NCBI GenBank assembly: GCA_948144175.1
Contig: CANXME010001985.1
Coordinates: 558,001 to 622,000 of the forward strand
Reading direction: 5' to 3'
Origin: Closterium sp. NIES-65
Taxonomy: Eukaryota > Streptophyta > Zygnematophyceae > Desmidiales > Closteriaceae
Length of the DNA stretch: 64,000 bases
The notes below the pieces were generated by a model. The model was given only the letters and a program-made list of their open reading frames with translations. It was not told where the DNA came from and did not search any database. Positions 1 through 64,000 of the stretch are shown here, in pieces. How positions within the stretch are numbered: position 1 is the stretch's first letter; the number at the start of each line of letters is the position of its first letter. The position numbers and the translations under genes are program-made.

Positions 1-293
1 ACGAGGTTGATGCCGATGCGCGAAATCAACGTTGCGAACGCCTTTTGGTCCTTCTTCTTCCATGTCGCGATCTCGTCCTCGTTGACCGGATTTTTCTCCG
101 TTCCATCGAAGAGACCCCAAAGTCCCCACTCCATCATGAGCACTTGGAACTTAAATTTCCACGTGGAGTAGTTTTGTCCCGTGAAAATCGGAACCGCCGA
201 CGTGTCGAACACCGTCGCGTTTGTCCAGGGCTCGCCGGGATTCGAGACGACACCACCTAAGGAAGTGCCGGAGGTTTCGCTTGACGTCATCAT
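1..293 (-). CDS. Ty1/copia Gag N-terminus (partial, runs off left edge)
   Basis: The minus strand from an ATG at 293 stays open to base 1. It reads as the N-terminal part of a copia-type Gag (UBN2/DUF4219-like): after about 35 residues comes the pattern F-x-G-x-N-Y-x-x-W-K, then a Trp/Leu-rich helix (MMEWGLWGLFDG), then a charged stretch ending near an SRIGINL segment. In this family Gag packages the element RNA into virus-like particles. A primer-binding site lies 38 bases upstream at 331-342, as expected for the start of an element. The rest of the element lies left of the window, so completeness cannot be judged. Family assignment rests on motif order only. Confidence 0.75.
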   Translation of the reverse strand, partial: MMTSSETSGTSLGGVVSNPGEPWTNATVFDTSAVPIFTGQNYSTWKFKFQVLMMEWGLWGLFDGTEKNPVNEDEIATWKKKDQKAFATLISRIGINL

Positions 294-330
294 GCTTGCT
301 ACAAGTCGCGCACGTAGACTCTACCGACCA

Positions 331-342
331 GCTCTGATACCA
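331..342 (-). other. Primer-binding site of the left-edge copia element
   Basis: On the minus strand this reads TGGTATCAGAGC, complementary to the 3' end of plant initiator tRNA-Met, the usual primer of Ty1/copia elements. The 5' LTR should lie immediately to the right, starting at about 344. That flank holds a perfect 7-bp inverted repeat, GTAGAGG/CCTCTAC, at 348-366. I could not place the outer LTR end, because the second LTR is outside the window. Confidence 0.8.
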
Positions 343-856
343 CTGATGTAGAGGCATGTCCTCTACTTGGCAGGAACTCTCAGTTGTTCTAAACGATAGA
401 GCACACTCTCGGCTTTCCAACGAGCCGTCAACCACGTTAATCGCCTAAGTATCTGCCGAGATATAGGCGTTCATGTGAAGGCTATGCTCTTAGAACGTAG
501 GATAGAAGCTCTCTGGAATTTTTGAGTTCGAATGGACCATGTACAAGATGATTCAGAATTTCACTATATGTCATGCATACAAATCAATCACAATTTATAG
601 CAACTCATTTACATCGAACCGCATGTGTAACATCGAGTCGCTACATTTCGCGTCGCTAGTGCGCCGCGTGTAATAATTTCGGTTGGGTGAAATTCGGCCA
701 CCGAATTTCACCGAACACACCGAATGTGACTTCAACTCCAAGGTTGGAGTATGGTGCCGCCACGTGGCACCCAAGGGTGAGTCTCCGAAGTCAATCGGTG
801 CCACAACACCGATCCCTAGTCAAAGGGATTGAAGGCACCAAAGTGCCCTCGGTGGG
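343..856. other. Presumed LTR and flank; no gene seen
   Basis: No supported coding region. The first part should be the 5' LTR of the left-edge minus-strand element. At 686-712 there is a perfect 12-bp inverted repeat, GGTGAAATTCGG / CCGAATTTCACC, with a 3-base spacer. It could be a hairpin or the end of a transposon related to the downstream transposase gene; I could not find a matching copy at the far side. Confidence 0.4.
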
Positions 857-3800
857 TTGGGGGCATACCACCGCCCCACCACCGTTTCCCTCCAACATCC
901 GGATCATTGCAGTGCATGCGGTTCAGGCCCATTTGTAGGTAGAGGAGGGCTTGAACGACACTTCGGGAGCAACCAATGCAGGTTGGCACAAGCCAGCAAT
1001 GCGGCGTGCAGACCCGCCAGCGATGGTGCGGGGAACGATGCGAACGACACAAGTCTTCCGAGCACTTTTCGACCAATGGCCCGGGAGGACCCTTTTTTGC
1101 CTCAAAGATTCGATGAACCTATGAGTCCACGAGCTCCAATCGACGATGATAGGCCCGTGTGCGAGGATAGCTCAGACACAAAGGAAACGCCTTCTCCTTC
1201 TCATGAACGTGCTGCGATGCGTGAGGGGCCTTCGCGCTCGGGACAGGATGCGGAGCCTAGTCCTCCAACGCCATTCTCATTTGAAGATGAGCTATGTCGA
1301 TGGGTTTTAAACGAGAAGTTGTCTCAACGGGCTGTAGCGGCGTTGCTGCGGATTCTCAACAAAAGCGGCGGTTGATTTGGCAAGGTTTGCGGCTGGAAAA
1401 GCCTTCGGGACTTGTACAAATATGTGGCGACCAAGGCTGTCAACACGGACCGATCATGGCAAAGTGGCGAGTGCCGGATCGCGGGGAAGGCGCTTCTGAA
1501 ATATCACTTCTGTGACAGCCTAAAGGTTAGTCGTAGGTCAATCCCATGGCCTCTTCCATGTCCCTCGGATTCATGCCGGTGAAAGCTACTCAAATTCTCA
1601 TTCCATGCTACCTTTCCCCCATTCTTCCTCTCCAACATGGTTTCATACGAAGTTTCTCTGTTTCTGAGCCTGTTTTAATGAATCTGGGTTTTTTGTTTTA
1701 TGCCTTGAGACGCGTCGGGCAGGTTGATACTCAAATGCCCATTCATTCAACCATTTTTCTCGGTGTTTGCGCCTCATCATCCCTCCCTGCTCCTCATTCT
1801 CTTTCCCCTATCCCTCATTCCCCCTTCCTTCATCTCATTCTCAGGGTTCGCGCCTCATCCTCCCTCCGTGCCCCCCATCTTCCCTCCCCCACCTTATCGC
1901 TCTCCCTCCCTGCTTTTCATGCTCGATATGTGCCCCTCATCATCCGTCCATGCACCTCGTTCTATTTCCCCCACCACTCATTCTCCCTCCCTTGCTTTCA
2001 TTCTCAGTGGCTGCGCCTCATCATCCCTCCCCCACCACCTCATTCTCCCTTCATGCTCCTCATTCCCTTTCCCCCACCCCTTCAATCTCCCTCCCTGCCT
2101 TTCAGTCTCACGGTTTGCGCCTCGGATATCTCACCTGCACCTCATTCCCTTTCCCCCACCCCTCATTCTCCCTCCCTGCCTTTCATTCTCACGGTTTGCG
2201 CCTCATCTATCTCACCTGCACCTCATTCCCTTTCCCCCACCCCTCATTCTCCCTCCCTGCCTTTCATTCTCACGGTTTGCGCCTCATCTATCTCACCTGC
2301 ACCTCATTCCCTTTCCCCCACCCCTCATTCTCCCTCCCTGCCTTTCATTCTCACAGTTTGCGCCTCATCCTCTCACCTGCACCTCATTCACTTTCCCCCA
2401 CCCCTCATTCTCCCTCCCTGCCTTTCATTCTCACGGTTTACGCCTCATCTATCTCACCTGCACCTCATTCCCTTTCCCCCACCCCTCATTCTCCCTCCCT
2501 GCCTTTCATTCTCACGGTTTGCGCCTCATCTATCTCACCTGCACCTCATTCCCTTTCCCCCACCCCTCATTCTCCCTCCCTGCCTTTCATTCTCACGGTT
2601 TACGCCTCATCTATCTCACCTGCACCTCATTCCCTTTCCCCCACCCCTCATTCTCCCTCCCTGCCTTTCATTCACACGGTTTGCGCCTCATCTATCTCAC
2701 CTGCACCTCATTCCCTTTCCCCCACCCCTCATTCTCCCTCCCTGCCTTTCATTCTCACAATTTGCGCCTCATCTATCTCACCTGCACCTCATTCCCTTTC
2801 CCCCACCCCTCATTCTCCCTCACTGCCTTTCATTCTCACAATTTGTGCCTCATCCTCTCACCTTGCTCCTCATTCCCTTTCCCCCACCCCTCATTCTCCC
2901 TCCCTGCCTTTCATTCTCACGGTTTGCGCCTCGGATATCTCACCTGCACCTCTTTTTCTTTCCCCCATCCCTCATTCTCCCTCCCTTCCTTTCATTCTCG
3001 GGGTTTGTGCCTCATCCTCTCACCTCGCTCCTCATTCCCTTTCCCCCACCCCCCAATCTCCCTCCCTGCCTTTCATGCTCACGGTGTGCGCCTCATCATC
3101 CATCCATGCACCTCATTCTCTTTCCCCACCCCTCATTCTCCTTCCCTGCCCCTCATTCTCTTTTCCCCACTCCTCATTCTCCTTCCCTGCACCTCATTCT
3201 CTTTCCCCACCCCTCATTCGCCAAAATTGGCGCACCGTCCAGCAACAACAAGACATTTGCGCAGCCCTAAAAGCACCAAGACGACGTGGGGAGCCAGACG
3301 TGGAAGATCTTTCAACCCATCCTGTCGAGGTCAGTTGTTCATGCTGTCTAAGTTGGTTTTATCATATGTTTCACCTTTCCCTACCTCAGTTACCTGATAT
3401 TTGATATCGCTTGTATATACAGAGCGCACTCTGGGGATGGAGGTTTGAGTCGGAACAATGGGGGAACCCACACCTAACAGTCATGCCGGATCTTATGCAC
3501 CAAGCTGACTTGGGCATTCTCGACCATATCCTCACAGCCTTGCGTGGCATCATCCCTGAATCAACACGTGAAGCAATCGACAGGTAACAACTATTGCAAT
3601 GTTGGCAATATTGGTTCATTTGTAACTGCCCACACACTCAAATATTGCCTCACCACTTAGTTGTTCTTTTCTTGTTCTCAGGCGGCTCAAATATCTCAAA
3701 CATATTTGTAGGTGGGATTCATTACGGCTCCCGTCTGGGCAATACTTCAAGTTAGGTGCTTCCTACCAAGCGTATGAGCATCGTTCAGTGATGCAACTTC

Positions 3801-4948
3801 TGCCATTTCTTGTCTCCTCGCACATCGCGCAACCGCAACTGGACGCTGTCATTTCGTACCTCAGTTGGTACTCAGAGTGCGCAAAGGCAACAACATACGA
3901 CGACAACACTCTCAAACGGTTGCAGGAGCTAGCCGTGAGGTAAGAAAACTTACATGTTTGGAGCATACGTTGTTATTCTCGGACCCTTAACACATGTTTG
4001 TGCTCTCCCCAATCTGCAGGATGATCGATCAACTAACAACCGCGTTTAAGCAAAAGTCAAAGTGGAGATTCATCAAGATGCACCTGATAAGTCATTACGT
4101 CGAAGCTATCCGTCGTGCGGGCCCACCCATACACTACGATTCCAACATTTCCGAGTTCTCTCACAAGGACCACATAAAACGGCCTTATCGTGCATCCAAC
4201 AAACGTGACGTATCATGGCAGCTTGTACGAGCGGAGGAGACCAGACTTGCGGTGGATTCTCTTGGTGCATCTGAAGAGACAGAGACGCATTACAACACCG
4301 CTATGCGCGAGGTGAGTCAAGGAAATTTGATGCCAATCTCAACAATTGCTTGCTTCATCACTAAACACCTATTGTTTCCCTGCGCAGGCAATGGCCTTTG
4401 GCAGGTGCATCATGTCTCGGTCGGCATGGCCTTTGACTGTCTTGGGAGGCCGTCGTGAGGCACCGTTCGTAAGTTTCCCAATTCCCTCCAAAGTGCGTGA
4501 CGAGAGATACGTCATCGCATTGTGCGACGACCTCCGACACCTAAGGCAAGCCCTTAACCGATTCTCAGAGGCCACAAAGAGCGCAACTACCATTCACGTG
4601 CACAATGAGTTGGCCATGCCTCCTGCTACTGACCCATCATTTAGAGCCGTTCCACATCGGATACGTGCCGTGCCGGTGTTTCACGGACGTGGCTGGTTTT
4701 CCGACGTAGCCATTCATGGATCCGGTGAGTGGTACGCGAAAGTACTCTTCCTGTTTCACATTGGGCATGGAAGGGATCGTCGCGACAATGCGTTCATCAA
4801 GTACTACGACGAACTTCCAGACCCAGATGAGAAGACCCACTGCAAGCAGCTCAAGTGGGCTGCAATGAATCAGAGATATCGGGTGGTAGAGACCACAAGT
4901 ATACTGCGTGCCGTTGACCTTGTGCAGCCTCAAGCTAGTGAACCTTAG
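857..4948 (+). CDS. Plavaka/KDZ-like DNA transposase, six exons, one in-frame TGA
   Basis: Exons read from splice sites: 857-1525, 3243-3329, 3423-3583, 3682-3939, 4020-4311, 4388-4948. All junctions keep phase and use GT-AG; about 676 codons. Exon 1 opens with a zinc-finger-like C-x2-C...H...C cluster (residues about 18-42), as in Plavaka-type transposases. Exon 3 has MPDLMHQADLGILDHI, matching the conserved PD-x-x-H-Q-x-x-x-G block of that family. The last exon has the FHGRGWFSDVAI...WYAKVLFLF...LKW...SILRAVDL pattern seen near the C-terminus of these proteins. A single TGA (1373-1375) interrupts exon 1; the same frame continues cleanly for 50 codons to a good donor. So this is either a young pseudogene or a readthrough case. 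Intron 1 (1.7 kb) is a tandem repeat. Family call is from motif memory, not a search. Confidence 0.7.
1770..3215 (+). repeat. 81-bp pyrimidine-rich tandem repeat inside transposase intron 1
   Basis: The core at about 2098-3080 repeats every 80-81 bases, with landmarks such as CACGGTTTGCGCC recurring at 2191, 2272 and 2353. About 12 copies are seen, with degenerate flanks on both sides. Because 81 is divisible by three and the unit lacks stops, all three plus frames stay open for more than 1.6 kb and give spurious 550-aa Pro/Ser/His/Leu-rich ORFs. The array sits between a donor at 1526 and an acceptor at 3242. Confidence 0.9.
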
Positions 4949-5618
4949 TGGTTGTTGAACCATTTTATATTTTGAAGTGTCATATAATATGGTTGTACAT
5001 ATTTGATCTGTCATACACAGGACATGCTCCCATAATTTGTACCACAAGTCATGAATAATAATGTTATAGTTTTGTTGAGCAATTCCCCATATAATAAACT
5101 TCCATATTGTAGTGCACATAACAAACAATGCATATGACGTCCGTGAGAGAATGACGAGGCGCCAAAACACGGTTCATTCTGAACAACAGCAAGAATCAGG
5201 ATCATCCGTGCGCGTCTACGTGCAGCGGTGTCGCTATCTTGACAGTATGGAAGGCAGCTATTTGTGAGTTCGATGATACGCCACGTGGCGGTACCCTTCG
5301 ATGCTGTCGCTGTAACCACGAAATAGATTCTCTTTGCGGCTCGAGCTGCATCTGTGTAGAACGTTCGATGGTGCGCGGCGCCGAGACATTCGCCACCCTG
5401 CACCAAGAATCCGACATGTGGTTTACGGTACAGCCTGCGACTCGCACTTGTCTGCGACTCGCACGATTCTCCAATGCATAATCGCTTCATGAATTGAACA
5501 GCCAATGAAATCGGTTCGTAAGTTGTGTTGAATCGGCATAAATGACTGCTTGTGCGACAAATCAATCGTCGCACACTGTTTTCCAACCAACCCCCCCAAG
5601 CGTTCCCGCACGCTCAGC
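4949..5618. other. Spacer between two plus-strand genes; nothing recognised
   Basis: Downstream of the transposase stop and upstream of the next ATG. AT-richer than its neighbours for the first 200 bases. No RNA gene, repeat pair or convincing ORF was seen; short ORFs on both strands have no recognisable motif. Confidence 0.4.
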
Positions 5619-7774
5619 ATGGCCAACCAGCTCGCTGCCACTGGTGCCCTAACCCAGGCCCGCGTCAATCAAGCTCAAGGTCCTGGTTGCCCTCAATGCC
5701 AACACACGACTTCAGTTCGCCTGAATGGCCACGACACTTCTGGTTACAAGCCACCAACGAAGAAATCTGGGGGGTCCAGCACTCGCCAAGGTGCTGGTAA
5801 CAAAGAAATTCCTCGCAACCCTGAGCTGCAGGAAATGTCGCGGGAAGATCTTGCTGCGCTGAGGGACAGGCTGAATGCGGAGTTGCAGCGACAGGAAGCT
5901 AGCACCGCACACCAGTCACTTCCCGAAACACAGATTGCAAAAACAGCCGTCGAGGAGGAGTTGAACAAAATTTTCGCAACTGCAGATGTTGCCGCCAATA
6001 CGTCTCAGCCTGAAGCCGATCCGGAGGAAAACCAACTTAACACTCTAATCGACGAGGGCGAAGGTCCTGGCGAAGGTGGGGAGCAGGACGAGGGGGAGGG
6101 ACATCCCGACGAGTGCGAGTTAGCCGAAACACCCATTATACTGCCTCAGGACGATCCGGCTGAGGATGACCGTCCTGAGAGCCGAAGGCGCAGCGCCGAT
6201 GTCGCTGGCCTCATGGGCGCTGACCCAGGAGCTCACGCGTCAGCGCGCCCGAAAAAGCAGAAGCAACCAGGTTAGTAAGTTCTGCCCGGTTTCTGTGTTT
6301 GTGCAAATTGACGTTTGTGCCACATATTTTCGTCCAGGCAACCTACTAACCTTTTTTTCTTTTTTCTTTTTTTCTTTTTTTTTCATGCAGCTTGACAGAT
6401 TCCGGTTAATGAGCAGGTGGCACATAACCGCGACATGGAGCGGACGATTGCGCAACAGGCCGACACACTCGCAGCCCTCCGTCAGCAGCTGGAAGAGCAG
6501 GAACAGGAGGCTGCACGAATGCGAGCAGTCATTGCTGCCCGCCAGCCGCCTGCCCCAGCAACGGGAGGTAGCCCCGGCCCATCATCTTCCAACAGCCGGA
6601 GTACCGGAGCTGGTGCTGGTTTGCTGCACGCAACACCGCAGCGCAGCAGCCCGCTGGCGACCACCAACGCGCCTGGGCCATCGACGGCTCCAGTTGTGCG
6701 GGAGGGTGCGGCAATCCCCCCTGTTCTCCTGGACCTATCATTTTTCAAGGTTAGTGTGCAGGGTATCTGAATCATTGGTTAAAGTTAGTCCTGTTGTCTT
6801 TGTATCTCTCGTTGACTGACTGACTTGTTTGCATTCTAATAATTGCCTATTCTTCGCTGTCGTCGTGATGTGCAGCAAAAGTGCAACGACGCGGTCAACT
6901 ATTTCATAGCGGGAGCGCCACCGAGAGAGCAGTCATTTTACCCCTCCCTGGCACAGCTTAGGCGCAAAGTGCAGGAGCTGTAGGAGGACGTTGGGGTGCC
7001 TCTTAACATGTTCAACCGGGAGATGGCGGAGAATCCCAAGCGCGAGCGCATCATGCTGCAGAAGATGTCGGAGCGCCGTTGCAACATCTACGCGGTGGCC
7101 AAGCCTTACGCGCATGGCCCTGGTGGCTATATCACCGAGAACAAAGTCACGATGCTCGCGAGCGAGAACATTGTGCCATCGTGTCACCGCACGGCTGCAG
7201 AGTGGCACGCCTACTTTCGGGATGGTGAGTATTTCTTGTAGCGTTTACTAGCAACAACACCCCTACAGTCTATAACTCCTATCCCGTTTAATCCTTGCAG
7301 TTGTGTATGGTTCGAATTGGCACTGTGACGGATCTGGCCGCCCTTTTGCCAACCGATCTTTCGAGCTTGCCATCTGCAAAGGACTTGGCGGCAAGCGCTG
7401 CAACCGCTTCAACGCCAAAATCCCTGCTGTGGCAACTATTTGCCATGTGGTAAGTCATTTTTCTTTCCTCTTGGTCATTCTGTTTTCAGTACATATTAGA
7501 AATGCACTCATGCCTCTGTGGTTTCCTACAGGTGGAGTGGCCTATGGCGAACCACAATGGCTGTGCCAACCCCTCCCTGGATGCCTCTGATGAGAATAAC
7601 AGGGCCGCCGTGGCTGCAAAGGTTCTTGTTGTCATCTCTTGGATCAAGGCCCGGCTCGAAGCAGGTGAAGTTGTTTACTCTGATGAAGCTCCTGCAGGTT
7701 TTGTTATGGGCAGTGGAGCTGTGAAAATCCTCATCGAAGGATTTGAGTTTGCATTTGAAGGACTTGTACGGTGA
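5619..7774 (+). CDS. Unknown five-exon gene with coiled coil and one in-frame TAG
   Basis: I do not recognise this protein. Exons inferred: 5619-6270, 6399-6749, 6876-7224, 7301-7449, 7532-7774, about 580 codons. The first exon is polar and acidic, with Glu/Asp-rich low-complexity tracts and a basic KKQKQ end. Exon 2 starts with a Gln/Glu/Arg-rich coiled coil (LAALRQQLEEQEQEAARM) followed by a Pro/Ser/Ala linker. Exons 3-5 are compact and well mixed, like a folded domain, with Cys/His residues (CDGSGRPF, CKGLGGKRCNRF, CHVVEWP) that could bind metal. Exon 3 carries a lone TAG at 6981-6983 in otherwise open frame. The junction of exon 1 (phase 1) to exon 2 (phase 0) does not match, so a small exon or a frameshift is missing from my model. 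It lies 670 bp behind a transposase in the same direction and could be a companion ORF or an unrelated host gene. Confidence 0.5.
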
Positions 7775-8118
7775 TAGAGCTACCACAAGGTGGCTCTGTA
7801 GGATAGGTAGAGTTCTGACCCTAGGTATGCCATTTAATGTAACTGTTTTTTGAGTAATATAACGATTAATTCGAGCATTGTTTACTGGATGGGTGGTAAA
7901 TGAATAGGTGTGTGAATAAATTCTGGCTCCTTACATAAGGATATTCAACCAGTTCATGACAGTATAGTTTGGGGCAATGTAACACCATTTATGACAGACT
8001 TGAATAATGGCATGGCAATTAATACCGATTTCTGTGCCTCCAATAAGGAGGGGATTATTGCACGCCTATAACAATCGATAAAATGTGGGCTAGTTACTAG
8101 ACATTCTCATGCCATATA
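7775..8118. other. AT-rich spacer; nothing recognised
   Basis: Three-prime flank of the unknown gene, AT-rich. No ORF, RNA gene or repeat was seen. It ends in ATATA (8114-8118), the left target-site duplication of the next element. Confidence 0.5.
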
Positions 8119-8192
8119 TGTGAAGATAGTAAGCAGTCTTAGGAGCCATAGCTAGGAAAGCCCTAGCTAGGCAAGAGAATAACATTCTGACA
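8119..8192 (-). repeat. Short 3' LTR with 103-bp internal deletion
   Basis: Compared with the 177-bp LTR at 9279-9455, this copy has one substitution and lacks 103 bases exactly between two AGAG tetramers (GGCAAGAG | AATAAC). That is the signature of a deletion by microhomology or strand slippage. Confidence 0.8.
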
Positions 8193-9278
8193 CACCCCCA
8201 TAGCCGAAGTGGGGTGTAATCTGTACAATGAGCAAGCAGGTATAGAGCAGGAGTTCACAAAGGTAAGCAAAGCTAGAGCTAATCACAGCGGACAAGTGAG
8301 GAGGAGGAGAGACTGTGGGGGAGAGAAGATTGGAGGTGACTGCTAAAGCTGCAGACACACAGGAGCTGCTGCCTCAGTGGCTACCGAAGCAAAGGCCCGG
8401 ACTACAGGAGTAACTGGCTCCGCGGAGATTGCAGCCTCCAGACCGGAGCAACTGACCCACAGGCGACTGGCGACTACCGGAGATTCTAGCCTCCAGACTG
8501 CTGGTGCTGCTGGCGACAAGACTGCTGCCTCCACTCAACTTCCCCCAGCTGCCCCACGCCCCTCTCACACACCCCCTGCTCAAAACCCTAGCTCCACTCC
8601 CACGCACCCCCCTTAAACCCTAAACCCCAGTCTCCCACACATCCACCCCCCTCAGCGGCAGCTGCAGCAGTGGGAGACGAAGGAGGAGGAGGAGTAGGGG
8701 ACGGTGTACAGAAGCTGCACCCCCATACCCCCCACCCCAAACCCTAACTCAGGAGAACGGACAGCAGCAGGGGTGGGGCGCCATCAGAAGCACGGGGGAC
8801 AGCGGGCAGCTCAGGGGAAGAGGAAATAGGGCGCCCACGGGCCTGGCGCAGCCCGTACAAACCGCGCGCGGGCGGTTTGAGGTGCGCCCTGGCCTGGCGC
8901 AGCCCGTACGGGCCGCGCGCGGGCATGGCGCTGCCCGTACGGGCCGCGAGCGGGCCTGGCGCAGCCCGTACGGGCCGCGCGCGGGCCCTACGCAGGTCGC
9001 GCAGGCGGCGACGGGCGACGGGGGACGACGCGCGGGTCCCCGCCGCCCGTCGCAGCGCCTCCCGGGAGCGACGCGCGGAGTGACGGGGCAGAAAGCCGCC
9101 GCGCGCCTCGGGGCGCACGGCGGGCAGAAAACCGCCGCACGCTCCGAGCGCGCGGCGAGATGAAAAATCCGTCGCACGCCACGGGGCGTGCAACACACAG
9201 AGTAGCAGTAGCAGCGGAAGCATCGGGTGGGGCCCACCCACAGGATCGACCCAGAAGGGTCGACCTGCTCTGATAGCA

Positions 9279-9455
9279 TGTGAAGATAGTAAGTAGTCTT
9301 AGGAGCCATAGCTAGGAAAGCCCTAGCTAGGCAAGAGAAAGTTTAGGCAAAGAGGGGTGTTCACTAGCAGCAATGAGGATAAATATAGCAAACCCTAGCT
9401 GGGTTGTACTCGCTATAGAGCACCCCACTATAGGCTAGAGAATAACATTCTGACA
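9279..9455 (-). repeat. Full-length 5' LTR of the non-autonomous element
   Basis: 177 bp, bounded by TG...CA and next to the primer-binding site at 9267-9278. It contains AACCCTAGCTGGGTTGTAC and a TATAG-rich block homologous to the LTRs of elements A-C. Confidence 0.8.
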
Positions 9456-9460
9456 ATATA

Positions 9461-9835
9461 CAGCCATGAACAAGCAGTGTGATGTACCTGAATATTGGTG
9501 TAAACAACCATTCCGCGCGATACACAGGCGGGGAATTTATGGACCCTAAATGCCTACGAACCTGCCAGTATACAGCCCGCCAGTTTCGGGCCATGAACCT
9601 GCCATACAGAGAGAAATTATGGCGTTAAATTGCCATGCTTAAGGTCGACTTTTTTGAGATGGAACCGATAAGCTGATTGCGTTGAGCTTCCAACATAATG
9701 GATGAGCTGCAGGTAAAAACGAGATTTGACGGGCCTGATGAGTAAAGTAGATTGAGCAGGGCTGAACCGACGAGGAGAAAAATTGGGTTTGAGGGGGAGA
9801 ACGGGCTCTTTCCAGGGCTCTGGATATCATACAAA
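9461..9835. other. Spacer between two LTR elements; nothing recognised
   Basis: No gene or repeat was recognised. It ends in ACAAA (9831-9835), the target-site duplication of element A. Confidence 0.45.
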
Positions 9836-9967
9836 TGAGAAGAAGTGAACGAGAATGAATGAACTATGAATGAAGTGAGTACAAATAAGAAACCCTAATT
9901 GGGTTGTACCCCCTATGGGATACCCCACTATAGCCTACACAAATAAGTAAGCTATAATGTTCTAACA
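9836..9967 (-). repeat. 3' LTR of element A
   Basis: 132 bp. It differs from the 5' LTR at three positions, including the last-but-three base (CTAACA versus CTGACA). Confidence 0.92.
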
Positions 9968-10179
9968 CACCCCCATAGGCAAAGTGGGGGAGAACAAGGG
10001 GTCACAAGACCAGTCAAGCAAAGCAAAGCAAAGCTCAGGGTGGATCACAAAGTCACCACACATTCCGAGCACAAGCTCAAAGGCCAGAAGGCCAGTTCAC
10101 ATGCAAGATCATATATAGAGATATACAAGAGTCAAGCAAGCAAGAGCAAGAGTATATATAGGTGAAGGTACAAGTAAGG

Positions 10180-13100
10180 TCAAGAAGTGAGCAAGTGAGG
10201 CAAGACAGGCACAAGACCCAACTGCGTGCAGCAACGCTGATGATCACAAGGCGCAAGTGCCTTGGTGAAGACATCAGCAGTGTTGGCCTCAGAAGCCACG
10301 TACGCAAGTCGCAACTGTCCACGCTGCTGTAGCTCACGAGCAAGAAAGTAGCGGAGAGCAATGTGCTTTGTCCTGTGCTCCAGTCGCTGCTCTCGACACA
10401 AGGCCAGCATGGCCTTGTTGTCTACGTACAGGACTGGAGGAGAACGAGGCGGCTCTCCAAGGTCGGTCAGCAGGTAGGTGAGCCAGCGTAACTCCTGTGC
10501 AGCCATAGCCCCAGCGTAGATCTCAGCCTCACAACTGGAGCCGAGAACAGAAGACGAGCGGGTAGCCCGCCACGAAACAGAGCCGGAACCAAGGCTGAAG
10601 GTGAAACCCTATGACGACCGCTGCGTAGCCTGGTCGTCAGCCCAAGAAGCGTCCGCGTGCCCAGTGAGGACCACTGGACTGCGCCCTCCAAGCACTAGCC
10701 CCATGCCCGACGTACTGCACAAGTAGCGCAACACCCTCTTCGCTGCAGCCATGTGCTCTGGTCGGTGTCTCCCAGGAGCAACATAGCGTGCGAGAATGCT
10801 AAGAGGGTATGCAAGGTCAGGTCGTGTGCAGGTCATTAGGTACATGAGGCAGCCAACAAGCTCTGCATACGGGCCACTCGACTCTACGGACTCATCCGAA
10901 GGCAGAGCTGAGAGCGAGTGGCGAGTAGGTAGAGGAGTGGCTTGAGGCGAGGAGTACGTGAAGCCGAAGCGCTGAAGGACCTGCTGCACCATGTGTGACT
11001 GAGTCAGGGTAATGGTGCGGCGTGCTCTGTCCCGGGTGATGTGCAAGCCAAGGTAGCTGCGCAGTTCACACAGGTCAGTGCACGTGTGTCTCTTCTGCAG
11101 CTCGGACTTCACGTAGGCGAGTCCAGCAGTGTCAGCTGTGGCAAAGACCAAGTCGTCGACGTACACGAGGATGTAGAACGGCGGCAGAGAGGTGTCGGTG
11201 CGTAGAAACAGCGACGGGTCGGCAGTAGAAGGAGCAAACCCGAGTGCCGCTAGCGTAGTCCTCAGTGTGTCGTGCCACTCACGTGGCGCCTGGCGGAGAC
11301 CGTAGACTGGACGCCGGAGACTCCACTGGGTACCAGGAGGGAAAGACCCAGTGAAGCCAGGTGGGCGACGCAGCCAGATCTCCTCGTGCAGGCTGCCCTG
11401 CAAGAAAGCTGTGCTGAAGTCGAGAGAGTGCAGCTCGTAGTCACGGTGAGCAGCAACGTGCAGCAGTACCCGAAGAGTGGTCATCTTCGGGGTGGGGGAG
11501 AAGGTCTGAAAGTAGTCAACTCCCTGCCGCTGACTGAAGCCACGAGCCACGTAACGTGCCTTGAAGACAGGCGAAGAACCCGGCAGCCGCTTCACCCTGA
11601 ATATCCACATGCCACTGACGATGTTCGCCCCAGGAGGGGGGACAGCGTCAACGTAGGTGCCTGTGGACTTCCAGGAAGCCATCTCTACATCCATAGCTGC
11701 CTGCCAGTGAGAGGAGTAGGGACCCTCTATCGCCTCCGCGTAAGAGCGCGGAGTCGGGATGTCAAGTGCATCCGGGTCTCCCTCAGGGGGTAGCAGTACA
11801 GACGCGAGATGAGGTGAAGCAGCGGCCAGACACTGGAACTCCTCCTGCCTGTCCTCAAGGACGTCCGTGCCAAGGGCACACTCACCCCCGACGGACGGAG
11901 GACAGGCAGACTCAGACTCAGCGACAAGACTAGCAGCGTAGTCCAGACGATAGCGCGCAGCAAAGTTGACAAGCTCAGTGACAAGGGCAGACGCAGCAGA
12001 CGACTCGAAGGAAGGGTCAGTGACAGCAGTAGCAAGGAGATGCGTGACAGTAGGACTGGCAGCACGAAGAGAGTCCGACTCCGGGTCGGCAAGAGCAGGA
12101 AGAGAGGAAGCAGGAGGAGAAGGCAAAGGGGCACGCAGAGGAGCAGTGGACGGACGCAGAGACATCCGGTGCGTGCCAGGGACAGGAGGAGGACGCTGAC
12201 GCGAACCGCGACCACTAGTGCACGCAGTACGAACAGGTAGTGCTCCTGGTGCTGCTGGGGGTTCCGGAGCTGCTGGAGGTGCTGCTGGAGGTGCTGCTGG
12301 AGCGGGTACTCCTGCTGGAGGTACTGGTGCTGTCCCTGCTGTTTCTGGCGTCGCCACGCGGTCCCGACCGTACTTCGTTCCGCTCCTGCAGCATGTTCTT
12401 GGTCTTACACCTTCTCCTGGTCCTCCTCCTCCTCCCTTAGAGGGTCCACAGCCAGTCCCGACACAGTCACAGCTACAGCCTGCCTCCCCTTTGCCTGCTC
12501 CTTCTCCCTACGCTGGTCCGACTGGAGGTCTTACTAAGCGTCGTGAGCCTGCGTCTCGTCCTGCCACCCTCAGGAGCACTAGCTCCAGGAGAACCATCAG
12601 GCCCAGCAGCTCCAGTACCCACAGCACAAGCACCTCCGGGACGCGCTGCAGCAGCACCCTCTGCAGCCGAAGAACCTCCAGCACCAGCAGCACGCCTCCA
12701 GCGCCAGGCAAACCACTCACACAGCTCCTGTGGGGAGAGTGGCTCCCGGCGAGACGAAGCACCTCCAGGCGGAGAACCTCCAGGCTCAGCACCCTCAGGT
12801 AAAGCACCTCCAGGCCCAGCACCCCCAGGCTCAGCACCCCCAGACTCAGCACCCCCAGGCTCAGCACCCCGAGGCGTAGCACCCCCAGTACCAGCACCCC
12901 CTGTCTCAGCTCCCGCAGCAGCACCAGAGTCACCAGTGACCTCGACAGTCTCGACCGCGTCTACCTGGAACACACCTGGAGGGGCAGGACCCTGAGGGGG
13001 GAGGGGGTCTACCGGGGGGGGACCTGGTACCAAGAAGAGCGGGGGCGGGGCGAGGGACGGAGTGCGGTAGGGGAAGAGGCGGTAGTAGGGTACCGACTCG

Positions 13101-15982
13101 TCGAACGTGACGTCCTGGGAGGACAGAACACGTCGAGAGGTGGGGTGGTAGAACTGCCACCCAGGGGCGTCGGGGGGGAACCCCAGGAAGACGCAGGGAG
13201 CAGCGCGAGGGGACAGCTTGTCCGCAGACAAGTCGCGGACAAACGCCCGAGATCCCCAGACCCGGAACGCCGACGCATCGCCAGCCTTCCCCGTTCACAG
13301 CAGGGCTGGGGAGGTCTCCGGCCTGGAGACCCTGGGGTGGAGGTTGATCTGATGCGCCGCGTACCTGACCGCAAACGGCCACAGAAAATGGGGGGCAGCC
13401 GCATGCATCATAGACGTACGAGCGACGTCCATGACCATGCCAATGCGGCGCTCTGCAATCCCATTTTGCTGCGGTGAGTCCGGAAGCGTGAAGGTCTGGC
13501 GGATGCCTCACACACGACAGAAGGCACGCAGAAGGCCAGAGGAGAACTCTCCGCCTCTGTCCGAGTGCAGACGCAACACAGGAAAGTCCGAGCCAAAGCT
13601 CTGCCTGAGCTGGAGACGAGCTGCGCGGATCCAGTCGATCAGCACCTCAGTGACATCACCCTTGCTGCGCAAGGGGAAGACTGTGGTGTAACGCGAGTAG
13701 TCGGCAACCACCAACAGGAAGTAGCGCTCGTGACCGAGTCCACGGACGCGGGCAGGGCCCCACACGTCCATGTGAAGCGTCTGCAATGGAGCCTCTGTCG
13801 GAGGAAACTGGGAGGAGTGAGGGGCAGCACGCTGACGCCCCTTGACACAGGGGACACAGGCAGGACCAGGGCCCTGAGGAAGGGGAGGGAGGGACCGGGG
13901 GAGACCAGACACAAGAAGACGGGAGGCCATGCCTCTGAGCCGAAGCAGAGAGGGGTGGCCAAGGCGGTGGTGCCAGAGGAGGGTCTCGTGAGACAGACGG
14001 CGACACGAACAGGGGGCAGACTCAGGACCAGAACTGGACGCTGCAGCAAACACCTGACCAGACGAAGGGACTCTACCAGACTCAGCACCTGGAGGAGAAG
14101 CAGTGGTCAGTGTGTTCAGGCTCGACCCTGGCTGACGTGTAAACGTAGCCAGGTGGCAACTTGTGCTAGCCTCTGTGTAGTGTGTCACCCACTGACGAGC
14201 AGGAGTGAACTGGTGGACACCCACATCCTGTAGGTCAGCACCACTCACCAGGTTCGTAGAGAACGAGGGGAGGTAGAGACCAGTCAGGGTGCCAGAGGGA
14301 GCCGCCGGACACGGGAGGACTGTGGAGAAACGAGACAGGACAGGACCCCCAGAGGGGTCAGCCAGGGACACCGCAACCGGCCGACTAAGCGGCGTGAGAG
14401 TGGTGCGGTCCCGAAAGAAGGAGCGAGACGCCCCAGAGTCAAGGGTGGAGGTGTGAGAGGCCGAAGCCGACACAGTACCTGAGAGTGCAGACTCACTAGT
14501 ACCTGAGAGCACAAACGCACTGGCACCTGGAGCAGCAGCCTCACTGGGACCTGACGCAGCAGTACCAATGCCCGGGTCGGGCGGGAAACACCGGTAACAG
14601 TCACCCTCATCACTAACAGTCACAGCATACATGGCAGCAAGGATAGCATCAAAGTCAAGATCAAAGATAGCTACACCAGCCATAGACAGCTCTCCCCAGC
14701 GGGGGATCTCAGAGGCCTCCGGAAACTGCTGACGCCAAGCGTCGGTCAAGCGGGCAAAGCAGCGGCGGGCGGTGTGGGTGCCCCCACACTGCTCACCCGC
14801 GCGGTCGCCGGTGCGAAGGACGTAGGTGCAGGGACCGAACGCCCCACCACGCTGACGCTGCGAGTACCACTTACGGAGCTGCTGAGGGGTGGGGACGTCG
14901 CGAGAGCGCTGCTGCTGCTGCTGGCGCTGACCACCCCCAGTGCTGCTCCGCTGGGACGAGCCACTCCGACCACCTCCACCACCGCCACCCCCGCCTCCGC
15001 CGCCACCGCCGCCACCGCCACCCTCACCCCCGCCGCTCCCACCGCCACCTCCGCCACCACCTCCGCCGCCGCCTCCGCCTCCACTGCCGCCACCAGTACC
15101 TCCACTCCCGCCACCACCTCCACCGCCACCCCCACTCCCCCCGCCGCCCCCACCTCCTCCGCCACCGCCCCCGCTAGCTCCACCCGCTCCCTTGCCCCCC
15201 TTGCCCCTGCCAGAGCGGCGCCTACCGCTGGGGGCAGACGCCGCATCGACCGACTCCAAACCAACGAGGTCGGCCGCAGCAGTAGAGGCGACAGAGGGTA
15301 ACAGGGGGGAGGGAGAACACCCCTCAAAGATGGGGGTGCGCGGGTCACCACGAGAGGCCCCTATAGCGACTATGCTCTTCTCGGCCGCTAGCAGGGACTT
15401 CTCAAGGAGGTCGACAGTGAGGGTGGTGGGACAGACAGAGAGAAACTGGTCCCTAACAGCACGAAGGGACTCAGGGAGACGGGTGACTAGAAAGTAGAGA
15501 GTGATGTACATGGGAGGGGGGTTCTCGGCGAGGAAGGCAGCATGAAGCGCAGCGCAGTAGCGAGTGTCACTAGCGCGGAGGTGGGTAAAGAGGTCAGCGA
15601 CTGTGGGAAAGGCAGCGAGGTCAGGGAAGAGGTACGGTAGCATGAGGCGGCTCAGCGTAGCGGAGGAAGGGGAGGAGTAACGCGCAACTACAGCGTCGTA
15701 CAAGGCCTGAGCGGTCTTGCACTGACTAAAGTGCGCACGCTCGGAGGAAGGGAGGTGGCGACGCACAGCAAGACGTGCAGCAGCATCGCGCGTGGCCCAG
15801 TTGGAGCGAACAGCGGGGTCAGCATCAGCAGGAGGGGCAGGGACAGCGCCAGAGACAAAGTCAAAGAGAGAAACCTCATCTATCGCATCGCACAGTAAGT
15901 ACAGCTGCAGGTCCTCAACCCAGACTGCAAAGTCAATGGCGCGACCCTCAGCGTCAAAAGCCAGGACACTGGGGGTGGCCAT
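10180..15982 (-). pseudogene. Element A gag-pol polyprotein, disrupted
   Basis: Start ATG at 15982 (MATPSVLAF...). N-terminal UBN2-type Gag is followed by a very long Gly-rich linker (about 14.94-15.19 kb) and a zinc-knuckle-like C-x13-C-x3-H-x4-C. Then come protease LDSGAS, GAG-pre-integrase HHRLGH...CVPC, and integrase D...D...E (MDVWGP, LHSDRGGEF, QQNGIAER). Reverse transcriptase (YVDDLVFA) and RNase H (GHADASWADD...SSCEAEIYA...YVDNKAM) follow, ending at 10180. Breaks: TGA at 13508-13510 where B and C have CGA (integrase), and TAG at 10609-10611 where B has CAG (RNase H). A 323-bp segment at 12239-12561 is inverted and shifts the frame between integrase and reverse transcriptase. The domain order defines Ty1/copia. 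Confidence 0.9.
12239..12561 (+). other. Inverted segment inside element A
   Basis: Elements B (about 51565-51908) and C carry this Gly/Ala/Pro-rich stretch, ending in RREPASR, in the same direction as the rest of Pol. In A the same sequence lies in the opposite direction to the surrounding gene. Sense order resumes exactly on both sides (GSPGASAPEGG before, TSGRGSRQRPP after). Breakpoints are placed to within a few bases by comparison with B. Confidence 0.85.
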
Positions 15983-17008
15983 GATAGCAGCTGACAGTCT
16001 CACCGGGCAGGAAGAGTCGGGTAGCTCAGCGGCACAGCAACACGGCAGCACAGCAGCTGCGCCCGCCCAGGAGCAGCAGCAGCCCCACAGGAGCAGGAGC
16101 TCGGCTCCTCGGGCGGCTCGGGCGGCTCGGGCGGCTCGGGCGGCTCGGGCGGCGCGGGCGTCTCGCGGGCGGCTCACGGGCGGCTCGCGGGCGGCGGACG
16201 GGCGGCCGCACGGGCGGTTGGGGCGGCTCGCGGGCGGCTGCACGGGCGGTTGGGGCGGCTCGCGGGCGATTCACGGGCGGCTGCACGGGCGGCTGGGGCG
16301 GCGAGCGGGCGGCTCACGGGCGGCTGCACTGGCGGCCCGGGCGGCTCACGGGCCTCTGGGGCGGCTCGCACGCTGCTCACGGGCGGCTGCACTGGCGGCC
16401 GTATGGGTAGGTGCACTGGCGGGTGCACGGGCGACCGCACGGGTAGGTGCACGGGCGGGTGCACGGGCGACCGCACGGGTAGGTGGACGGGCAGGTGCAC
16501 GGGCGGGTGCACGGGCGGCTGCACGGGCGGTCACACGGGCGGCTGCACGGGCCGCTCACGGGCGGCTAAGGGCGGCTGCACTGGCGGCACGCCGGGCGGC
16601 AGCACGGGCGGCTTGACGGGCTGCGTGTCGAGCGGCTGAGGGCGACGCACAGGCGGCGCACGGGCAACGCGGCGGGCGGCTAGCGGACGTAGGGCGGCTA
16701 GCGGGCGTCGCGTCGGGCAGCTCACGCGAGCTAGCGGGCGTCGGGCGGCTAGCACTAGGGCGGCGCGTCGGGCGGCGCTAGGGCGGCGCGTCGGGCAGCG
16801 CTAGGACGGCGCGTCGGGCGGCGCTAGGGCGGCGCTATGGTGGCGCTCAGTCCTAGGGCGAGCGGCGCGCTAGGGCGGGCAGCGGACGAGCGCTAGGGCG
16901 CTAGGGGCGGCGCTCAGGCTCTAGGGCGGGCGGCGCGCTAGAAGCTAGGGCAGGAAAAAATAAATTTCGAGGTGGTGGGCCCTAAGCACAGTTCCCACAG
17001 GGGAACCT
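15983..17008 (-). repeat. GC-rich leader of element A with degenerate CGGGCGGC repeats
   Basis: Untranslated leader between primer-binding site and Gag start. It is made of imperfect tandem units around CGGGCGGCTCACGGGCGG, then a looser GCTAGGGCGGCG array nearer the primer-binding site. Sisters B and C have leaders of similar length but different repeat units. Open frames here come from composition. Confidence 0.8.
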
Positions 17009-17019
17009 GCTCGATACCA

Positions 17020-17151
17020 TGAGAAGAAGTGAACGAGAATGAATGAATTATGAATGAAGTGAGTACAAATAGGAAACCCTAATTGGGTTGTACCCCCTAT
17101 GGGATACCCCACTATAGCCTACACAAATAAGTAAGCTATAATGTTCTGACA
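17020..17151 (-). repeat. 5' LTR of element A
   Basis: 132 bp, adjacent to the primer-binding site at 17009-17019 and followed by the right target-site duplication ACAAA. Confidence 0.92.
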
Positions 17152-17156
17152 ACAAA

Positions 17157-19079
17157 ATCCGTCTGATGGTTTGAAAATCAGACACGTTTTTTAATATTCA
17201 TATGATTTTTCACACAAATTGTTTATGCTCATATGACTTTCCAGACAAACCATTTCTGCTCATCTGAAAAATAAGACCACGGGCTAATAGTCCATCTGAG
17301 TATTCAGACAGCGAGTGTAATTTCGTCTGAGACACAGAAGTTCCGAAGCGTGTAAAGAGCTGGACATCGTATAGATAGAGGGTATTGTAAAGTAGCTTAG
17401 TCCCCTGTGTTTTGGTCCTCGTGACGAAGGTCAGGGTTCGATTCCTTCTGCCACCACTGCGTTCGAAACTTTGCTTTGCACATGAAAAGGTTATCCCTTA
17501 GAAAAATCAGTCAAGTGTATATGTTTAGTCTAAAAATTCAGACAAGGGCCATTGTTTCATCTGAAAAATCAGACCATCTAAGATTGCTCGTATTTCCTTC
17601 AGACAAAAAGTTTTCTCCAACTTTTTTTCAGACGGGCCAAAAACCTAGCCAGAGCCTTGGCTCTTTCCCTGCAAGTGCGATGAGTCGGACTCGAAGGATT
17701 CGGTTTCATTCCCGTGGGTTGCACGCGGTAGTCGGACTCGGAATGAAACTCAGGATTGCTTATGTTTTATTTGCTTGCACGTGGTAAAAGTCGGACCAGG
17801 GTTGAAATCAATTATTTATTTTCGTGCGTTGCACACAAATTTCCATGCAAGCTTTGAGCTGGAGTGGGAGGAATGAAGCTTAGGAACACACTATACGATT
17901 AGAATTCGTATTTCTACGCTGCTTGGCATAGGGACAGAACTCGAGGGGTGGGAATCGCTAAGTTCACGATGGCAAAACCCCACCCACAAATTCGATAGTG
18001 AGTGGTGGGAGTTGGAGCCAAAGGGGTAGAACTTGTGTGGTTGAACACCAGTGCGTGGGGGTGGATTGTTTTTTTTTTTTTTTTTTTTGGGTTGCGTACC
18101 AACCCTATACATTTGGTAGCACTTTTTGGTCGACTCGAATGAACAGTGCAGTTTTTGTAATTTTCCCAACGTTTAAAACCCTCATTTTTACGTTTTCAAA
18201 ACGAGTGCTCCAAAGTTGTGGACATGACGAAAGCACTGATACAAGAGTCCCCCAAAAACAGGCCCTCAGATTAGTTTTTGGCCTGTCTGATTCGTCAGAC
18301 TAGTACACAATTTTAGTCTGAAAATCTCAGAGTTGGTATAAAAAAAAGGTTGAAATTTCAGAGTGTCCTAAAAAAAAAGTCTGATCATTCAAAAACAATG
18401 TATTCAATGTTTCATCGGAATGTAATCAATGTTTCATTCATCTGCTACCGAAACACACAACACTAAGGGGATTTCCGATAAAACATGCTATGACAGGGCG
18501 AATATATGTGTCAGGGCGAATATTGTGGTGCGAAAGAGCGAATCTGCAATGTCAGGGCGAGTTTTCTGTGATTGGTCGAAAATTGTTGTGCTCTGACAGC
18601 GCAAATCTGTTGTGTCAGGGCGATTTCGCTATGATTGGGCGAAAATCATGTGCTGTAAGGCTCGGATTTGCTGTGTCAAGGCGATTTTGCGTTGACATTG
18701 CGAATCTGTTGTGACCCGTAAGTCCGAATCACGAGTCAAGGACGCGTCTGTACTCTAAATGATCAGAGTACACTCTCAGAAAACTCTGAACTCTCAGAGC
18801 TAGCCTTTAAAAAAGTCTGAAAATTACAGAGTTTGGGCCCAAAAAAGTCTGATTTTAACAGAGTACACTGGAAAAAAAAAATCTGAAATATCAGAGTTTT
18901 TTGTGCAAATCAGAGAAAAAAGTCTGACTTCGTAGGGCCTGCCCAAAAATGAAACCAAATGTAACCTTTCATTCCATAATCGTTGATAAATACGGCGAAT
19001 GGAACAATCGGTTGTCACGAAACACAATTGACGAGAAACATCCACTGGACGTGAACGCAAATCATGTGCAGCGCATCCA
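17157..19079. other. Gene-free AT-rich region with many TCTGA/TCAGA short inverted repeats
   Basis: No coding region was supported. Short segments of the type GTCTGA...TCAGAC or AGTCTGAAAATTACAGAG recur more than ten times (for example near 17162, 17568, 18278, 18318, 18800, 18885). A run of 20 T lies at 18069-18088. A looser repeat around GTGTCAGGGCGA spans 18490-18715. Confidence 0.55.
17393..17445 (+). other. tRNA-like A and B boxes (possible SINE or tRNA relic)
   Basis: TAGCTTAGTCC (17393-17403) resembles an A box, and GGTTCGATTCC (17435-17445) is a perfect B box, at tRNA-like spacing. The stretch after the B box, CTTCTGCCACC, finds no matching acceptor strand upstream, so this is not a good tRNA gene. 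Confidence 0.3.
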
Positions 19080-19084
19080 TTGAT

Positions 19085-19410
19085 CACGCGCAAAAACAAC
19101 ACATAACAACTAAGAGTGAATGCTAAAATGCATGGATGCTACACCAGAGATGGTTCCGGTATGCTAAGGCGAGCAACGCTGCCCCAACAACGATCCCCAC
19201 CTCAAATGCAGACCCGACACATTTTAACATCACACATCAGTTGCATAACACGTGCAAAAACAACACAAACAACTGTGAGTGGATGCTAAAATGCATCGGT
19301 GCTACAGTAGAGGTGGTTCCGGTATGCTAAGGCGAGCAACGCTGCCCCAACAACGATCCCCACCTCAAATGCAGACCCGACACACTTTAACATCACACCT
19401 CAGTTGCATA
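19085..19410 (+). repeat. 163-bp tandem duplication
   Basis: Two near-identical copies in direct orientation. GGTTCCGGTATGCTAAGGCG starts at 19152 and again at 19315. No coding content recognised. Confidence 0.85.
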
Positions 19411-19456
19411 TACAATACAAGGCACTTTAGCACACGCCTCGAGACAGACAGGTGCA

Positions 19457-19486
19457 AACAAACACACACACACACACACACACATA
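19457..19486 (+). repeat. (CA)n microsatellite
   Basis: An uninterrupted CA dinucleotide run, followed by CA-rich sequence to about 19560. Confidence 0.9.
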
Positions 19487-19728
19487 CCGTATATCACATA
19501 GGCGCACACGGGCACGTACATACGCACATGTACAACACACACTAACACACACGCAAACAAGCACAGATAGATACAAAGACCGTAATAAAGACACAACCGT
19601 CATGAATAAAATTCAGAAATGCAGAAATGATTGCTGGCCTATCCCACCTTCCCCTCCCTACAACCCTCCCTCCCTCCTTCCCTCATCTCCATCCCACTCC
19701 CTCCCTCATCTCCCTTCGCAGCTCATGC

Positions 19729-19966
19729 GCCCTGCACAAAGCAAAATCAGGGAAGTCAACACACACACGCCCTGCACAAAGCAAAACCAGAGAAGTCAAC
19801 ACACACACGCCCTGCACAAAGCAAAATCAGAGAAGTCAACACACACGCGCCCTGCACAAAGCAAAATCAGAGAAGTTAGCACACACGCGCCCTGCACAAA
19901 GCAAAAACAGAGACGTCAACACGCGCCCTGCACAAGCAAAAACCGAGAAGTCAACTCTCACACGCG
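19729..19966 (+). repeat. 40-bp tandem repeat
   Basis: About six copies; GCCCTGCACAAAGCAAAA recurs at 19729, 19769, 19809, 19849 and 19889, with the last unit shortened. Confidence 0.9.
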
Positions 19967-20304
19967 CCCTCTCACGCTCGCTCACGCGCTCTCTCACACG
20001 GAGTCTCACACGCTCTCTCACACGAACTCTCATGCGCTCTCTGACACTCCCTGACGTGCTCTCTCATGTGCACACTCAAGCGCTCTCACTCGCTCACTCC
20101 CGCGCTCTCTCACGCGCTCTCTCACGCGCTCTCTCATGCGCTCTCTCACGCGCGCTTTTACGCGCACTCTCACGCGCTCTCTCACGCGCGTTCTCACGCG
20201 CTCTCTCCTGCGCTCTTTGACGCACTCTCGCACACGCTCTCTCACGCTCTCTAACGCACTCTCACGCGCTCCGTCACGCGCTCCCTCACGCGCACTCCTT
20301 CGCA

Positions 20305-20392
<88 letters not shown>

Positions 20393-21540
20393 CTCTCTCT
20401 CTCTCTCTCATGCGCTCTCTCGCGCGCTCTCTTGCGTGCTCTCTCACTCGCTCTCTCGCTCGCACTCTCACTCGCCCTCTCACGCACTCTCTCACGCGCA
20501 CTCTCGCGCTCTCTCACATGCTCTCTCACGCAATCTCTCATGGGCTCTCACGCATTCCGTCGCACTCCCTCTCGCGCACTCTCTTGCGCATTCTCTCTCT
20601 CACGCGCTCTCTCACGTGCTCTTTCATGCAATCTATTACGCGGTCCTTCACGCGCTCTCTCACGCGCTCTCTCACACACTCTCTCACGCACTCTCTCACG
20701 CGCTCTCTGACACGCGCAGTCTCACGTGCTCTCTCACGTACTCTCTCACGCACTCTCTCACGCACTCTCTCACGCGCACTCTCATGGGCTCTCACGCACT
20801 CCCTCACGTGCTCTCTCTCGCGCACTCTCTTGCGCATTCCCTCGGTCACGCGCTCTTTCTCGCGCACTCCCACGCGCCTCTTACGCGCACTCCCACACGC
20901 TCTCTTATGCGCTCCCTCACGCGCTCTCTCACGCGCTCTCTCACGCGCACTCTCACGCGCACTCGCTCTCTCACGCGCTCCCTCGCGCGCTCTCTCACGT
21001 GCTCTTTGATGCAATCTCTTACGCGGTCCTTCACGCGCTCTCGCACGCTCTCTCACGCACTCTCTCACGCACTCTCTCACGCGCTCTCTGACACGTGCTC
21101 TATCACACGCTCTCTCACGCGCTCTCTCTCGCGCACTCTCTTGCGCATTCCCTCGGTCACACGCTTTTTCTCGCGCACTCCCACGCGCCTCTTACGCGCA
21201 CTCCCACGCGCTCTCTTACGCGCTCCCTCACGCGCTCTCGCATGCGCTCTCTCACGCGCTCTCTCACGCGCACTCTCACGCGCACTCGTTCTCTCACGTG
21301 CTCCCTCACGCGCTCTCTCACGTGCTCTTTGATGCAATCTCTTACGCGGTCCTTCACGCGCTCTCTCACGCTCTCTCACGCACTCTCTCACACACTCTCT
21401 CACGCGCTCTCTGACACGTGCTCTCTCACGCGCTCTCTCACGCGTTCTCTCACGCGCACTCTCACGCGCACTCGCTCTCTCACGCGCTCTCTCACGCACT
21501 CTCTCACGCACTCACTCGCTCTCTGACACGTGCTCTCTCA
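19967..21540 (+). repeat. CTCTCACGCG decamer satellite with an internal (CT)n block
   Basis: About 1.57 kb built from CTCTCACGCG and variants. A nearly pure CT run lies at about 20306-20410. Within it, longer blocks repeat: the stretch containing GCATTCCCTCGGTCAC occurs near 20835 and again near 21146, so there is higher-order structure of about 310 bp. All ORFs through it (up to 398 aa of Ser/Leu/Thr/Arg/His) are composition artefacts. Confidence 0.9.
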
Positions 21541-21780
21541 CTGCGTTCAGTTCAGTGTTGTTCGCAGAGCACAAGAGGGTGGTCAGAGTGTTAAGGATGG
21601 ATAAACAGGAACAAGCTTGGGCCGGTTGGATGAATGAATTAAATAATAAGTATTCTTACAACGTGCTGATCTAACTGCAGAGGCGCCTGAAGAATATTCA
21701 ACCAAGAATGCCAAATTGTCAGAAGCGCATTTCAGTCTTCCAGAAGCTGCTGTGAAGGAACTTGTTTGAAGACGTCTCAA

Positions 21781-21985
21781 ACAGTCATGGCTGTGTTAGG
21801 CCCTAACTCCCATCAGCAGTGCATTGTTCAACCACAGCAACTGCCATGGCAGCCACCCGCCCATTCAGCCTTCCTGAAGCTGGTGAAACGGAATAAAACA
21901 GTCATGGCTGTGTTAGGCCACAACTCCCATCAGCAGTGCATTGTTCAACCGCAGCAACAGCCATGGCAGCCACCCGCGCACTGAG
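21781..21985 (+). repeat. 117-bp tandem duplication overlapping the kinase 1 C-terminus
   Basis: CAGTCATGGCTGTGTTAGGC occurs at 21781 and 21898, and about 88 bases after it match. The right copy is the last 27 codons of the kinase gene with its stop; the left copy lies just beyond the stop. An imperfect palindrome, TTTGAAGACGTCTCAAA (21765-21781), touches the left copy. Confidence 0.85.
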
Positions 21986-23392
21986 TCTTCCCGAAGTCCG
22001 CTGGAGCTTGCAGCCGTGTCGTCTCAACGGAGAGCTGTTGCACAGAGAGAGTTTGCTGACACATGGTGAGATCTTGCTGGCACATGGAGAAATCTTCTCA
22101 GCAGCACACGGAGAGAGCTTCCCAGCAGCAGATGCGCCATGGAGACGCCACTGCTTCTGCCGAAGCACGTCGGATGCAAGCTTGCGGCACGACTTGACCG
22201 TGCTGCACGTGGTTCTGTACGTGGTCTTGATCGTGAGCGTTGCAAGCGGGAACTTTAAGGCAGAGGAGGGGGAATCATCATCAGCAGGAGGCAAGGGACC
22301 CTTAGTGGATGCAGCAGCAGCAGCAGCAGCAGCAGCAGTTGTGCTGGAAAATGAAGGTGCAGTTGTGGTAGCAAATGAAGTCGCAGGTTGGATGGCAAAT
22401 GCAGGGGGAAGTTGGACAGCAGAAGCAGCCTTGGGAATGCTTCTGGGAGAACCTGAGCCGGAGAATGAAGATGGAAACAACGAGGCGCCGCACACCCAAG
22501 GGTCATTCAGAACGTCATCTATGTACGGTCGGATCTGCGGGTCGGTTGCGAGCATCGAACGGATGAGATTCTTCGCTCGGCTCGAGATGATCCACCAGCA
22601 GGGAGAGTCCCAGTCCTTGCTCTCGTCAAACGCGCGGCGACCGTTCGCGAAAGTCGGCCATTGTCCCGAAAGCATCGCGTACAGGGTAACACCGAGGCTC
22701 CAAATGTCTGCAGCGAAATCGTATGATTTTCCCGCCAAAACCTCGGGAGCCTCGTAAGGGGAGCTCCCTGCATAGCCGTCGATCTTCTCCCCCGGCGCAA
22801 GCACCTTCGCGATTCCGAAATCCGCGAGTTTCGTGGCGAATTCGCAACCTCTGAAGTCGCACGCACCCATGAAGTCGCTTATTAGGGTTGATCTTGGAGA
22901 CCTACTGTGTGAACCGCTTTCAGATGACATTCGCCGAAGGAGAGAAGTTTTGGCGGGAAACAAAAGAATGTTGTCGGGTTTGACGTCACGATGAATAACC
23001 CCGTTATAGTGGCACTGCTTTAAAGCCATGGCGATTCCTTTGAACAGCTCACGCGCCTCGGACTCCGGAATCCGTCCCTTCTGCTCTATCCGCGTTAGAA
23101 GGTCCCCGCCGGTAGCGAGCTCCATTACAAGCACCATCCCCCTCCCACCCTCTCCGATATAAGCATCCTCGAGAGTAACGATATTTTCATACCCTTTCAG
23201 GAGCGAAAGAGCCGTTACTTCCCGTTGCGCCGCGTCAACCGCTTCCTTTCGCGCCTCTACCACCTTGCAGGCGAGTCGCCTGCCGGAAACGCGCTCCGCG
23301 CACTCCGCAACGACGCCGTACCGCCCCTTTCCCAGATCACCCCTGATTTCGTACTTTTCCGCGAAGGCGCTCAGGGAGTTGCGCTGCGCCAT
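21902..23392 (-). CDS. Ser/Thr protein kinase 1 (CAMK-type, PEPC-kinase/CDPK-like catalytic domain)
   Basis: Single-exon gene of 496 residues. The catalytic domain (about 14-300) is complete: Gly loop GKGRYGVV (21-28), Lys43, Glu58, HRDVKPDN (134-141), DFG (191-193) and APE (215-217). About 49 residues separate HRD-x-K-P-D-N from DFG, against 13-14 in most kinases; the extra Ser/Arg-rich loop lies just before the activation segment. No EF hands are present, so it is not a complete CDPK. The tail (300-496) has a poly-Ala run coded by a GCA microsatellite, then FPLATLTIKTTYRTTCSTVK and short repeats of the form K-x-SPC-x-S/A. Kinase 2 at 41701 shares insert and tail, so both are under some constraint. 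Substrate unknown; PEPC kinase is only the nearest type I can name. Confidence 0.85.
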   Translation of the reverse strand: MAQRNSLSAFAEKYEIRGDLGKGRYGVVAECAERVSGRRLACKVVEARKEAVDAAQREVTALSLLKGYENIVTLEDAYIGEGGRGMVLVMELATGGDLLTRIEQKGRIPESEARELFKGIAMALKQCHYNGVIHRDVKPDNILLFPAKTSLLRRMSSESGSHSRSPRSTLISDFMGACDFRGCEFATKLADFGIAKVLAPGEKIDGYAGSSPYEAPEVLAGKSYDFAADIWSLGVTLYAMLSGQWPTFANGRRAFDESKDWDSPCWWIISSRAKNLIRSMLATDPQIRPYIDDVLNDPWVCGASLFPSSFSGSGSPRSIPKAASAVQLPPAFAIQPATSFATTTAPSFSSTTAAAAAAAAASTKGPLPPADDDSPSSALKFPLATLTIKTTYRTTCSTVKSCRKLASDVLRQKQWRLHGASAAGKLSPCAAEKISPCASKISPCVSKLSLCNSSPLRRHGCKLQRTSGRLSARVAAMAVAAVEQCTADGSCGLTQP

Positions 23393-25318
23393 GGATGAAA
23401 TGTATTACACTGTTAACTGAAAACGGGGACGTATCTTGCATGTATTTAGTACCGAGTGATCGTATCTCCAAAGACCTATGTGAAGGGGGAGATCGACGAC
23501 TGCGGGGATCGAGTACTGCGGCGAATGCGGAGAAAGCGCTCCGACTGTAGGAACGTCTGAGCGAACGCAGTGGAAGACGTGAAGGTTTGATCATCCGCAG
23601 TGCTCTTAAAGAATGACGTAAAGATTTGATCCGACTGACGATGAAAGCTCGACAAGACGCCATGCTAAGTAAGTACTACTACGCGATATTCCAGCGAAGG
23701 GAGTCGCGTCGCGTCGCGGCACGCTACGACCAATCAGACGAAACCAGGAGTTTCCTGGGTGCTGCTGGTGGATGGATGAAGTGAAGCCCTCATGCGCTCC
23801 TCATGTGACACTCCTCGTAACTGCACCTCATACTGCTCCACCAATCAGGCGCAACGAGGAGTTTCCTGGGTGCTGCTGCTGCTGCTGGTACCTCGATAGT
23901 GCCGGCTCACGCGCCACGCGCGGGTTACACGAAGGACAACTAACGGTCGAGTCACCCGAAGGACAACTAAGGACAGCTAAGGTTGACGATCGACGATCAA
24001 AGGTTGGTTTGCCATGGCTGCAGTGGGGTGGGGGGTTGGGTGGAGCGACGGGTAGAGTGGGAGGGTAGGAGGGCGCAGGGGAACAACGCGGCTCGATTTG
24101 ACGCGCTTTTGCGATGAGCAGTTAGTTGATCGACTGTACTCCCCGGGTAACCCTGTTTGTCGTGACTAGGTCTGAGAAATGTTTCGCCTGGGTTTGTGGT
24201 GGGACGACGCTTGCTCCCCTTTCCCCCACTCCCACCCTCCCCTGGTAGCCCTGTCTGTCGTGATTGGGTCTGAGAAATTCATTTGCCTGGAATTGGTGGA
24301 AGGTGCCGCTCTCCCCAACCCCCCGCCCCCGCTCATTCCCCGCTTCTGCACTTCTCGTGCCACCCTTTCCCCTTCCGCCTGGCCAACTGGAACGACAGGG
24401 GCTTTCGGGGGCTGCTGGGAAGGAGGCGCGAGGCAGGAAGCGCGTTGGATAATAGGCAGTGGCTAGTGGGCCCGGTTTGCGCGTGAGCGAACATCGCACG
24501 AGTTACTCAGTAGGTGCTCCATTCGCATGAAGACGTTTGTTTGTAGCGACAACACCTACGACGTCTGGTCAAATTTCACGAACTTTGAAAACTGAAATCT
24601 CACAACGAGGTCAGCGCAGACTGTCAGTGTCGTTCCACACGCGCCCTCCCGCAAATGGAAGGAGCATCACTGCATCACTGCTAGGAAGGAGGCGTGGGGG
24701 AGCAAGCGCGTTGGGCAACAGTCCAGCAGCGAGCGGGCCTAGTTTGCGCGTGGGCGAAAATCGTACGAGTTACTAAGAAGGTGTTCGCATTTCAGAGTCT
24801 GGATGCAGTGGCGACAAAAACTGCCAAGTTCATTGTTACCACCGATTCGTGATGTCGAGTCCAGTAAAATTTCACGGGAATTTTATGACTTCACGAAGAG
24901 GTCAGCGCAGACTGTCAGCTTCGTTCCCACAAACAATAATACTGTACGAGCATCACCACTGTCACCTAAAATGATTTTGTAAGTGCGTTATACACTCCAA
25001 GGTGTTTGGTGTATTTTCTGTGATTCTCCCCTTTCCTCTGCTACTGGCTCTCCTGTATGCTATCAGAGAGGCAGAAAAGGCTACGAGCCAGGCCATCAGG
25101 ACACCACTCAAAACACTGAGCTTTCATGCACCCATACAAACAGAGAAATGCTTCAGCTATGGTAAGCCCCTCTGCTCTGCTGCTGCCATTTCTTTTAACC
25201 AGCAGCCCAACAACTACTAGAGGCAACAGCTACGAGGCACGCTGTCACTACGGCTGGCAGGACATATGAGTCATACACCCCATATGCACAGCGTTTACAA
25301 CACCCCTATTTGAATGCT
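23393..25318. other. Spacer between kinase 1 and APH-1; short duplications only
   Basis: No gene was seen. Direct duplications recur: GGAGTTTCCTGGGTGCTGCTG near 23748 and 23859, the CCTGTTTGTCGTGACTAGGT block near 24150 and 24250, and GAGGTCAGCGCAGACTGTCAG near 24607 and 24898. The kinase 1 promoter should lie at its left edge. Confidence 0.5.
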
Positions 25319-28300
25319 TTAGCTACGGTACATCCCTCTGCTGCTGCCTTTTCTGTAGATCAGCAGTGCCACAACAACCAGCGATGCTACAGCCACCAGC
25401 CAGGCCATCACTAGGGCCGTCACACAACCGCCCGGCACGAGACCAATGAGCATCTGCCACGTGGCATGGGTTGAAGGGGCGAGTGAGTGAATGAATCATT
25501 GATAGAGTGAGGGAGCGGGTGGGCGGTGACAAGTTTCAGCCAAGTCATGTGGCTCAAAACAAGACTAGAACTTTCAAGGCACATAAAACGATGAGCAAAG
25601 AGGGCCAAATAGGAGCAAGGAAACTCCCGAATACTGCTGCTGCTGCTGCATGAATCCCAGGAGCCTTCATCTCTTGAGAGGGAAAAAAACTTATAGGCGA
25701 CTCAACACGCACGGCAAAGAGGAGAAGCAGGTTCAAGGAAACTCACACACACTGCTGCGGCTGCATGAATCGCAGGAGCCGTCATCTCTTGAGGGGTGGA
25801 GGGAAAGGAGAAGCGCCATTCTGACACCTGCCCAGCCTGCCCGACCTGCCCTAACTGCCCAAACTGCCCCTCATCTGCTGCTGGTGTGCCCCCTGCTGCT
25901 GTCTCTGTACCCCTTAGAGGCTGCCTCTCTTGCACTGCCTCTGCTGCTCCGCTCGACTGTATTCCTGGAGGGAGCTCTGTCCCCTTTATAAGCTGCACCT
26001 TGTGTGCGTCATAAGCCAGCACCATTCCCAGGGAGTGTATTATGAGGAACGCTGCAGAGGCTATGGCTGGAAAAGAAACGGATGCAGAAAGCAGAGGGAG
26101 AGAGGATGGTTCGTCACTTTAAGGAGCTCTTTTTAGGGAGGATGTGGAAGAGGGAGAAAGGAAATGGGAGTGGAGAAATAACAAGCACCACCCCCGGGGT
26201 GTGTATTATGAAGAATGCTGCTTGGGTTGGGCCTATGAATTTTGAGGTGCCTCAAAAGTTGTATACACCACCAGCACCATTTTCAGGGTGTGTATCGTGA
26301 GGACTGCTGCAGAGCCTATGGCTAAAACCGGGGGGATGGGGAGGAGAGAAGGGAGGGAGAACAAGAGTGTGGAGGAGGAGCAGGAGTAGAGAGAGTTCCC
26401 TGCCCAGTCCCCACCCTCCCCTCCCCCACATGCACCTGCTAGGAGCACGAGGGGCCGCTGGGGGCAGCGCCAGGAATAGAAGGCTGGCAGGCCCGGCGCT
26501 GGCGCTGACACTCTAGGTTCACTGGCGCTGACACTCTAGGTTCACTGGCGCTGACACTCTAGGTTCACTGGCGCTGACACTCTAGGTTCACTGGCGCTGA
26601 CACTCTAGGTTCACTGGCGCTGACACTCTAGGTTCACTGGCGCTGACACTCTAGGTTCACTGGCGCTGACACTCTAGGTTCACTGGCGCTGACACTCTAG
26701 GTTCACTGGCGCTGACACTCTAGGTTCACTGGCGCTGACACTCTAGGTTCACTGGCGCTGACACTCTAGGTTCACTGGCGCTGACACTCTAGGTTCACTG
26801 GCGCTGACACTCTAGGTTCACTGGCGCTGACACTCTAGGTTCACTGGCGCTGACACTCTAGGTTCACTGGCGCTGACACTCTAGGTTCACTGGCGCTGAC
26901 ACTCTAGGTTCACTGGCGCTGACACTCTAGGTTCACTGGCGCTGACACTCTAGGTTCACTGGCGCTGACACTCTAGGTTCACTGGCTCTGACACTCTAGG
27001 TTCACTGGCGCGTGAGGAGGCTTCCTTTCCCCGACCCAGTCTAGAGGCGCCTAGAGTGTCCCTAAAACTGGAACCTAGAGTGTCCCTTCCCAGATCCAAC
27101 CTCCAGGGAACCTAGAGTGTCAGGAGCACACACTGACTGCAATGAAATACCTGCTAGGAGAACAAGGGGCAGTTGAGGGCAGCGCCAGGAGTAGAAGGTC
27201 GCGGGGCCGATGGCGGGTGAGGAGACTCCTCCCTCCCCACATCCCACTTTTCCCACCCTTGTGCATTCTGGTCGTACCTACTGAGTGGAAAATACCTGCG
27301 AGCAGCACGAGGGGCAGTTGAGGGCAGCGCCAAGAGGAGAAGGTCGCGGGGCCGATGGCGGGTGAGGAGATACCCCCTTCCCCACATCCCCCCTTCCCCA
27401 CATCTAATACTAACTAAGTAGGTCGTACCTGCAAGCAGCACAAGGGGCAGTTGAGGGCAGCGCCACGAGTAGAAGGTTGCTGGGCCGATGGCGGGTGAGG
27501 AGACGCTGAGGAAGAGGAAGAGCGAGTGGGCGATCCCATGGCCCAGACCGGAAGCTGTAGTTTAGAGGATTGGGGGACGGAGGGTTGGGGGGGAGGAGGG
27601 GAGAGGGGGGGGTTGTGCAGGGATGAGGAAAGGCAAGGCGGGGTAGTGTGAGGAAGGTGGCAGGAGCCTAAGGTGCGATGGCGGGTGAAGAGACGCTTTT
27701 GAGTCGACTCAAAAATCGCCTCATCACACGCGGAAAGGCAAGGCGGGGTAGTGTGAGGAAGGTGGCAGGAGCCTAAGGTGCGACTTTTGAGGCGCCTCAA
27801 AAGGTGGCAGGGGCCTAAGGTGCGATGGCGGGTGAAGAGACGCTGAGGAAGAGGAAGAGGGAAGGATTGAGCGATCCCATGGCCCAGCTGTAGAATAACG
27901 GAAGGGTAGGGGGGCAGAGGGTGGTTTGCTGCAAGGATGAGTGTAGACAAGGTGGGGATACTGCTGAGGAAGAGGAGGAGGGGGTGAGTGATCTCATGCC
28001 TAGAACAGTAGTCGTAGAAGATGGGGGACAGGGAGGTGGGGTGTACTTGCTTAGATGATACTTACAGAGAGAAAGATGGAAGGTGTTGAGAGGGGAGAGC
28101 GGGGGCAGGCGTCTTGCAGTGGCTATGGTGTTCAGACCGCGCTCTAGGCGACTGGATGGGGTGGGGGGGACAAAGGGAGGAAGAATTAGGGAGGAGGAAA
28201 GCGAGGGGACATTGACGGATCACAACAGGTGTCTTGCAGCAGCTATGGCGTCTAGAGCGCTCTCCAGACGACTGGGTGGGGTGGGGGGAACAAAGGGAAG

Positions 28301-29584
28301 GTAAAAAAGGAGGAAGAAGAAGGGAGGAGGCAAGGAGAAAGGGTCATTGACAAATCACAACAGGTGTCTCACAGTGGTTATGTCGTTTAATTTAGACCAC
28401 GTTTTAAGCGACTGGGGGTAGGGGAAAACAAAGGGACGGAAAGAAGGGAGGAAGTGAAAGGGAGGAAGGAAGGAATTGGGGGAACAAAGAAGGGAAAGCG
28501 GAGTGTCAAAGGAAGATGCCTACAAGGGAATGCTTGGAAGAGGGTGCATACGGCAGAATGCTCTTGAGCAGCGACGGCAGAGAGGATGAGGAGGAAGAGG
28601 AAGGAGCGGAAACAGAAGCATCGGAAACAGGGGATTGACTTAAGGGAGGCGCGGGCTAACAAGAGTATTTGGCAGAGCAGCTGGCGGGAGACCTCTTGAC
28701 CAGCAACAGCAGAGAGGATGAGGAGTAGGAGGAAAAAGAAGTGGGAAGTGCGGGTGCTTACACCAATATACCTACAAGAGTATTTGACAGAGCAGCTGTC
28801 GTGAGACCTCTTGGGCAGCGACAGCAGAGAGGATGAGGAGGAGGAGGAAGAAGTCGGAGAGAGCAGTGAGGGCGATGAAGGGACGCCAAAAGAAGGCGAT
28901 TGCGAGGAGGGTGATGAGCCAATAGAAGGTGCTGTTGGTGGGGGGGAGGGAAGAATGGGGAGAGAAATGGAAGAGTGGAGGGAATACTCAAAGCGAGCAG
29001 TGAGGGCGATGAAAGGACCCCAGAGCAAGGCGATTGCGAGGAGAGTGATGAGCCAATAGAAGGTGCTGTTGGTTGGGGAGGAAGGAGAGGAGGTTAGGAG
29101 GGGGAGGGGATGGAGAAAAGGGAGGATACGCTCGGAGAAAGGAGTGGGGTTAATGGAGGGAAGAAAGGTAGGGAGAGGCGAGGGAAAGGGGAGGGGGGGG
29201 GAAAGCGCAAAGTGTGGTGTGGAGGGATGGGGGGTGGATTCGAAGACGGGAGGATGAGGTGAGACAAAATGGGGAGCAGAAAACGAGCCGTTTCGAGCTG
29301 CTTCGAGGAACGAGACCAGAAAAAGAAGGGGAGACGACACCCTGCTGGTTAGTGGCCACAATCCGGCAATTCATTAAATGCTATATGATGCTAAAAACAT
29401 GTGACTTGCCGTGACTGTAAACACCTGGTGAGAGTAACGAGCGATTGTTGAACGAGAGCGACTGTAAGCACCTGGTGAGAGTAACGAGCGAGAGGAACGC
29501 CTGTCGCGACACGGTAACGGCGATCACGGCAATGGCCGGTCCGAAGCCAATCAGAAACGCGCCGCAAAACGCGGCGAATGTCAT
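25319..29584 (-). CDS. APH1: APH-1, gamma-secretase subunit (7 exons, 238 aa)
   Basis: Exons (minus): 29472-29584, 28776-28931, 28066-28151, 27429-27554, 25999-26066, 25753-25785, 25319-25453. Phases agree at every junction and sum to 239 codons; plant APH-1 is about 250. APH-1 is the seven-helix scaffold of the gamma-secretase intramembrane protease. Seen here: a hydrophobic start with FLIGFGPAIAVI, FWRPF after helix 2, QEVSRQLL in helix 3, RLERGL in the loop, GLGHG (121-125; the family GxxxG), GPATFYSWRC, His171 in helix 5 (IIHSLGMVLAY), His190 in helix 6 (APAIH) and helix 7 ending YRKGSS. Those two His are conserved in the family. Introns hold partial copies of nearly every exon. A second exon-6 candidate exists at 25635-25670, and a second exon-2-like copy at about 28975-29052. 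Exon choice for those two rests on resemblance to the family. Confidence 0.85.
25635..25670 (-). other. APH1: Alternative copy of APH-1 exon 6
   Basis: 36 bp, phase 0 at both ends, reading MKAPGIHAAAAA against MTAPAIHAAAA in 25753-25785. It keeps the conserved Pro-x-Ile-His, the CTCAAGAG acceptor and a GTATTC donor, so either copy could be spliced to exon 7 without a frameshift. Confidence 0.65.
26190..26325 (-). repeat. Two partial copies of the APH-1 exon 5 region around a palindrome
   Basis: Copies of the exon 5 start (GTGTATTATGA...GCTGCAGAG on the plus strand) lie at about 26190-26222 and 26271-26325. Between them is TTTTGAGGTGCCTCAAAA at 26240-26257. The genuine exon is 25999-26066. 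Confidence 0.75.
26501..27013 (+). repeat. 23-bp homogeneous tandem repeat in APH-1 intron 4
   Basis: Twenty-two copies of a 23-bp unit containing GGCGCTGACACTCTAGG, with starts every 23 bases from 26501. Only one unit shows a base change (GGCTCTGAC near 26985). Remnants of ACCTAGAGTGTC follow at 27040-27120. Near-identity means recent expansion or homogenisation. Confidence 0.95.
27142..27368 (-). repeat. Two partial copies of APH-1 exon 4 end
   Basis: At 27142-27230 and 27288-27368 the minus strand repeats the exon 4 end (GPATFYSWRCPQLPLVLLA plus a GT donor) with few changes. A more diverged copy lies at about 26430-26490. Upstream exon parts are missing, so they look like decoy exons rather than usable ones. 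Confidence 0.75.
27627..27895 (-). repeat. Three direct copies in APH-1 intron 3 separated by two palindromes
   Basis: A block containing GGCAAGGCGGGGTAGTGTG and GGAGCCTAAGGTGCGA occurs at 27627-27696, 27732-27783 and, in part, 27803-27857. The junctions hold TTTTGAGTCGACTCAAAA (27697-27714) and CTTTTGAGGCGCCTCAAAAG (27784-27803). A partial copy of exon 4's start (GHGIAQS) follows to 27895. Confidence 0.85.
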
Positions 29585-30539
29585 CTCGGCCGACCAATCG
29601 TCGGTCGAGGATAGGCTGAGACGATTCTAAAGTTCCAACTAACCCATATGGCTGATAGATTTTACTTGCCGAATAACACTTCTGTGATGAAAATTCGTTT
29701 CGCCTGATGGTTTCTGGATGTAAATCGCCTGATAACTCCAGATTCCGGAGCCTGGAAGTACAGGGCGGGTCCAGCACGTACATTTAGGGCGGGTCCAGCA
29801 CGTACATTTAGGGCGGGTCCAGCACGTACGTATTCCGTACATTACAGTTCATCCAGTGCGGTAATCTGTATTGCGTCACGGTTCGGAACGGTGAAATTTT
29901 ATTACCATTGTGCACCGTTTGATATCTTTTGAAACCACAACAAATAAACTGCATAGTACCTGTATATGTACGCGCTGGACCCGCCCTTACAGCTCTTGTA
30001 CAGTTCATCCTCGTGGTTTAAGACGATATCAGGCGGCGCACAGCGGTTCTCAATCTTCACCGCTTTGCACCGTGACACATGACGAATAACTGCACATAAT
30101 GAACTGAACCAGCTGAACATGGAAGCTGCGTTCGCAATGTTACCGTCGAGCGACAACATCCACTCCGGGAGTCGATCCTTGCTGATCAGGGTCGCTTCTT
30201 GTGTCGACCGTGTGTCAGAATTTCTTTTCTCGTTCATTCACAGGTTCACGCCCCTGGAAAGGGCCGGGATTCGGATTTCTGGTAAATCGATAAGCCTACA
30301 AAAGCGTGCATTAGACTCTTTTTGAGTAGTTAAATCTCTAATCTAAAAACGTAAAAGTAAAGGTAGGCATTTCCTCCCTAAATCCCTAAGCCTCTGGAAG
30401 CACTTTGCCTCAATTATCACAAATCCGTGGCCACTGCGAAGTGTACACCTATTTCCAGCTTTTGCAAGGATGCCATTTCATTTATGCATCCCTCCATCTA
30501 GAAGTTTAGAACCACAGCACACCACACCCTGTGCATCCT
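29585..30539. other. Intergenic region with a 24-bp triple repeat
   Basis: Between chorismate synthase stop and APH-1 start, both on the minus strand. AGGGCGGGTCCAGCACGTAC repeats three times with a 24-bp period at 29761-29830. An inverted copy, GCTGGACCCGCCCT, lies at 29974-29987. This could be a small fold-back element of about 230 bp. No gene was seen. Confidence 0.5.
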
Positions 30540-33500
30540 TCATTGCTCGCTATACATAGCAGACTGCTCCATCACTGTAGCTTCCCGCTGGTTACCGCCC
30601 GTAACACTAGCAGCACCAGCAGCAGGGGCGAGGGCTTCAGCAGGCAGCAGGTCGCACTGAGCCACGTGCTGCAGCAGCTGATCCGCTAGGACTAAGGCAA
30701 CCATCGCTTCCACCATTGGGACAGCTGGAGAGAGGTGAGTGGGGGAGAACAGAACACGAGCACAAGGGAAAAAACACTTGGGAGGTGAGCAGGTCGCACT
30801 GAGCCACGTGCTGCAGCAGCTGGTCAGCCAGAACTAAGGCAACCATCGCTTCAACCATTGGGACAGCTGAATTGACAGGGGGAGGAAAGGAGGGAAGGAG
30901 AGGAGAAGGAAAGGAGCTGAGTGGTAACCATGAGCAGGCAGCAGGTCGCACTGAGCCACGTGCTGCAGCAGCTGATCCGCCAGCACCGCTACCATTGCTT
31001 TGACCATGGGGACCGCTGGAGAGAGGGACGTAAGGAAGGGAAGAGCAGAAGAGGAAGAGGGGCGAAGGAAGATGAAAAGAACAAAAACGAATACCCTGGG
31101 AGGCAAGCGCATATTGCAAGTGAATACCACGTGCCATGGTCGTTGATCCATAGTCGTCTTGATTCGATTTGATTTGATTTGATTTGATAGCGCAATGGCT
31201 ACAACCTCGGCCAGACCTAACAGCCCGATTACCACAACCCACCTCTGGGCACCGCAACCCACCTCTGGGCACCACACAGGGATCATGCCGGCCACGCGCC
31301 TTAAGCTCTGTCTCCACGCCCTCGCGAGTCACCGTGCGCTGACTCCTCTGTTGACGTGCAGAGAGAGGCAAAGTGGGGAAAGAGGAAGAAAGTTGATCAG
31401 GCAAGAAGCCTTATGCTTTGGGGGTTAGCATAGTGAACCCGCATGCCTTGAGCTCTGTATGTTTTTTGAGAATTCTCAAGAAACATACACCACATGCCTT
31501 GAGCTCTGTCTCCACACCCTCACGAGTCACCGTGCGCTGACTCCTCTGTTTAGGTGCGAAGGAGGGGAAAAGGGGGAAATGATGAACGGAAGTTTTTGAG
31601 AAGCCTTTTTCTTTGGGGGTCAGCATAGTGAGTGTCCACGCCGTCACAAGTCAGAGTCTTGAAAATCTGAGGCATCACGAGTTGTTGTTCGGGATCCATT
31701 CCTGAATGCCCCTGCATGCTCAGTTGGTGCTTGCACAAGTGTGCAAGAGTCAAGAAAGCATGATCCAGTCCAGACTCACCGTGATGGTGGAAGTGGGCTT
31801 GAACACCACGCGCACCACAATGTTCTCCCCGTTCGAGATGCCCCCCTGAATGGCCCCCTGAATGGCCCCCTGAATGGCCCCCTGAATGCCCCCCTGGATG
31901 CCTACACTGTTGTACCAGCCTGGCACTGAATGCAATTCAACACACACATACCGGGATGGTGGAAGTAGGCTTGAACGCCACGCGCACCACAATGTTCTCC
32001 CCATTCGAGATGCCCCCCTGAATGCCCCCTTAGTGGCGAGCGGCTGAGTGGAGAAAGACGCACGCGTCCTGCTGCGTCCTGCGTCTGGACGCTGCGTCCA
32101 GACGCAGAGACGCAAGACGCGCGTCCAGACGCAGGACGCACACTGAATATTTTTTCCGGGCTGACCGGAAAAAAAATTGTTGCCCCAGCGCGAAATTGAC
32201 CCTAACGATTTCGACGCGACTGTCAATTTCGCGTCATGTCGACCCCCCCTAACCCATTTCGACCATCAAAAACACCCTAGAGGGTTTACCAAGACAATTC
32301 TCCTTCGTAAACCCTAAACCCTGGAAATTTGAAGAGGACGATTTTGCCTCAAATGTGTGCATCTTCCTTCCCCCCCCTCCCCCCTTCCCATACCCTACAA
32401 CATCATTTTTCGGCTGCCCGGGGGTTTTTTTTGCCCTGCCTGGGCATGCGTCTTTTCATGCGTCCTAAAGGCCCTCCTCTAGCGTCCTGCGTCTAAGATG
32501 CTGCGTCTGGACGCATGCGTCCTAGACGCAGGACGCGTCTTTCTCCACCCAGGCGAGCGGTTGGTGGGTTGTTCCTCACACATGCACACACTCGACAACC
32601 AGGATCAACCTGAGTATCCAACTAGCAGTTATGCTGCACGAAAGACTCACCGTGATGGTGGAAGTAGGCTTGAACGCCACGCGCACCACAATGTTCTCCC
32701 CGTTCGAGATGCCCCCCTGAATGCCCCCCGAGCGGTTGGTGCGAGTGCGAATGGCACCATCGGGGGCAACATAAAACTCGTCATTGTGCTCGCTTCCCAA
32801 CATGCGCGTGCCTGCAGGAATGGGAGGGAGAGGGGGGAGGGGCAGGCCATATCACAGGAAGCAGCTGAGAGGGGGGAGGGGCAGGCCATATCACAGGAAG
32901 CAGCTGAGAGGGGGGAGGGGCAGGCCATATCACAGGAAGCAGCTGAGAGGGGGGAGGGGCAGGCCATATCACAGGAAGCAGCTGAGAGGGGGGAGGGGCA
33001 GGCCATATCACAGGAAGCAGCTGAGAGGGGGGAGGGGCAGGCCATATCACAGGAAGCAGCTGAGAGGGGGGAGGGGCAGGCCATATCACAGGAAGCAGCT
33101 GAGAGGGGGGAGGGGCAGGCCATATCACAGGAAGCAGCTGAGAGGGGGGAGGGGCAGGCCATATCACAGGAAGCAGCTGAGAGGGGGGAGGGGCAGGCCA
33201 TATCACAGGAAGCAGCTGAGAGGGGGGAGGGGCAGGCCATATCACAGGAAGCAGCTGAGAGGGGGGAGGGGCAGGCCATATCACAGGAAGCAGCTGAGAG
33301 GGGGGAGGGGCAGGCCATATCACAGGAAGCAGCTGAGAGGGGGGAGGGGCAGGCCATATCACAGGAAGCAGCTGAGAGGGGGGAGGGGCAGGCCATATCA
33401 CAGGAAGCAGCTGAGAGGGGGGAGGGGCAGGCCATATCACAGGAAGCAGCTGAGGGGTTGGTGCGAGTGCGGATAGCCTCATCTGGGGCAATGTAGAAAT

Positions 33501-36500
33501 CATCGTTGTGCTCGCTTCCCAGCATGCGCGTGCCTGCAGAAGAGAGAATGAGAGATGGATGGGATGGGTGAATGAGGACCGTTGCGTGCCTGTAGGGGAG
33601 GTGGTGGAAAAAGGGATATAGGGGAGGAAAGTTGAGGCTCAGATCATAGGGATATAGGGGAGCGAATGCAGCTGGTCCTGTCTGGAGCAACGTAGAACTC
33701 GTCGTTGTGCGCACTGCCCAGCATGCGCGTGCCTGGGGGGTGTGGTGGTGTGGGGAGGCACGGAGGGAAGAAGGTGCTTCACAGTGAGGAGTGCAGAATG
33801 CTGCCCTGAATGCCCCCGAGCGGTTGGTGAGTGTGCGGTGCGGATGGCACCATCTGGGGCAACGTAGAACTCGCCGTTATGCTCACTGACTAGCATGCGC
33901 GTGCCTGGGGGGAGTGAGGGGCGAGATGGGGGGGGTGTGAGAGGGGATAAAGGCCAAACACGTGAGTGCGGATGGCACCATCCGGGGCAACATAGAACTC
34001 ATCGTTATGCTCACTGACTAGCATGCGCGTGCCTGGGGAGTGGGTTGGGGCAGGAGGCGGGGGGGAAGGGGGAAGGGAGCAAGCACGAGAGGGCAAGGAG
34101 AAGGAGAAAAGGGGAAAGTGAAGGGGAGGAGTGTGGCCCCATCTGGAGCCACATAGAACTCGTCGTTTGGCTCACTGCCTGGCATGGATGTGTCAGCAAT
34201 GAGGCATCGGTGTGTGATGGCTTTTGAGTCGACTCAAAAGTGAACTCGTCGTTTCGCTCACTGCCTGGCATGGATGTGTCAGCAATGAGGCATCCCTGTG
34301 TGATGGATGGGTGGGTGGTAATCGAAACTGTGCAACTCCCAATGCATCACATCACACTGTGCAACTCCCAATGCATCACATCACACTGTGCAACTCCCAA
34401 TGCATCACATCACACGACTCGGAGGCGCAAGAAGGACCAATTAATTATTTGAGAATTCTAAAAAAAACACAGAATCCTTTTCACGCAGCTGGATCATGCA
34501 TGAATTGTCCCTTTCCGAGGCACACAAAAACCTACCTGAAGCGAGGTTGTTTTTGAGACGTCTCAAAAATCATGCACGAATTGTCCCTTTCCGAGGCACA
34601 CAAAAACCTACCTGATAAAGAATTTATCAGGCATAGAAGAAGCAGGTCAGGAATCTTGTTTTCGTCCAATCGAGCCCCACTTAGAGGCCATGGGTCGATA
34701 CGTGGCAGCAATGCCTTGAGGTGACTTTTGAGTCGACTCAGAAGACACCATATTAGGCATAGAAGAAGCAGGTGAGGAATCTTGTTTTGTGAAAGCATAC
34801 CTGAGAAGCCACTCCCGATCTCAAACCCCTTAGTGGCGGGCAGAGACAAGAGCGAGTGACAAGAGGGCATGGAGCACGGGCATCGCCGGGGGGGAATACA
34901 CACTGAGAACAATCTCAAACCCTTTAGCAGCGCATCACAAGGCATACCTGAGAAGCCACTCCCGATCTCAAACCCCTTGGTGGCCGGCAGAGACATGAGC
35001 GCCCGTGCTAGCTCGGCCTCTAGCTTGTCAAACACAGGCGAGCCCAGACCCTGGTGGGGAGAAAAAGTGGGAGAGGAAAGGAGGAATGGTTGGAGAAGCG
35101 CGGAGAAAGGAAGGGTGAGAGACATGAGCACCCATGCTAGCTCTTGATCCTGCTACCCAAGATGGTAGCACTTCACACTCCTCCATACCCACCCCACTTA
35201 CACAGCGCTTTAAACAGGGAAGCCCACAGGGGCACAAGCTTTGCTACTCAGGCAGGGGCCGTGGGGGCGAGTGACGGGGGGCGCGGGGGTGAGTGATGAC
35301 TACGCCTCTTGCCATCAGCTCTAGTTGCTGCTTACCCCCGACCCGATACAGTTTTTCTAGAGCGAAAGCAGCCAGCCACCGCCCACCACCCTTTGAGACG
35401 TCTCAAAACACTTCTTGATACTGACGACTACACGGCTAGCCATCAGCTCTAGTTGCTTACCCCCAACCGACCCGACACAGCTTTTCTAGAGTGAAAGCAG
35501 CCACCACCACCCTTCTTCTCCACACCCATCTCACCCGAGGGACGTTCCTGGCCACGCACGTGACCACGCCGCCACACGAGTCGCCCTTCACCCTCACAGC
35601 GTCAATCGCATCGATCATCCGCTCTGCAATGGCGGCATCGGGGCAACGTACGATGTTCGCCTCAACCTGAGCCAGGGTGGGGAGGGGAGGGGGAGGAGGG
35701 GAAAGGGTGGATAGGGGGGGGGGGGAGGAGGGGGGGGTGGGTTTCCCTTTCCCCTTCACCCTCACAGCGTCGATCGCATCGATCATCCGCTCTGCAATGA
35801 CAGCATCGGGGCAACGTACGATGTTGGCCTCCACCTGAAAAGAAGACGAGCATGAGGCGAAGAAGTGGGTGATGAGTTTGCCATACATACATCCTCACAG
35901 CATCAATCACTGGCATTGATCATCCCCCCCCGCCACTGCCGCATCGGGGCAACGCAGCGCACTATGTTGCTCTCCACCTGAAAGGAGAGGAGAAGGAGGC
36001 GAAGGAACGGGAGCAGAGGGCGCACAGTACGATACACATCAGCAGTGCAGTGAGTTGCCCTTCATCCTCACAGCATCAACCATTCGCTCTGCAACTGCCG
36101 CATCAGGGCAACGCACTATGTTGCTCTCCACCTGATATGGTGGCAACAGAGAGCGGGAAGGAGCGATGGTGGGTGAGGTGGGGCAGGGGAGGGGGGGTGA
36201 GGGACGGGACCCAGGAGAGAGGAGCGCCCTTCACCCTGACAGCATGAAGGGCATCAACCATTCGCTCCGCCACTGCCGCATCAGGGCAATGCACTATGTT
36301 GCACTCCACCTGATGGTGGTAACAGTCAGGGAAGAAGCACAGTAGAAGTGAGGAGAAGGGGAACCACAGTAAGATCAACATCAGGGGGCAGGGAGGTCCG
36401 GAGCTTCACGCTCACAGTCCCACCTGGTCTAGTGCGACTGTATCGAGATTGGTGGCATGCTCTGGCAGGTCAAAAGATAGAGCGTTAAAAAACATTTGCT

Positions 36501-39500
36501 TGTTTGCTTTGCAGTCATCCTTCCATTATGATCCCATGTGGTCCAGTCCGGTGTGACTGTATCGAGGTTGATAGCGCCCTCCCCTCCTCTGGCAGGTCGA
36601 CAGATGGGAGTGTCAGAATGTCTTGTTGATTTCACTCACTCACTCACACTGCGTAATTCGCATTCGACTTTTGAGTCGACTCAAAAGAATGTCTTGTTGA
36701 TTTCACTCACCCACACACACACACTGCGTAATTCGCATTCGTCTCTTCGTTGTAGTACCACCTACCTACCTGGTCCAGTGTGACTGTATCGAGGTCGATG
36801 GCATCCTCTGGCAGATCCACGTGGTGCACTTGAGAAACGAACGCGATCACCTGGTGAGAGAGAAAGGGGGGGAGGAGGGGGGAGGGGAATCAAGAAGAAG
36901 AGGGGGTGGAGGACTTGAAGGAAGAGGTCACTAGCATCCTCTGGCAGGCCAGGTCTACATGGTGCACTTGAGACACAAACAAACGCGAGCACCTGACGAG
37001 AGAGAGGGGTAGAGAGGGTGGGGGAGGGGAAGGAAGAGGAGGGGGTTAAGGATTCTAATAGAGAAATAGAGAGCAAGACTCTGGCAGGACTACATGTTGA
37101 GTTTGAGACACAAAGGCCAGCGCCTAGCCAGGGCCTAAACACGGATAAGACAAGCCATGCCAGCCAAAAGGTCGAATAAGAACTCACGAACACAGACAAC
37201 AGCAGCTTACATCGGTGCCTGAGTGGAGGGCCAGAAGCTTCTTGGCAATTGCGCCGGCCGCCACTCGGCCAATAGTTTCACGAGCTGACGACCTGCCTCC
37301 GCCCTGAGCGTGTGGGGGAGAAAATGGTATTGTGAGGTTTGGGTTTGGGGGAGAGGGGGAAGGAAGGGGGAGGGAAGAGAAGGCGTGTTTGATGGAAAAA
37401 CACACTGTGCTCAATAGTTTCGCGAGCTGATGACCGGCCCCCGCCCTGAGTGTGGGGGGGAAGGAAGAGAGGGAGGAGAGGAGCAGTGTGATGGGAAGAG
37501 AAGACAGATGCAACGCGCACGCTCAAGTTTTGAGACGTCACGTCTCAAGACTCGGCCAATACTTTCATGAGATGACGACCCGCCTCCTCCCTGATTGTGC
37601 AGGGGAGGGTGTTGTGAGGTTTGGAGCGGAGGGAAGTGGGGGTAGAGAGGGGAAAAGTGCAGGGAATTGAGGAATAACAGTGCACTGCATGCTCATTGGT
37701 GGCTCGAGCTGACCTATGTAAAACATGTAGTTCACGGCACAGCGAATCGAGAGATGGGGAGCATTTGGTCGTCTGACTCTTCATCCCTCCCTCCTCCTCC
37801 TCACCTGAATGGCTCGCGCGCCGTACTTGAAGTCGTACGTTGCATCGGCGTGGGAAGGGCGGTAAGCACGTTTTGAGATGTCTCAGCATTCATCCTCACC
37901 AAATTGGCTTGTTCATCCCTCCTCAGTCTCACCTGAATGGCTCGCACGCCGTACTTAAAGTCGCATGTTGCATCAGCAAGGTGACTTGGGTCTTGTGCGT
38001 TGACTCAAAAGTGACGTCTCACTCACCTTCATGCCACCTCCCCCTCATTTGAATGCTCCTCCATCCCTCACTCAGTCTCACCTGAATGGCTCGCACGCCG
38101 TACTTAAAGTCGTATGTTGCATCGGCGTGGGAAGGGCGGTAAGCCACTGCAATCTCAGAATAGTCCTGAAAGGGATGGGGGTTGGTGGAAGGGGGATGAG
38201 GGATGAGGGGTTGGGGAATGATGACGAGAAATTCATGGGATTTACAGTGTTAAGAGAAACAAGCAAAGTACACCCACCCCTTCCCCCATTGCTCCTCTCT
38301 TCAACACACCCCTTCCCCCTCTCTGCTCCTCTCTTCAACACACTCTTTCCCCCGCTGCTGCTCCTCTCTACCACACACCCCTTCCCCCGCTGCTCCTCAC
38401 TTCCACTCACTCCCTCCCCCTCTGCTCCTCACTTCCACTCACCCCTCTCCCTCCTTTCATCTCTTCCACTCACCCCTCCCCTCTGGTCTTGGTTTGGCAC
38501 GAGAACCGCGATTGGCGTTCCAAGCGTCACCCCTGCAGACGATGACCGGGGAAGCGGAGAGGAGAGTGAAGAGAGTGGGGAGAGCGAGGAGGAGAGACAG
38601 GAGAGTGAGGAGGGACAAGGGAGTGAAAAGATTTCTGTGAGTGAGGAAAATGAGAAGATTGAGAAGGTGAGAAGAGAGGATAGGATAGAGTAGGGAGAAT
38701 GAGAAGAGTGAGGGAAGTGAGGAGAGCGAGGAGAGCGAGGAGGGCGAGGAAGAGAGTGAGGAGGGCGAGGAGAGTGAGGAGGGCGAGGAAGAGAGTGAGG
38801 AGGGCGAGGAGAGTGAGGAGGGTGAGGAAGAGAGTGAGGAGGGCGAGGGGGAGAGTGAGGGGGGCGAGGGGGTGAGTGAGGAGGGCGAGGAGGAGAGTGA
38901 GGGGAACGTGAAAGAGAGTGAGGAGATTGAGGAGAGTGAGAGGAGTAAGGAGAGACAGGAGGAAAGAAAGAACAATAACGACGTACCTTCAGCAGTGCCT
39001 GACAGAATCCGGCACGTGTCTGTCTCCTTGCGGGGTGTGGTGATTCGCGACTGGCCCGGCCGACTGCCAGAAGGAGAAGGGAGAGAAGGTGGTGGGGGGG
39101 GGGGGGGGGGAGGGGGAGGGGGGAGAGGGGGGAGGGGAGGAGGGGGGGGTCAAGAGAAAGGGGGGGAGAGGTAGGAAACGGAAGGTTTGAGGTGATTTGA
39201 CAGGCGAATTCAACCGGCACGTGTCTGTCTCCTTGCAAGGGGTGGTGATGCGGGACTGGACTGGCCAACTGGTAGGAGAAGAAGTTAGCGAGAGGTGGGG
39301 TAAGCGAAAAGGGGAGAGTTAGGAGACAGCATACAAGACAGAACAAACAAACGAACAGACCACAAAACAAAGAGATTTACCCTCAACGAGAATCCATCCG
39401 CAATGCCACGGCCGGGCCAGTCGTGCTTACCACCTGTCCAGATCGACCTAAAGGTTTTTCTCTGTGAGCGGCAGACGTGTTCCCACCCATCAAAACACAG

Positions 39501-40363
39501 GGACCCCAACAAGGCTTCACTGGAGCATTGTGAAAAGCACATCTCGAAGCCGTTTCGAATTTACATACCGCCGCCAGACCAGGTCGACCCGGAGGTCCTT
39601 CTTTTGGAGCGGCAGATCGTGCTTCGAGTGAAAGAAATGAACTCCACACTAACTAAAACTCATCCGCATTGCCACATACCGCCTGTCCAGGTCGACCTAG
39701 AGGTCCTTCTCTGTGAGCAAGAGACGTGCTTCGAGTAAAAGGGTACAAAATAAAACTTAACCCTAACTACAACTCATCCGCATTGTCACATACCGCCTGT
39801 CCAGGTCGACCTGGAGGTCCTTCTCTGTGAGCGGCAGGCGCGGAGGGCAACCGTCGACGACGCAGCCTACCCCTCCGCCGTGCGACTCGCCAAATGTGGT
39901 AACCCGAAATGCGGTGCCGAAAGTGTTACCCGCCGCGCGGACAGCTGGAATTGGCGACAAATCAAGCAGAAACGATCAGAGGGTGAAATTACATTTACTT
40001 TGAATTGAGAAGAGAAAAACAGCAAGACGCGTGCGCCAATCAAGAAGCGGGAACAGGAGCACTTTAAAGTCAACAGCCAATAAAAAAGCGGAAGCGGGAG
40101 CAAGAATTGGAGCTACGGAATGGAGGATCGCGAGAGACGTTAGAAGAATGGTTCGATAATGTACTCAGATTCCTTCGATTCGGAGTGGTTCGAACCAATC
40201 GTTGTCCGGCGTCAAGGCCCGAGCTTTCCCCGAAGAACGCGCCTCGCGAGACGTCATTCCGAGCTGATCCTTTCAAGAACGACCTTCGAGGCGCGCTTGA
40301 CGGACCGCCGCGAACTAACGGCGCGAGGGCTCTGCTCGTGGTGCACGCAATGGCAGCCTCCAT
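30540..40363 (-). CDS. Chorismate synthase, plastid form (12 exons, 469 aa)
   Basis: Last shikimate-pathway step: 5-enolpyruvylshikimate-3-phosphate to chorismate, needing reduced FMN, in plastids. Exons (minus): 40165-40363, 39794-39944, 38987-39063, 38474-38532, 38082-38165, 37211-37303, 36770-36850, 35535-35666, 34948-35050, 32651-32811, 31263-31347, 30540-30724. All phases match and sum to 470 codons with the stop. Exon 1 (66 aa, Arg/Ser/Ala-rich, few acids) looks like a transit peptide. Signature motifs: FGESHGGG (84-91), [12 protein letters not shown] from exon 3, [14 protein letters not shown] (172-185), [10 protein letters not shown] (191-200), [27 protein letters not shown] and [10 protein letters not shown]. 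The first donor (GTACAT) is the least certain junction. Every intron I inspected carries partial copies of a neighbouring exon, so automatic gene prediction will probably go wrong here. Confidence 0.93.
30793..31018 (-). repeat. Two partial copies of chorismate synthase exon 12
   Basis: The start of the last exon (VPMVEAM...[13 protein letters not shown]) is repeated at about 30793-30872 and 30950-31018, each with a CAG acceptor. The copies lack the true end of the gene. Confidence 0.8.
31440..31555 (-). repeat. Partial copies of exon 11 around a palindrome
   Basis: GCATGCCTTGAGCTCTGT occurs at 31441-31458 and, as ACATGCCTTGAGCTCTGT, near 31493. Between them is a 13-bp-arm palindrome centred on GAATTC (31459-31487, one mismatch). 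The right copy extends through most of exon 11. Confidence 0.75.
31775..32035 (-). repeat. Two copies of exon 10 end plus a 12-bp microrepeat
   Basis: The end of exon 10 ([21 protein letters not shown] and its donor) recurs at about 31775-31850 and 31950-32035. TGAATGGCCCCC repeats four times at about 31847-31895 in the first copy. Confidence 0.8.
32044..32551. mobile_element. MITE-like element with terminal inverted repeats and 9-bp TSD
   Basis: About 508 bp. Ends are inverted copies: GTGGAGAAAGACGC at 32048-32061 and GCGTCTTTCTCCAC at 32535-32548, with a few more matching bases outside. It is flanked on both sides by GGCGAGCGG (32035-32043 and 32552-32560). A 9-bp duplication suggests the Mutator superfamily. 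Subterminal parts hold nested GCGTCTGGACGC/GCGTCCAGACGC palindromes. No coding capacity. It lies in chorismate synthase intron 10, within a duplicated exon-10 fragment. Confidence 0.75.
32830..33455 (+). repeat. 39-bp homogeneous tandem repeat next to exon 10 acceptor
   Basis: Sixteen identical copies of a 39-bp unit containing GGCAGGCCATATCACAGG, repeating at 32842, 32881, 32920 and so on. The unit length is divisible by three and lacks stops on either strand, so several long artefact ORFs arise. The array directly abuts the exon 10 acceptor at 32812 and on its other side a second copy of the exon 10 start. Confidence 0.95.
33455..34306 (-). repeat. Six partial copies of exon 10 start
   Basis: Copies of the exon 10 start ([23 protein letters not shown]) lie at about 33455-33535, 33665-33735, 33825-33905, 33970-34033, 34135-34190 and 34242-34275. 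Several keep a GCAG or CCAG acceptor. The last two belong to a 65-bp direct duplication (34156-34220 and 34242-34306) separated by the perfect palindrome CTTTTGAGTCGACTCAAAAG (34221-34240). Confidence 0.85.
34493..34860 (-). repeat. Direct duplications with palindromic junctions, and exon 9 copy
   Basis: ATCATGCA...ACCTACCTGA is duplicated at 34493-34539 and 34569-34616 around TTTTTGAGACGTCTCAAAAA (34550-34569). AGGCATAGAAGAAGCAGGT is duplicated at about 34629 and 34755 around CTTTTGAGTCGACTCAGAAG (34725-34744). A partial copy of exon 9's end lies at 34793-34858. Confidence 0.85.
35296..35512 (-). repeat. Direct duplication with palindromic junction downstream of exon 8
   Basis: A block with CATCAGCTCTAGTTGC and TTTTTCTAGAG(C/T)GAAAGCAG is present at 35296-35390 and 35418-35512. 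At the junction is TTTGAGACGTCTCAAA (35392-35407). Confidence 0.85.
35750..36314 (-). repeat. Four partial copies of exon 8 start
   Basis: The minus strand repeats [15 protein letters not shown] coding at about 35750-35838, 35880-35982, 36055-36135 and 36228-36314. Only 35535-35666 continues into the second half of the exon ([13 protein letters not shown]), so it is the genuine exon. Confidence 0.85.
36420..37130 (-). repeat. Partial copies of exon 7 on both sides of the exon, with a palindromic junction
   Basis: Copies of exon 7 parts lie at about 36420-36472, 36530-36602, 36930-36995 and 37080-37130. In addition AATGTCTTGTTGATTTCACT is duplicated at 36617 and 36688 around the perfect palindrome CTTTTGAGTCGACTCAAAAG (36668-36687). 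Confidence 0.85.
37405..37592 (-). repeat. Two partial copies of exon 6 start around a palindrome
   Basis: [14 protein letters not shown] coding recurs at 37405-37447 and, more diverged, 37545-37592. Between them lies TTGAGACG-TCA-CGTCTCAA (37530-37548). Confidence 0.8.
37803..38030 (-). repeat. Two partial copies of exon 5 end
   Basis: The exon 5 end ([16 protein letters not shown] plus donor) recurs at 37803-37866 and 37932-37978. A degraded palindrome TTTTGAGATGTCTCAG (37871-37886) sits between them, and a split one (GACTCAAAAGTGACGTCTCAC) follows at about 38002-38022. Confidence 0.8.
39206..39727 (-). repeat. Partial copies of exon 3 and exon 2 ends in intron 2
   Basis: One copy of exon 3 lies at 39206-39272. 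Three copies of the exon 2 end ([13 protein letters not shown] region, with the GT donor context) lie at about 39429-39475, 39567-39625 and 39677-39727. All diverge by several bases. Confidence 0.75.
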
Positions 40364-41700
40364 GATTAGGGTTAGCAGCGTTGCTACACGCGGAGCAGAA
40401 TGTGGATTGCGATAGCAATCCTAACGAGCTTCTGGGGAAAGAGCAGCCCCGGACTAAGCTGGAGGACACACCTAATGCAAGTCCTAAACACCTAATCAAT
40501 ACCTCCAACCGCGTGGAGTAAATGGGAGAGAAAGTAACAGAGCAGAAAGGACGAGTTAAAAGCCAAATATCCGCAATAACAGATTAGGGTGCCTCTAACG
40601 AAGAGTTCAGATTATGCACTAAGGCGAAAGAGGCTATGGATATTGTTCATAATTTATGGAGTATTTTTAGGTAAAGAAAGTGTTGTAACAAGTGGGACTC
40701 TTGTGTTTCGCCAGTCTTGGCGCTTCAAGACAAAGCCCTGCAAATCAGGGTGCGAGAAAAAAGCTGACGGTCTGCCCACAACATCCAGTCAACAAATTTC
40801 GGTGGAATGTCACTGGACTGGACATCACGTTTTAGTCTATCTGTCTGCCGTAGCAAAGATTTCCCCGAAGACAGGAATCGAGCAGGTAACCATAATGCGA
40901 AAAACTAGCGCACTGAAGTGTTGCCCACCAGCGAACCATTGCCAAACGCTGCTGACTGGGCGGGCTGACCTAATTTTTCCACTGCCGTTCCACGCCTCCT
41001 TCCTGGCAGCGGGAAAATAAGGTCAGCCCGTCCAGTCAGCGGGGGGTTGGGGGGACATTTCGGACGAGGCGTGTGGTGTGGAACGGAAGCGGCGAAATCA
41101 GAGAGGGGCAATCTCTCGGTGGCAGGCGACCGGGCAAGCCGCGACGCGAGAGGTAAGGTTGCGTTGCACCGTCTTGGGCAGGGCATCCTTTTTCCCCAAT
41201 ACGTTCCCCTCCGCCCCACCCCGCTCTGAACCGCTCCACACCGCCTGAATCAGCCGCATTTCACCCTACTACACCCCACTCCGCTCCACTCCACACCTGC
41301 TTGGCAATGCAATCCCTAGATCGTTCCTTGCGTGCTCGGCTAGATCGTTCCTTCTGTGGTCGGCAATCTCGAGGTTTCTCGGATGCCATTGCCAGTCCGC
41401 TAAGAGCCAGCAACTCGTAGGGAACCTCTCATCCTAATGTGGCCTGGTCTGGTCACGACGAGCGATGATGCGACTCCACGTAATGAGTACTTATGGCGTT
41501 GTCTGGGGTAGTAATCGTCAGTCCGATCAAACATTCGCCTTTCTATCTAGAGCACGGCATCTACCAAGCCAGTTTATCTGTATTTCTCCAGCATACTTGA
41601 GCTCCCACAACACAGAAGCCCACAAATATCAAGACAATATTATCTATCAGTTGAACAAAGCAACAATCGTTTTAGGTTATTTGAGTTCACTGAAATATCC
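40364..41700. other. Divergent intergenic region with a 30-bp-arm hairpin
   Basis: Shared upstream region of chorismate synthase (minus) and kinase 2 (plus). At 40951-40980 and 41011-41040 there are inverted arms (GCTGACTGGGCGGGCTGACC / GGTCAGCCCGTCCAGTCAGC) matching at about 27 of 30 positions, with a loop of about 30 bases. No gene was seen. Confidence 0.6.
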
Positions 41701-43170
41701 ATGGCGCAGCGCAACTCTCTGAGCGCCTTCGTTGAGAAGTACGAAGTCAGGGAGGACCTGGGAAAGGGACAGTTCGGCGTCGTTGCGGAATGCGTGGAAC
41801 GCGCTTCCGGCAGGCGACTCGCCTGCAAGGTGGTTGCGGCGCGTAAGCAAGCAATGGACGCGGCGGGCCGCGAAACGGTGGCGCTTTCGCTGCTCAAGGA
41901 GTGTGAAAATATTGTTACTCTCGAGGATGTCTTTATCGGGGAGGAGGGGAAGGGGATGGTGCTTGTAATGGAGCTCGCTACCGGCGGGGATCTTCTAACG
42001 CGGATAGAGCAGAAGGGACGGATTCCGGAGCACGAGGCGCGTGAGCTGTTCAAAGGAGTCGCCATGGCTTTAAAGCAGTGCCACTATAACGGGGTCATTC
42101 ATCGCGACGTCAAGCCCGACAACGTCCTCTTGTTTCCCGCCAAAAATTCCGCCCTAGGGCAAATCCCCTCAGGAAGCGCTTCACCCAACAGCGTGTCTCC
42201 CAAGGTAACCCTAAAAAGCGACTTCAGGGGACGCGGTTGCGAATTTATGGCGAAGCTCGCGGATTTCGGCATCGCGAGGGTGCTTGCTCCGGGGGAGAAG
42301 ACCAACGGTTACGCGGGAAGCTTCCCTTACGAGGCTCCTGAGGTCATGGCGGGAAAACCGTATGATTTCTCGGCTGACATATGGAGCCTTGGTGTCACCC
42401 TCTATGCGATGCTTTCGGGAAAATGGCCGACTTTCGCGAACGGTCGCCGCGCGTTTGACGAAAGCAAGGACTGGGACTCCCCCTGCTGGTGGATCATCTC
42501 AGGCCGAGCGAGGAATCTCATCCGTTCGATGCTCGCAACCGACCCGCAAATCCGACCGTCCATTGACGAGGTTCTGAGCGACCCTTGGATTTGCAACAGC
42601 TCTTTCCTTCCATCCTCGTTCTCCATCTCTTCTTCTGCTGTGGGTACCGCCAAGCCTGCTTCCTCACCTGTACTACAGCCTGCTGCCTCCACCGTCCCAC
42701 CTGCTGCCTTCACCGTCCCAACAGCCCCTGCTTGCACTGCCACCCCTGTAGCTGCCTTTACCATCAAGCCTGCAGCTGCTGATACCGTCACACCCACTGC
42801 ACCACCTAAGACCCGCCAGCCAGCCACTTGCGACCCGTCATCTACCTTCATCTTCCCACTTGCAACGCTCACGATCAAAACCACGTACAGGACCACGTGC
42901 AGCACGGTCAAAACCTGTAGGAAGCTCGCTTCCGATGTGCTGCAGCGGAAGCAGTGGCGTCGGCACGGCGCGGTTACCAGCAAGCTCTCCCCATGTGCCA
43001 GCAAGCTCTCTCCGTGCAACAGCTCTCTGTCGCGGCGTCACAGCAGCAGGTCGCAGCGAGGTTCCTTCTCTGCTGCTTCAGGGAGGCTGAGTGCGAGGGT
43101 TGCTGCTGTGGCAGTTGCTGCAGTGGGAGAGGCCTCTGCTGATGGGACAGACGTTCAGTGGTCCTTATAG
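41701..43170 (+). CDS. Ser/Thr protein kinase 2, paralogue of kinase 1
   Basis: Single exon, 489 residues. It begins MAQRNSLSAF like kinase 1. Catalytic landmarks: GKGQFGVV (21-28), Lys43, Glu58, HRDVKPDN (134-141), DFG (188-190), then APE. The extended loop between HRD and DFG is present but its sequence differs from kinase 1, while length is nearly kept (Ser/Pro-rich). The tail has a Pro/Thr/Ala-rich linker, then the shared TIKTTYRTTCSTVK block and KLSPC repeats. No EF hands. Upstream context ATCCATGGCG is identical to kinase 1. The two genes point away from each other and enclose APH-1 and chorismate synthase. Complete and apparently intact; substrate unknown. Confidence 0.87.
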   Translation: MAQRNSLSAFVEKYEVREDLGKGQFGVVAECVERASGRRLACKVVAARKQAMDAAGRETVALSLLKECENIVTLEDVFIGEEGKGMVLVMELATGGDLLTRIEQKGRIPEHEARELFKGVAMALKQCHYNGVIHRDVKPDNVLLFPAKNSALGQIPSGSASPNSVSPKVTLKSDFRGRGCEFMAKLADFGIARVLAPGEKTNGYAGSFPYEAPEVMAGKPYDFSADIWSLGVTLYAMLSGKWPTFANGRRAFDESKDWDSPCWWIISGRARNLIRSMLATDPQIRPSIDEVLSDPWICNSSFLPSSFSISSSAVGTAKPASSPVLQPAASTVPPAAFTVPTAPACTATPVAAFTIKPAAADTVTPTAPPKTRQPATCDPSSTFIFPLATLTIKTTYRTTCSTVKTCRKLASDVLQRKQWRRHGAVTSKLSPCASKLSPCNSSLSRRHSSRSQRGSFSAASGRLSARVAAVAVAAVGEASADGTDVQWSL

Positions 43171-43699
43171 AGTGTGTAAAAGGAGTCTCAAATGGTCTTC
43201 CTTCCAGCCAACTTCAGGGAGACTCAGTAGCTGGGTTGATACAGTAAGAGGGACCGCAGCTGATTATGGTGTGAGAGTGCCATGACCTGCACTTATGCAA
43301 AGGTGTATCTCTATGCAGTGTGACATGGAAGGGACAGGTTACTGGTAATGGTATATTGTGGGAAGTTGGGTAATTGGGGTCATGGCAGCCGAAAGTGAGC
43401 TTTAACTAGGTTCGCACTTCAAAGGCGCCTAAAGAACACTGTTGAGGTGTTAACACCCGTCGGTGTTCTTTCTGCGCCTCTGAATGTTTATCAACTTCTG
43501 AGCTTGCTTGCGTTATGAATTTGTAACTGTATGGTGTAGAGGTACTCTATACACAATATCAGCAGATTTCTTCTTCTACCTGGGCAACAAGATAGATATA
43601 TTTAGAAAGCTTGCTTTCTTGTTGTAGCAATGGCATCCTCTCATTTCAAATGGGTTGGTACAAACAAGTCCAAGCTAGCATAGGATAATTTTCGTAGCA
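43171..43699. other. Kinase 2 downstream flank; nothing recognised
   Basis: No ORF or repeat was supported. A GC-poor stretch with an inverted GGTGTTAACACC-like motif near 43446 is the only feature seen. Confidence 0.4.
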
Positions 43700-44256
43700 C
43701 AATTAACTATTACGGTATTCACTATCATAGGGGCTGGGTGTGTGGGAAACTTGACTAAACCGTTTGAAAAATGAGAGACGTGGGTGGAGGGAAATGACCT
43801 CCAGCCCACGTTCTGTGTTACGAATAGTAATATCCGATATTACTAAGCACTCCTCACCGTAGCAAGGAGCGGACAATATCGGGGAACGAACGCAAGCGTC
43901 AGACGGTTGGAATTGAGTCAAAGAGTCGGACGGTTACAGCACATCTGAACCGTCGGAAGCAAACGGCATCGGACAGCTGCAGGCAGGAAGGTTTTTGCAG
44001 GAACAGTTACGAAACCGTACGCACCGAACGGTTGGGATGCATTTGAATAAGGGAATGCCCCTTAGAGTACATGGCTAGTTAGGTCGTTTCGAATTTCCTT
44101 GTACTCATATTTATATCGTTGTATTTGCATGTTTTTATTATCTCAAGCATCTTACATTCACTCTGCTATTGAGGTCAAGGGCCCACCAACACTACTTCAC
44201 TGCGTGCGAACCTACCAGAGCAGATCCTGGGCTACAATCAACTCTTGATCTCAGCA
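43700..44256 (+). repeat. Probable 5' LTR of element D (left end not fixed)
   Basis: The primer-binding site at 44257 implies that the LTR ends at 44256 (CTCAGCA). A TG start near 43813 (TGTGTTACGAATAG) would give an LTR of about 440 bp, but the partner LTR is beyond the window, so the left boundary is a guess. Confidence 0.4.
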
Positions 44257-44349
44257 TGGTATGAGAGCGACTCTGGAATCATTCGCACCGTCACTCCCGA
44301 AAATTACGACACTTGGAAAGTGGCGACCTGCACACGATCACGCACGAGG

Positions 44350-45673
44350 ATGGCCGGAGGATCTGGTGTTCAGACTAATATGACGGCTGAAGCACAACCC
44401 AACCCGGCTGCGACAAGCGGGAACACGACGACAATCGACTCCGACGTTCTCGCACAACTTCTTCAGCGACTTACCAGCTTGGAGCAAGGACTCCAAACAT
44501 TGCGAAACGGCGATGCGGGAACTTCCTCGCAACCCCCTCAACCGGCCCCGACTGGCCAAACTCTCCCTCGACACCAATGGCTCAACCCCCAAGACTCCCC
44601 GTCCCAGTGAAGAGGCAATTCTCTCCGCTCAATCAAGGTTTCTCAACATATCAAAAATAAAGACAAGTACCTGTTTTGACGGCAGAGACTTCTATACCTG
44701 GAGCTTCGAATTGGAGCTTTTGCTGCAGAACGCCCAAATCTTCCATTACTTCGACGGGAGCTACGCGGAGCCTGCTGAGGATACCGACGACGCCAAGACG
44801 AGGTACTACAACGAATCGCTGATGGCATACGGAGTGATTCTGCGGAATATGTCGGCGGCGGAGCAGCTCAACATTCGTTCGTACAAAACGACAGCTGCTC
44901 CAGCCCTCAACGCCTGGCGACATCTGACAGGCGTGTATCAGCCCAAGGACTCCGTGTCCTCGAGCCGACTACTCCAGGAACTACTGGAAACCAAGATGAC
45001 CTCAGGGGAGAAGGTCAACAACTACCTTAACCGCTGTCGGAGCCTTCGCGATCAAATCGTGAAGTTGGGAAGCACGATATCGGAACAAATCTTCGTCAAC
45101 ATCGTGCTTCAAGGGTTCGGCCCAGAGTGGCGGCCCTGCAAGGCGCTTCTCCGACAGCAGGGGGTCATCTCGGAGGCCGCCCTTTGCGCCGCCCTTCTCG
45201 TCGAACAAAGGGATATGGACCAGCAGCGACCAGCGCCACGACGAGAACGCGAACGGCTCGCCTTCTACGCTGACAACAACGAAGAGCGACGGCCGAGGCG
45301 CCTCTACTGCAAAAGTTGCAGAAATTTCGGGCACCTGGCGGATCGATGCAAACTCCGATCTCGCCCTCGCCAGTCCAATCCGAGCACTTGGACCGGCCGA
45401 CAAGACGCACGAGGCGACGTGCGTCCAGCCCAGGGACAACAACTCCCACCTGCGCGCAACCTGAACCCAGCGGTTCAGCACCAGCAGCAGCAGTCGTCAT
45501 CGACTGCACCAGTTCGCAATGTCATGAGCAACATGACCATGACAAGCGAGTCGCGTCGTCGACGCATGCGCTCACCTTCACCTGAGCCAGCACCACACCC
45601 CATTGGCGCATATATCAACAACAATCCTTTTAGCTCGCGCCGCGACTACACCGACGACGACGACCAGGACTAG
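44350..45673 (+). pseudogene. Element D Gag
   Basis: ATG at 44350 opens a Gln/Thr-rich N-terminus with a short coiled coil (LAQLLQRLTSLEQGLQTL). That frame stops at 44610, while the main Gag continues in another frame (from at least 44600), so there is a frameshift somewhere in 44513-44610, or Gag starts later. The core has the UBN2 pattern FDGRDFYTWSFELELLL and ends with zinc knuckle CKSCRNFGHLADRCK (C-x2-C-x4-H-x4-C). A TAG at 45671-45673 ends it, but the same frame continues into Pol. Confidence 0.75.
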
Positions 45674-46921
45674 AATCTCCCAGTCCCGCTGCTCGAAAGT
45701 CCCCCGCACGTCCCTGATATGCGAGTGGCGCCACTTGATTGGCTTACGCGCGAACAATTTCTTAAGTTCGACGCCCCGCACATCGTCACGCCGCGACTGG
45801 CGCTGCTCGCACGTGACGACAACAAGCGCTACAACACCTGGTACCTGGACAGCTGCTGCGGCCAGCATATGGTGGGGTCCGAGCGTTACATATCCAACGC
45901 CGTCCCCACCCCTACCGTCACCTACGTCACCGTGGCAAATAATACACGCCTGCGCGCAAGCGCGCAAGGCATCGTCATGCTCAAGGCACGCGGAATCCGC
46001 ACCCACATCACACTCAACGATGTGTTAATCGTCCAGAACTTGCGCTTCAACCTTCTGTCCGCCGCACAACTCATGGATTGCGGTGTCGACCTCAGCACGG
46101 ACCACGCGACGCGAGACATCCTGCTGCACTACAAAGCACGCAACTTTCCCCGCAGGCAGATCGGACGAGCGCGCTCTGAAAATGGAGTATACGTCTTGGA
46201 TTTCGACATCCCCGACTGCAGCGGCGACACGCACGAACTAATTGACCTCGTGCCACTGCGCTTCGAACACATCCACCGCAGGGACTGGAAGCACCCTGAC
46301 GGTAGACCGTGGGTTCCGCACCATCCCCACCCACGCGAAACGGCACTTCACAATCCCGATCCAGACGGAATATGCAGGGATTGTGACACACCGACGACTT
46401 CGACGAACGCGATTGCCGGCCGGGGACTCGCCGCCATCGTTGAAGCAGAGCGTCACATGCCCCCAAGGGAAGGGATGTCGCAGCTCGAACTCGAAGTCGC
46501 CACCCACGGCGTCTTCGGCACGCCAGAACATCCCCTTATCGGTCCCCCCTCGCAACACCTTCAGGGGATGCTGCGCGGAACTGGCGTCGGCACCTTCGAT
46601 GCCCGTGGCGAGCCGCGACCCTACACCTACGCGAAATTCCTGGAGACCTACCCTCACCAACACGATTCGACGAAGAAACTCACCATGGAACGAGAGGAAG
46701 AACTGGCGCGCCGCGAAGCTGAGGAGCTTCGCCAGCAAAGTCTCGTAGAGGCACGCGGGACGTTCGCTTGCGATGCATGGGGAGGTGAAGCGGTAGAAGA
46801 TGACTCCAACGAAGGAGGATGGGGAAGCACTGGCGGGTTGGAAACAAACGACGCTAGCGGCTGGGGAAACAGCGGCGGCACCTGGGCCGACGCGGGCGGC
46901 GGATGGGGCGCCGCAACTGGC

Positions 46922-47055
46922 TGTCAGAACATTATAGCTTATATATATTTGTGTAGGCTATAGTGGGGTATCCCATAGGGGGTACAACCCAATCAGGGTT
47001 TCCTATATGTACTCACTTCATTCATAGTTCATTCATTCTCGTTCTCATTCTCACA
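46922..47055 (+). repeat. 5' LTR of element B
   Basis: 134 bp, TGTCAGAAC...TCTCACA, identical to 54189-54322. Confidence 0.95.
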
Positions 47056-47067
47056 TGGAATCAGAGC

Positions 47068-48061
47068 AGGTCCCCTCCTAGGGACTGTTCCTTGGGCCCA
47101 CCGAAGCGCGCCTCGAGGCGCGCGCTCCCTTTTTTTTAGCGACCCGTCGGGTCGCACCTAGCGGCTCGTCGCGCCACCCTTACGGTCGCGTCGAGCCGCC
47201 TTCGCGGCTGCGGCGCGCCGCCCTTCTCCCGGCCCGTCGCCGCCCTTACCTGCGGCTTCGCGCCGCCCTTACTGGCGGCTTCGCGCCGCCCTTACCTGCG
47301 GCTTCGCGCCGCCCCGGCCCGTCGCCGCCCTTACTTGCGGCTCCACGCCGCCCTTACCTGCGGCTTAGCGCCGCCCCGGCCCGTCGCCGCCCTTATCTGC
47401 GGCTTCGCGCCGCCCTTCACTGCGGCCCACCCGTCGCCTTACCTGCGACCCACCCGCCGCCCTTACTTGCGGCCCACCGCCGCCCTACCTACGGCTCACG
47501 CCGCCGTCCTAGCCCCACGCCGCCGTCCCGGCAGCACGCCGCCGTCCCGGCCCCCACGCCGCCGTCCCGGCCGCACGCCGCCGTCTCGGCTGCACGCCGC
47601 CGTCCCAACTGCACGCCGCCGCCTCGGCCCCACGCCGCCCTTACGCCGCTGTGACACCCAGCCGCCCGAGCCGCCCGTGCCATCTGCTAGACCCGAGCCG
47701 CCCGGACCCCTGTGCCGCTGAGGAGCCGAGCCGCGTGTGCCGCTGAGGAGCCGAGCCGCCTGTGCCGCTGAGGAGCCGAGCCGCCCGAGCCGCCTGTGCC
47801 GCTGAGGAGCCGAGCCGCCCGAGCCGCCTGTGCCGCTGAGGAGCCGAGCCGCCCAAGCCGCCCGAGCCGCTGAGTACCTGAGCCGCCCGAGCCGCCCGAG
47901 CCGCCCGAGCCGCCCGAGCCCCCTGAGTCACCTGAGGAGCAGAGCCGCTGGTCCATCGGAGCTGCTGTTGCTGCTGGGCCGGCCGAGCAGCAGTGTTGCC
48001 GTGTTGCTGTGCCCCTGAGCTGCCCGACCCGCCCTGTCTGGTGAGATCGTCGACTGCTGTC
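47068..48061 (+). repeat. GC-rich leader of element B
   Basis: Untranslated leader. The first half repeats units like CTTACCTGCGGCTTCGCGCCGCC; the second half (about 47700-47930) repeats TGCCGCTGAGGAGCCGAGCC. The units differ from those of A and C. Confidence 0.8.
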
Positions 48062-51000
48062 ATGGCTACCCCTAGTGTCCTAGCTTTTGACGCTGAGGGT
48101 CGCGCCATTGACTTTGAGGTCTGGGTAGACGACCTGCAGCTGTTCTTACAGTGCGATAGGGCAGACGGTCTTTCTCTCTTTGACCTCACCTCTGGCGCCG
48201 TCCCTGCCCCTGCTGCTGATGCTGACCCCACTGTTCGCTCCTAGTGGGCCACACGCGACGCTGCTGCACGTCTTGCTGTGCGTCGCCACCTGCCTACCGC
48301 TGAGCGCGCGCACTTTAGTCAGTACAAGAGTGCTCAGACCTTGTACGACGCTGTAGTTGCGCGCTACTCCTCCCCTGCCACTGCTGCACTGAGCCGCCTC
48401 ATGCCCCCCTTCCTCTTCCCTGACCTTGCCGCCTTTCCCACTGTCGCTGATCTCATTACGCACCTCCGCACTAGTGACACCCGCTACCGCGCTGGGCTTC
48501 CTGCTGACTTCTGCGCCAAGAACCCCCCCCCCCATGTACATCACTCTCTACTTTCTAGTCACCCGCCTCCCTGACTCCCTTCGTGTAGTCCGGGACCACT
48601 TCCTCGCGGTCTGTCCCACCACTCTCACAGTCGACAGCCTAGAGAAGGCCCTCCTAGCGGCGGAGAAGAGCATCGTCGCTGTAGGAGCCTCTCGAGGTGA
48701 CCCCCGTGCCCCCATTTTTGAGGGGTGTTCTCCTTCCCCTCTCTTGCCCTCTGTCGCCTCTGCCGCTGCGGCCGACCTCGTTGGTCTTGAGTCGGTCGGT
48801 GCGGCGTCTGCCCCTAGCGGGAGACGCCGCCCTGGCAAGGGCAAGGGGGGCAAGGGAGTGGGTGGGGCCAGCGGGGGCGGTGGAGGAGGAGGTGGAGGCG
48901 GCGGAGGGAGTGGGGGTGGCGGTGGAGGTGGTGGCGGGGGTGGAGGTGCTAGTGGCAGCAGTGGAGGCGGAGGCGGCGTCGGCGGCGGCGGTACTGGCGG
49001 GGGTGGCGGCGGTGGCGGAGGTGGAGGAGGCGGAGGTGGAGGTAGTGGAGGTGGTCGGAGTGGAACTTCGCAGCGGAGCGGCACTGGGGGTGGTCAGCGC
49101 CAGCAGCAGCAGCAGCAGCAGCGTTCTCGCGACGTCCCCACCCCTCAGCAGCTCAGTGAGTGGTACACGCAGCGTCAGCGTGGTGGGGGTCTTGGTCCCT
49201 GCACCTACGTCCTTCGCACCGGCGACCGCGCGGGTGAGCAGTGTGGGGGTGCCCACTCCACCCAGCGCTGCTTTGGCCGCCTGACGGACACTTGGCGTCA
49301 GCAGTTTCCGGAGGCCACGGAGATCCCCCGCTGGGGAGAGCTGTCTAGGGCTGGTGTAGCTATCTTTGATCTTGACTTTGATGCTATCCTTGCTGCCATG
49401 TATGCTATGACCATTAGTGATGAGGGTGACTGTAACCGGTGTTTCCCGCCCGACCCGGGCATTGGTACTGCTGCTCTAGGTGCCAGCGAGGCTACTGCTC
49501 TAGGTGCCAGTGCGTCTGTGCTCTCAGGTACTGGTGAGTCTGCGCTCTCAGGTACTAGTGAGTCTGCGCTCTCAGGTACTGCGTCGGCTTCGGCCTCCCA
49601 CACCTTCACCCTTGACTCTTGAGCGTCTCGCTCCTTCTTTCCAGTCCGCACCACACTCACGCCGCTTAGTCGGCCGGTTGCGGTGTCCCTGGCTGACCCC
49701 TCTGAGGGTCGTGTCCTGTCTCACTTCTCCACAGTCCTCCCGTGTCCGGCGGCTCCCTCTGGCACCCTGTCTGGTCTCTACCTCCCCTCGTTCTCTACGA
49801 ACTTGGTGAGTGGTGCTGACCTACAGGATGCGGGAGTCCACCAGTTCAACCCTGCTCGTCAGCGGGTGACGCACTGCACAGAGGCTAGCACAGGTCGCCA
49901 CCTGGCTACGTTTACACGCCAGCCAGGGTCGAGCCTGTACACACAGACCACTGCTTCTCCTCCAGTTGCTGAGTCTGGTAGGGTTCCTGCGTCTGGTCAG
50001 GTGTTTGCTGCAGCGTCCAGGTCTGGTCCTGAGTCTGCCCCCTGTTCGTGTCGTCGCCTGTCTCACGAGACTCTCCTCTGGCACCACCGCCTTGGTCACC
50101 CCTCTCTACTTCAGCTCAGAGGCATGGCCTCCCGTCTTCTTGTGTCTGGTCTCCCCCGGTCCCTCCCTCCCCTTCCTCAGGGCCCAGGCCCTGCCTGTGT
50201 CCCCTGTGTCGAGGGGCGCCAGCGTGCTGCCCCTCACTCCTCCCAGTTTCCTCCAACAGAGGCTCTGTTGCAGATGCTTCACATGGACGTGTGGGGCCCT
50301 GCCCGCGTCCGTGGACTGGGTCACGAGTGCTACTTCCTGTTGGTGGTTGACGACTACTCGCGTTACACCACAGTCTTCCCCTTGCGCAGCAAGGGTGATG
50401 TCACTGAGGTGCTGATCGACTGGATCCGCGCAGCTCGTCTCCAGCTCAGGCAGAGCTTTGGCTCAGACTTTCCTGTTTTGCGTCTGCACTCGGACAGAGG
50501 CGGAGAGTTCTCCTCTGGCCTTCTGCGTGCCTACTGTCATGCGCGAGGCATCCGTCAGACCTTCACGCTTCCGGACTCACCGCAGCAAAATGGGATTGCA
50601 GAGCGCTGCATTGGCATGGTCATGGACGTCGCTCGTACGTCTATGATGCATGCAGCTGCCCCCCATTTTCTGTGGCCGTTTGCGGTCAGGTACGCGGCGC
50701 ATCAGATCAACCTCCACCCCAGGGTCTCCAGGCCGGAGACCTCCCCAGCCCTGCTTTGGACGGGGAAGGTTGGCGATGCGTCGGCGTTCCGGGTCTGGGG
50801 ATCTCGGGCGTTTGTCCGCGACTTGTCTGCGGAAAAGCTGTCCCCTCGCGCTGCTCCCTGCGTCTTCCTGGGGTTCCCCCCCGACGCCCATGGGTGGCAA
50901 TTCTACCACCCCACCTCTCGCCGTGTTCTGTCCTCCCAGGACGTCACGTTCGACGAGCCGGTACCCTACTACCGCCTCTTCCCCTACCGCACTCCGTCCC

Positions 51001-53975
51001 TCCCCCCACCCCCGCTCTTCTTTGTACCAGGTCCCCCCCCGGTAGACCCCCTTCCCCCTCAGGGTCCTGCCCCTTCAGGTGTGTCCCAGGTAGACGCGGT
51101 CGAGCCTGTCGATGTCACTGGTGACTCTGGTGCTGCTGCGGGTGCTGAGCCTAGGGGTGCTGAGACTGGGGGTGCTGAGCCTGGGGGTGCGGAGCCTGGG
51201 GGTGCTGAGCCTGGGGGTGCTGAGCCTAGGGGTGCTGAGCCTGGGGGTGCTGAGACTGAAGGTGCTACACCTGGAGGTGCTTTGCCTGGGGGTGCTGAGC
51301 CTGGAGGTTCTTCGCCTAGAGGTTCTCCGGGTGCTTCGTCTCGCCGAGAGCCACTCTCCCCACAGGAGCTGCGTGAGTGGTTTGCTTGGTGTTGGAGGCG
51401 TGCTGCTGGTGCTGGAGGTTCTTCGGCTGCTGAGGGTGCTGCTGTCGCGGGTCCCGGAGGTGCTCGTACTGGGAGTACTGGAGCTGCTGGGCCTGCGGGT
51501 TCGACTGGAGCTGGTGCTGCTGAGGGTGTTGGCACTGAGACTACCACTGGCGGTCCGGTTGGCGGTGCTCCTGGTGCTGCTGGAGGTTCTGGGGCTGCTG
51601 GAGGTGCTGTTGGGGGTTCTGGTGCTGTTGGAGGTGCTGCTGGAGCGGGTACTCCTGCTGGGGGTACTGGTACTGTCCCTGCTGTTTCCGGCGTCGCCAC
51701 GCGGCCCCGACCGTACTTCGTTCCACTCTTGCAGCAGGCTCTTGCTCTTACAACTTCTCCTGGTCCTCCTCCTCCTCCTCCTCCCTTAGAGGGTCCACAG
51801 CCTGTCCAATCACAGTCACAGCTACAGCCTGCCTCCCCTTTGCCTGCTCCTTCTCCCTACGCTGGTCCGACTGGAGGCCTTACTGAGCGTCGTGAGCCTG
51901 CGTCTCGTCATGCGTCGCCTGTTCGTGCTGCGCGCACTAGTGGTCGCGGTTCGCGTCAGCGTCCTCCTCCTGTCCCTGGCACGCACCGGATGTCTCTGCG
52001 TCCGTCTTCTGCTCCTCTACGTGCCCCTTTGCCTTCTCCTCCTGCTTCCTCTCTTCCTGCTCTTGCCGACCCGGAGTCGGACTCTCTTCGTGCTGCCAGT
52101 CCTACTGTCACGCGTCTCCTTGCTACTGCCGTCACTGACCCTTCTTTTGAGTCTACTGCTGCGTCTGCCCTTGTTACTGAGGTCGTCGACTTTGCTGCTC
52201 ACTGTCGTCTAGACTACGCTGCTGGTCTTGTCGCTGAGTCTGAGTCTGCCTGTCCTCCGTCCGTCGGGGGTGAGTGTGCCCTTGGCACGGACGTCCTTGA
52301 GGACAGGCAGGAGGAGTTTCAGTGTCTGGCCGCCACTTCACCTCATCTCGTGTCTGTACTGCTTACCCCTGAGGGAGACCCGGATGCACCTGACATCCCG
52401 ACTCCGCGCTCTTACGCGGAGGCGATAGAGGGTCCCTACTCCTCTCAGTGGCAGGCAGCTATGGATGCAGAGATGGCTTCCTGGAAGTCCACAGGCACCT
52501 ACGTTGACGCTGTCCCCCCTCCTGGGGCGAACATCGTCAGTGGCATGTGGATCTTCAGGGTGAAGCGGCCGCCGGGTTCTCCGCCTGTCTTCAAGGCGCG
52601 TTACGTGGCTCCTGGCTTCAGTCAGCGGCAGGGAGTTGACTACTTTCAGACCTTCTCCCCCACCCTGAAGATGACCACTCTTCGGGTACTGCTGCACGTT
52701 GCTGCTCACCGTGACTACGAGCTGCACTCTCTCGACTTCAGCACTGCTTTCTTGCAGGGCAGCCTGCACGAGGAGATCTGGCTGCGCCGCCCACCTGGCT
52801 TCACTGGGTCTTTCCCTCCTGGTACCCAGTGGAGTCTCCGGCGTCCACTCTACGGTCTCCGCCAGGCGCCGCGTGAGTGGCACGATACACTGAGGACTAC
52901 ACTGGCGGCACTTGGGTTTGCTCCTTCTACTGCCGACCCGTCGCTGTTTCTGCGCACCGACACCTCTCTGCCGCCGTTCTACATCCTCGTGTACGTCGAC
53001 GACTTGGTCTTTGCCACAGCTGACACTGCTGGACTCGCCTACGTGAAGTCCGAGCTGCAGAAGAGACACTCGTGCACTGACATGGGTGAACTGCGCAGCT
53101 ACCTTGGCTTGCAGATCACCCGGGACAGAGCACGCCGCACCATTACCCTGACTCAGTCACACATGGTGCAGCAGGTCCTTCAGCGCTTCGGCTTCACGTA
53201 CTCCTCGCCCCAGGCCACTCCTCTGCCTACTCGCCACTCGCTCTCAGCTCTGCCTTCGGATGAGTCCGTAGAGTCGAGTGGCCCGTATCCAGAGCTTGTT
53301 GGCTGCCTCATGTACCTGATGACCTGCACACGACCTGACCTTGCATACCCTCTTAGCATTCTTGCACGCTATGTTGCTCCTGGGAGACACCGACCAGAGC
53401 ACATGGCTGCAGCGAAGAGGGTGTTGCGCTACTTGTGCAGTACGTCGGGCATGGGGCTAGTGCTTGGAGGGCGGAGTCCAGTGGTCCTCACTGGGCACGC
53501 GGACGCTTCTTGGGCTGACGACCAGGCTACGCAGCGGTCGTCACAGGGTTACACCTTCAGTCTTGGTTCCGGCTCTGTTTCGTGGCGGGCTACCCGCTCG
53601 TCTTCTGTTCTCGGCTCCAGTTGTGAGGCTGAGATCTACGCCGGGGCTATGGCTGCCCAGGAGCTTCGCTGGCTCACCTACCTGCTGACCGACCTTGGAG
53701 AGCCGCCTCGTTCTCTTCCAGTCCTGTACGTAGACAACAAGGCCATGCTGGCCTTGTGTCGAGAGCAGCGACTGGAGCACAGGACAAAGCACATTGCTCT
53801 CCGCTACTTCCTTGCTCGTGAGCTACAGCAGCGTGGACAGTTGCGGCTTGCGTACGTGGCCTCTGAGGCCAACACTGCTGATGTCTTCACCAAGGAACTT
53901 GCGCCTTGTGATCATCAGCGCTTCTGCACGCAGCTGGGTCTTGTGCCTGTCTTGCCTCACTTGCTCACTTATTGA
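48062..53975 (+). pseudogene. Element B gag-pol, disrupted in gag and protease
   Basis: ATG 48062 (MATPSVLAF). Breaks: TAG at 48242-48244; an extra C in a run of 11 (48533-48543; C has ten) that shifts frame; and TGA at 49620-49622 that removes the Gly of protease LDSG. From about 49623 the frame is fully open to 53975 for more than 1430 codons. It contains GAG-pre-integrase, integrase (D-D-E motifs intact), a linker of 5-residue GGAEP repeats, reverse transcriptase with YVDDLVFA, and RNase H ending FTKELAPCDHQRFC. One usually conserved Arg in the ARGFSQ motif is Pro here. Gag has a long poly-Gly linker and a C-x13-C-x3-H-x4-C zinc knuckle. Confidence 0.9.
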
Positions 53976-54188
53976 CCTTGATTGTACTTTCACATATATA
54001 TACTCTTGCTCTTGCTTGCTTAGCCTCTTGTATATCTATATATGTGATCTTGCATGTGAACTGGCCTTCTGGCCTTTGAACTTGTGCTCGGAATGTGTGG
54101 TGACTTTGTGATCCACCCTGAGCTCTGCTTTGCTTTGCTTGACTGGTCTTGTGACCCCTTGTTCTCCCCCACTTTGCCTATGGGGGTG

Positions 54189-54322
54189 TGTCAGAACATT
54201 ATAGCTTATATATATTTGTGTAGGCTATAGTGGGGTATCCCATAGGGGGTACAACCCAATCAGGGTTTCCTATATGTACTCACTTCATTCATAGTTCATT
54301 CATTCTCGTTCTCATTCTCACA
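54189..54322 (+). repeat. 3' LTR of element B
   Basis: 134 bp, identical to the 5' LTR, followed by target duplication CTGGC. Confidence 0.95.
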
Positions 54323-55790
54323 CTGGCGCCGACAACAGCGTTAGGGGTACTCTCCGCGAAGAACGAAGGGGGGGAGAAGATGAAGCTGAGGAAAGTCAGG
54401 CAACACCCGCAATCGTTCCTCTTGGTCGTCCCCCGCGCCACGTTCCACTCGCACTACCACCTCCTGACAACCCCCCGAGCCGCGATCCATGGGACACTAT
54501 CACCTGGGGCAACGAACCGTCAACACCACGTCGCACCGCCTACGGACCTGCCCCTGAGCACCGTGAACCCACCTTCGTCCCTGGAACCATCCCTGGGACT
54601 AACATCCCGCTCTCCGAAATTCGGGACAGAGAATTCTTGGCGCTGATGCTGACTACCGCGGCAGAAGAAGAAGAAGCAGAGGAAGCAGCAACAAGACCAA
54701 CCCCCGCACCTGACGAAGACCCTGAGGAAGCACGCACACGCTACATACGCACTTCCGGCTTTCGCGCTGACGACGCACTCTGGCACCAGCGGCTCGTCCA
54801 CCCTTCCCGCGCAATGCTGAAAAACTGCATCGACGCAGGCATCTTCGCTCCTGGCGCACTCCTGCGTCCCGATGGCTCCGAAGTAAGCGGCGCGACACAT
54901 CCGCGCAACTGCACCGTCTGCCTTGAAGCTGCACTGAACCACCAACCGTTCCCGCTACTCGAACCTGGAACGAATCGCTACCCCAAGCTGCACAAGGTGT
55001 ACAGCGATTTCCTGAACGTGGGGCATTGCGGAGTCGAAGACGTAATGTACACACTTACCTTCATCGATGCCGGCACGCGCTACGTGTGGGTCGTGAATGT
55101 GGAGACGCGCGACAGAGCATACGAAGTATTTCGGCTTTGGCTGGCGCATGCGGAGAGGCAATCCGGGAAGAAACTCAAGATCTGGCAATCTGACGGCGCG
55201 GCAGAATTCAAGAGCAACCAGATGCAGACCTTTCTGGCACAGAAGGGGATCGAGCACCACATTTCTCTCCCCTACGCGCACCAACAGCAGGGCGTAGCCG
55301 AGCGGACCAATCGCACACTGATGACGAAGGTGCGCGCGCTGATGAAGCAGTCGAAATTGCCGCCGATCTACTGGACCTACGCGATGCACCACGCCGTGCG
55401 GGTGCACAACCTGCTTTCAACCACCGCAATCACCGGCAACCTGTCCTCGCACGTCAAATGGAGCGGAACCAAGGGGGACACCTCCATGCTCCAGGTATGA
55501 GGGTACATGATTCAATACCGCCCGCCGACCTCAACCATCGGCAAGTTCGCCAGCCGCGCACGCTGGGGAATCCACCTCGGCATCAGTCACGAGCACAAGG
55601 CGTGGATCGTGCTAGACCTCCTCAGCCAGAAAACCACTCACGCTCGCGACGTCATCTTCTACGAGCGTCTCTTCCTCGACTAGTTCCGCCGCGACGAGCA
55701 GACAAATGCGAATCGGGTCTACGCCAACGACGGCCACAGCTACGCAACGCCCGAAGACGAAGCCGCTGCAGCAATCTTGGAGCAGGACAC

Positions 55791-55923
55791 TGTCAGAACA
55801 TTATAGCTTATGCTTTTGTGTAGGCTATAGTGGGGTATCCCATAGGGGGTACAACCCAATTAGGGTTTCCTATATGTACTCACTTCATTCATAGTTCATC
55901 CATTTCTCGTTTCAGTTTTCTCA
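55791..55923 (+). repeat. 5' LTR of element C
   Basis: 133 bp, identical to 63414-63546. Close to the LTR of B but with a shorter TATATAT block and a different 3' end (TTTTCTCA). Confidence 0.95.
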
Positions 55924-55935
55924 TGGTATCAGAGC

Positions 55936-56904
55936 AGGTTCCCTCGTGGGAACTGTTCCTAGGGCCCACCGTTTTTTTTCCTGCCCGGAGCGCACTCAGC
56001 CCCTGCCCGAGTCGCGCTCCCCTCTCTCTCGGCCCCTAGTGGCCCCTTTAGCCGCCCGTCCCGGCCCGTCGATGCCCGTACGCCGCCCGTCCCGGCCCCA
56101 CGCCGCCGTGCGCCGCCCGTCCCGGCCCCACGCCGCCCGTGCGCCGCCCGTCCCGGCCCCACGCCGCCGTGCGCCGCCCGTCCCGGCCCCGCGCTGCTGC
56201 CCCGGCCCGTCGACGCCCGTGCGCCGCCGTCCTGGCCCCACGCCGCCCGTGCGCCGCCCGTCCCGGCCCCACGCCGCCGTCCCGGCCCCACGCCGCCCGT
56301 CCCGGCCCCACGCCGCCCGTGAGCCGCCCGTCTCAGCCCCGCGCCGCTGCCCCGGCCCGTCGATGCCCGTGCGCCGCCCGTCCCGGCCCCACGCCGCCCG
56401 TGCGCCGCTCGTCCCGGCCCCGCGCCGCTGCCCCGGCCCGTCGACGCCCGTGCGCCGCCCGTCCCGGCCCCACGCCGCCCGTGCGCCGCCCGTCCCGGCC
56501 CCACGCCGCTGTCCTGGCCCGTAGCCGCCCGTGCGCCGCTCGTCCCGGCCCCGCGCAGCTGCCCCGGCCCGTCGCCGCCCGTGCGGTACCCGCCCCGGCC
56601 CCTCGCCACCTGTCCCGGCTCTTCGCCGCCCGTGCGCCGCCTGTCTCGGCCCCGTCACCTGCTGCATCGCCGAGCCGCCCTGTAGCCCAGCAGCCGAGCC
56701 GCAGCCGAGCCGCCGAGCACCCGAGCCGCAGAGCAGCCGAGCCGCCGAGCAGCACAGCAGCCGAGCCGCAGAGCAGCCGAGCCGCCGAGCGTCCAAGCCG
56801 CCCTTCTTCTGAGCTGCCCGACCTGCTCAGTCTGGTGAGCACAGCCCCTTTCTCACTGCACTGCCCCCCCACCCTACTGTTTGCACTGCTGGTCGTCTAG
56901 GGTC
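55936..56904 (+). repeat. GC-rich leader of element C
   Basis: Untranslated leader. About 56040-56650 is a degenerate tandem array of CCGTCCCGGCCCCACGCCGC with GTGCGCCG spacers, then a GAGCCGCCGAGC array to about 56810. All frames are open through composition. Confidence 0.8.
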
Positions 56905-59900
56905 ATGGCTACTCCTAGTGTCCTCGCCTTTGACGCTGAGGGTAGAGCCATTGACTTTGAGGTCTGGGTAGATGACCTGCAGCTGTTCTTACAATGTGAT
57001 AGGGCAGACGGCCTCTCTCTCTTTGACCTCACCTCTGGTGCTGCCCCTGCCCCTGCTGCTGATGCTGACGCCACTGTTCGCTCCTAGTGGGCCACGCGCG
57101 ACGCTGCTGCACGTCTTGCTGTGCGTCGCCACCTCCCTACCTCTGAGCGTGCGCACTTTAGTCAGTACAAGAGTGCTCAGACCTTGTACGACGCTGTAGT
57201 TGCGCGCTACTCCTCCCCTGCCACTGCTGCACTGAGCCGTCTCATGCTACCGTACCTCTTCCCTGACCTTGCTGCCTTTCCCACAGTCGTTGACCTCATT
57301 ACGCACCTCCGCACTAGTGACACTCGCTACCGCGCTACACTTCCTTCTGACTTCTGCGCCAAGAACCCCCCCCCCATGTACATCACTCTTTACTACATAG
57401 TCACTCGCCTTCCTGACTCCCTTCGCGTAGTCACGGACCACTTTCTGTCTGTCTGTCCCACCACTCTCACTGTTGACCTCCTCGAGAAGTCCCTCCTAGC
57501 GGCCAAGAAGAGCATAGTCGCTGTAGGGGCCTCTCGGGGTGACCCGCGCACCCCCATCTTTGAGGGGTGTTCCCCCTCCCCCCTTCTGCCCTCTGTTGCC
57601 TCTGCTGCTGCGGCCGACCTCCTTGGTCTTGAGTCGGTCGGTGCGGCGTCTGCCCCTAGCGGGAGACGCCGCTCTGGCAAGGGCAAGGGGGGCAAGGGCG
57701 CTGGAGGAGCAAGCGGGGGCAGTGGAGGTGGAGGTGGCGGCAGTGGGGTGAGTGGGGGAGGCGGTGGGGGTGGAGGTGGGGGTGGAGGGGTCGGTGGCGG
57801 CAGTGGAGGCGGGGCTGGCGGCGGTGGCGGCGGTGGGAGCGGCGGTGGCGGAGGTGGCGGCGGTGGAGGCGGTGGCGGAGGCGGCAGCAGTAGCGGAGGC
57901 GGCGGAGGCGGCGGAGGCGGCGGGGGTGGCGGTGGAGCCGCTCGCGGGTCGTCGCAGAGGAGTGGCTCCGGTGGTGCCACGCGCCAGCAGCAGCAGCGAG
58001 GTCGTGAGGGCCTGTCCCCTCAGCAGCTCCGTGAGTGGTACACGCAGCGTCAGCGTGGCGGGGGCTTTGGTCCCTGCACCTACGTTCTTCGCACCGGCGA
58101 CCGCGCGGGTGAGCAGTGTGTGTCAGAATCCCAACCACTAGACCATTGGGATAAAAGGGCTTGTTTTAGTAGCGGGTCAGTGCGCCCATAACCCCCCAGG
58201 CAAACGCGCCTGTAACCCCCCCCCTAGGATCGATCGGGGATCTCACAGTGTAGCTCTACTGACACCCCCCCACACTGGGAGGCCCAGGACTGAGCACAGT
58301 GGCAACGGCCAACATGTGCATACACCGGGATTCGAACCCGAGACCGCTCTGATACCATGTCAGAATCCCAACCACTAGACCATTGGGATAAAAGGGCTTC
58401 TTTTAGTAGCGGGTCAGTGCGCCCATAACCCCCCAGGCAAACACGCCTGTAACCCCCCCCCTAGGATCGATCGGGGATCTCACAGTGTAGCTCTACTGAC
58501 AGTGTGGGGGTGCCCACACCGCCCGGCGCTGCTTTGGCCGCCTGACGGACGCTTGGCGTCAGCAGTTCCCGGAGGCCAATGAGATCCCCCGCTGGGGAGA
58601 GCTGTCTAGGGCAGGCGTAGCTATCTTTGATCTTGACTTTGATGCTATCCTTGCTGCAATGTATGCTGTGACTATTAGTGATGAGGGTGACTGTTACCGG
58701 TGTTTCCCGCCCGACCCGGGCATCGGTATTGCTGCTCTAGGTGCCGGTGAGGCTGCTGCTCTAGGTGCCAGTGCGTCTGCGCCCTCAGGTACTGGTGAGT
58801 CTGCGCTCTCAGGTACTACGTCGGCTTCGGCCTCCCTCACCTTCACCCTTGACTCTGGGGCTTCTCGCTCCTTCTTTCGGGACCGCACCACACTCACGCC
58901 GCTTAGTCGGCCGGTTGCGGTGTCTCTGGCTGACCCCTCTGGGGGTCCTGTCCTGTCTCGCTTCTCTTCAGTCCTCCCGTGTCTGGCGGCTCCCACTGGC
59001 ACCCTATCTGGTCTCTACCTCCCCTCGTTCTATACGAACCTGGTGAGTGGTGCTGACCTACAGGATGCGGGTGTCCACCAGTTCACTCCTGCGCGCCAGC
59101 GGGTGACGCACTGCACCGACGCTAGCACAGGCCGACACCTGGCTACGTTTACCCGACAGCCGGGGTCGAGCCTGTACACACTGACCACTGCGTCTCCTCC
59201 AGTTGCCGCGTCTGGTAGGGTAGCTGCGTCGGGTCAGGTGTTTGCTGCAGCGTCCAGGTCTGGTCCTGAGTCTGCCCCCTGTTTGTGTCGTCTCCTGTCT
59301 CACGAGACTCTCCTCTGGCACCACCGCCTTGGTCACCCCTCTCTGCTCCGGCTCAGAGGCATGGCCTCCCATCTTCTTGTGTCTGGTCTGCCCCGGTCCC
59401 TCCCTCCCCTTCCTCAGGGCCCTGGCCCTGCCTGTGTCCCCTGTGTCGAGGGGCGCCAGCAAGCTGCCCCTCACTCCTCCCAGTTTCCTCCGACAGAGGC
59501 CCCGCTGCAGACGCTTCACATGGACGTGTGGGGCCCAGCCCGCGTCCGTGGACAAGGTCACGAGCGCTACTTCCTGCTCGTTGTTGACGACTACTCGCGT
59601 TACACCGCAGTCTTCCCCTTGCGCAGCAAGGGTGATGTCACTGAGGTGCTGATCAACTGGATCCGCGCAGCTCGTCTCCAGCTCAGGCAAAGCTTTGGCT
59701 CGGACTTTCCTGTTCTGCGTCTACACTCGGACAGAGGCGGAGAGTTTTCTTCTGGCCTTCTGAGAGCCTACTGCCGCGCACGAGGCATCCGCCAGACCTT
59801 CACGCTTCCGGACTCTCTGCAGCAAAATGGGATCGCTGAGCGCCGCATTGGCATGGTCATGGACGTCGCTCGTACGTCCATGATTCATGCGGTTGCCCCC

Positions 59901-62900
59901 CATTTTCTGTGGCCGTTTGCGGTGAGGTACGCGGCGCATCAGATCAACCTCCACCCAAGGGTCTCCAGGCCGGAGACCTCCCCAGCCTTACTGTGGACGG
60001 GGAAGGTTGGCGATGCGTCGGCGTTCCGGGTCTGGGGATCTCGGGCGTTTGTCCGCGACTTGTCTGCGGACAAGCTGTCCCCTCGTGCTGCTCCTTGCGT
60101 CTTCCTGGGGTTCCCCCCTGACGCGCCTGGGTGGCAGTTCTACCACCCCACCTCTCGCCGTGTTCTGTCCTCCCAGGACGTCACGTTTGACGAGTCGGTC
60201 CCCTACTACCCCCTCTTTCCCTACCGCTCTCCGTCCCTCCCCCCACCCCCGCTCTTCCTTGTCCCAGGTCCCCCCCCGGTAGACCCCCTCCCCCCTCAGG
60301 GTCCTGCCCCTTCAGGTGTGTCCCAGGTAGACGCAGTCGAGCCTGTCGAGGTTACTGGTGACTCTGGTGCTGCTGAGGGTGCTGAGCCTGGGGGTGCTGA
60401 GACTTGGGGTGCTGAGCCTGGGGGTGCTTAGACTGGGGGTGCTGAGCCTGGGGGTGCTGCGACTGGGGGTGCTGAGCCTGGGGGTGCTGAGCCTGGGGGT
60501 GCTGCGACTGGGGGTACTGAGCCTGGGGGTGCTGAGCCTAGGGGTGCTGCGACTGAGGGTGCTGAGCCTGGAGGTGCTACGCCTGGAGGTCCTCCGAGGG
60601 GCTTCGTCTCGCCGAGAGCCACTTTCTCCCCCGGAGCTGCGCGAGTGGTTTGCACGGCGCTGGAGGCGTGCTGCTGGAACTGGAGGTTCTTCGACTACTG
60701 AGGGTGCTGGTGCCGCGGGTCCCGAAGGTGCTCGTGCTGGGAGTACTGGAGCTGCTGGGCCTGCGGATTCGACTGGAGCTGGTGCTGCTGCGGGCGTTGG
60801 TACTGAGCCTACTGCCCGCGGTCCTGCTGGGGGTACTACTGGTGCTGCTGGAGGTTCTGGAGCTGCTGGAGGTGCTCCTGGAGCGGGTGCTCCTTCTGGG
60901 GGTACTGGTGCTGTCCCTGTTGTGTCTGGCGTCGCCGCGCGGCCTCGACCGTACTTCGTTCCACTTCTGCAGCAGGTTCTTGGTCTTCCACCTTCTACAG
61001 GTCCTCCTCCTTCTTTAGAGCGTCCACAGCCTGTCCCGTCACAGCTACAGTTACAGCCTGCCTCCACACTACCTGCTCCCTCTCCCTACACTGGTCCTAC
61101 TGGAGGTCTTGCTGAGCGCCGTGAGCCTGCGTCTCGTCCTGCGTCACCTGTTCGTGCAACTCGCACTAGTGGTCGCGGTTCGCGTCAGCGTCCTCCTTTG
61201 GTCCCTGGCACGCACCAGATGTCTCTGCGTCCGTCCACTGCTCCTCTGCGTGCCCCTTTGCCTTCTCCTCCTGCGTCCTCTCTTCCTACTCTTGCCGACC
61301 CGGAGTCAGACTCTCTTTGTGCTGCCAGTCCTACTGTCACGCGTCTCCTTGCTACTGTCGTCACTAACCCTTCTTTTGAGTCCACTGCTGCGTCTGCCCT
61401 AGTTAATGAGCTCGTCGACTTTGCTGCTCGCTGTCGCCTAGACTACGCTGCTAGTCTTGTCGCTGAGTCTGAGTCTGTCTGTCCTCCGTCTGTCGGGGGT
61501 GAGTGTGCCCTTGGCACGGACGTCCTTGAGGACAGGCAGGAGGAGTTCCAGTGCTTGGCCGCTGCTTCACCTCATCTCGTGTCCGTACTGCTTACCCCTG
61601 AGGGAGACCCGGATGCACTTGACATCCCGACTCCGCGCTCTTACGCGGAGGCGATAGAGGGTCCCTACTCTTCTCAGTGGCAGGCAGCTATGGATGTAGA
61701 GATGGCGTCCTGGAAGTCCACAGGCACCTACGTTGACGCTGTCCCCCCTCCTGGGGCGAACATCGTCAGTGGCATGTCGATTTTCAGGGTGAAGCGGCCG
61801 CTGGGTTCTCCGCCTGTCTTCAAGGCTCGGTACGTGGCTCGTGGCTTCAGTCAGCGGCAGGGAGTTGACTACTTTCAGACCTTCTCTCCCACCCCGAAGA
61901 TGACCATTCTTTGGGTGCTACTGCACGTTGCTGCTCACCGTGACTACGAGCTGCACTCCCTCGACTTCAGCACAACTTTCTTGCAGGGCAGCCTGCACGA
62001 GGAGATCTGGCTGCGTCGCCCACCTGGCTTCACTGGGTCGTTCCCTCCTGGTACCCAGTGGAGCCTCCGGCGTCCAGTTTACGGTCTCCGGCAGGCGCCC
62101 CGTGAGTGGCACGACACACTGAGGACTACTCTTGAGGCTCTTGGGTTTACTCCTTCTACGGCCGACGCGTCGCTGTTTCTGCGCACCGACACCTCTCTGC
62201 CGCCTTTCTACATCCTCGTGTACGTCGACGACTTGGTCTTTGCCACTGCTGACACTGCTAGACTCGCCTACGTGAAGTCCGAGCTGCAGAAGAGACACTC
62301 GTGCACAGACCTGGGTGAACTGCGCAGCTACCTTGGCTTGCAGATCACCCGGGACAGAGCACGCCGCACCATTACCCTGACTCAGTCACACATGGTGCAG
62401 CAGGTCCTTCAGCGCTTCGGCTTCACGTACTCCTCGCCTCAGGCCACTCCTCTGCCTACTCGCCACTCACTCTCAGCTCTGCCTTCGGATGAGTCCGTAG
62501 AGTCGAGTGGCCCGTATCCAGAGCTTGTTGGCTGCCTCATGTACCTGATGACCTGCACACGACCTGACCTTGCATACCCTCTGAGCATTCTCGCACGCTA
62601 TGTTGCTCCTGGGAGACACCGACCAGAGCACATGGCTGCAGCGAAGAGGGTGTTGCGCTACTTGTGCAGCACATCGGGCATGGGCTAGTGCTTGGAGGGC
62701 GCAGTCTAGTGGTCCTCACTGGGCACGCAGACGCTTCCTGGGCTGACGACCAGGCTACACAGCGGTCGTCACAGGGTTACACCTTCAGCCTTGGTTCCGG
62801 CACTGTCTCGTGGCGGGCTACTCGCTCGTCTTCTGTTCTCGGCTCCAGTTGTGAGGCTGAGATCTACGCTGGGGCCATGGCTGCTCAGGAGCTTCGCTGG

Positions 62901-63203
62901 CTCACCTACCTGCTGACCGACCTTGGAGAGCCGCCTCGTTCTCCTCCAGTTTTGTACGTAGACAACAAGGCCATGCTGGCCTTGTGTCGAGAGCAGGGTC
63001 TGGAGCATAGAACGAAGCACATTGCTCTCCGCTACTTCCTTGCTCGTGAGCTACAGCAGCGTGGTCAGTTGCGGCTTGCGTACGTGGCCTCTGAGGCCAA
63101 TACTGCTGATGTTTTTACCAAGGCACTTCTGCCTTGTGATCATCAGCGCTTCTGCACTCAGCTGGGTCTTGTCCCTGTCTTGCCTCACTTACTCACCTCT
63201 TGA
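56905..63203 (+). pseudogene. Element C gag-pol, disrupted
   Basis: ATG 56905. TAG at 57085-57087 falls at the same codon as in B; Gag is otherwise open to 58120, where the TRIM splits the zinc knuckle. After it Pol resumes at 58507: protease LDSGAS intact, integrase D-D-E intact, then TAG at 60429-60431 in the GGAEP-like repeat (GAG to TAG). A frameshift in the same repeat (about 60590) moves the reading to another frame, which carries the reverse transcriptase (YVDDLVFA) to 62688. A missing G near 62683 shifts again, and RNase H reads on to 63203. At least four lesions plus the insertion. Confidence 0.9.
58121..58501 (-). mobile_element. TRIM-like miniature LTR element in gag of C
   Basis: 381 bp: LTRs 58121-58264 and 58358-58501 (144 bp each, two differences), flanked by GTGTG (58116-58120 and 58502-58506). 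On the minus strand a perfect primer-binding site TGGTATCAGAGC (58346-58357) follows the 5' LTR (right), and a G-rich polypurine tract (GTGTGGGGGGG) precedes the 3' LTR (left). The interior is only 93 bp and non-coding. It includes CGGGTTCGAATCCCG (minus), a perfect tRNA T-arm-like stem-loop. Size and layout fit terminal-repeat retrotransposons in miniature. Confidence 0.9.
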
Positions 63204-63413
63204 CCTTGTTTGTACTGTTAAATATATATATACCTGCTCTTGCTTGTCTAGCCTTATATATATATGTACTCCTGCATGTGAACTGGCCTTGTGGCCTTGA
63301 ACTTGTGCTCGGAATGTGTGGTGACTTTGTGATCCACCCTGAGCTTGCTTTGCTTTGCTTTGCTTGACTGGTCTTGTGACCCCCTGTTCTCCCCCACTTT
63401 GCCTATGGGGGTG

Positions 63414-63546
63414 TGTCAGAACATTATAGCTTATGCTTTTGTGTAGGCTATAGTGGGGTATCCCATAGGGGGTACAACCCAATTAGGGTTTCCTATATGT
63501 ACTCACTTCATTCATAGTTCATCCATTTCTCGTTTCAGTTTTCTCA
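63414..63546 (+). repeat. 3' LTR of element C
   Basis: 133 bp, identical to the 5' LTR; followed by GACAC and the resumed frame of element D. Confidence 0.95.
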
Positions 63547-64000
63547 GACACAAGGGGGAATTTTGCATGTGAAAGCCGGCGCAGCAACGACGACGACAAC
63601 GATGATTCCTCAGGAAGAGGAACAGGAGGAACAGGCGGAACAGGCGGAGGCGGAACAGGCGGAAGCGGCAGAGGTGCAACACCGCTAACACCTGAACCGG
63701 AGAGTGACGATGATGATGTGCAGGAAGTCATCCCGCAACGTCGCCACGACAGCACCATCTCAGGGCTGCCGCTGCTCGGACTTCACACCGCAACCTCACA
63801 GGCACCACGCACCATCGAGCCCCGAAACCCGCGCGAAGCACTTTCTGGACCACACAGCAAGGAATGGCGTGAGGCGATGGACATGGAAATCAAGGCACTG
63901 GAGTCACGCGACACCTGGGTGCTCGTCGACCGCGCAGCGATCAAAGGCGCAAGAATCCTCTCGGGGAAGTGGGTCTTCCGCGTAAAAACCGCAGCGGATG
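63547..64000 (+). pseudogene. Element D Pol, start of reverse transcriptase (partial)
   Basis: Continues the Pol frame after element C. A Gly/Thr-rich low-complexity linker is followed by EALSGPHSKEWREAMDMEIK...TWVLVDR...GKWVFRVK, the conserved start of copia reverse transcriptase. It runs off the window at 64000. Confidence 0.85.

What the first reader, a model, noticed from the sequence alone, without database searches (positions are those of the whole stretch)
26240..38022. Palindromes TTTTGAG-NNNN-CTCAAAA sit at junctions of local duplications
At least ten short palindromes occur here: 26240, 27697, 27785, 31459, 34221, 34550, 34725, 35392, 36668, 37530, with degraded ones at 37871 and 38002. 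The arms are constant but the centre varies and usually stays self-complementary (TCGA, ACGT, GCGC, AATT). In each case I checked, the bases left and right of the palindrome are direct copies of each other (for example 34156-34220/34242-34306, 34493-34539/34569-34616, 36616-36666/36687-36741, 35296-35390/35418-35512). I know of no described element with this layout. Ideas: a footprint of a TIR transposon or hairpin-ended intermediate that duplicates flanks of 20-100 bp, or filler made during tandem duplication. An assembly or library artefact that joins overlapping ends through a synthetic linker must be excluded first.
Basis: partly seen in the sequence, partly recalled or inferred. Interest (0 to 1): 0.92.

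Follow-up and report, generated by a model that had tools for sequence, protein, structure and literature searches.

The report
Mobile palindromes with long target duplications
A green alga's nuclear genome carries tens of thousands of tiny palindromic DNA sequences, and in the stretches examined most sit between two copies of the DNA they landed in, which looks like an undescribed way for very short DNA to spread.

Summary
The window lies in an 874 Mb Closterium genome. TTTTGAGNNNNCTCAAAA occurs there at 30,327 sites, against 4 for the reversed control pattern; the TCGA-centred 18-mer alone at 13,080.

In the 318 kb I read, 57 of 65 exact copies (40 of 47 outside tandem arrays) have direct copies of the flank next to both sides, against 83 of 600 random positions. 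Clean duplications are 13-71 bp. A nested pair and the joint decay of palindrome and flanks point to single insertion-plus-duplication events and speak against an artefact.

The 18-mer is only the core. Outside it are arms that agree within a locus and are cut back to different lengths on the two sides; the longest palindrome found is 52 bp.

My reading: a non-coding palindromic sequence is copied onto both 3' ends of a staggered break, the two copies join at the core, and fill-in duplicates the overhang. Insertion with duplication is well supported; donor, enzyme and order of steps are inferred. No empty allele could be tested: whole-genome search answered only two of my requests.

The parts
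26240..26257 (.). Exact arms, centre GTGC (not self-complementary; one change from GCGC). Weak duplication beside it.
   Evidence: duplication 21/25 and 49/59 at 26016-26074/26271-26327
27627..27843 (.). Nested pair. Outer: palindrome 27697-27714 (TCGA) with right arm 27715-27731 and a 70-bp duplication, 27627-27696 and 27732-27843; the right copy is interrupted by the inner event.
   Evidence: outer duplication 69/70 once the inner event is left out
27761..27825 (.). Inner event: palindrome 27785-27802 (GCGC) between 23-bp copies 27761-27783 and 27803-27825.
   Evidence: 22/23
31298..31634 (.). Palindrome 31464-31481 (AATT, 1 mismatch), paired outer arms TGTATGTT/AACATACA, old duplication of about 139 bp.
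   Evidence: 114/141; arms; right end approximate
34156..34306 (.). Palindrome 34222-34239 (TCGA) between 34156-34220 and 34242-34306.
   Evidence: 62/65
34447..34464 (.). Degraded palindrome (AATT, 2 mismatches), no junction duplication found.
34493..34615 (.). Palindrome 34551-34568 (ACGT) with left arm 34540-34550, between 34493-34539 and 34569-34615.
   Evidence: 46/47
34625..34788 (.). Palindrome 34726-34743 (TCGA, 1 mismatch) with left arm GGTGAC; duplication 34625-34662/34751-34788 whose left copy ends 63 bp before the core.
   Evidence: 36/38; fails the junction test
35294..35512 (.). Palindrome 35391-35408 (ACGT, 1 mismatch) between 35294-35384 and 35422-35512.
   Evidence: 78/95
36616..36741 (.). 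Palindrome 36669-36686 (TCGA) between 36616-36666 and 36687-36741.
   Evidence: 49/55
37528..37549 (.). Variant with a longer centre, TTTTGAG-ACGTCACGT-CTCAAG. No close junction duplication.
   Evidence: sequence; one search gives only a diverged, distant duplication (110/155)
37871..37888 (.). Degraded palindrome (2 mismatches) beside a duplicated exon piece.
   Evidence: 52/59 with 24 and 27 nt between copies and core
37993..38010 (.). Degraded palindrome (2 mismatches), no junction duplication found.
21765..21782 (.). Possible further degraded copy (3 mismatches) outside the finding's range, beside a tandem duplication of period 117.

Best explanation
Each site is the scar of an insertion of a short, non-coding palindromic sequence into a staggered break with long 3' overhangs. 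Shown by sequence: a constant core TTTTGAG-NN|NN-CTCAAAA; outer arms that agree with each other within a locus and are cut back to different lengths on the two sides; in most sampled sites, direct copies of the flank next to the insert (13-71 bp in clean events). Inferred: the donor is a palindrome of up to about 54 bp (ACGT class, CACGTG-N12-TTTTGAG-NNNN-CTCAAAA-N12'-CACGTG) or about 40 bp (TCGA class, arm CACGAGGTGAC). The same donor arm is copied onto both 3' ends, from a variable starting point. The two new ends join through the self-complementary core, so the core is kept. Fill-in of the overhangs makes the direct repeat. Because arms are written anew in each event they stay complementary while the sequence drifts between loci. 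Whether the donor is RNA or a DNA hairpin, and which enzyme makes the nicks, is unknown.
For: 30,327 sites against 4 for the control pattern. Junction duplication in 57 of 65 exact cores, 19 of 27 with one and 15 of 30 with two mismatches, against 83 of 600 random positions. Nested event: inner palindrome plus one 23-bp copy left out, the outer duplication is 69/70. Broken palindrome pairs rise with flank divergence (Spearman 0.49, n 91, p 7e-7). Inner 4 bases of the two arms agree within loci (mean 2.92 of 4) more than between loci (1.57), 0 of 20,000 permutations. 27 of 54 TC-class arms are exact inner pieces of one arm, of 1 to 7 nt, seen 7, 6, 4, 4, 3, 2 and 1 times. All 65 exact cores keep one of four centres or a one-base change of it. 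A doubled arm at L019 2019 suggests repeated copying. Fill-in at 3' overhangs as a source of small tandem duplications is established in human and mouse cells (PMC8355091; abstract and passages).
Against: No donor, enzyme or transcript found; Rfam finds nothing in the window. No empty allele seen. No motif at the break sites. Microhomology at the start of the arms is modest: mean 0.92 against 0.38 permuted (P 0.001, n 24), and two of the 24 lie in tandem clusters; without them the mean is 0.64, significance not recomputed. 7 of 26 loci show 0-1 matching arm bases; one of them (27697) is explained by nesting, the others are mostly old or ambiguous. 8 of 65 exact cores lack a junction duplication. 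Near-tandem duplications without the core are frequent too (91), so some host process duplicates DNA without this palindrome. The sampled sites are not a random draw, and array members are not independent.
Confidence: 0.55

Rival explanations
1. Passive capture: breaks with 3' overhangs are repaired with tandem duplication anyway, and hairpin fragments cut out of this abundant palindrome are ligated in as filler. The palindrome is cargo, not an agent.
For: The same 318 kb holds 91 near-tandem duplications with no recognisable core, 72 of them with a gap unrelated to the neighbouring sequence. Cut-back arms fit nibbled ends. Host fill-in gives small tandem duplications in other organisms (PMC8355091).
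Against: One palindrome family dominates: 26 of the 35 strongest palindromes in the sample were tagged with this core, a 27th (L018 5407) carries it with a mismatch. The core is almost never cut into while the arms are.
Confidence: 0.27
2. Footprint of a cut-and-paste transposon with ends TTTTGAG...CTCAAAA that left its two ends behind.
For: Symmetric ends and direct repeats; a few centre classes could be subfamilies.
Against: Solo arms are only slightly above expectation (29 and 26 against 19.5 and 22.6), and inward and outward arm pairs within 3 kb are equal, 4 and 4. Direct repeats vary from 13 to 71 bp in clean events, while cut-and-paste transposons make short repeats of fixed length (recalled).
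Confidence: 0.08
3. Pre-existing palindromes are fragile sites whose breakage duplicates the flank.
For: Palindromes can extrude and break (recalled); duplications are common here.
Against: Palindrome and flanks age together and one event is nested in another; arms differ between loci but agree within them.
Confidence: 0.06
4. Assembly or library artefact through a synthetic linker.
For: The layout resembles overlapping ends joined by a linker.
Against: Copies of many ages with correlated decay and a nested event, arms that differ between loci, 30,327 sites; published Closterium assemblies of about this size are from PacBio reads (PMC10407611, passages).
Confidence: 0.01

Closest known systems
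Short palindromic repeats of Volvox carteri organelle DNA (PMC2670323; abstract and passages)
   Same: Non-coding palindromes of tens of bases spread through introns and spacers of a green alga, shared core motif, related classes
   Different: There mainly mitochondrial and plastid, with 3-5 nt loops; nuclear copies are judged inert arrivals. The word 'duplication' does not occur in the text. Here the sites are in a nuclear assembly, without a loop, with flank duplications. Motifs differ.
GC clusters (GC42) of yeast mitochondrial DNA (PMC4478555; passages)
   Same: Non-coding hairpins of about 42 nt treated as mobile DNA, flanked by direct repeats; RNA-mediated copying discussed
   Different: Direct repeats are AG or ACT, not 13-71 bp; mitochondrial; different sequence
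Tandem duplications by CST/Pol alpha-primase fill-in at 3' overhangs (PMC8355091; abstract and passages)
   Same: A break with 3' overhangs becomes a small tandem duplication by fill-in
   Different: No constant inserted sequence; shown in human and mouse cells with Cas9-made breaks
SINE/LINE-type insertions by target-primed reverse transcription (recalled)
   Same: Direct repeats of variable length; truncated inserts
   Different: Here the insert is a palindrome, both ends are cut back, no tail and no coding partner found
MITEs and other TIR elements (recalled)
   Same: Short, non-coding, high copy, inverted repeats
   Different: No interior at all; flank duplications long and variable; no longer relative found in 318 kb

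Membership tests
Organellar short palindromic repeats | Short palindromes of a shared motif dispersed in non-coding DNA | tested here: met
   that the sites are non-coding was checked only for the window by eye against PF01264 exon matches
Organellar short palindromic repeats | Organelle location or origin | not tested
   Window contig carries nuclear-type genes with introns and copia elements; no Closterium organelle DNA was compared
GC clusters | Direct repeats of 2-3 nt | tested here: not met
   13-71 bp in 37 clean events
TIR DNA transposon / MITE | Fixed-length target duplication | tested here: not met
   13-71 bp
TIR DNA transposon / MITE | Longer elements with the same ends | tested here: not met
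   None in 318 kb: 4 inward against 4 outward solo-arm pairs; genome-wide not tested
SINE/LINE-type retroposon | Variable-length target duplication | tested here: met
SINE/LINE-type retroposon | Constant 3' end or tail and one-sided truncation | tested here: not met
   Both sides are cut back
SINE/LINE-type retroposon | RNA intermediate | not testable with these tools
   No RNA data
Fill-in tandem duplication at 3' overhangs | Adjacent direct copies of tens of bases | tested here: met
Fill-in tandem duplication at 3' overhangs | Dependence on CST / Pol alpha-primase | not testable with these tools
   Needs genetics

The most novel reading that the evidence does not exclude
A new class of nuclear mobile DNA: a non-coding palindrome of at most about 54 bp that spreads by being copied onto both 3' ends of a staggered break and joined through its own core. 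Each jump writes both arms anew from one donor arm, so the stem drifts in sequence yet stays symmetric, and each jump tandemly duplicates tens of bases of host DNA. It has reached about 30,000 sites in one genome and may help to make the partial exon copies seen in introns.
Probability: 0.35. Interest if true: 0.88.

Novelty: new variant of a known kind. Interest (0 to 1): 0.77.

Why it matters
The described mobile palindromes that I found are organellar. A nuclear family at 30,327 sites whose copies record the event (two arms, two truncation points, one duplicated overhang) would be a natural laboratory for break repair and for the smallest possible mobile DNA. It could also explain part of the local duplication that fills introns in this relative of land plants. 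Crossable strains exist (F1 hybrids of NIES-64 and NIES-65, PMC10407611, passages), so it can be tested.

Tried and rejected
Solo arms as ends of longer elements: 28 solo TTTTGAG on both strands of 314 kb; 29 TTTTGAG and 26 CTCAAAA against 19.5 and 22.6 expected in 318 kb. RNA family in the window: none at gathering score. The TCGA 18-mer: 0 stretches in viral contigs, 4 in prokaryote genome contigs, about what chance gives in 257 billion bases by my own arithmetic. Break-site motif: none evident in 37 events. A spliced-leader-like or telomerase-like template: considered because every addition ends in TTTTGAGNC or TTTTGAGAA; no source found. Two independent templates per site: disfavoured, arms agree within a locus. 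Paralogous empty sites inside the fetched DNA: BLAST gave mainly repeats and the kinase pair (111 matches, most of them listed); by my reading of the coordinates no useful pair covers a core. Prior reports: searches, listings only, showed none; one search found 13 papers with closterium and palindrom*, 10 listed, none on nuclear palindromes by title. One search was on tandem-duplication mechanisms.

Full report
WHERE IT IS. The window is G000:C1687:558001-622000 of an assembly of 874,075,685 bases in 2400 contigs. The protein at 41701-43170 is 100% identical over 98% of its length to a Closterium sp. NIES-64 protein, and the next hits are other Closterium strains. The assembly size is near the 876 Mb given for NIES-65, not the 703 Mb of NIES-64 (PMC10407611, passages), so the strain is not settled. 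The finding overlaps a chorismate synthase gene on the minus strand: PF01264 matches at 39766-39975 (50.9 bits) and 37187-37522 (34.1 bits) pass the cut-off of 27, while 38022-38249 (25.9) and 37784-37882 (21.0) fall below it. Copia-type domains lie at 44.5-60 kb, with similar DNA at 9.8-17.2 kb.

Six exact copies, none expected; 18 with up to 3 mismatches against 1.97 expected. Genome-wide 30,327 exact copies against 4 for the reversed pattern; 13,080 with centre TCGA against 0. The same 18-mer is in 4 stretches of the prokaryote collection and in no viral contig. Tandem arrays such as C6:107990-108155 are included, so 30,327 counts sites, not events.

FLANK DUPLICATION. I read 317,856 bases (total): the window, 20 stretches of 10 kb of which 19 were chosen around listed palindromes and one is next to the window, 5 of 10 kb chosen blind and 6 short ones around listed palindromes. 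A test for direct copies ending near the core on both sides is passed by 57 of 65 exact cores, 19 of 27 with one mismatch and 15 of 30 with two, against 83 of 600 random positions away from cores. Of the 65, 18 sit in five tandem arrays; without them it is 40 of 47 (my recount). An earlier, cruder version gave 32 of 57 against 210 of 2000 random positions and 357 of 1822 positions near cores. The background is high because this genome is full of local duplications. In 37 clean events (at least 92% identity, at most one core mismatch, arms up to 24 nt, the large arrays left out) the copies are 13 to 71 bp, median 30, with no evident motif at the break sites. Older events in the window reach about 91 and 139 bp.

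ONE EVENT, NOT TWO. At 27627-27843 two palindromes are nested: leaving out the inner palindrome and one 23-bp copy gives a 70-bp duplication around the outer one at 69/70. Over 91 events (array members included, so not all independent) broken palindrome pairs rise with flank divergence (Spearman 0.49, p 7e-7), and exact cores have less diverged flanks (p 0.00014). That is expected if palindrome and duplication are made together and age together, and it speaks against a recent linker.

ANATOMY. The 18-mer is the part that is kept. Of 65 exact cores 60 have centre TCGA (32), ACGT (15), GCGC (11) or AATT (2); the other five are one base away. Outside lie arms. In the TC class they are pieces of (CACGAG)GTGAC: reading outward, 27 of 54 arms are exact inner pieces of 1 to 7 nt, seen 7, 6, 4, 4, 3, 2 and 1 times (arms of 0 or over 30 nt not listed), and the two sides of a locus are often cut back to different lengths. 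In the AC class arms reach 18 nt and differ between loci; by eye they share an outer CACGTG and a nearly C-free stretch of 12. Recurring arms: CACGTGAAAGAAGGAGTG at L023 4604 and, shortened, at L034 534; an arm ending GAGGTTGT at L011 1216 and window 34551. Within a locus the arms agree: 2.92 of 4 inner bases against 1.57 between loci, 0 of 20,000 permutations, 26 loci, of which 7 have 0-1 matches. The longest palindromes are 52 bp (L023 4587-4638) and 50 bp with a mismatch (L014 2276-2325); of the 35 strongest palindromes in the sample 26 were tagged with this core and a 27th carries it with a mismatch. Put together from such arms, a 54-nt and a 40-nt form fold as RNA hairpins at -42.2 and -30.3 kcal/mol. 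The 54-bp full length is a proposal: no complete copy was seen.

MECHANISM. Read as additions to the two 3' ends of a break, the inserts are 'part of an arm, then TTTTGAG, then NC or AA' on both strands. Scheme: (1) nicks or a staggered break leave 3' overhangs of tens of bases (inferred); (2) both 3' ends are extended by copying the same donor arm from a variable start (inferred), perhaps helped by short microhomology (mean 0.92 against 0.38, P 0.001, n 24; two junctions in tandem clusters inflate it, 0.64 without them); (3) the ends meet in the self-complementary core, which is why the core is kept although the arms are cut back (inferred); (4) fill-in of the overhangs creates the direct repeats. 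Step 4 has a model in human and mouse cells: CST-guided Pol alpha-primase fill-in at 3' overhangs, then end joining (PMC8355091; abstract and passages). A doubled arm at L019 2019 and two adjacent palindromes in L033 suggest that copying can repeat. Agreement of arms within a locus means one donor per event, with arms written anew. Whether the donor is RNA or DNA is open.

ALTERNATIVES. A TIR footprint is disfavoured: solo arms are only slightly above expectation, and inward and outward arm pairs are equal. Passive capture of hairpin fragments by host repair is the strongest rival, because the same DNA holds 91 near-tandem duplications without a recognisable core; against it stands the dominance of one palindrome family. 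Fragile pre-existing palindromes do not explain joint ageing or nesting.

KNOWN RELATIVES. Nearest are the short palindromic repeats of Volvox organelle genomes, whose nuclear copies are judged inert (PMC2670323; abstract and passages), and the GC clusters of yeast mitochondria, hairpins flanked by AG or ACT (PMC4478555; passages). In the listings of searches I saw no report of nuclear palindromes with long flank duplications; the library lacks most subscription papers.

LIMITS. No empty allele, no RNA, no enzyme, no raw reads. Whole-genome search answered two requests (16, 44). The sample is not random. Steps 1-3 are inference.

Noticed in passing
window and L005-L035: 91 near-tandem duplications without a recognisable core (copies at least 30 bp and 90% alike, gap 8-110): copy length varies, yet the period (copy plus gap) is 106-185 bp in 77 of 91; in 72 the gap is unrelated to the neighbouring sequence.
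   Followed up: partly
window 37784-37882 and 38022-38249: A chorismate synthase exon piece (AYRPSHAD...) is present twice, one copy probably decayed, with degraded palindromes beside it; local duplication seems to leave pseudo-exons in introns.
   Followed up: partly
window 21902-23392 (-) and 41701-43170 (+): Two related protein kinase genes in inverted orientation flank the region, 78.7% identical over 1324 bp.
   Followed up: no
window 32048-32548: A sequence that starts GTGGAGAAAGACGC and ends GCGTCTTTCTCCAC, flanked by near-copies of GGCGAGCGG: looks like a TIR element of about 500 bp in an intron (read).
   Followed up: no
window 9836-17151 and 44513-63549: Several copia-like copies. 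No palindrome with up to 2 mismatches lies in them, which could mean young elements or a preference of the palindromes for gene regions.
   Followed up: no
G000:C6:107990-108155, C10:378176-378319, C16:109897-110170, C18:9243-9638: Palindrome plus flank has expanded into tandem arrays with periods of 37, 42, 64 and 63 bp (positions): minisatellites seeded by the insertion.
   Followed up: partly
window 26508-27010 and 32845-33455: Two long, nearly perfect tandem arrays inside the finding's range, unrelated to the palindromes (read).
   Followed up: no

Follow-up and report, generated by a model that had tools for sequence, protein, structure and literature searches.

The 64-kb window analyzed here, the whole stretch of DNA under study, comes from the green alga Closterium, strain NIES-64, NIES-65 or one close to them, and contains a chorismate synthase gene, the introns of which harbor nine palindromes together with many truncated copies of the gene's own exons. 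A 20-bp palindrome, CTTTTGAG-N-CG-N'-CTCAAAAG, with N and N' complementary, recurs in ~12 copies across 26.2–38.0 kb, and two decayed candidates, at 21765 and 25690, are located upstream of this cluster (Table 1). Ends of the exon copies fall within 16 bp of a palindrome in 6 of 20 cases, compared with 1.3 expected (p 0.001); these ends were listed by hand, two of the six near ends flank one palindrome, and the list lacks three copies of exons 2 and 3.

Sequence form and distribution of the palindrome

Scanning of the window with TTTTGAGNNNNCTCAAAA at up to three mismatches gave 18 matches, compared with 1.97 expected and a maximum of 5 in 100 shuffles, indicating that the recurrent palindromes with constant arms reported in the preliminary description are real. 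The 12 matches with at most two mismatches, of which 34447 is doubtful, all lie within 26240–38010. The positions first reported are good to 0–9 bp, with 31459 corrected to 31464, 37530 to 37528 and 38002 to 37993–38010. The center had been described as four variable bases that usually stay self-complementary. Self-complementarity holds for most copies, but the center is not free: it reads N-CG-N' (TCGA, ACGT or GCGC) in seven full-length copies and in 37528, which carries an insertion. The center is AATT at two sites (31464 and 34447), while GTGC, ATGT and TTGA retain the outer complementary pair and would each be one C-to-T or G-to-A decay from the N-CG-N' type. In all eight intact N-CG-N' copies the two arms share one letter at the variable pair (four T, three A and one G; p 0.0007 under independence of the arms), which likely reflects one source for both arms.

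Outside CTTTTGAGNC, a longer conserved arm was looked for and just a weak YGA was seen. The whole motif can be written as CTTTTGAGNCGNCTCAAAAG, and a longer element of the same kind would have CTTTTGAGNC and GNCTCAAAAG at its ends. Among the window's 18 TTTTGAG and 11 CTCAAAA sites on the plus strand, the pairs of which were judged by eye, none was noticed to delimit a full-length element; the source of the palindrome is thus hypothetical. Rfam returned nothing at the gathering threshold over 24–42 kb. In collections that may omit records of the window's own genome, the 20-bp pattern had no match in viral contigs and eight single matches in eight unrelated prokaryote records, which look like chance. 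In the literature searched, titles and abstract openings did not contain the layout of a palindrome between direct flank copies.

Table 1. Features of the window, with positions in window coordinates
Feature	Position	Strand	Description
Chorismate synthase gene	30543..40363	-	12 exons; protein alignment
Decayed candidate TTTGAAGACGTCTCAAAC	21765..21782	.	Weak flank copies, 53/73; absent from the preliminary description
Decayed candidate CTTATAGGCGACTCAACA	25690..25707	.	In 32-bp spacer of duplication 25595-25681/25714-25796 (71/88); absent from the preliminary description
Palindrome, GTGC center	26240..26257	.	Weak flank copies 26181-26221 / 26270-26310, 31/41
Empty-site unit	27627..27697	+	71 bp without inner palindrome; doubles as 70-bp left copy beside palindrome 27697
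Palindrome TTTTGAG-TCGA-CTCAAAA	27697..27714	.	Left edge flush; 17 additional bases before right copy
Filled unit	27732..27844	+	27627-27697 sequence with single 42-bp insertion (22-bp duplication and 20-bp palindrome); alignment
Palindrome TTTTGAG-GCGC-CTCAAAA	27785..27802 (20-bp form 27784-27803)	.	Cleanest event; 22-bp direct duplication flanks; motif scan and alignment
34-bp palindrome including TTTTGAGAATTCTCAAGA (AATT center, site 31464)	31456..31489	.	Copies 31292-31436 / 31490-31631; right edge flush with truncated exon copy
Palindrome TTTTGAG-TCGA-CTCAAAA	34222..34239	.	Copies 34156-34220 / 34242-34306, 62/65
Palindrome TTTTGAG-ACGT-CTCAAAA	34551..34568	.	Copies 34493-34539 / 34569-34615, 46/47
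Palindrome, one arm change	34726..34743	.	Copies 34625-34662 / 34751-34788, 36/38; 63 additional bases left
Palindrome, ACGT center, one arm change	35391..35408	.	Copies 35294-35384 / 35422-35512, 78/95
Palindrome TTTTGAG-TCGA-CTCAAAA	36669..36686	.	Copies 36616-36666 / 36687-36741, 49/55
Degraded palindrome TTTTGAGACGT-C-ACGTCTCAAGA	37528..37550	.	Right edge flush with truncated exon copy; direct-copy score weak
Degraded palindrome, ATGT center	37871..37888	.	At broken end of exon copy, which stops at 37867
Degraded palindrome, TTGA center	37993..38010	.	Broken end of exon copy (37977) ~15 bp away

Flanking copies and an internal empty site

Direct copies on either side, previously reported for each case checked, were found at most sites, with weak copies at 26240 and 37528 and none at 34447 in the flank-similarity test. 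Their lengths are 22, 38, 47, ~52, 65, 70, ~91 and ~145 bp, with no fixed value. Both edges of the copies lie within 2 bp of the palindrome at 27785 (when nesting is allowed for), 34222 and 36669; 34551, 27697 and 31464 have a single flush edge with additional bases opposite, and at 35391 the gaps to the copies are 6 and 13 bp. The additional bases, present at several sites, number 10–63 and, among the matches listed, match elsewhere in the window only in short runs, the exceptions being the palindromes and a self-copy at 31464, where the filler includes a second 17-bp piece of the adjacent copy. Additional bases next to different palindromes have no clear shared sequence, several are just 10–17 nt long, and conservation of the outer arm is weak.

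The window is rich in local duplications, with ~25% of 1704 control positions scoring at least 60 in the flank-similarity test, and the share of controls equal to or better than a site ranges from 0.9% (31464) to 99% (34447). Because local duplications are so common, flank similarity by itself is weak evidence, and we relied instead on a spacer test and on an empty site. Seven further candidates were tested, five of which had no flank copy (18122, 3675, 17625, 32451 and 34447), and the first four of these were dropped on that ground; the core scores of 18122 and 32451 are as high as those of 21765 and 25690. A possible further decayed copy at 34922-34941 (score 8, where chance would give seven matches scoring at least 8) is flush with the duplication 34792/34939.

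Among non-array local duplications with a spacer of 10–60 bp, the core is present in 6 of 10, compared with 0.08–0.19 expected, and none of 20,000 random placements gave six core-holding spacers; one of the duplication boundaries came from the flank-similarity test instead of the duplication list. A seventh short spacer (25595/25714) contains a decayed candidate, 25690, first spotted by eye inside it. The full core is missing from 4 of the 10 short-spacer duplications, and 19085/19249 is a plain tandem duplication with a 1-bp spacer, indicating that duplication occurs without the palindrome too. A junction test found a score of at least 60 with both gaps at most 30 bp at 7 of 13 sites and 182 of 2685 controls, and both gaps at most 3 bp at 2 of 13 sites and 39 of 2685 controls, such tight edges being rare. 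Because its controls include positions within duplicated units and nesting hides 27785, our conclusions do not depend on this test.

Alignment of the empty-site unit with the filled unit revealed that they are identical save for the single insertion, with zero bases lost, which establishes the 27785 palindrome as a 20-bp insert. This event, the sole one having an empty site, is thus a local direct duplication without target loss. Across 13 events, with 34447 and 37993 excluded, decay of the core increases with divergence of the flanks (rho 0.78, p ~0.001); the coefficient is 0.64 when 37993 is added, entered as four edits where a recount gives three. That the decay of the palindrome tracks the divergence of its flanks indicates that both probably arose together. 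The data for the whole case come from a single 64-kb window with a single empty site. The earlier proposal, in which an insert duplicates the bases beside it, gains support from this internal empty site. Some local duplications have no palindrome, and 34447 lacks a flank copy.

Proposed capture at a nicked break and its alternatives

Most palindromes lie between direct copies and one is a 20-bp insert. The reading we prefer, with confidence somewhat short of even, is that palindrome and duplication probably stem from one event, likely a capture at a break whose nicks lay far apart and whose overhangs were filled in. The target would be opened by one nick in each strand, 22 to ~145 nt apart, and a short DNA, identical at its two ends, would be joined into the break. 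The inserted DNA would most likely be the joined stubs of a TIR mobile element, head to head, or a palindromic micro-element of like origin, such that the terminal repeat would correspond to the constant CTTTTGAG and the self-complementary joint to N-CG-N'. Fill-in of the overhangs would then copy the target on either side. Where a splice site lies inside the duplicated stretch, the outer of the two copies would become intronic while an intact exon remained in the gene, so that scars could accumulate within genes. Of the two ideas offered in the preliminary description, a TIR footprint and filler made during tandem duplication, a combination is favored.

Host repair alone, a somewhat unlikely explanation, would make tandem duplications from paired nicks and copy the filler from an older palindrome nearby, resulting in local spread without a transposase. 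The high local duplication background, the many exon copies, the clustering of the palindromes in 21.7–38 kb and the second 17-bp piece in the 31464 filler, as in templated fillers, are all consistent with it. Yet copied filler should vary in sequence, whereas one complete 20-mer recurs, and the three letters at the variable pair demand several distinct source palindromes. Decidedly less probable is retrotransposition, in which a staggered break would supply two 3' ends that prime at the 3' terminus of a single RNA, each copying ~10–12 nt, and join at N-CG-N', leaving the flank copies as ordinary variable target-site duplications. Variable duplication length and one-sided additional bases do recall target-primed insertion, and the latter accompany one flush edge at 27697, 34551 and 31464; longer pieces of the RNA would be expected often, though, and the additional bases beside different palindromes are without clear resemblance.

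The dyad symmetry and constant arms resemble, at the level of sequence, the site of a homodimer, and the palindrome might be a pre-existing nuclease target that a dimeric enzyme cuts, with repair copying the neighboring stretch alongside. This has only a slim probability, as the empty-site unit contains neither palindrome nor duplication and duplication of a pre-existing site should yield two palindromes. Constant arms around a self-complementary center also look like a designed oligonucleotide, and the preliminary description asked for exclusion of an assembly or library artefact joining overlapping ends through a linker. Such an artefact is very unlikely, close to negligible: the flank pairs and palindromes have decayed in step, the center varies between sites, and the NIES-64 and NIES-65 assemblies are described as built on PacBio Sequel reads with an N50 of 30 kb (PMC10407611).

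Relation to known systems and implications

Natural tandem duplications in rice have been attributed to repair of adjacent nicks (PMC7971508), overhang fill-in is described as generating duplications (PMC8355091), and the 22 to ~145 bp range of the Closterium flank copies is variable as in both. Adjacent-nick duplications, in rice and in mouse and human cells, are likewise local and direct, tens to ~150 bp long, and without target loss, as in the single Closterium event having an empty site. They are described as head-to-tail copies, whereas the Closterium copies are separated by a constant 20-bp palindrome. Compared with staggered-break duplications, the copies are neither adjacent nor parted by unrelated filler, with one constant palindrome in six of the ten short spacers.

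Known TIR transposons and MITEs make short target duplications of fixed length, 8 bp for the P element, in contrast to the variable Closterium flank copies, and the Closterium sites are perfect 20-bp palindromes without an interior. Excision footprints of the P element type would likewise leave two inverted-repeat stubs, giving constant arms and a variable joint, and the P element transposase, reported to cut one strand 17 bp inside the inverted repeat, provides a precedent for end stubs (PMC7776569). As for non-LTR retrotransposons, a variable-length target duplication is present at the Closterium sites.

Short palindromic repeats of Volvox organelles and the GC clusters of yeast mitochondria are likewise very short, noncoding, present in many copies and thought to be mobile, and the near-identical short palindromes in noncoding DNA of this one window are comparable. 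Those repeats are organelle elements, however, and nuclear Volvox copies are thought inert. On either side of the GC clusters there is just AG or ACT. The main text of the Volvox paper makes no mention of flanks, duplication or target site. This class has no target duplication or one of 2–3 bp, which the long flank copies in Closterium exceed. Bacterial REP palindromes are prokaryotic and carry tetranucleotide tags, and we know of no long flank duplications beside them. As in Closterium, they are repeated, with a described length of 20–40 bp (PMC3733652).

A more far-reaching proposal, which we consider doubtful, is that a nuclear 20-bp micro-element spreads in the Closterium genome via an enzyme with freely variable nicks 22–145 nt apart; duplications spanning splice sites would render it harmless near exon edges, turn exon pieces into intron and drive intron growth. 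The transposase of a parent element, should there be one, would depart from known TIR transposases in its variable target stagger. Each palindrome is probably a scar left by the filling-in of broken DNA around a small and likely mobile insert. Should its link with flank duplication extend across the genome, the palindrome would label breaks, marking, in the algal class that is sister to the land plants, each event of a class of tandem duplication whose cause usually stays invisible. It would also offer a testable route for exon fragments to gather in introns with the gene unharmed.

Palindromes with self-complementary centres

Scanning of the 64-kb window with TTTTGAGNNNNCTCAAAA gave 12 matches with at most two mismatches, all within 26.2-38.0 kb, and 18 matches with at most three mismatches, compared with 1.97 expected. 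Perfect palindromes with arms of at least 9 were found six times (0.45 expected), and five of the six belong to the same core family, in which the constant arms TTTTGAG and CTCAAAA surround a 4-nt centre. The aligned family consensus is CTTTTGAG-N-CG-N'-CTCAAAAG, with T, A or G at N and the complementary base at N' in 8/8 copies that have an intact N-CG-N' centre (p 0.0007 under independent arms). The matches and complementary centres bear out the preliminary description of a repeated palindrome with a varying, usually self-complementary centre. An AATT centre is present at site 31464 (sites are named by palindrome start) and at the doubtful site 34447. The centres GTGC (26240), ATGT (37871) and TTGA (37993) each keep the outer pair and differ by one change from N-CG-N', from which they presumably decayed. 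A gapped scan yielded 13 matches with a score of at least 9, compared with 1.5 expected and 5 in the largest shuffle; its four new sites include two with flank copies (21765 and 25690) and two lacking them (18122 and 32451).

A further palindrome, CCTGATAAA-GAA-TTTATCAGG, was noted by eye at 34616-34636, between two palindrome-bearing duplications, and seems to be part of the original sequence.

Flanking duplications and their decay

Left and right flanks were aligned over 160 bp at 14 sites. The direct copies that the preliminary description placed on either side of the palindromes are present at ten of these, weak at 26240, 37528 and 21765, and missing from the alignment at 34447.

Coordinates, strand and supporting matches of palindrome sites with flank copies and of the host gene
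Feature	Position	Strand	Evidence
Palindrome	27697		flank copies 52/52
Palindrome	27785		flank copies 41/42
Palindrome	34222		flank copies 62/65
Palindrome	34551		flank copies 46/47
Palindrome	34726		flank copies 36/38
Palindrome	36669		flank copies 49/55
Palindrome	31464		flank copies 113/137
Palindrome	35391		flank copies 78/95
Palindrome	37871		flank copies 54/62
Palindrome	37993		flank copies 62/65
Palindrome	26240		flank copies weak, 31/41
Palindrome	37528		flank copies weak, 41/53
Palindrome	21765		flank copies weak, 53/73
Chorismate synthase gene	30543-40363	minus	Pfam PF01264 on 3/3 pieces tested; Closterium protein alignments

Local duplications are frequent in the palindrome region, and about one-quarter of 1704 control positions score at least 60 in the flank test. 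Given this high background, the question was reversed, asking which short-spacer duplications hold the core. Among ten non-array local duplications (identity at least 78%, at least 30 bits, spacer 10-60 bp; arrays excluded manually with the help of the tandem repeat list, boundary 36615/36686 taken from the flank alignment), six contain it. Random placement predicts 0.08 (18-46 kb) or 0.19 (26-38.1 kb), and six were never reached in 20,000 trials. In a seventh duplication (25595/25714) the spacer contains a decayed candidate palindrome, and the remaining three duplications (21779, 24139 and 33838) lack the core. At 19085/19249 the duplication is simply a 163-bp tandem.

Across 13 events, a set that leaves out 34447, which has no flank copy, and 37993, the more the flanks of a site have diverged, the more edits separate its core from the consensus (rho 0.78, permutation p 0.001). 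The correlation is 0.80 with AATT taken as a legal centre, 0.78 for the sites of the preliminary description alone (p 0.004, n=11), 0.75 when two weak flanks and two later finds are removed (p 0.018, n=9) and 0.64 when 37993 is added (p 0.009). This joint decay fits one event per site having made both palindrome and duplication, and speaks against a recent artefact, such as the assembly or library linker considered in the preliminary description.

An empty site and the origin of the insertions

Two copies of a 70-bp unit enclose palindrome 27697. Judging from the nesting, palindrome 27785 was inserted later into the right-hand copy, and the older state survives in the left-hand one (27627-27697). 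The two units align with 71/71 bases identical and a single 42-bp gap, consisting of a 22-bp duplication, the copies of which differ at one base, and the 20-bp palindrome CTTTTGAGGCGCCTCAAAAG. Thus, at this one empty site, the insertion brought palindrome and duplication without loss of any base.

The variable duplication length, with no target lost, suggests that the flank duplication was made by two independent nicks and subsequent fill-in. Insertions of this class in rice are enriched at 50-200 bp, and above 125 bp the proportion of tandem duplications drops (PMC7971508). Overhang fill-in produces small tandem duplications in mouse and human cells (PMC8355091); the accessible parts of these reports mention no constant insert, whereas the palindrome here is constant. 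The arms match in every intact copy, which makes a single source for both likely. Such a palindrome would result if the two identical ends of a transposon were joined across a self-complementary overhang, a step that we infer, since no longer element with palindrome-arm ends was noticed in the window. To our knowledge, P element transposase is the nearest precedent for long end stubs. It cuts one strand 17 bp inside the inverted repeat (PMC7776569). The main rivals to nicking and fill-in with joined transposon ends are a palindrome that copies itself during host repair and double-primed reverse transcription. Short palindromic repeats have been described from Volvox organelles (PMC2670323) and yeast mitochondria (PMC4478555), those of yeast being flanked by AG or ACT. 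The layout of a palindrome between duplications did not appear in the listed titles and abstract openings of open-licence literature on palindromes with tandem or target-site duplications, on algae, on Closterium or on the arm sequence, and "palindrom" is absent from the main text of the NIES-64/NIES-65 genome paper (PMC10407611).

Host genes and exon copies

Two similar protein kinase genes (21902-23392 and 41701-43170) lie in opposite orientation on either side of the chorismate synthase region. The kinase at 41701-43170 matches best a partial Closterium sp. NIES-64 protein, at 100% (rounded; one residue differs by eye) across 98% of its length; Closterium strains also supply the seven matches that follow. 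In NIES-68, a kinase and chorismate synthase carry consecutive gene numbers (CLOM_g1810 and CLOM_g1809). The chorismate synthase exons align one by one with Closterium proteins from NIES-68, NIES-65 and Yama58-4, printed identities being lower where alignments run on into introns; no difference from the NIES-65 protein was seen inside the exons covered. By these protein matches the window belongs to NIES-64, NIES-65 or a very close strain. The start of P0122, the NIES-65 predicted chorismate synthase, matches an antisense reading of the kinase gene (42402-43019, minus; by eye), and this gene model may therefore be wrong at its start.

Other repeats are also present. A 501-bp element in a chorismate synthase intron (32048-32548) resembles a MITE that made a short target duplication of the ordinary type: its 14-bp terminal inverted repeats (GTGGAGAAAGACGC) are perfect, and GGCGAGCGG direct repeats flank it. 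The tandem arrays at 26499-27011 (23 bp x 22, 99%) and 32828-33454 (39 bp x 16, 100%) are nearly perfect and therefore very young or homogenised. Copia-type gag and integrase domains occur at 44513-45673 and 54637-55500, and by eye related copia elements are also suggested by a number of long ORFs in the regions 10.6-16.2 kb and 48.4-63.2 kb.

Nine palindromes lie within chorismate synthase introns, where some 24 truncated copies of exons from the same gene are found as well (30766-39615). By hand sorting, 16 of the 24 comprise a 3' splice site and the beginning of the exon, ahead of the intact exon, and eight the end of an exon and its 5' splice site, after it. Some seem to share one break point, as in the exon 8 copies at 35751, 36051 and 36226. 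Six of 20 listed exon-copy ends fall within 16 bp of a palindrome (1.3 expected, p 0.001), in a handmade list that lacks three exon 2/3 copies and in which two of the six near ends flank one palindrome. Where a duplication reaches across a splice site, the intact exon copy would still serve the gene, and such insertions would therefore be tolerated, leaving exon pieces in the introns.
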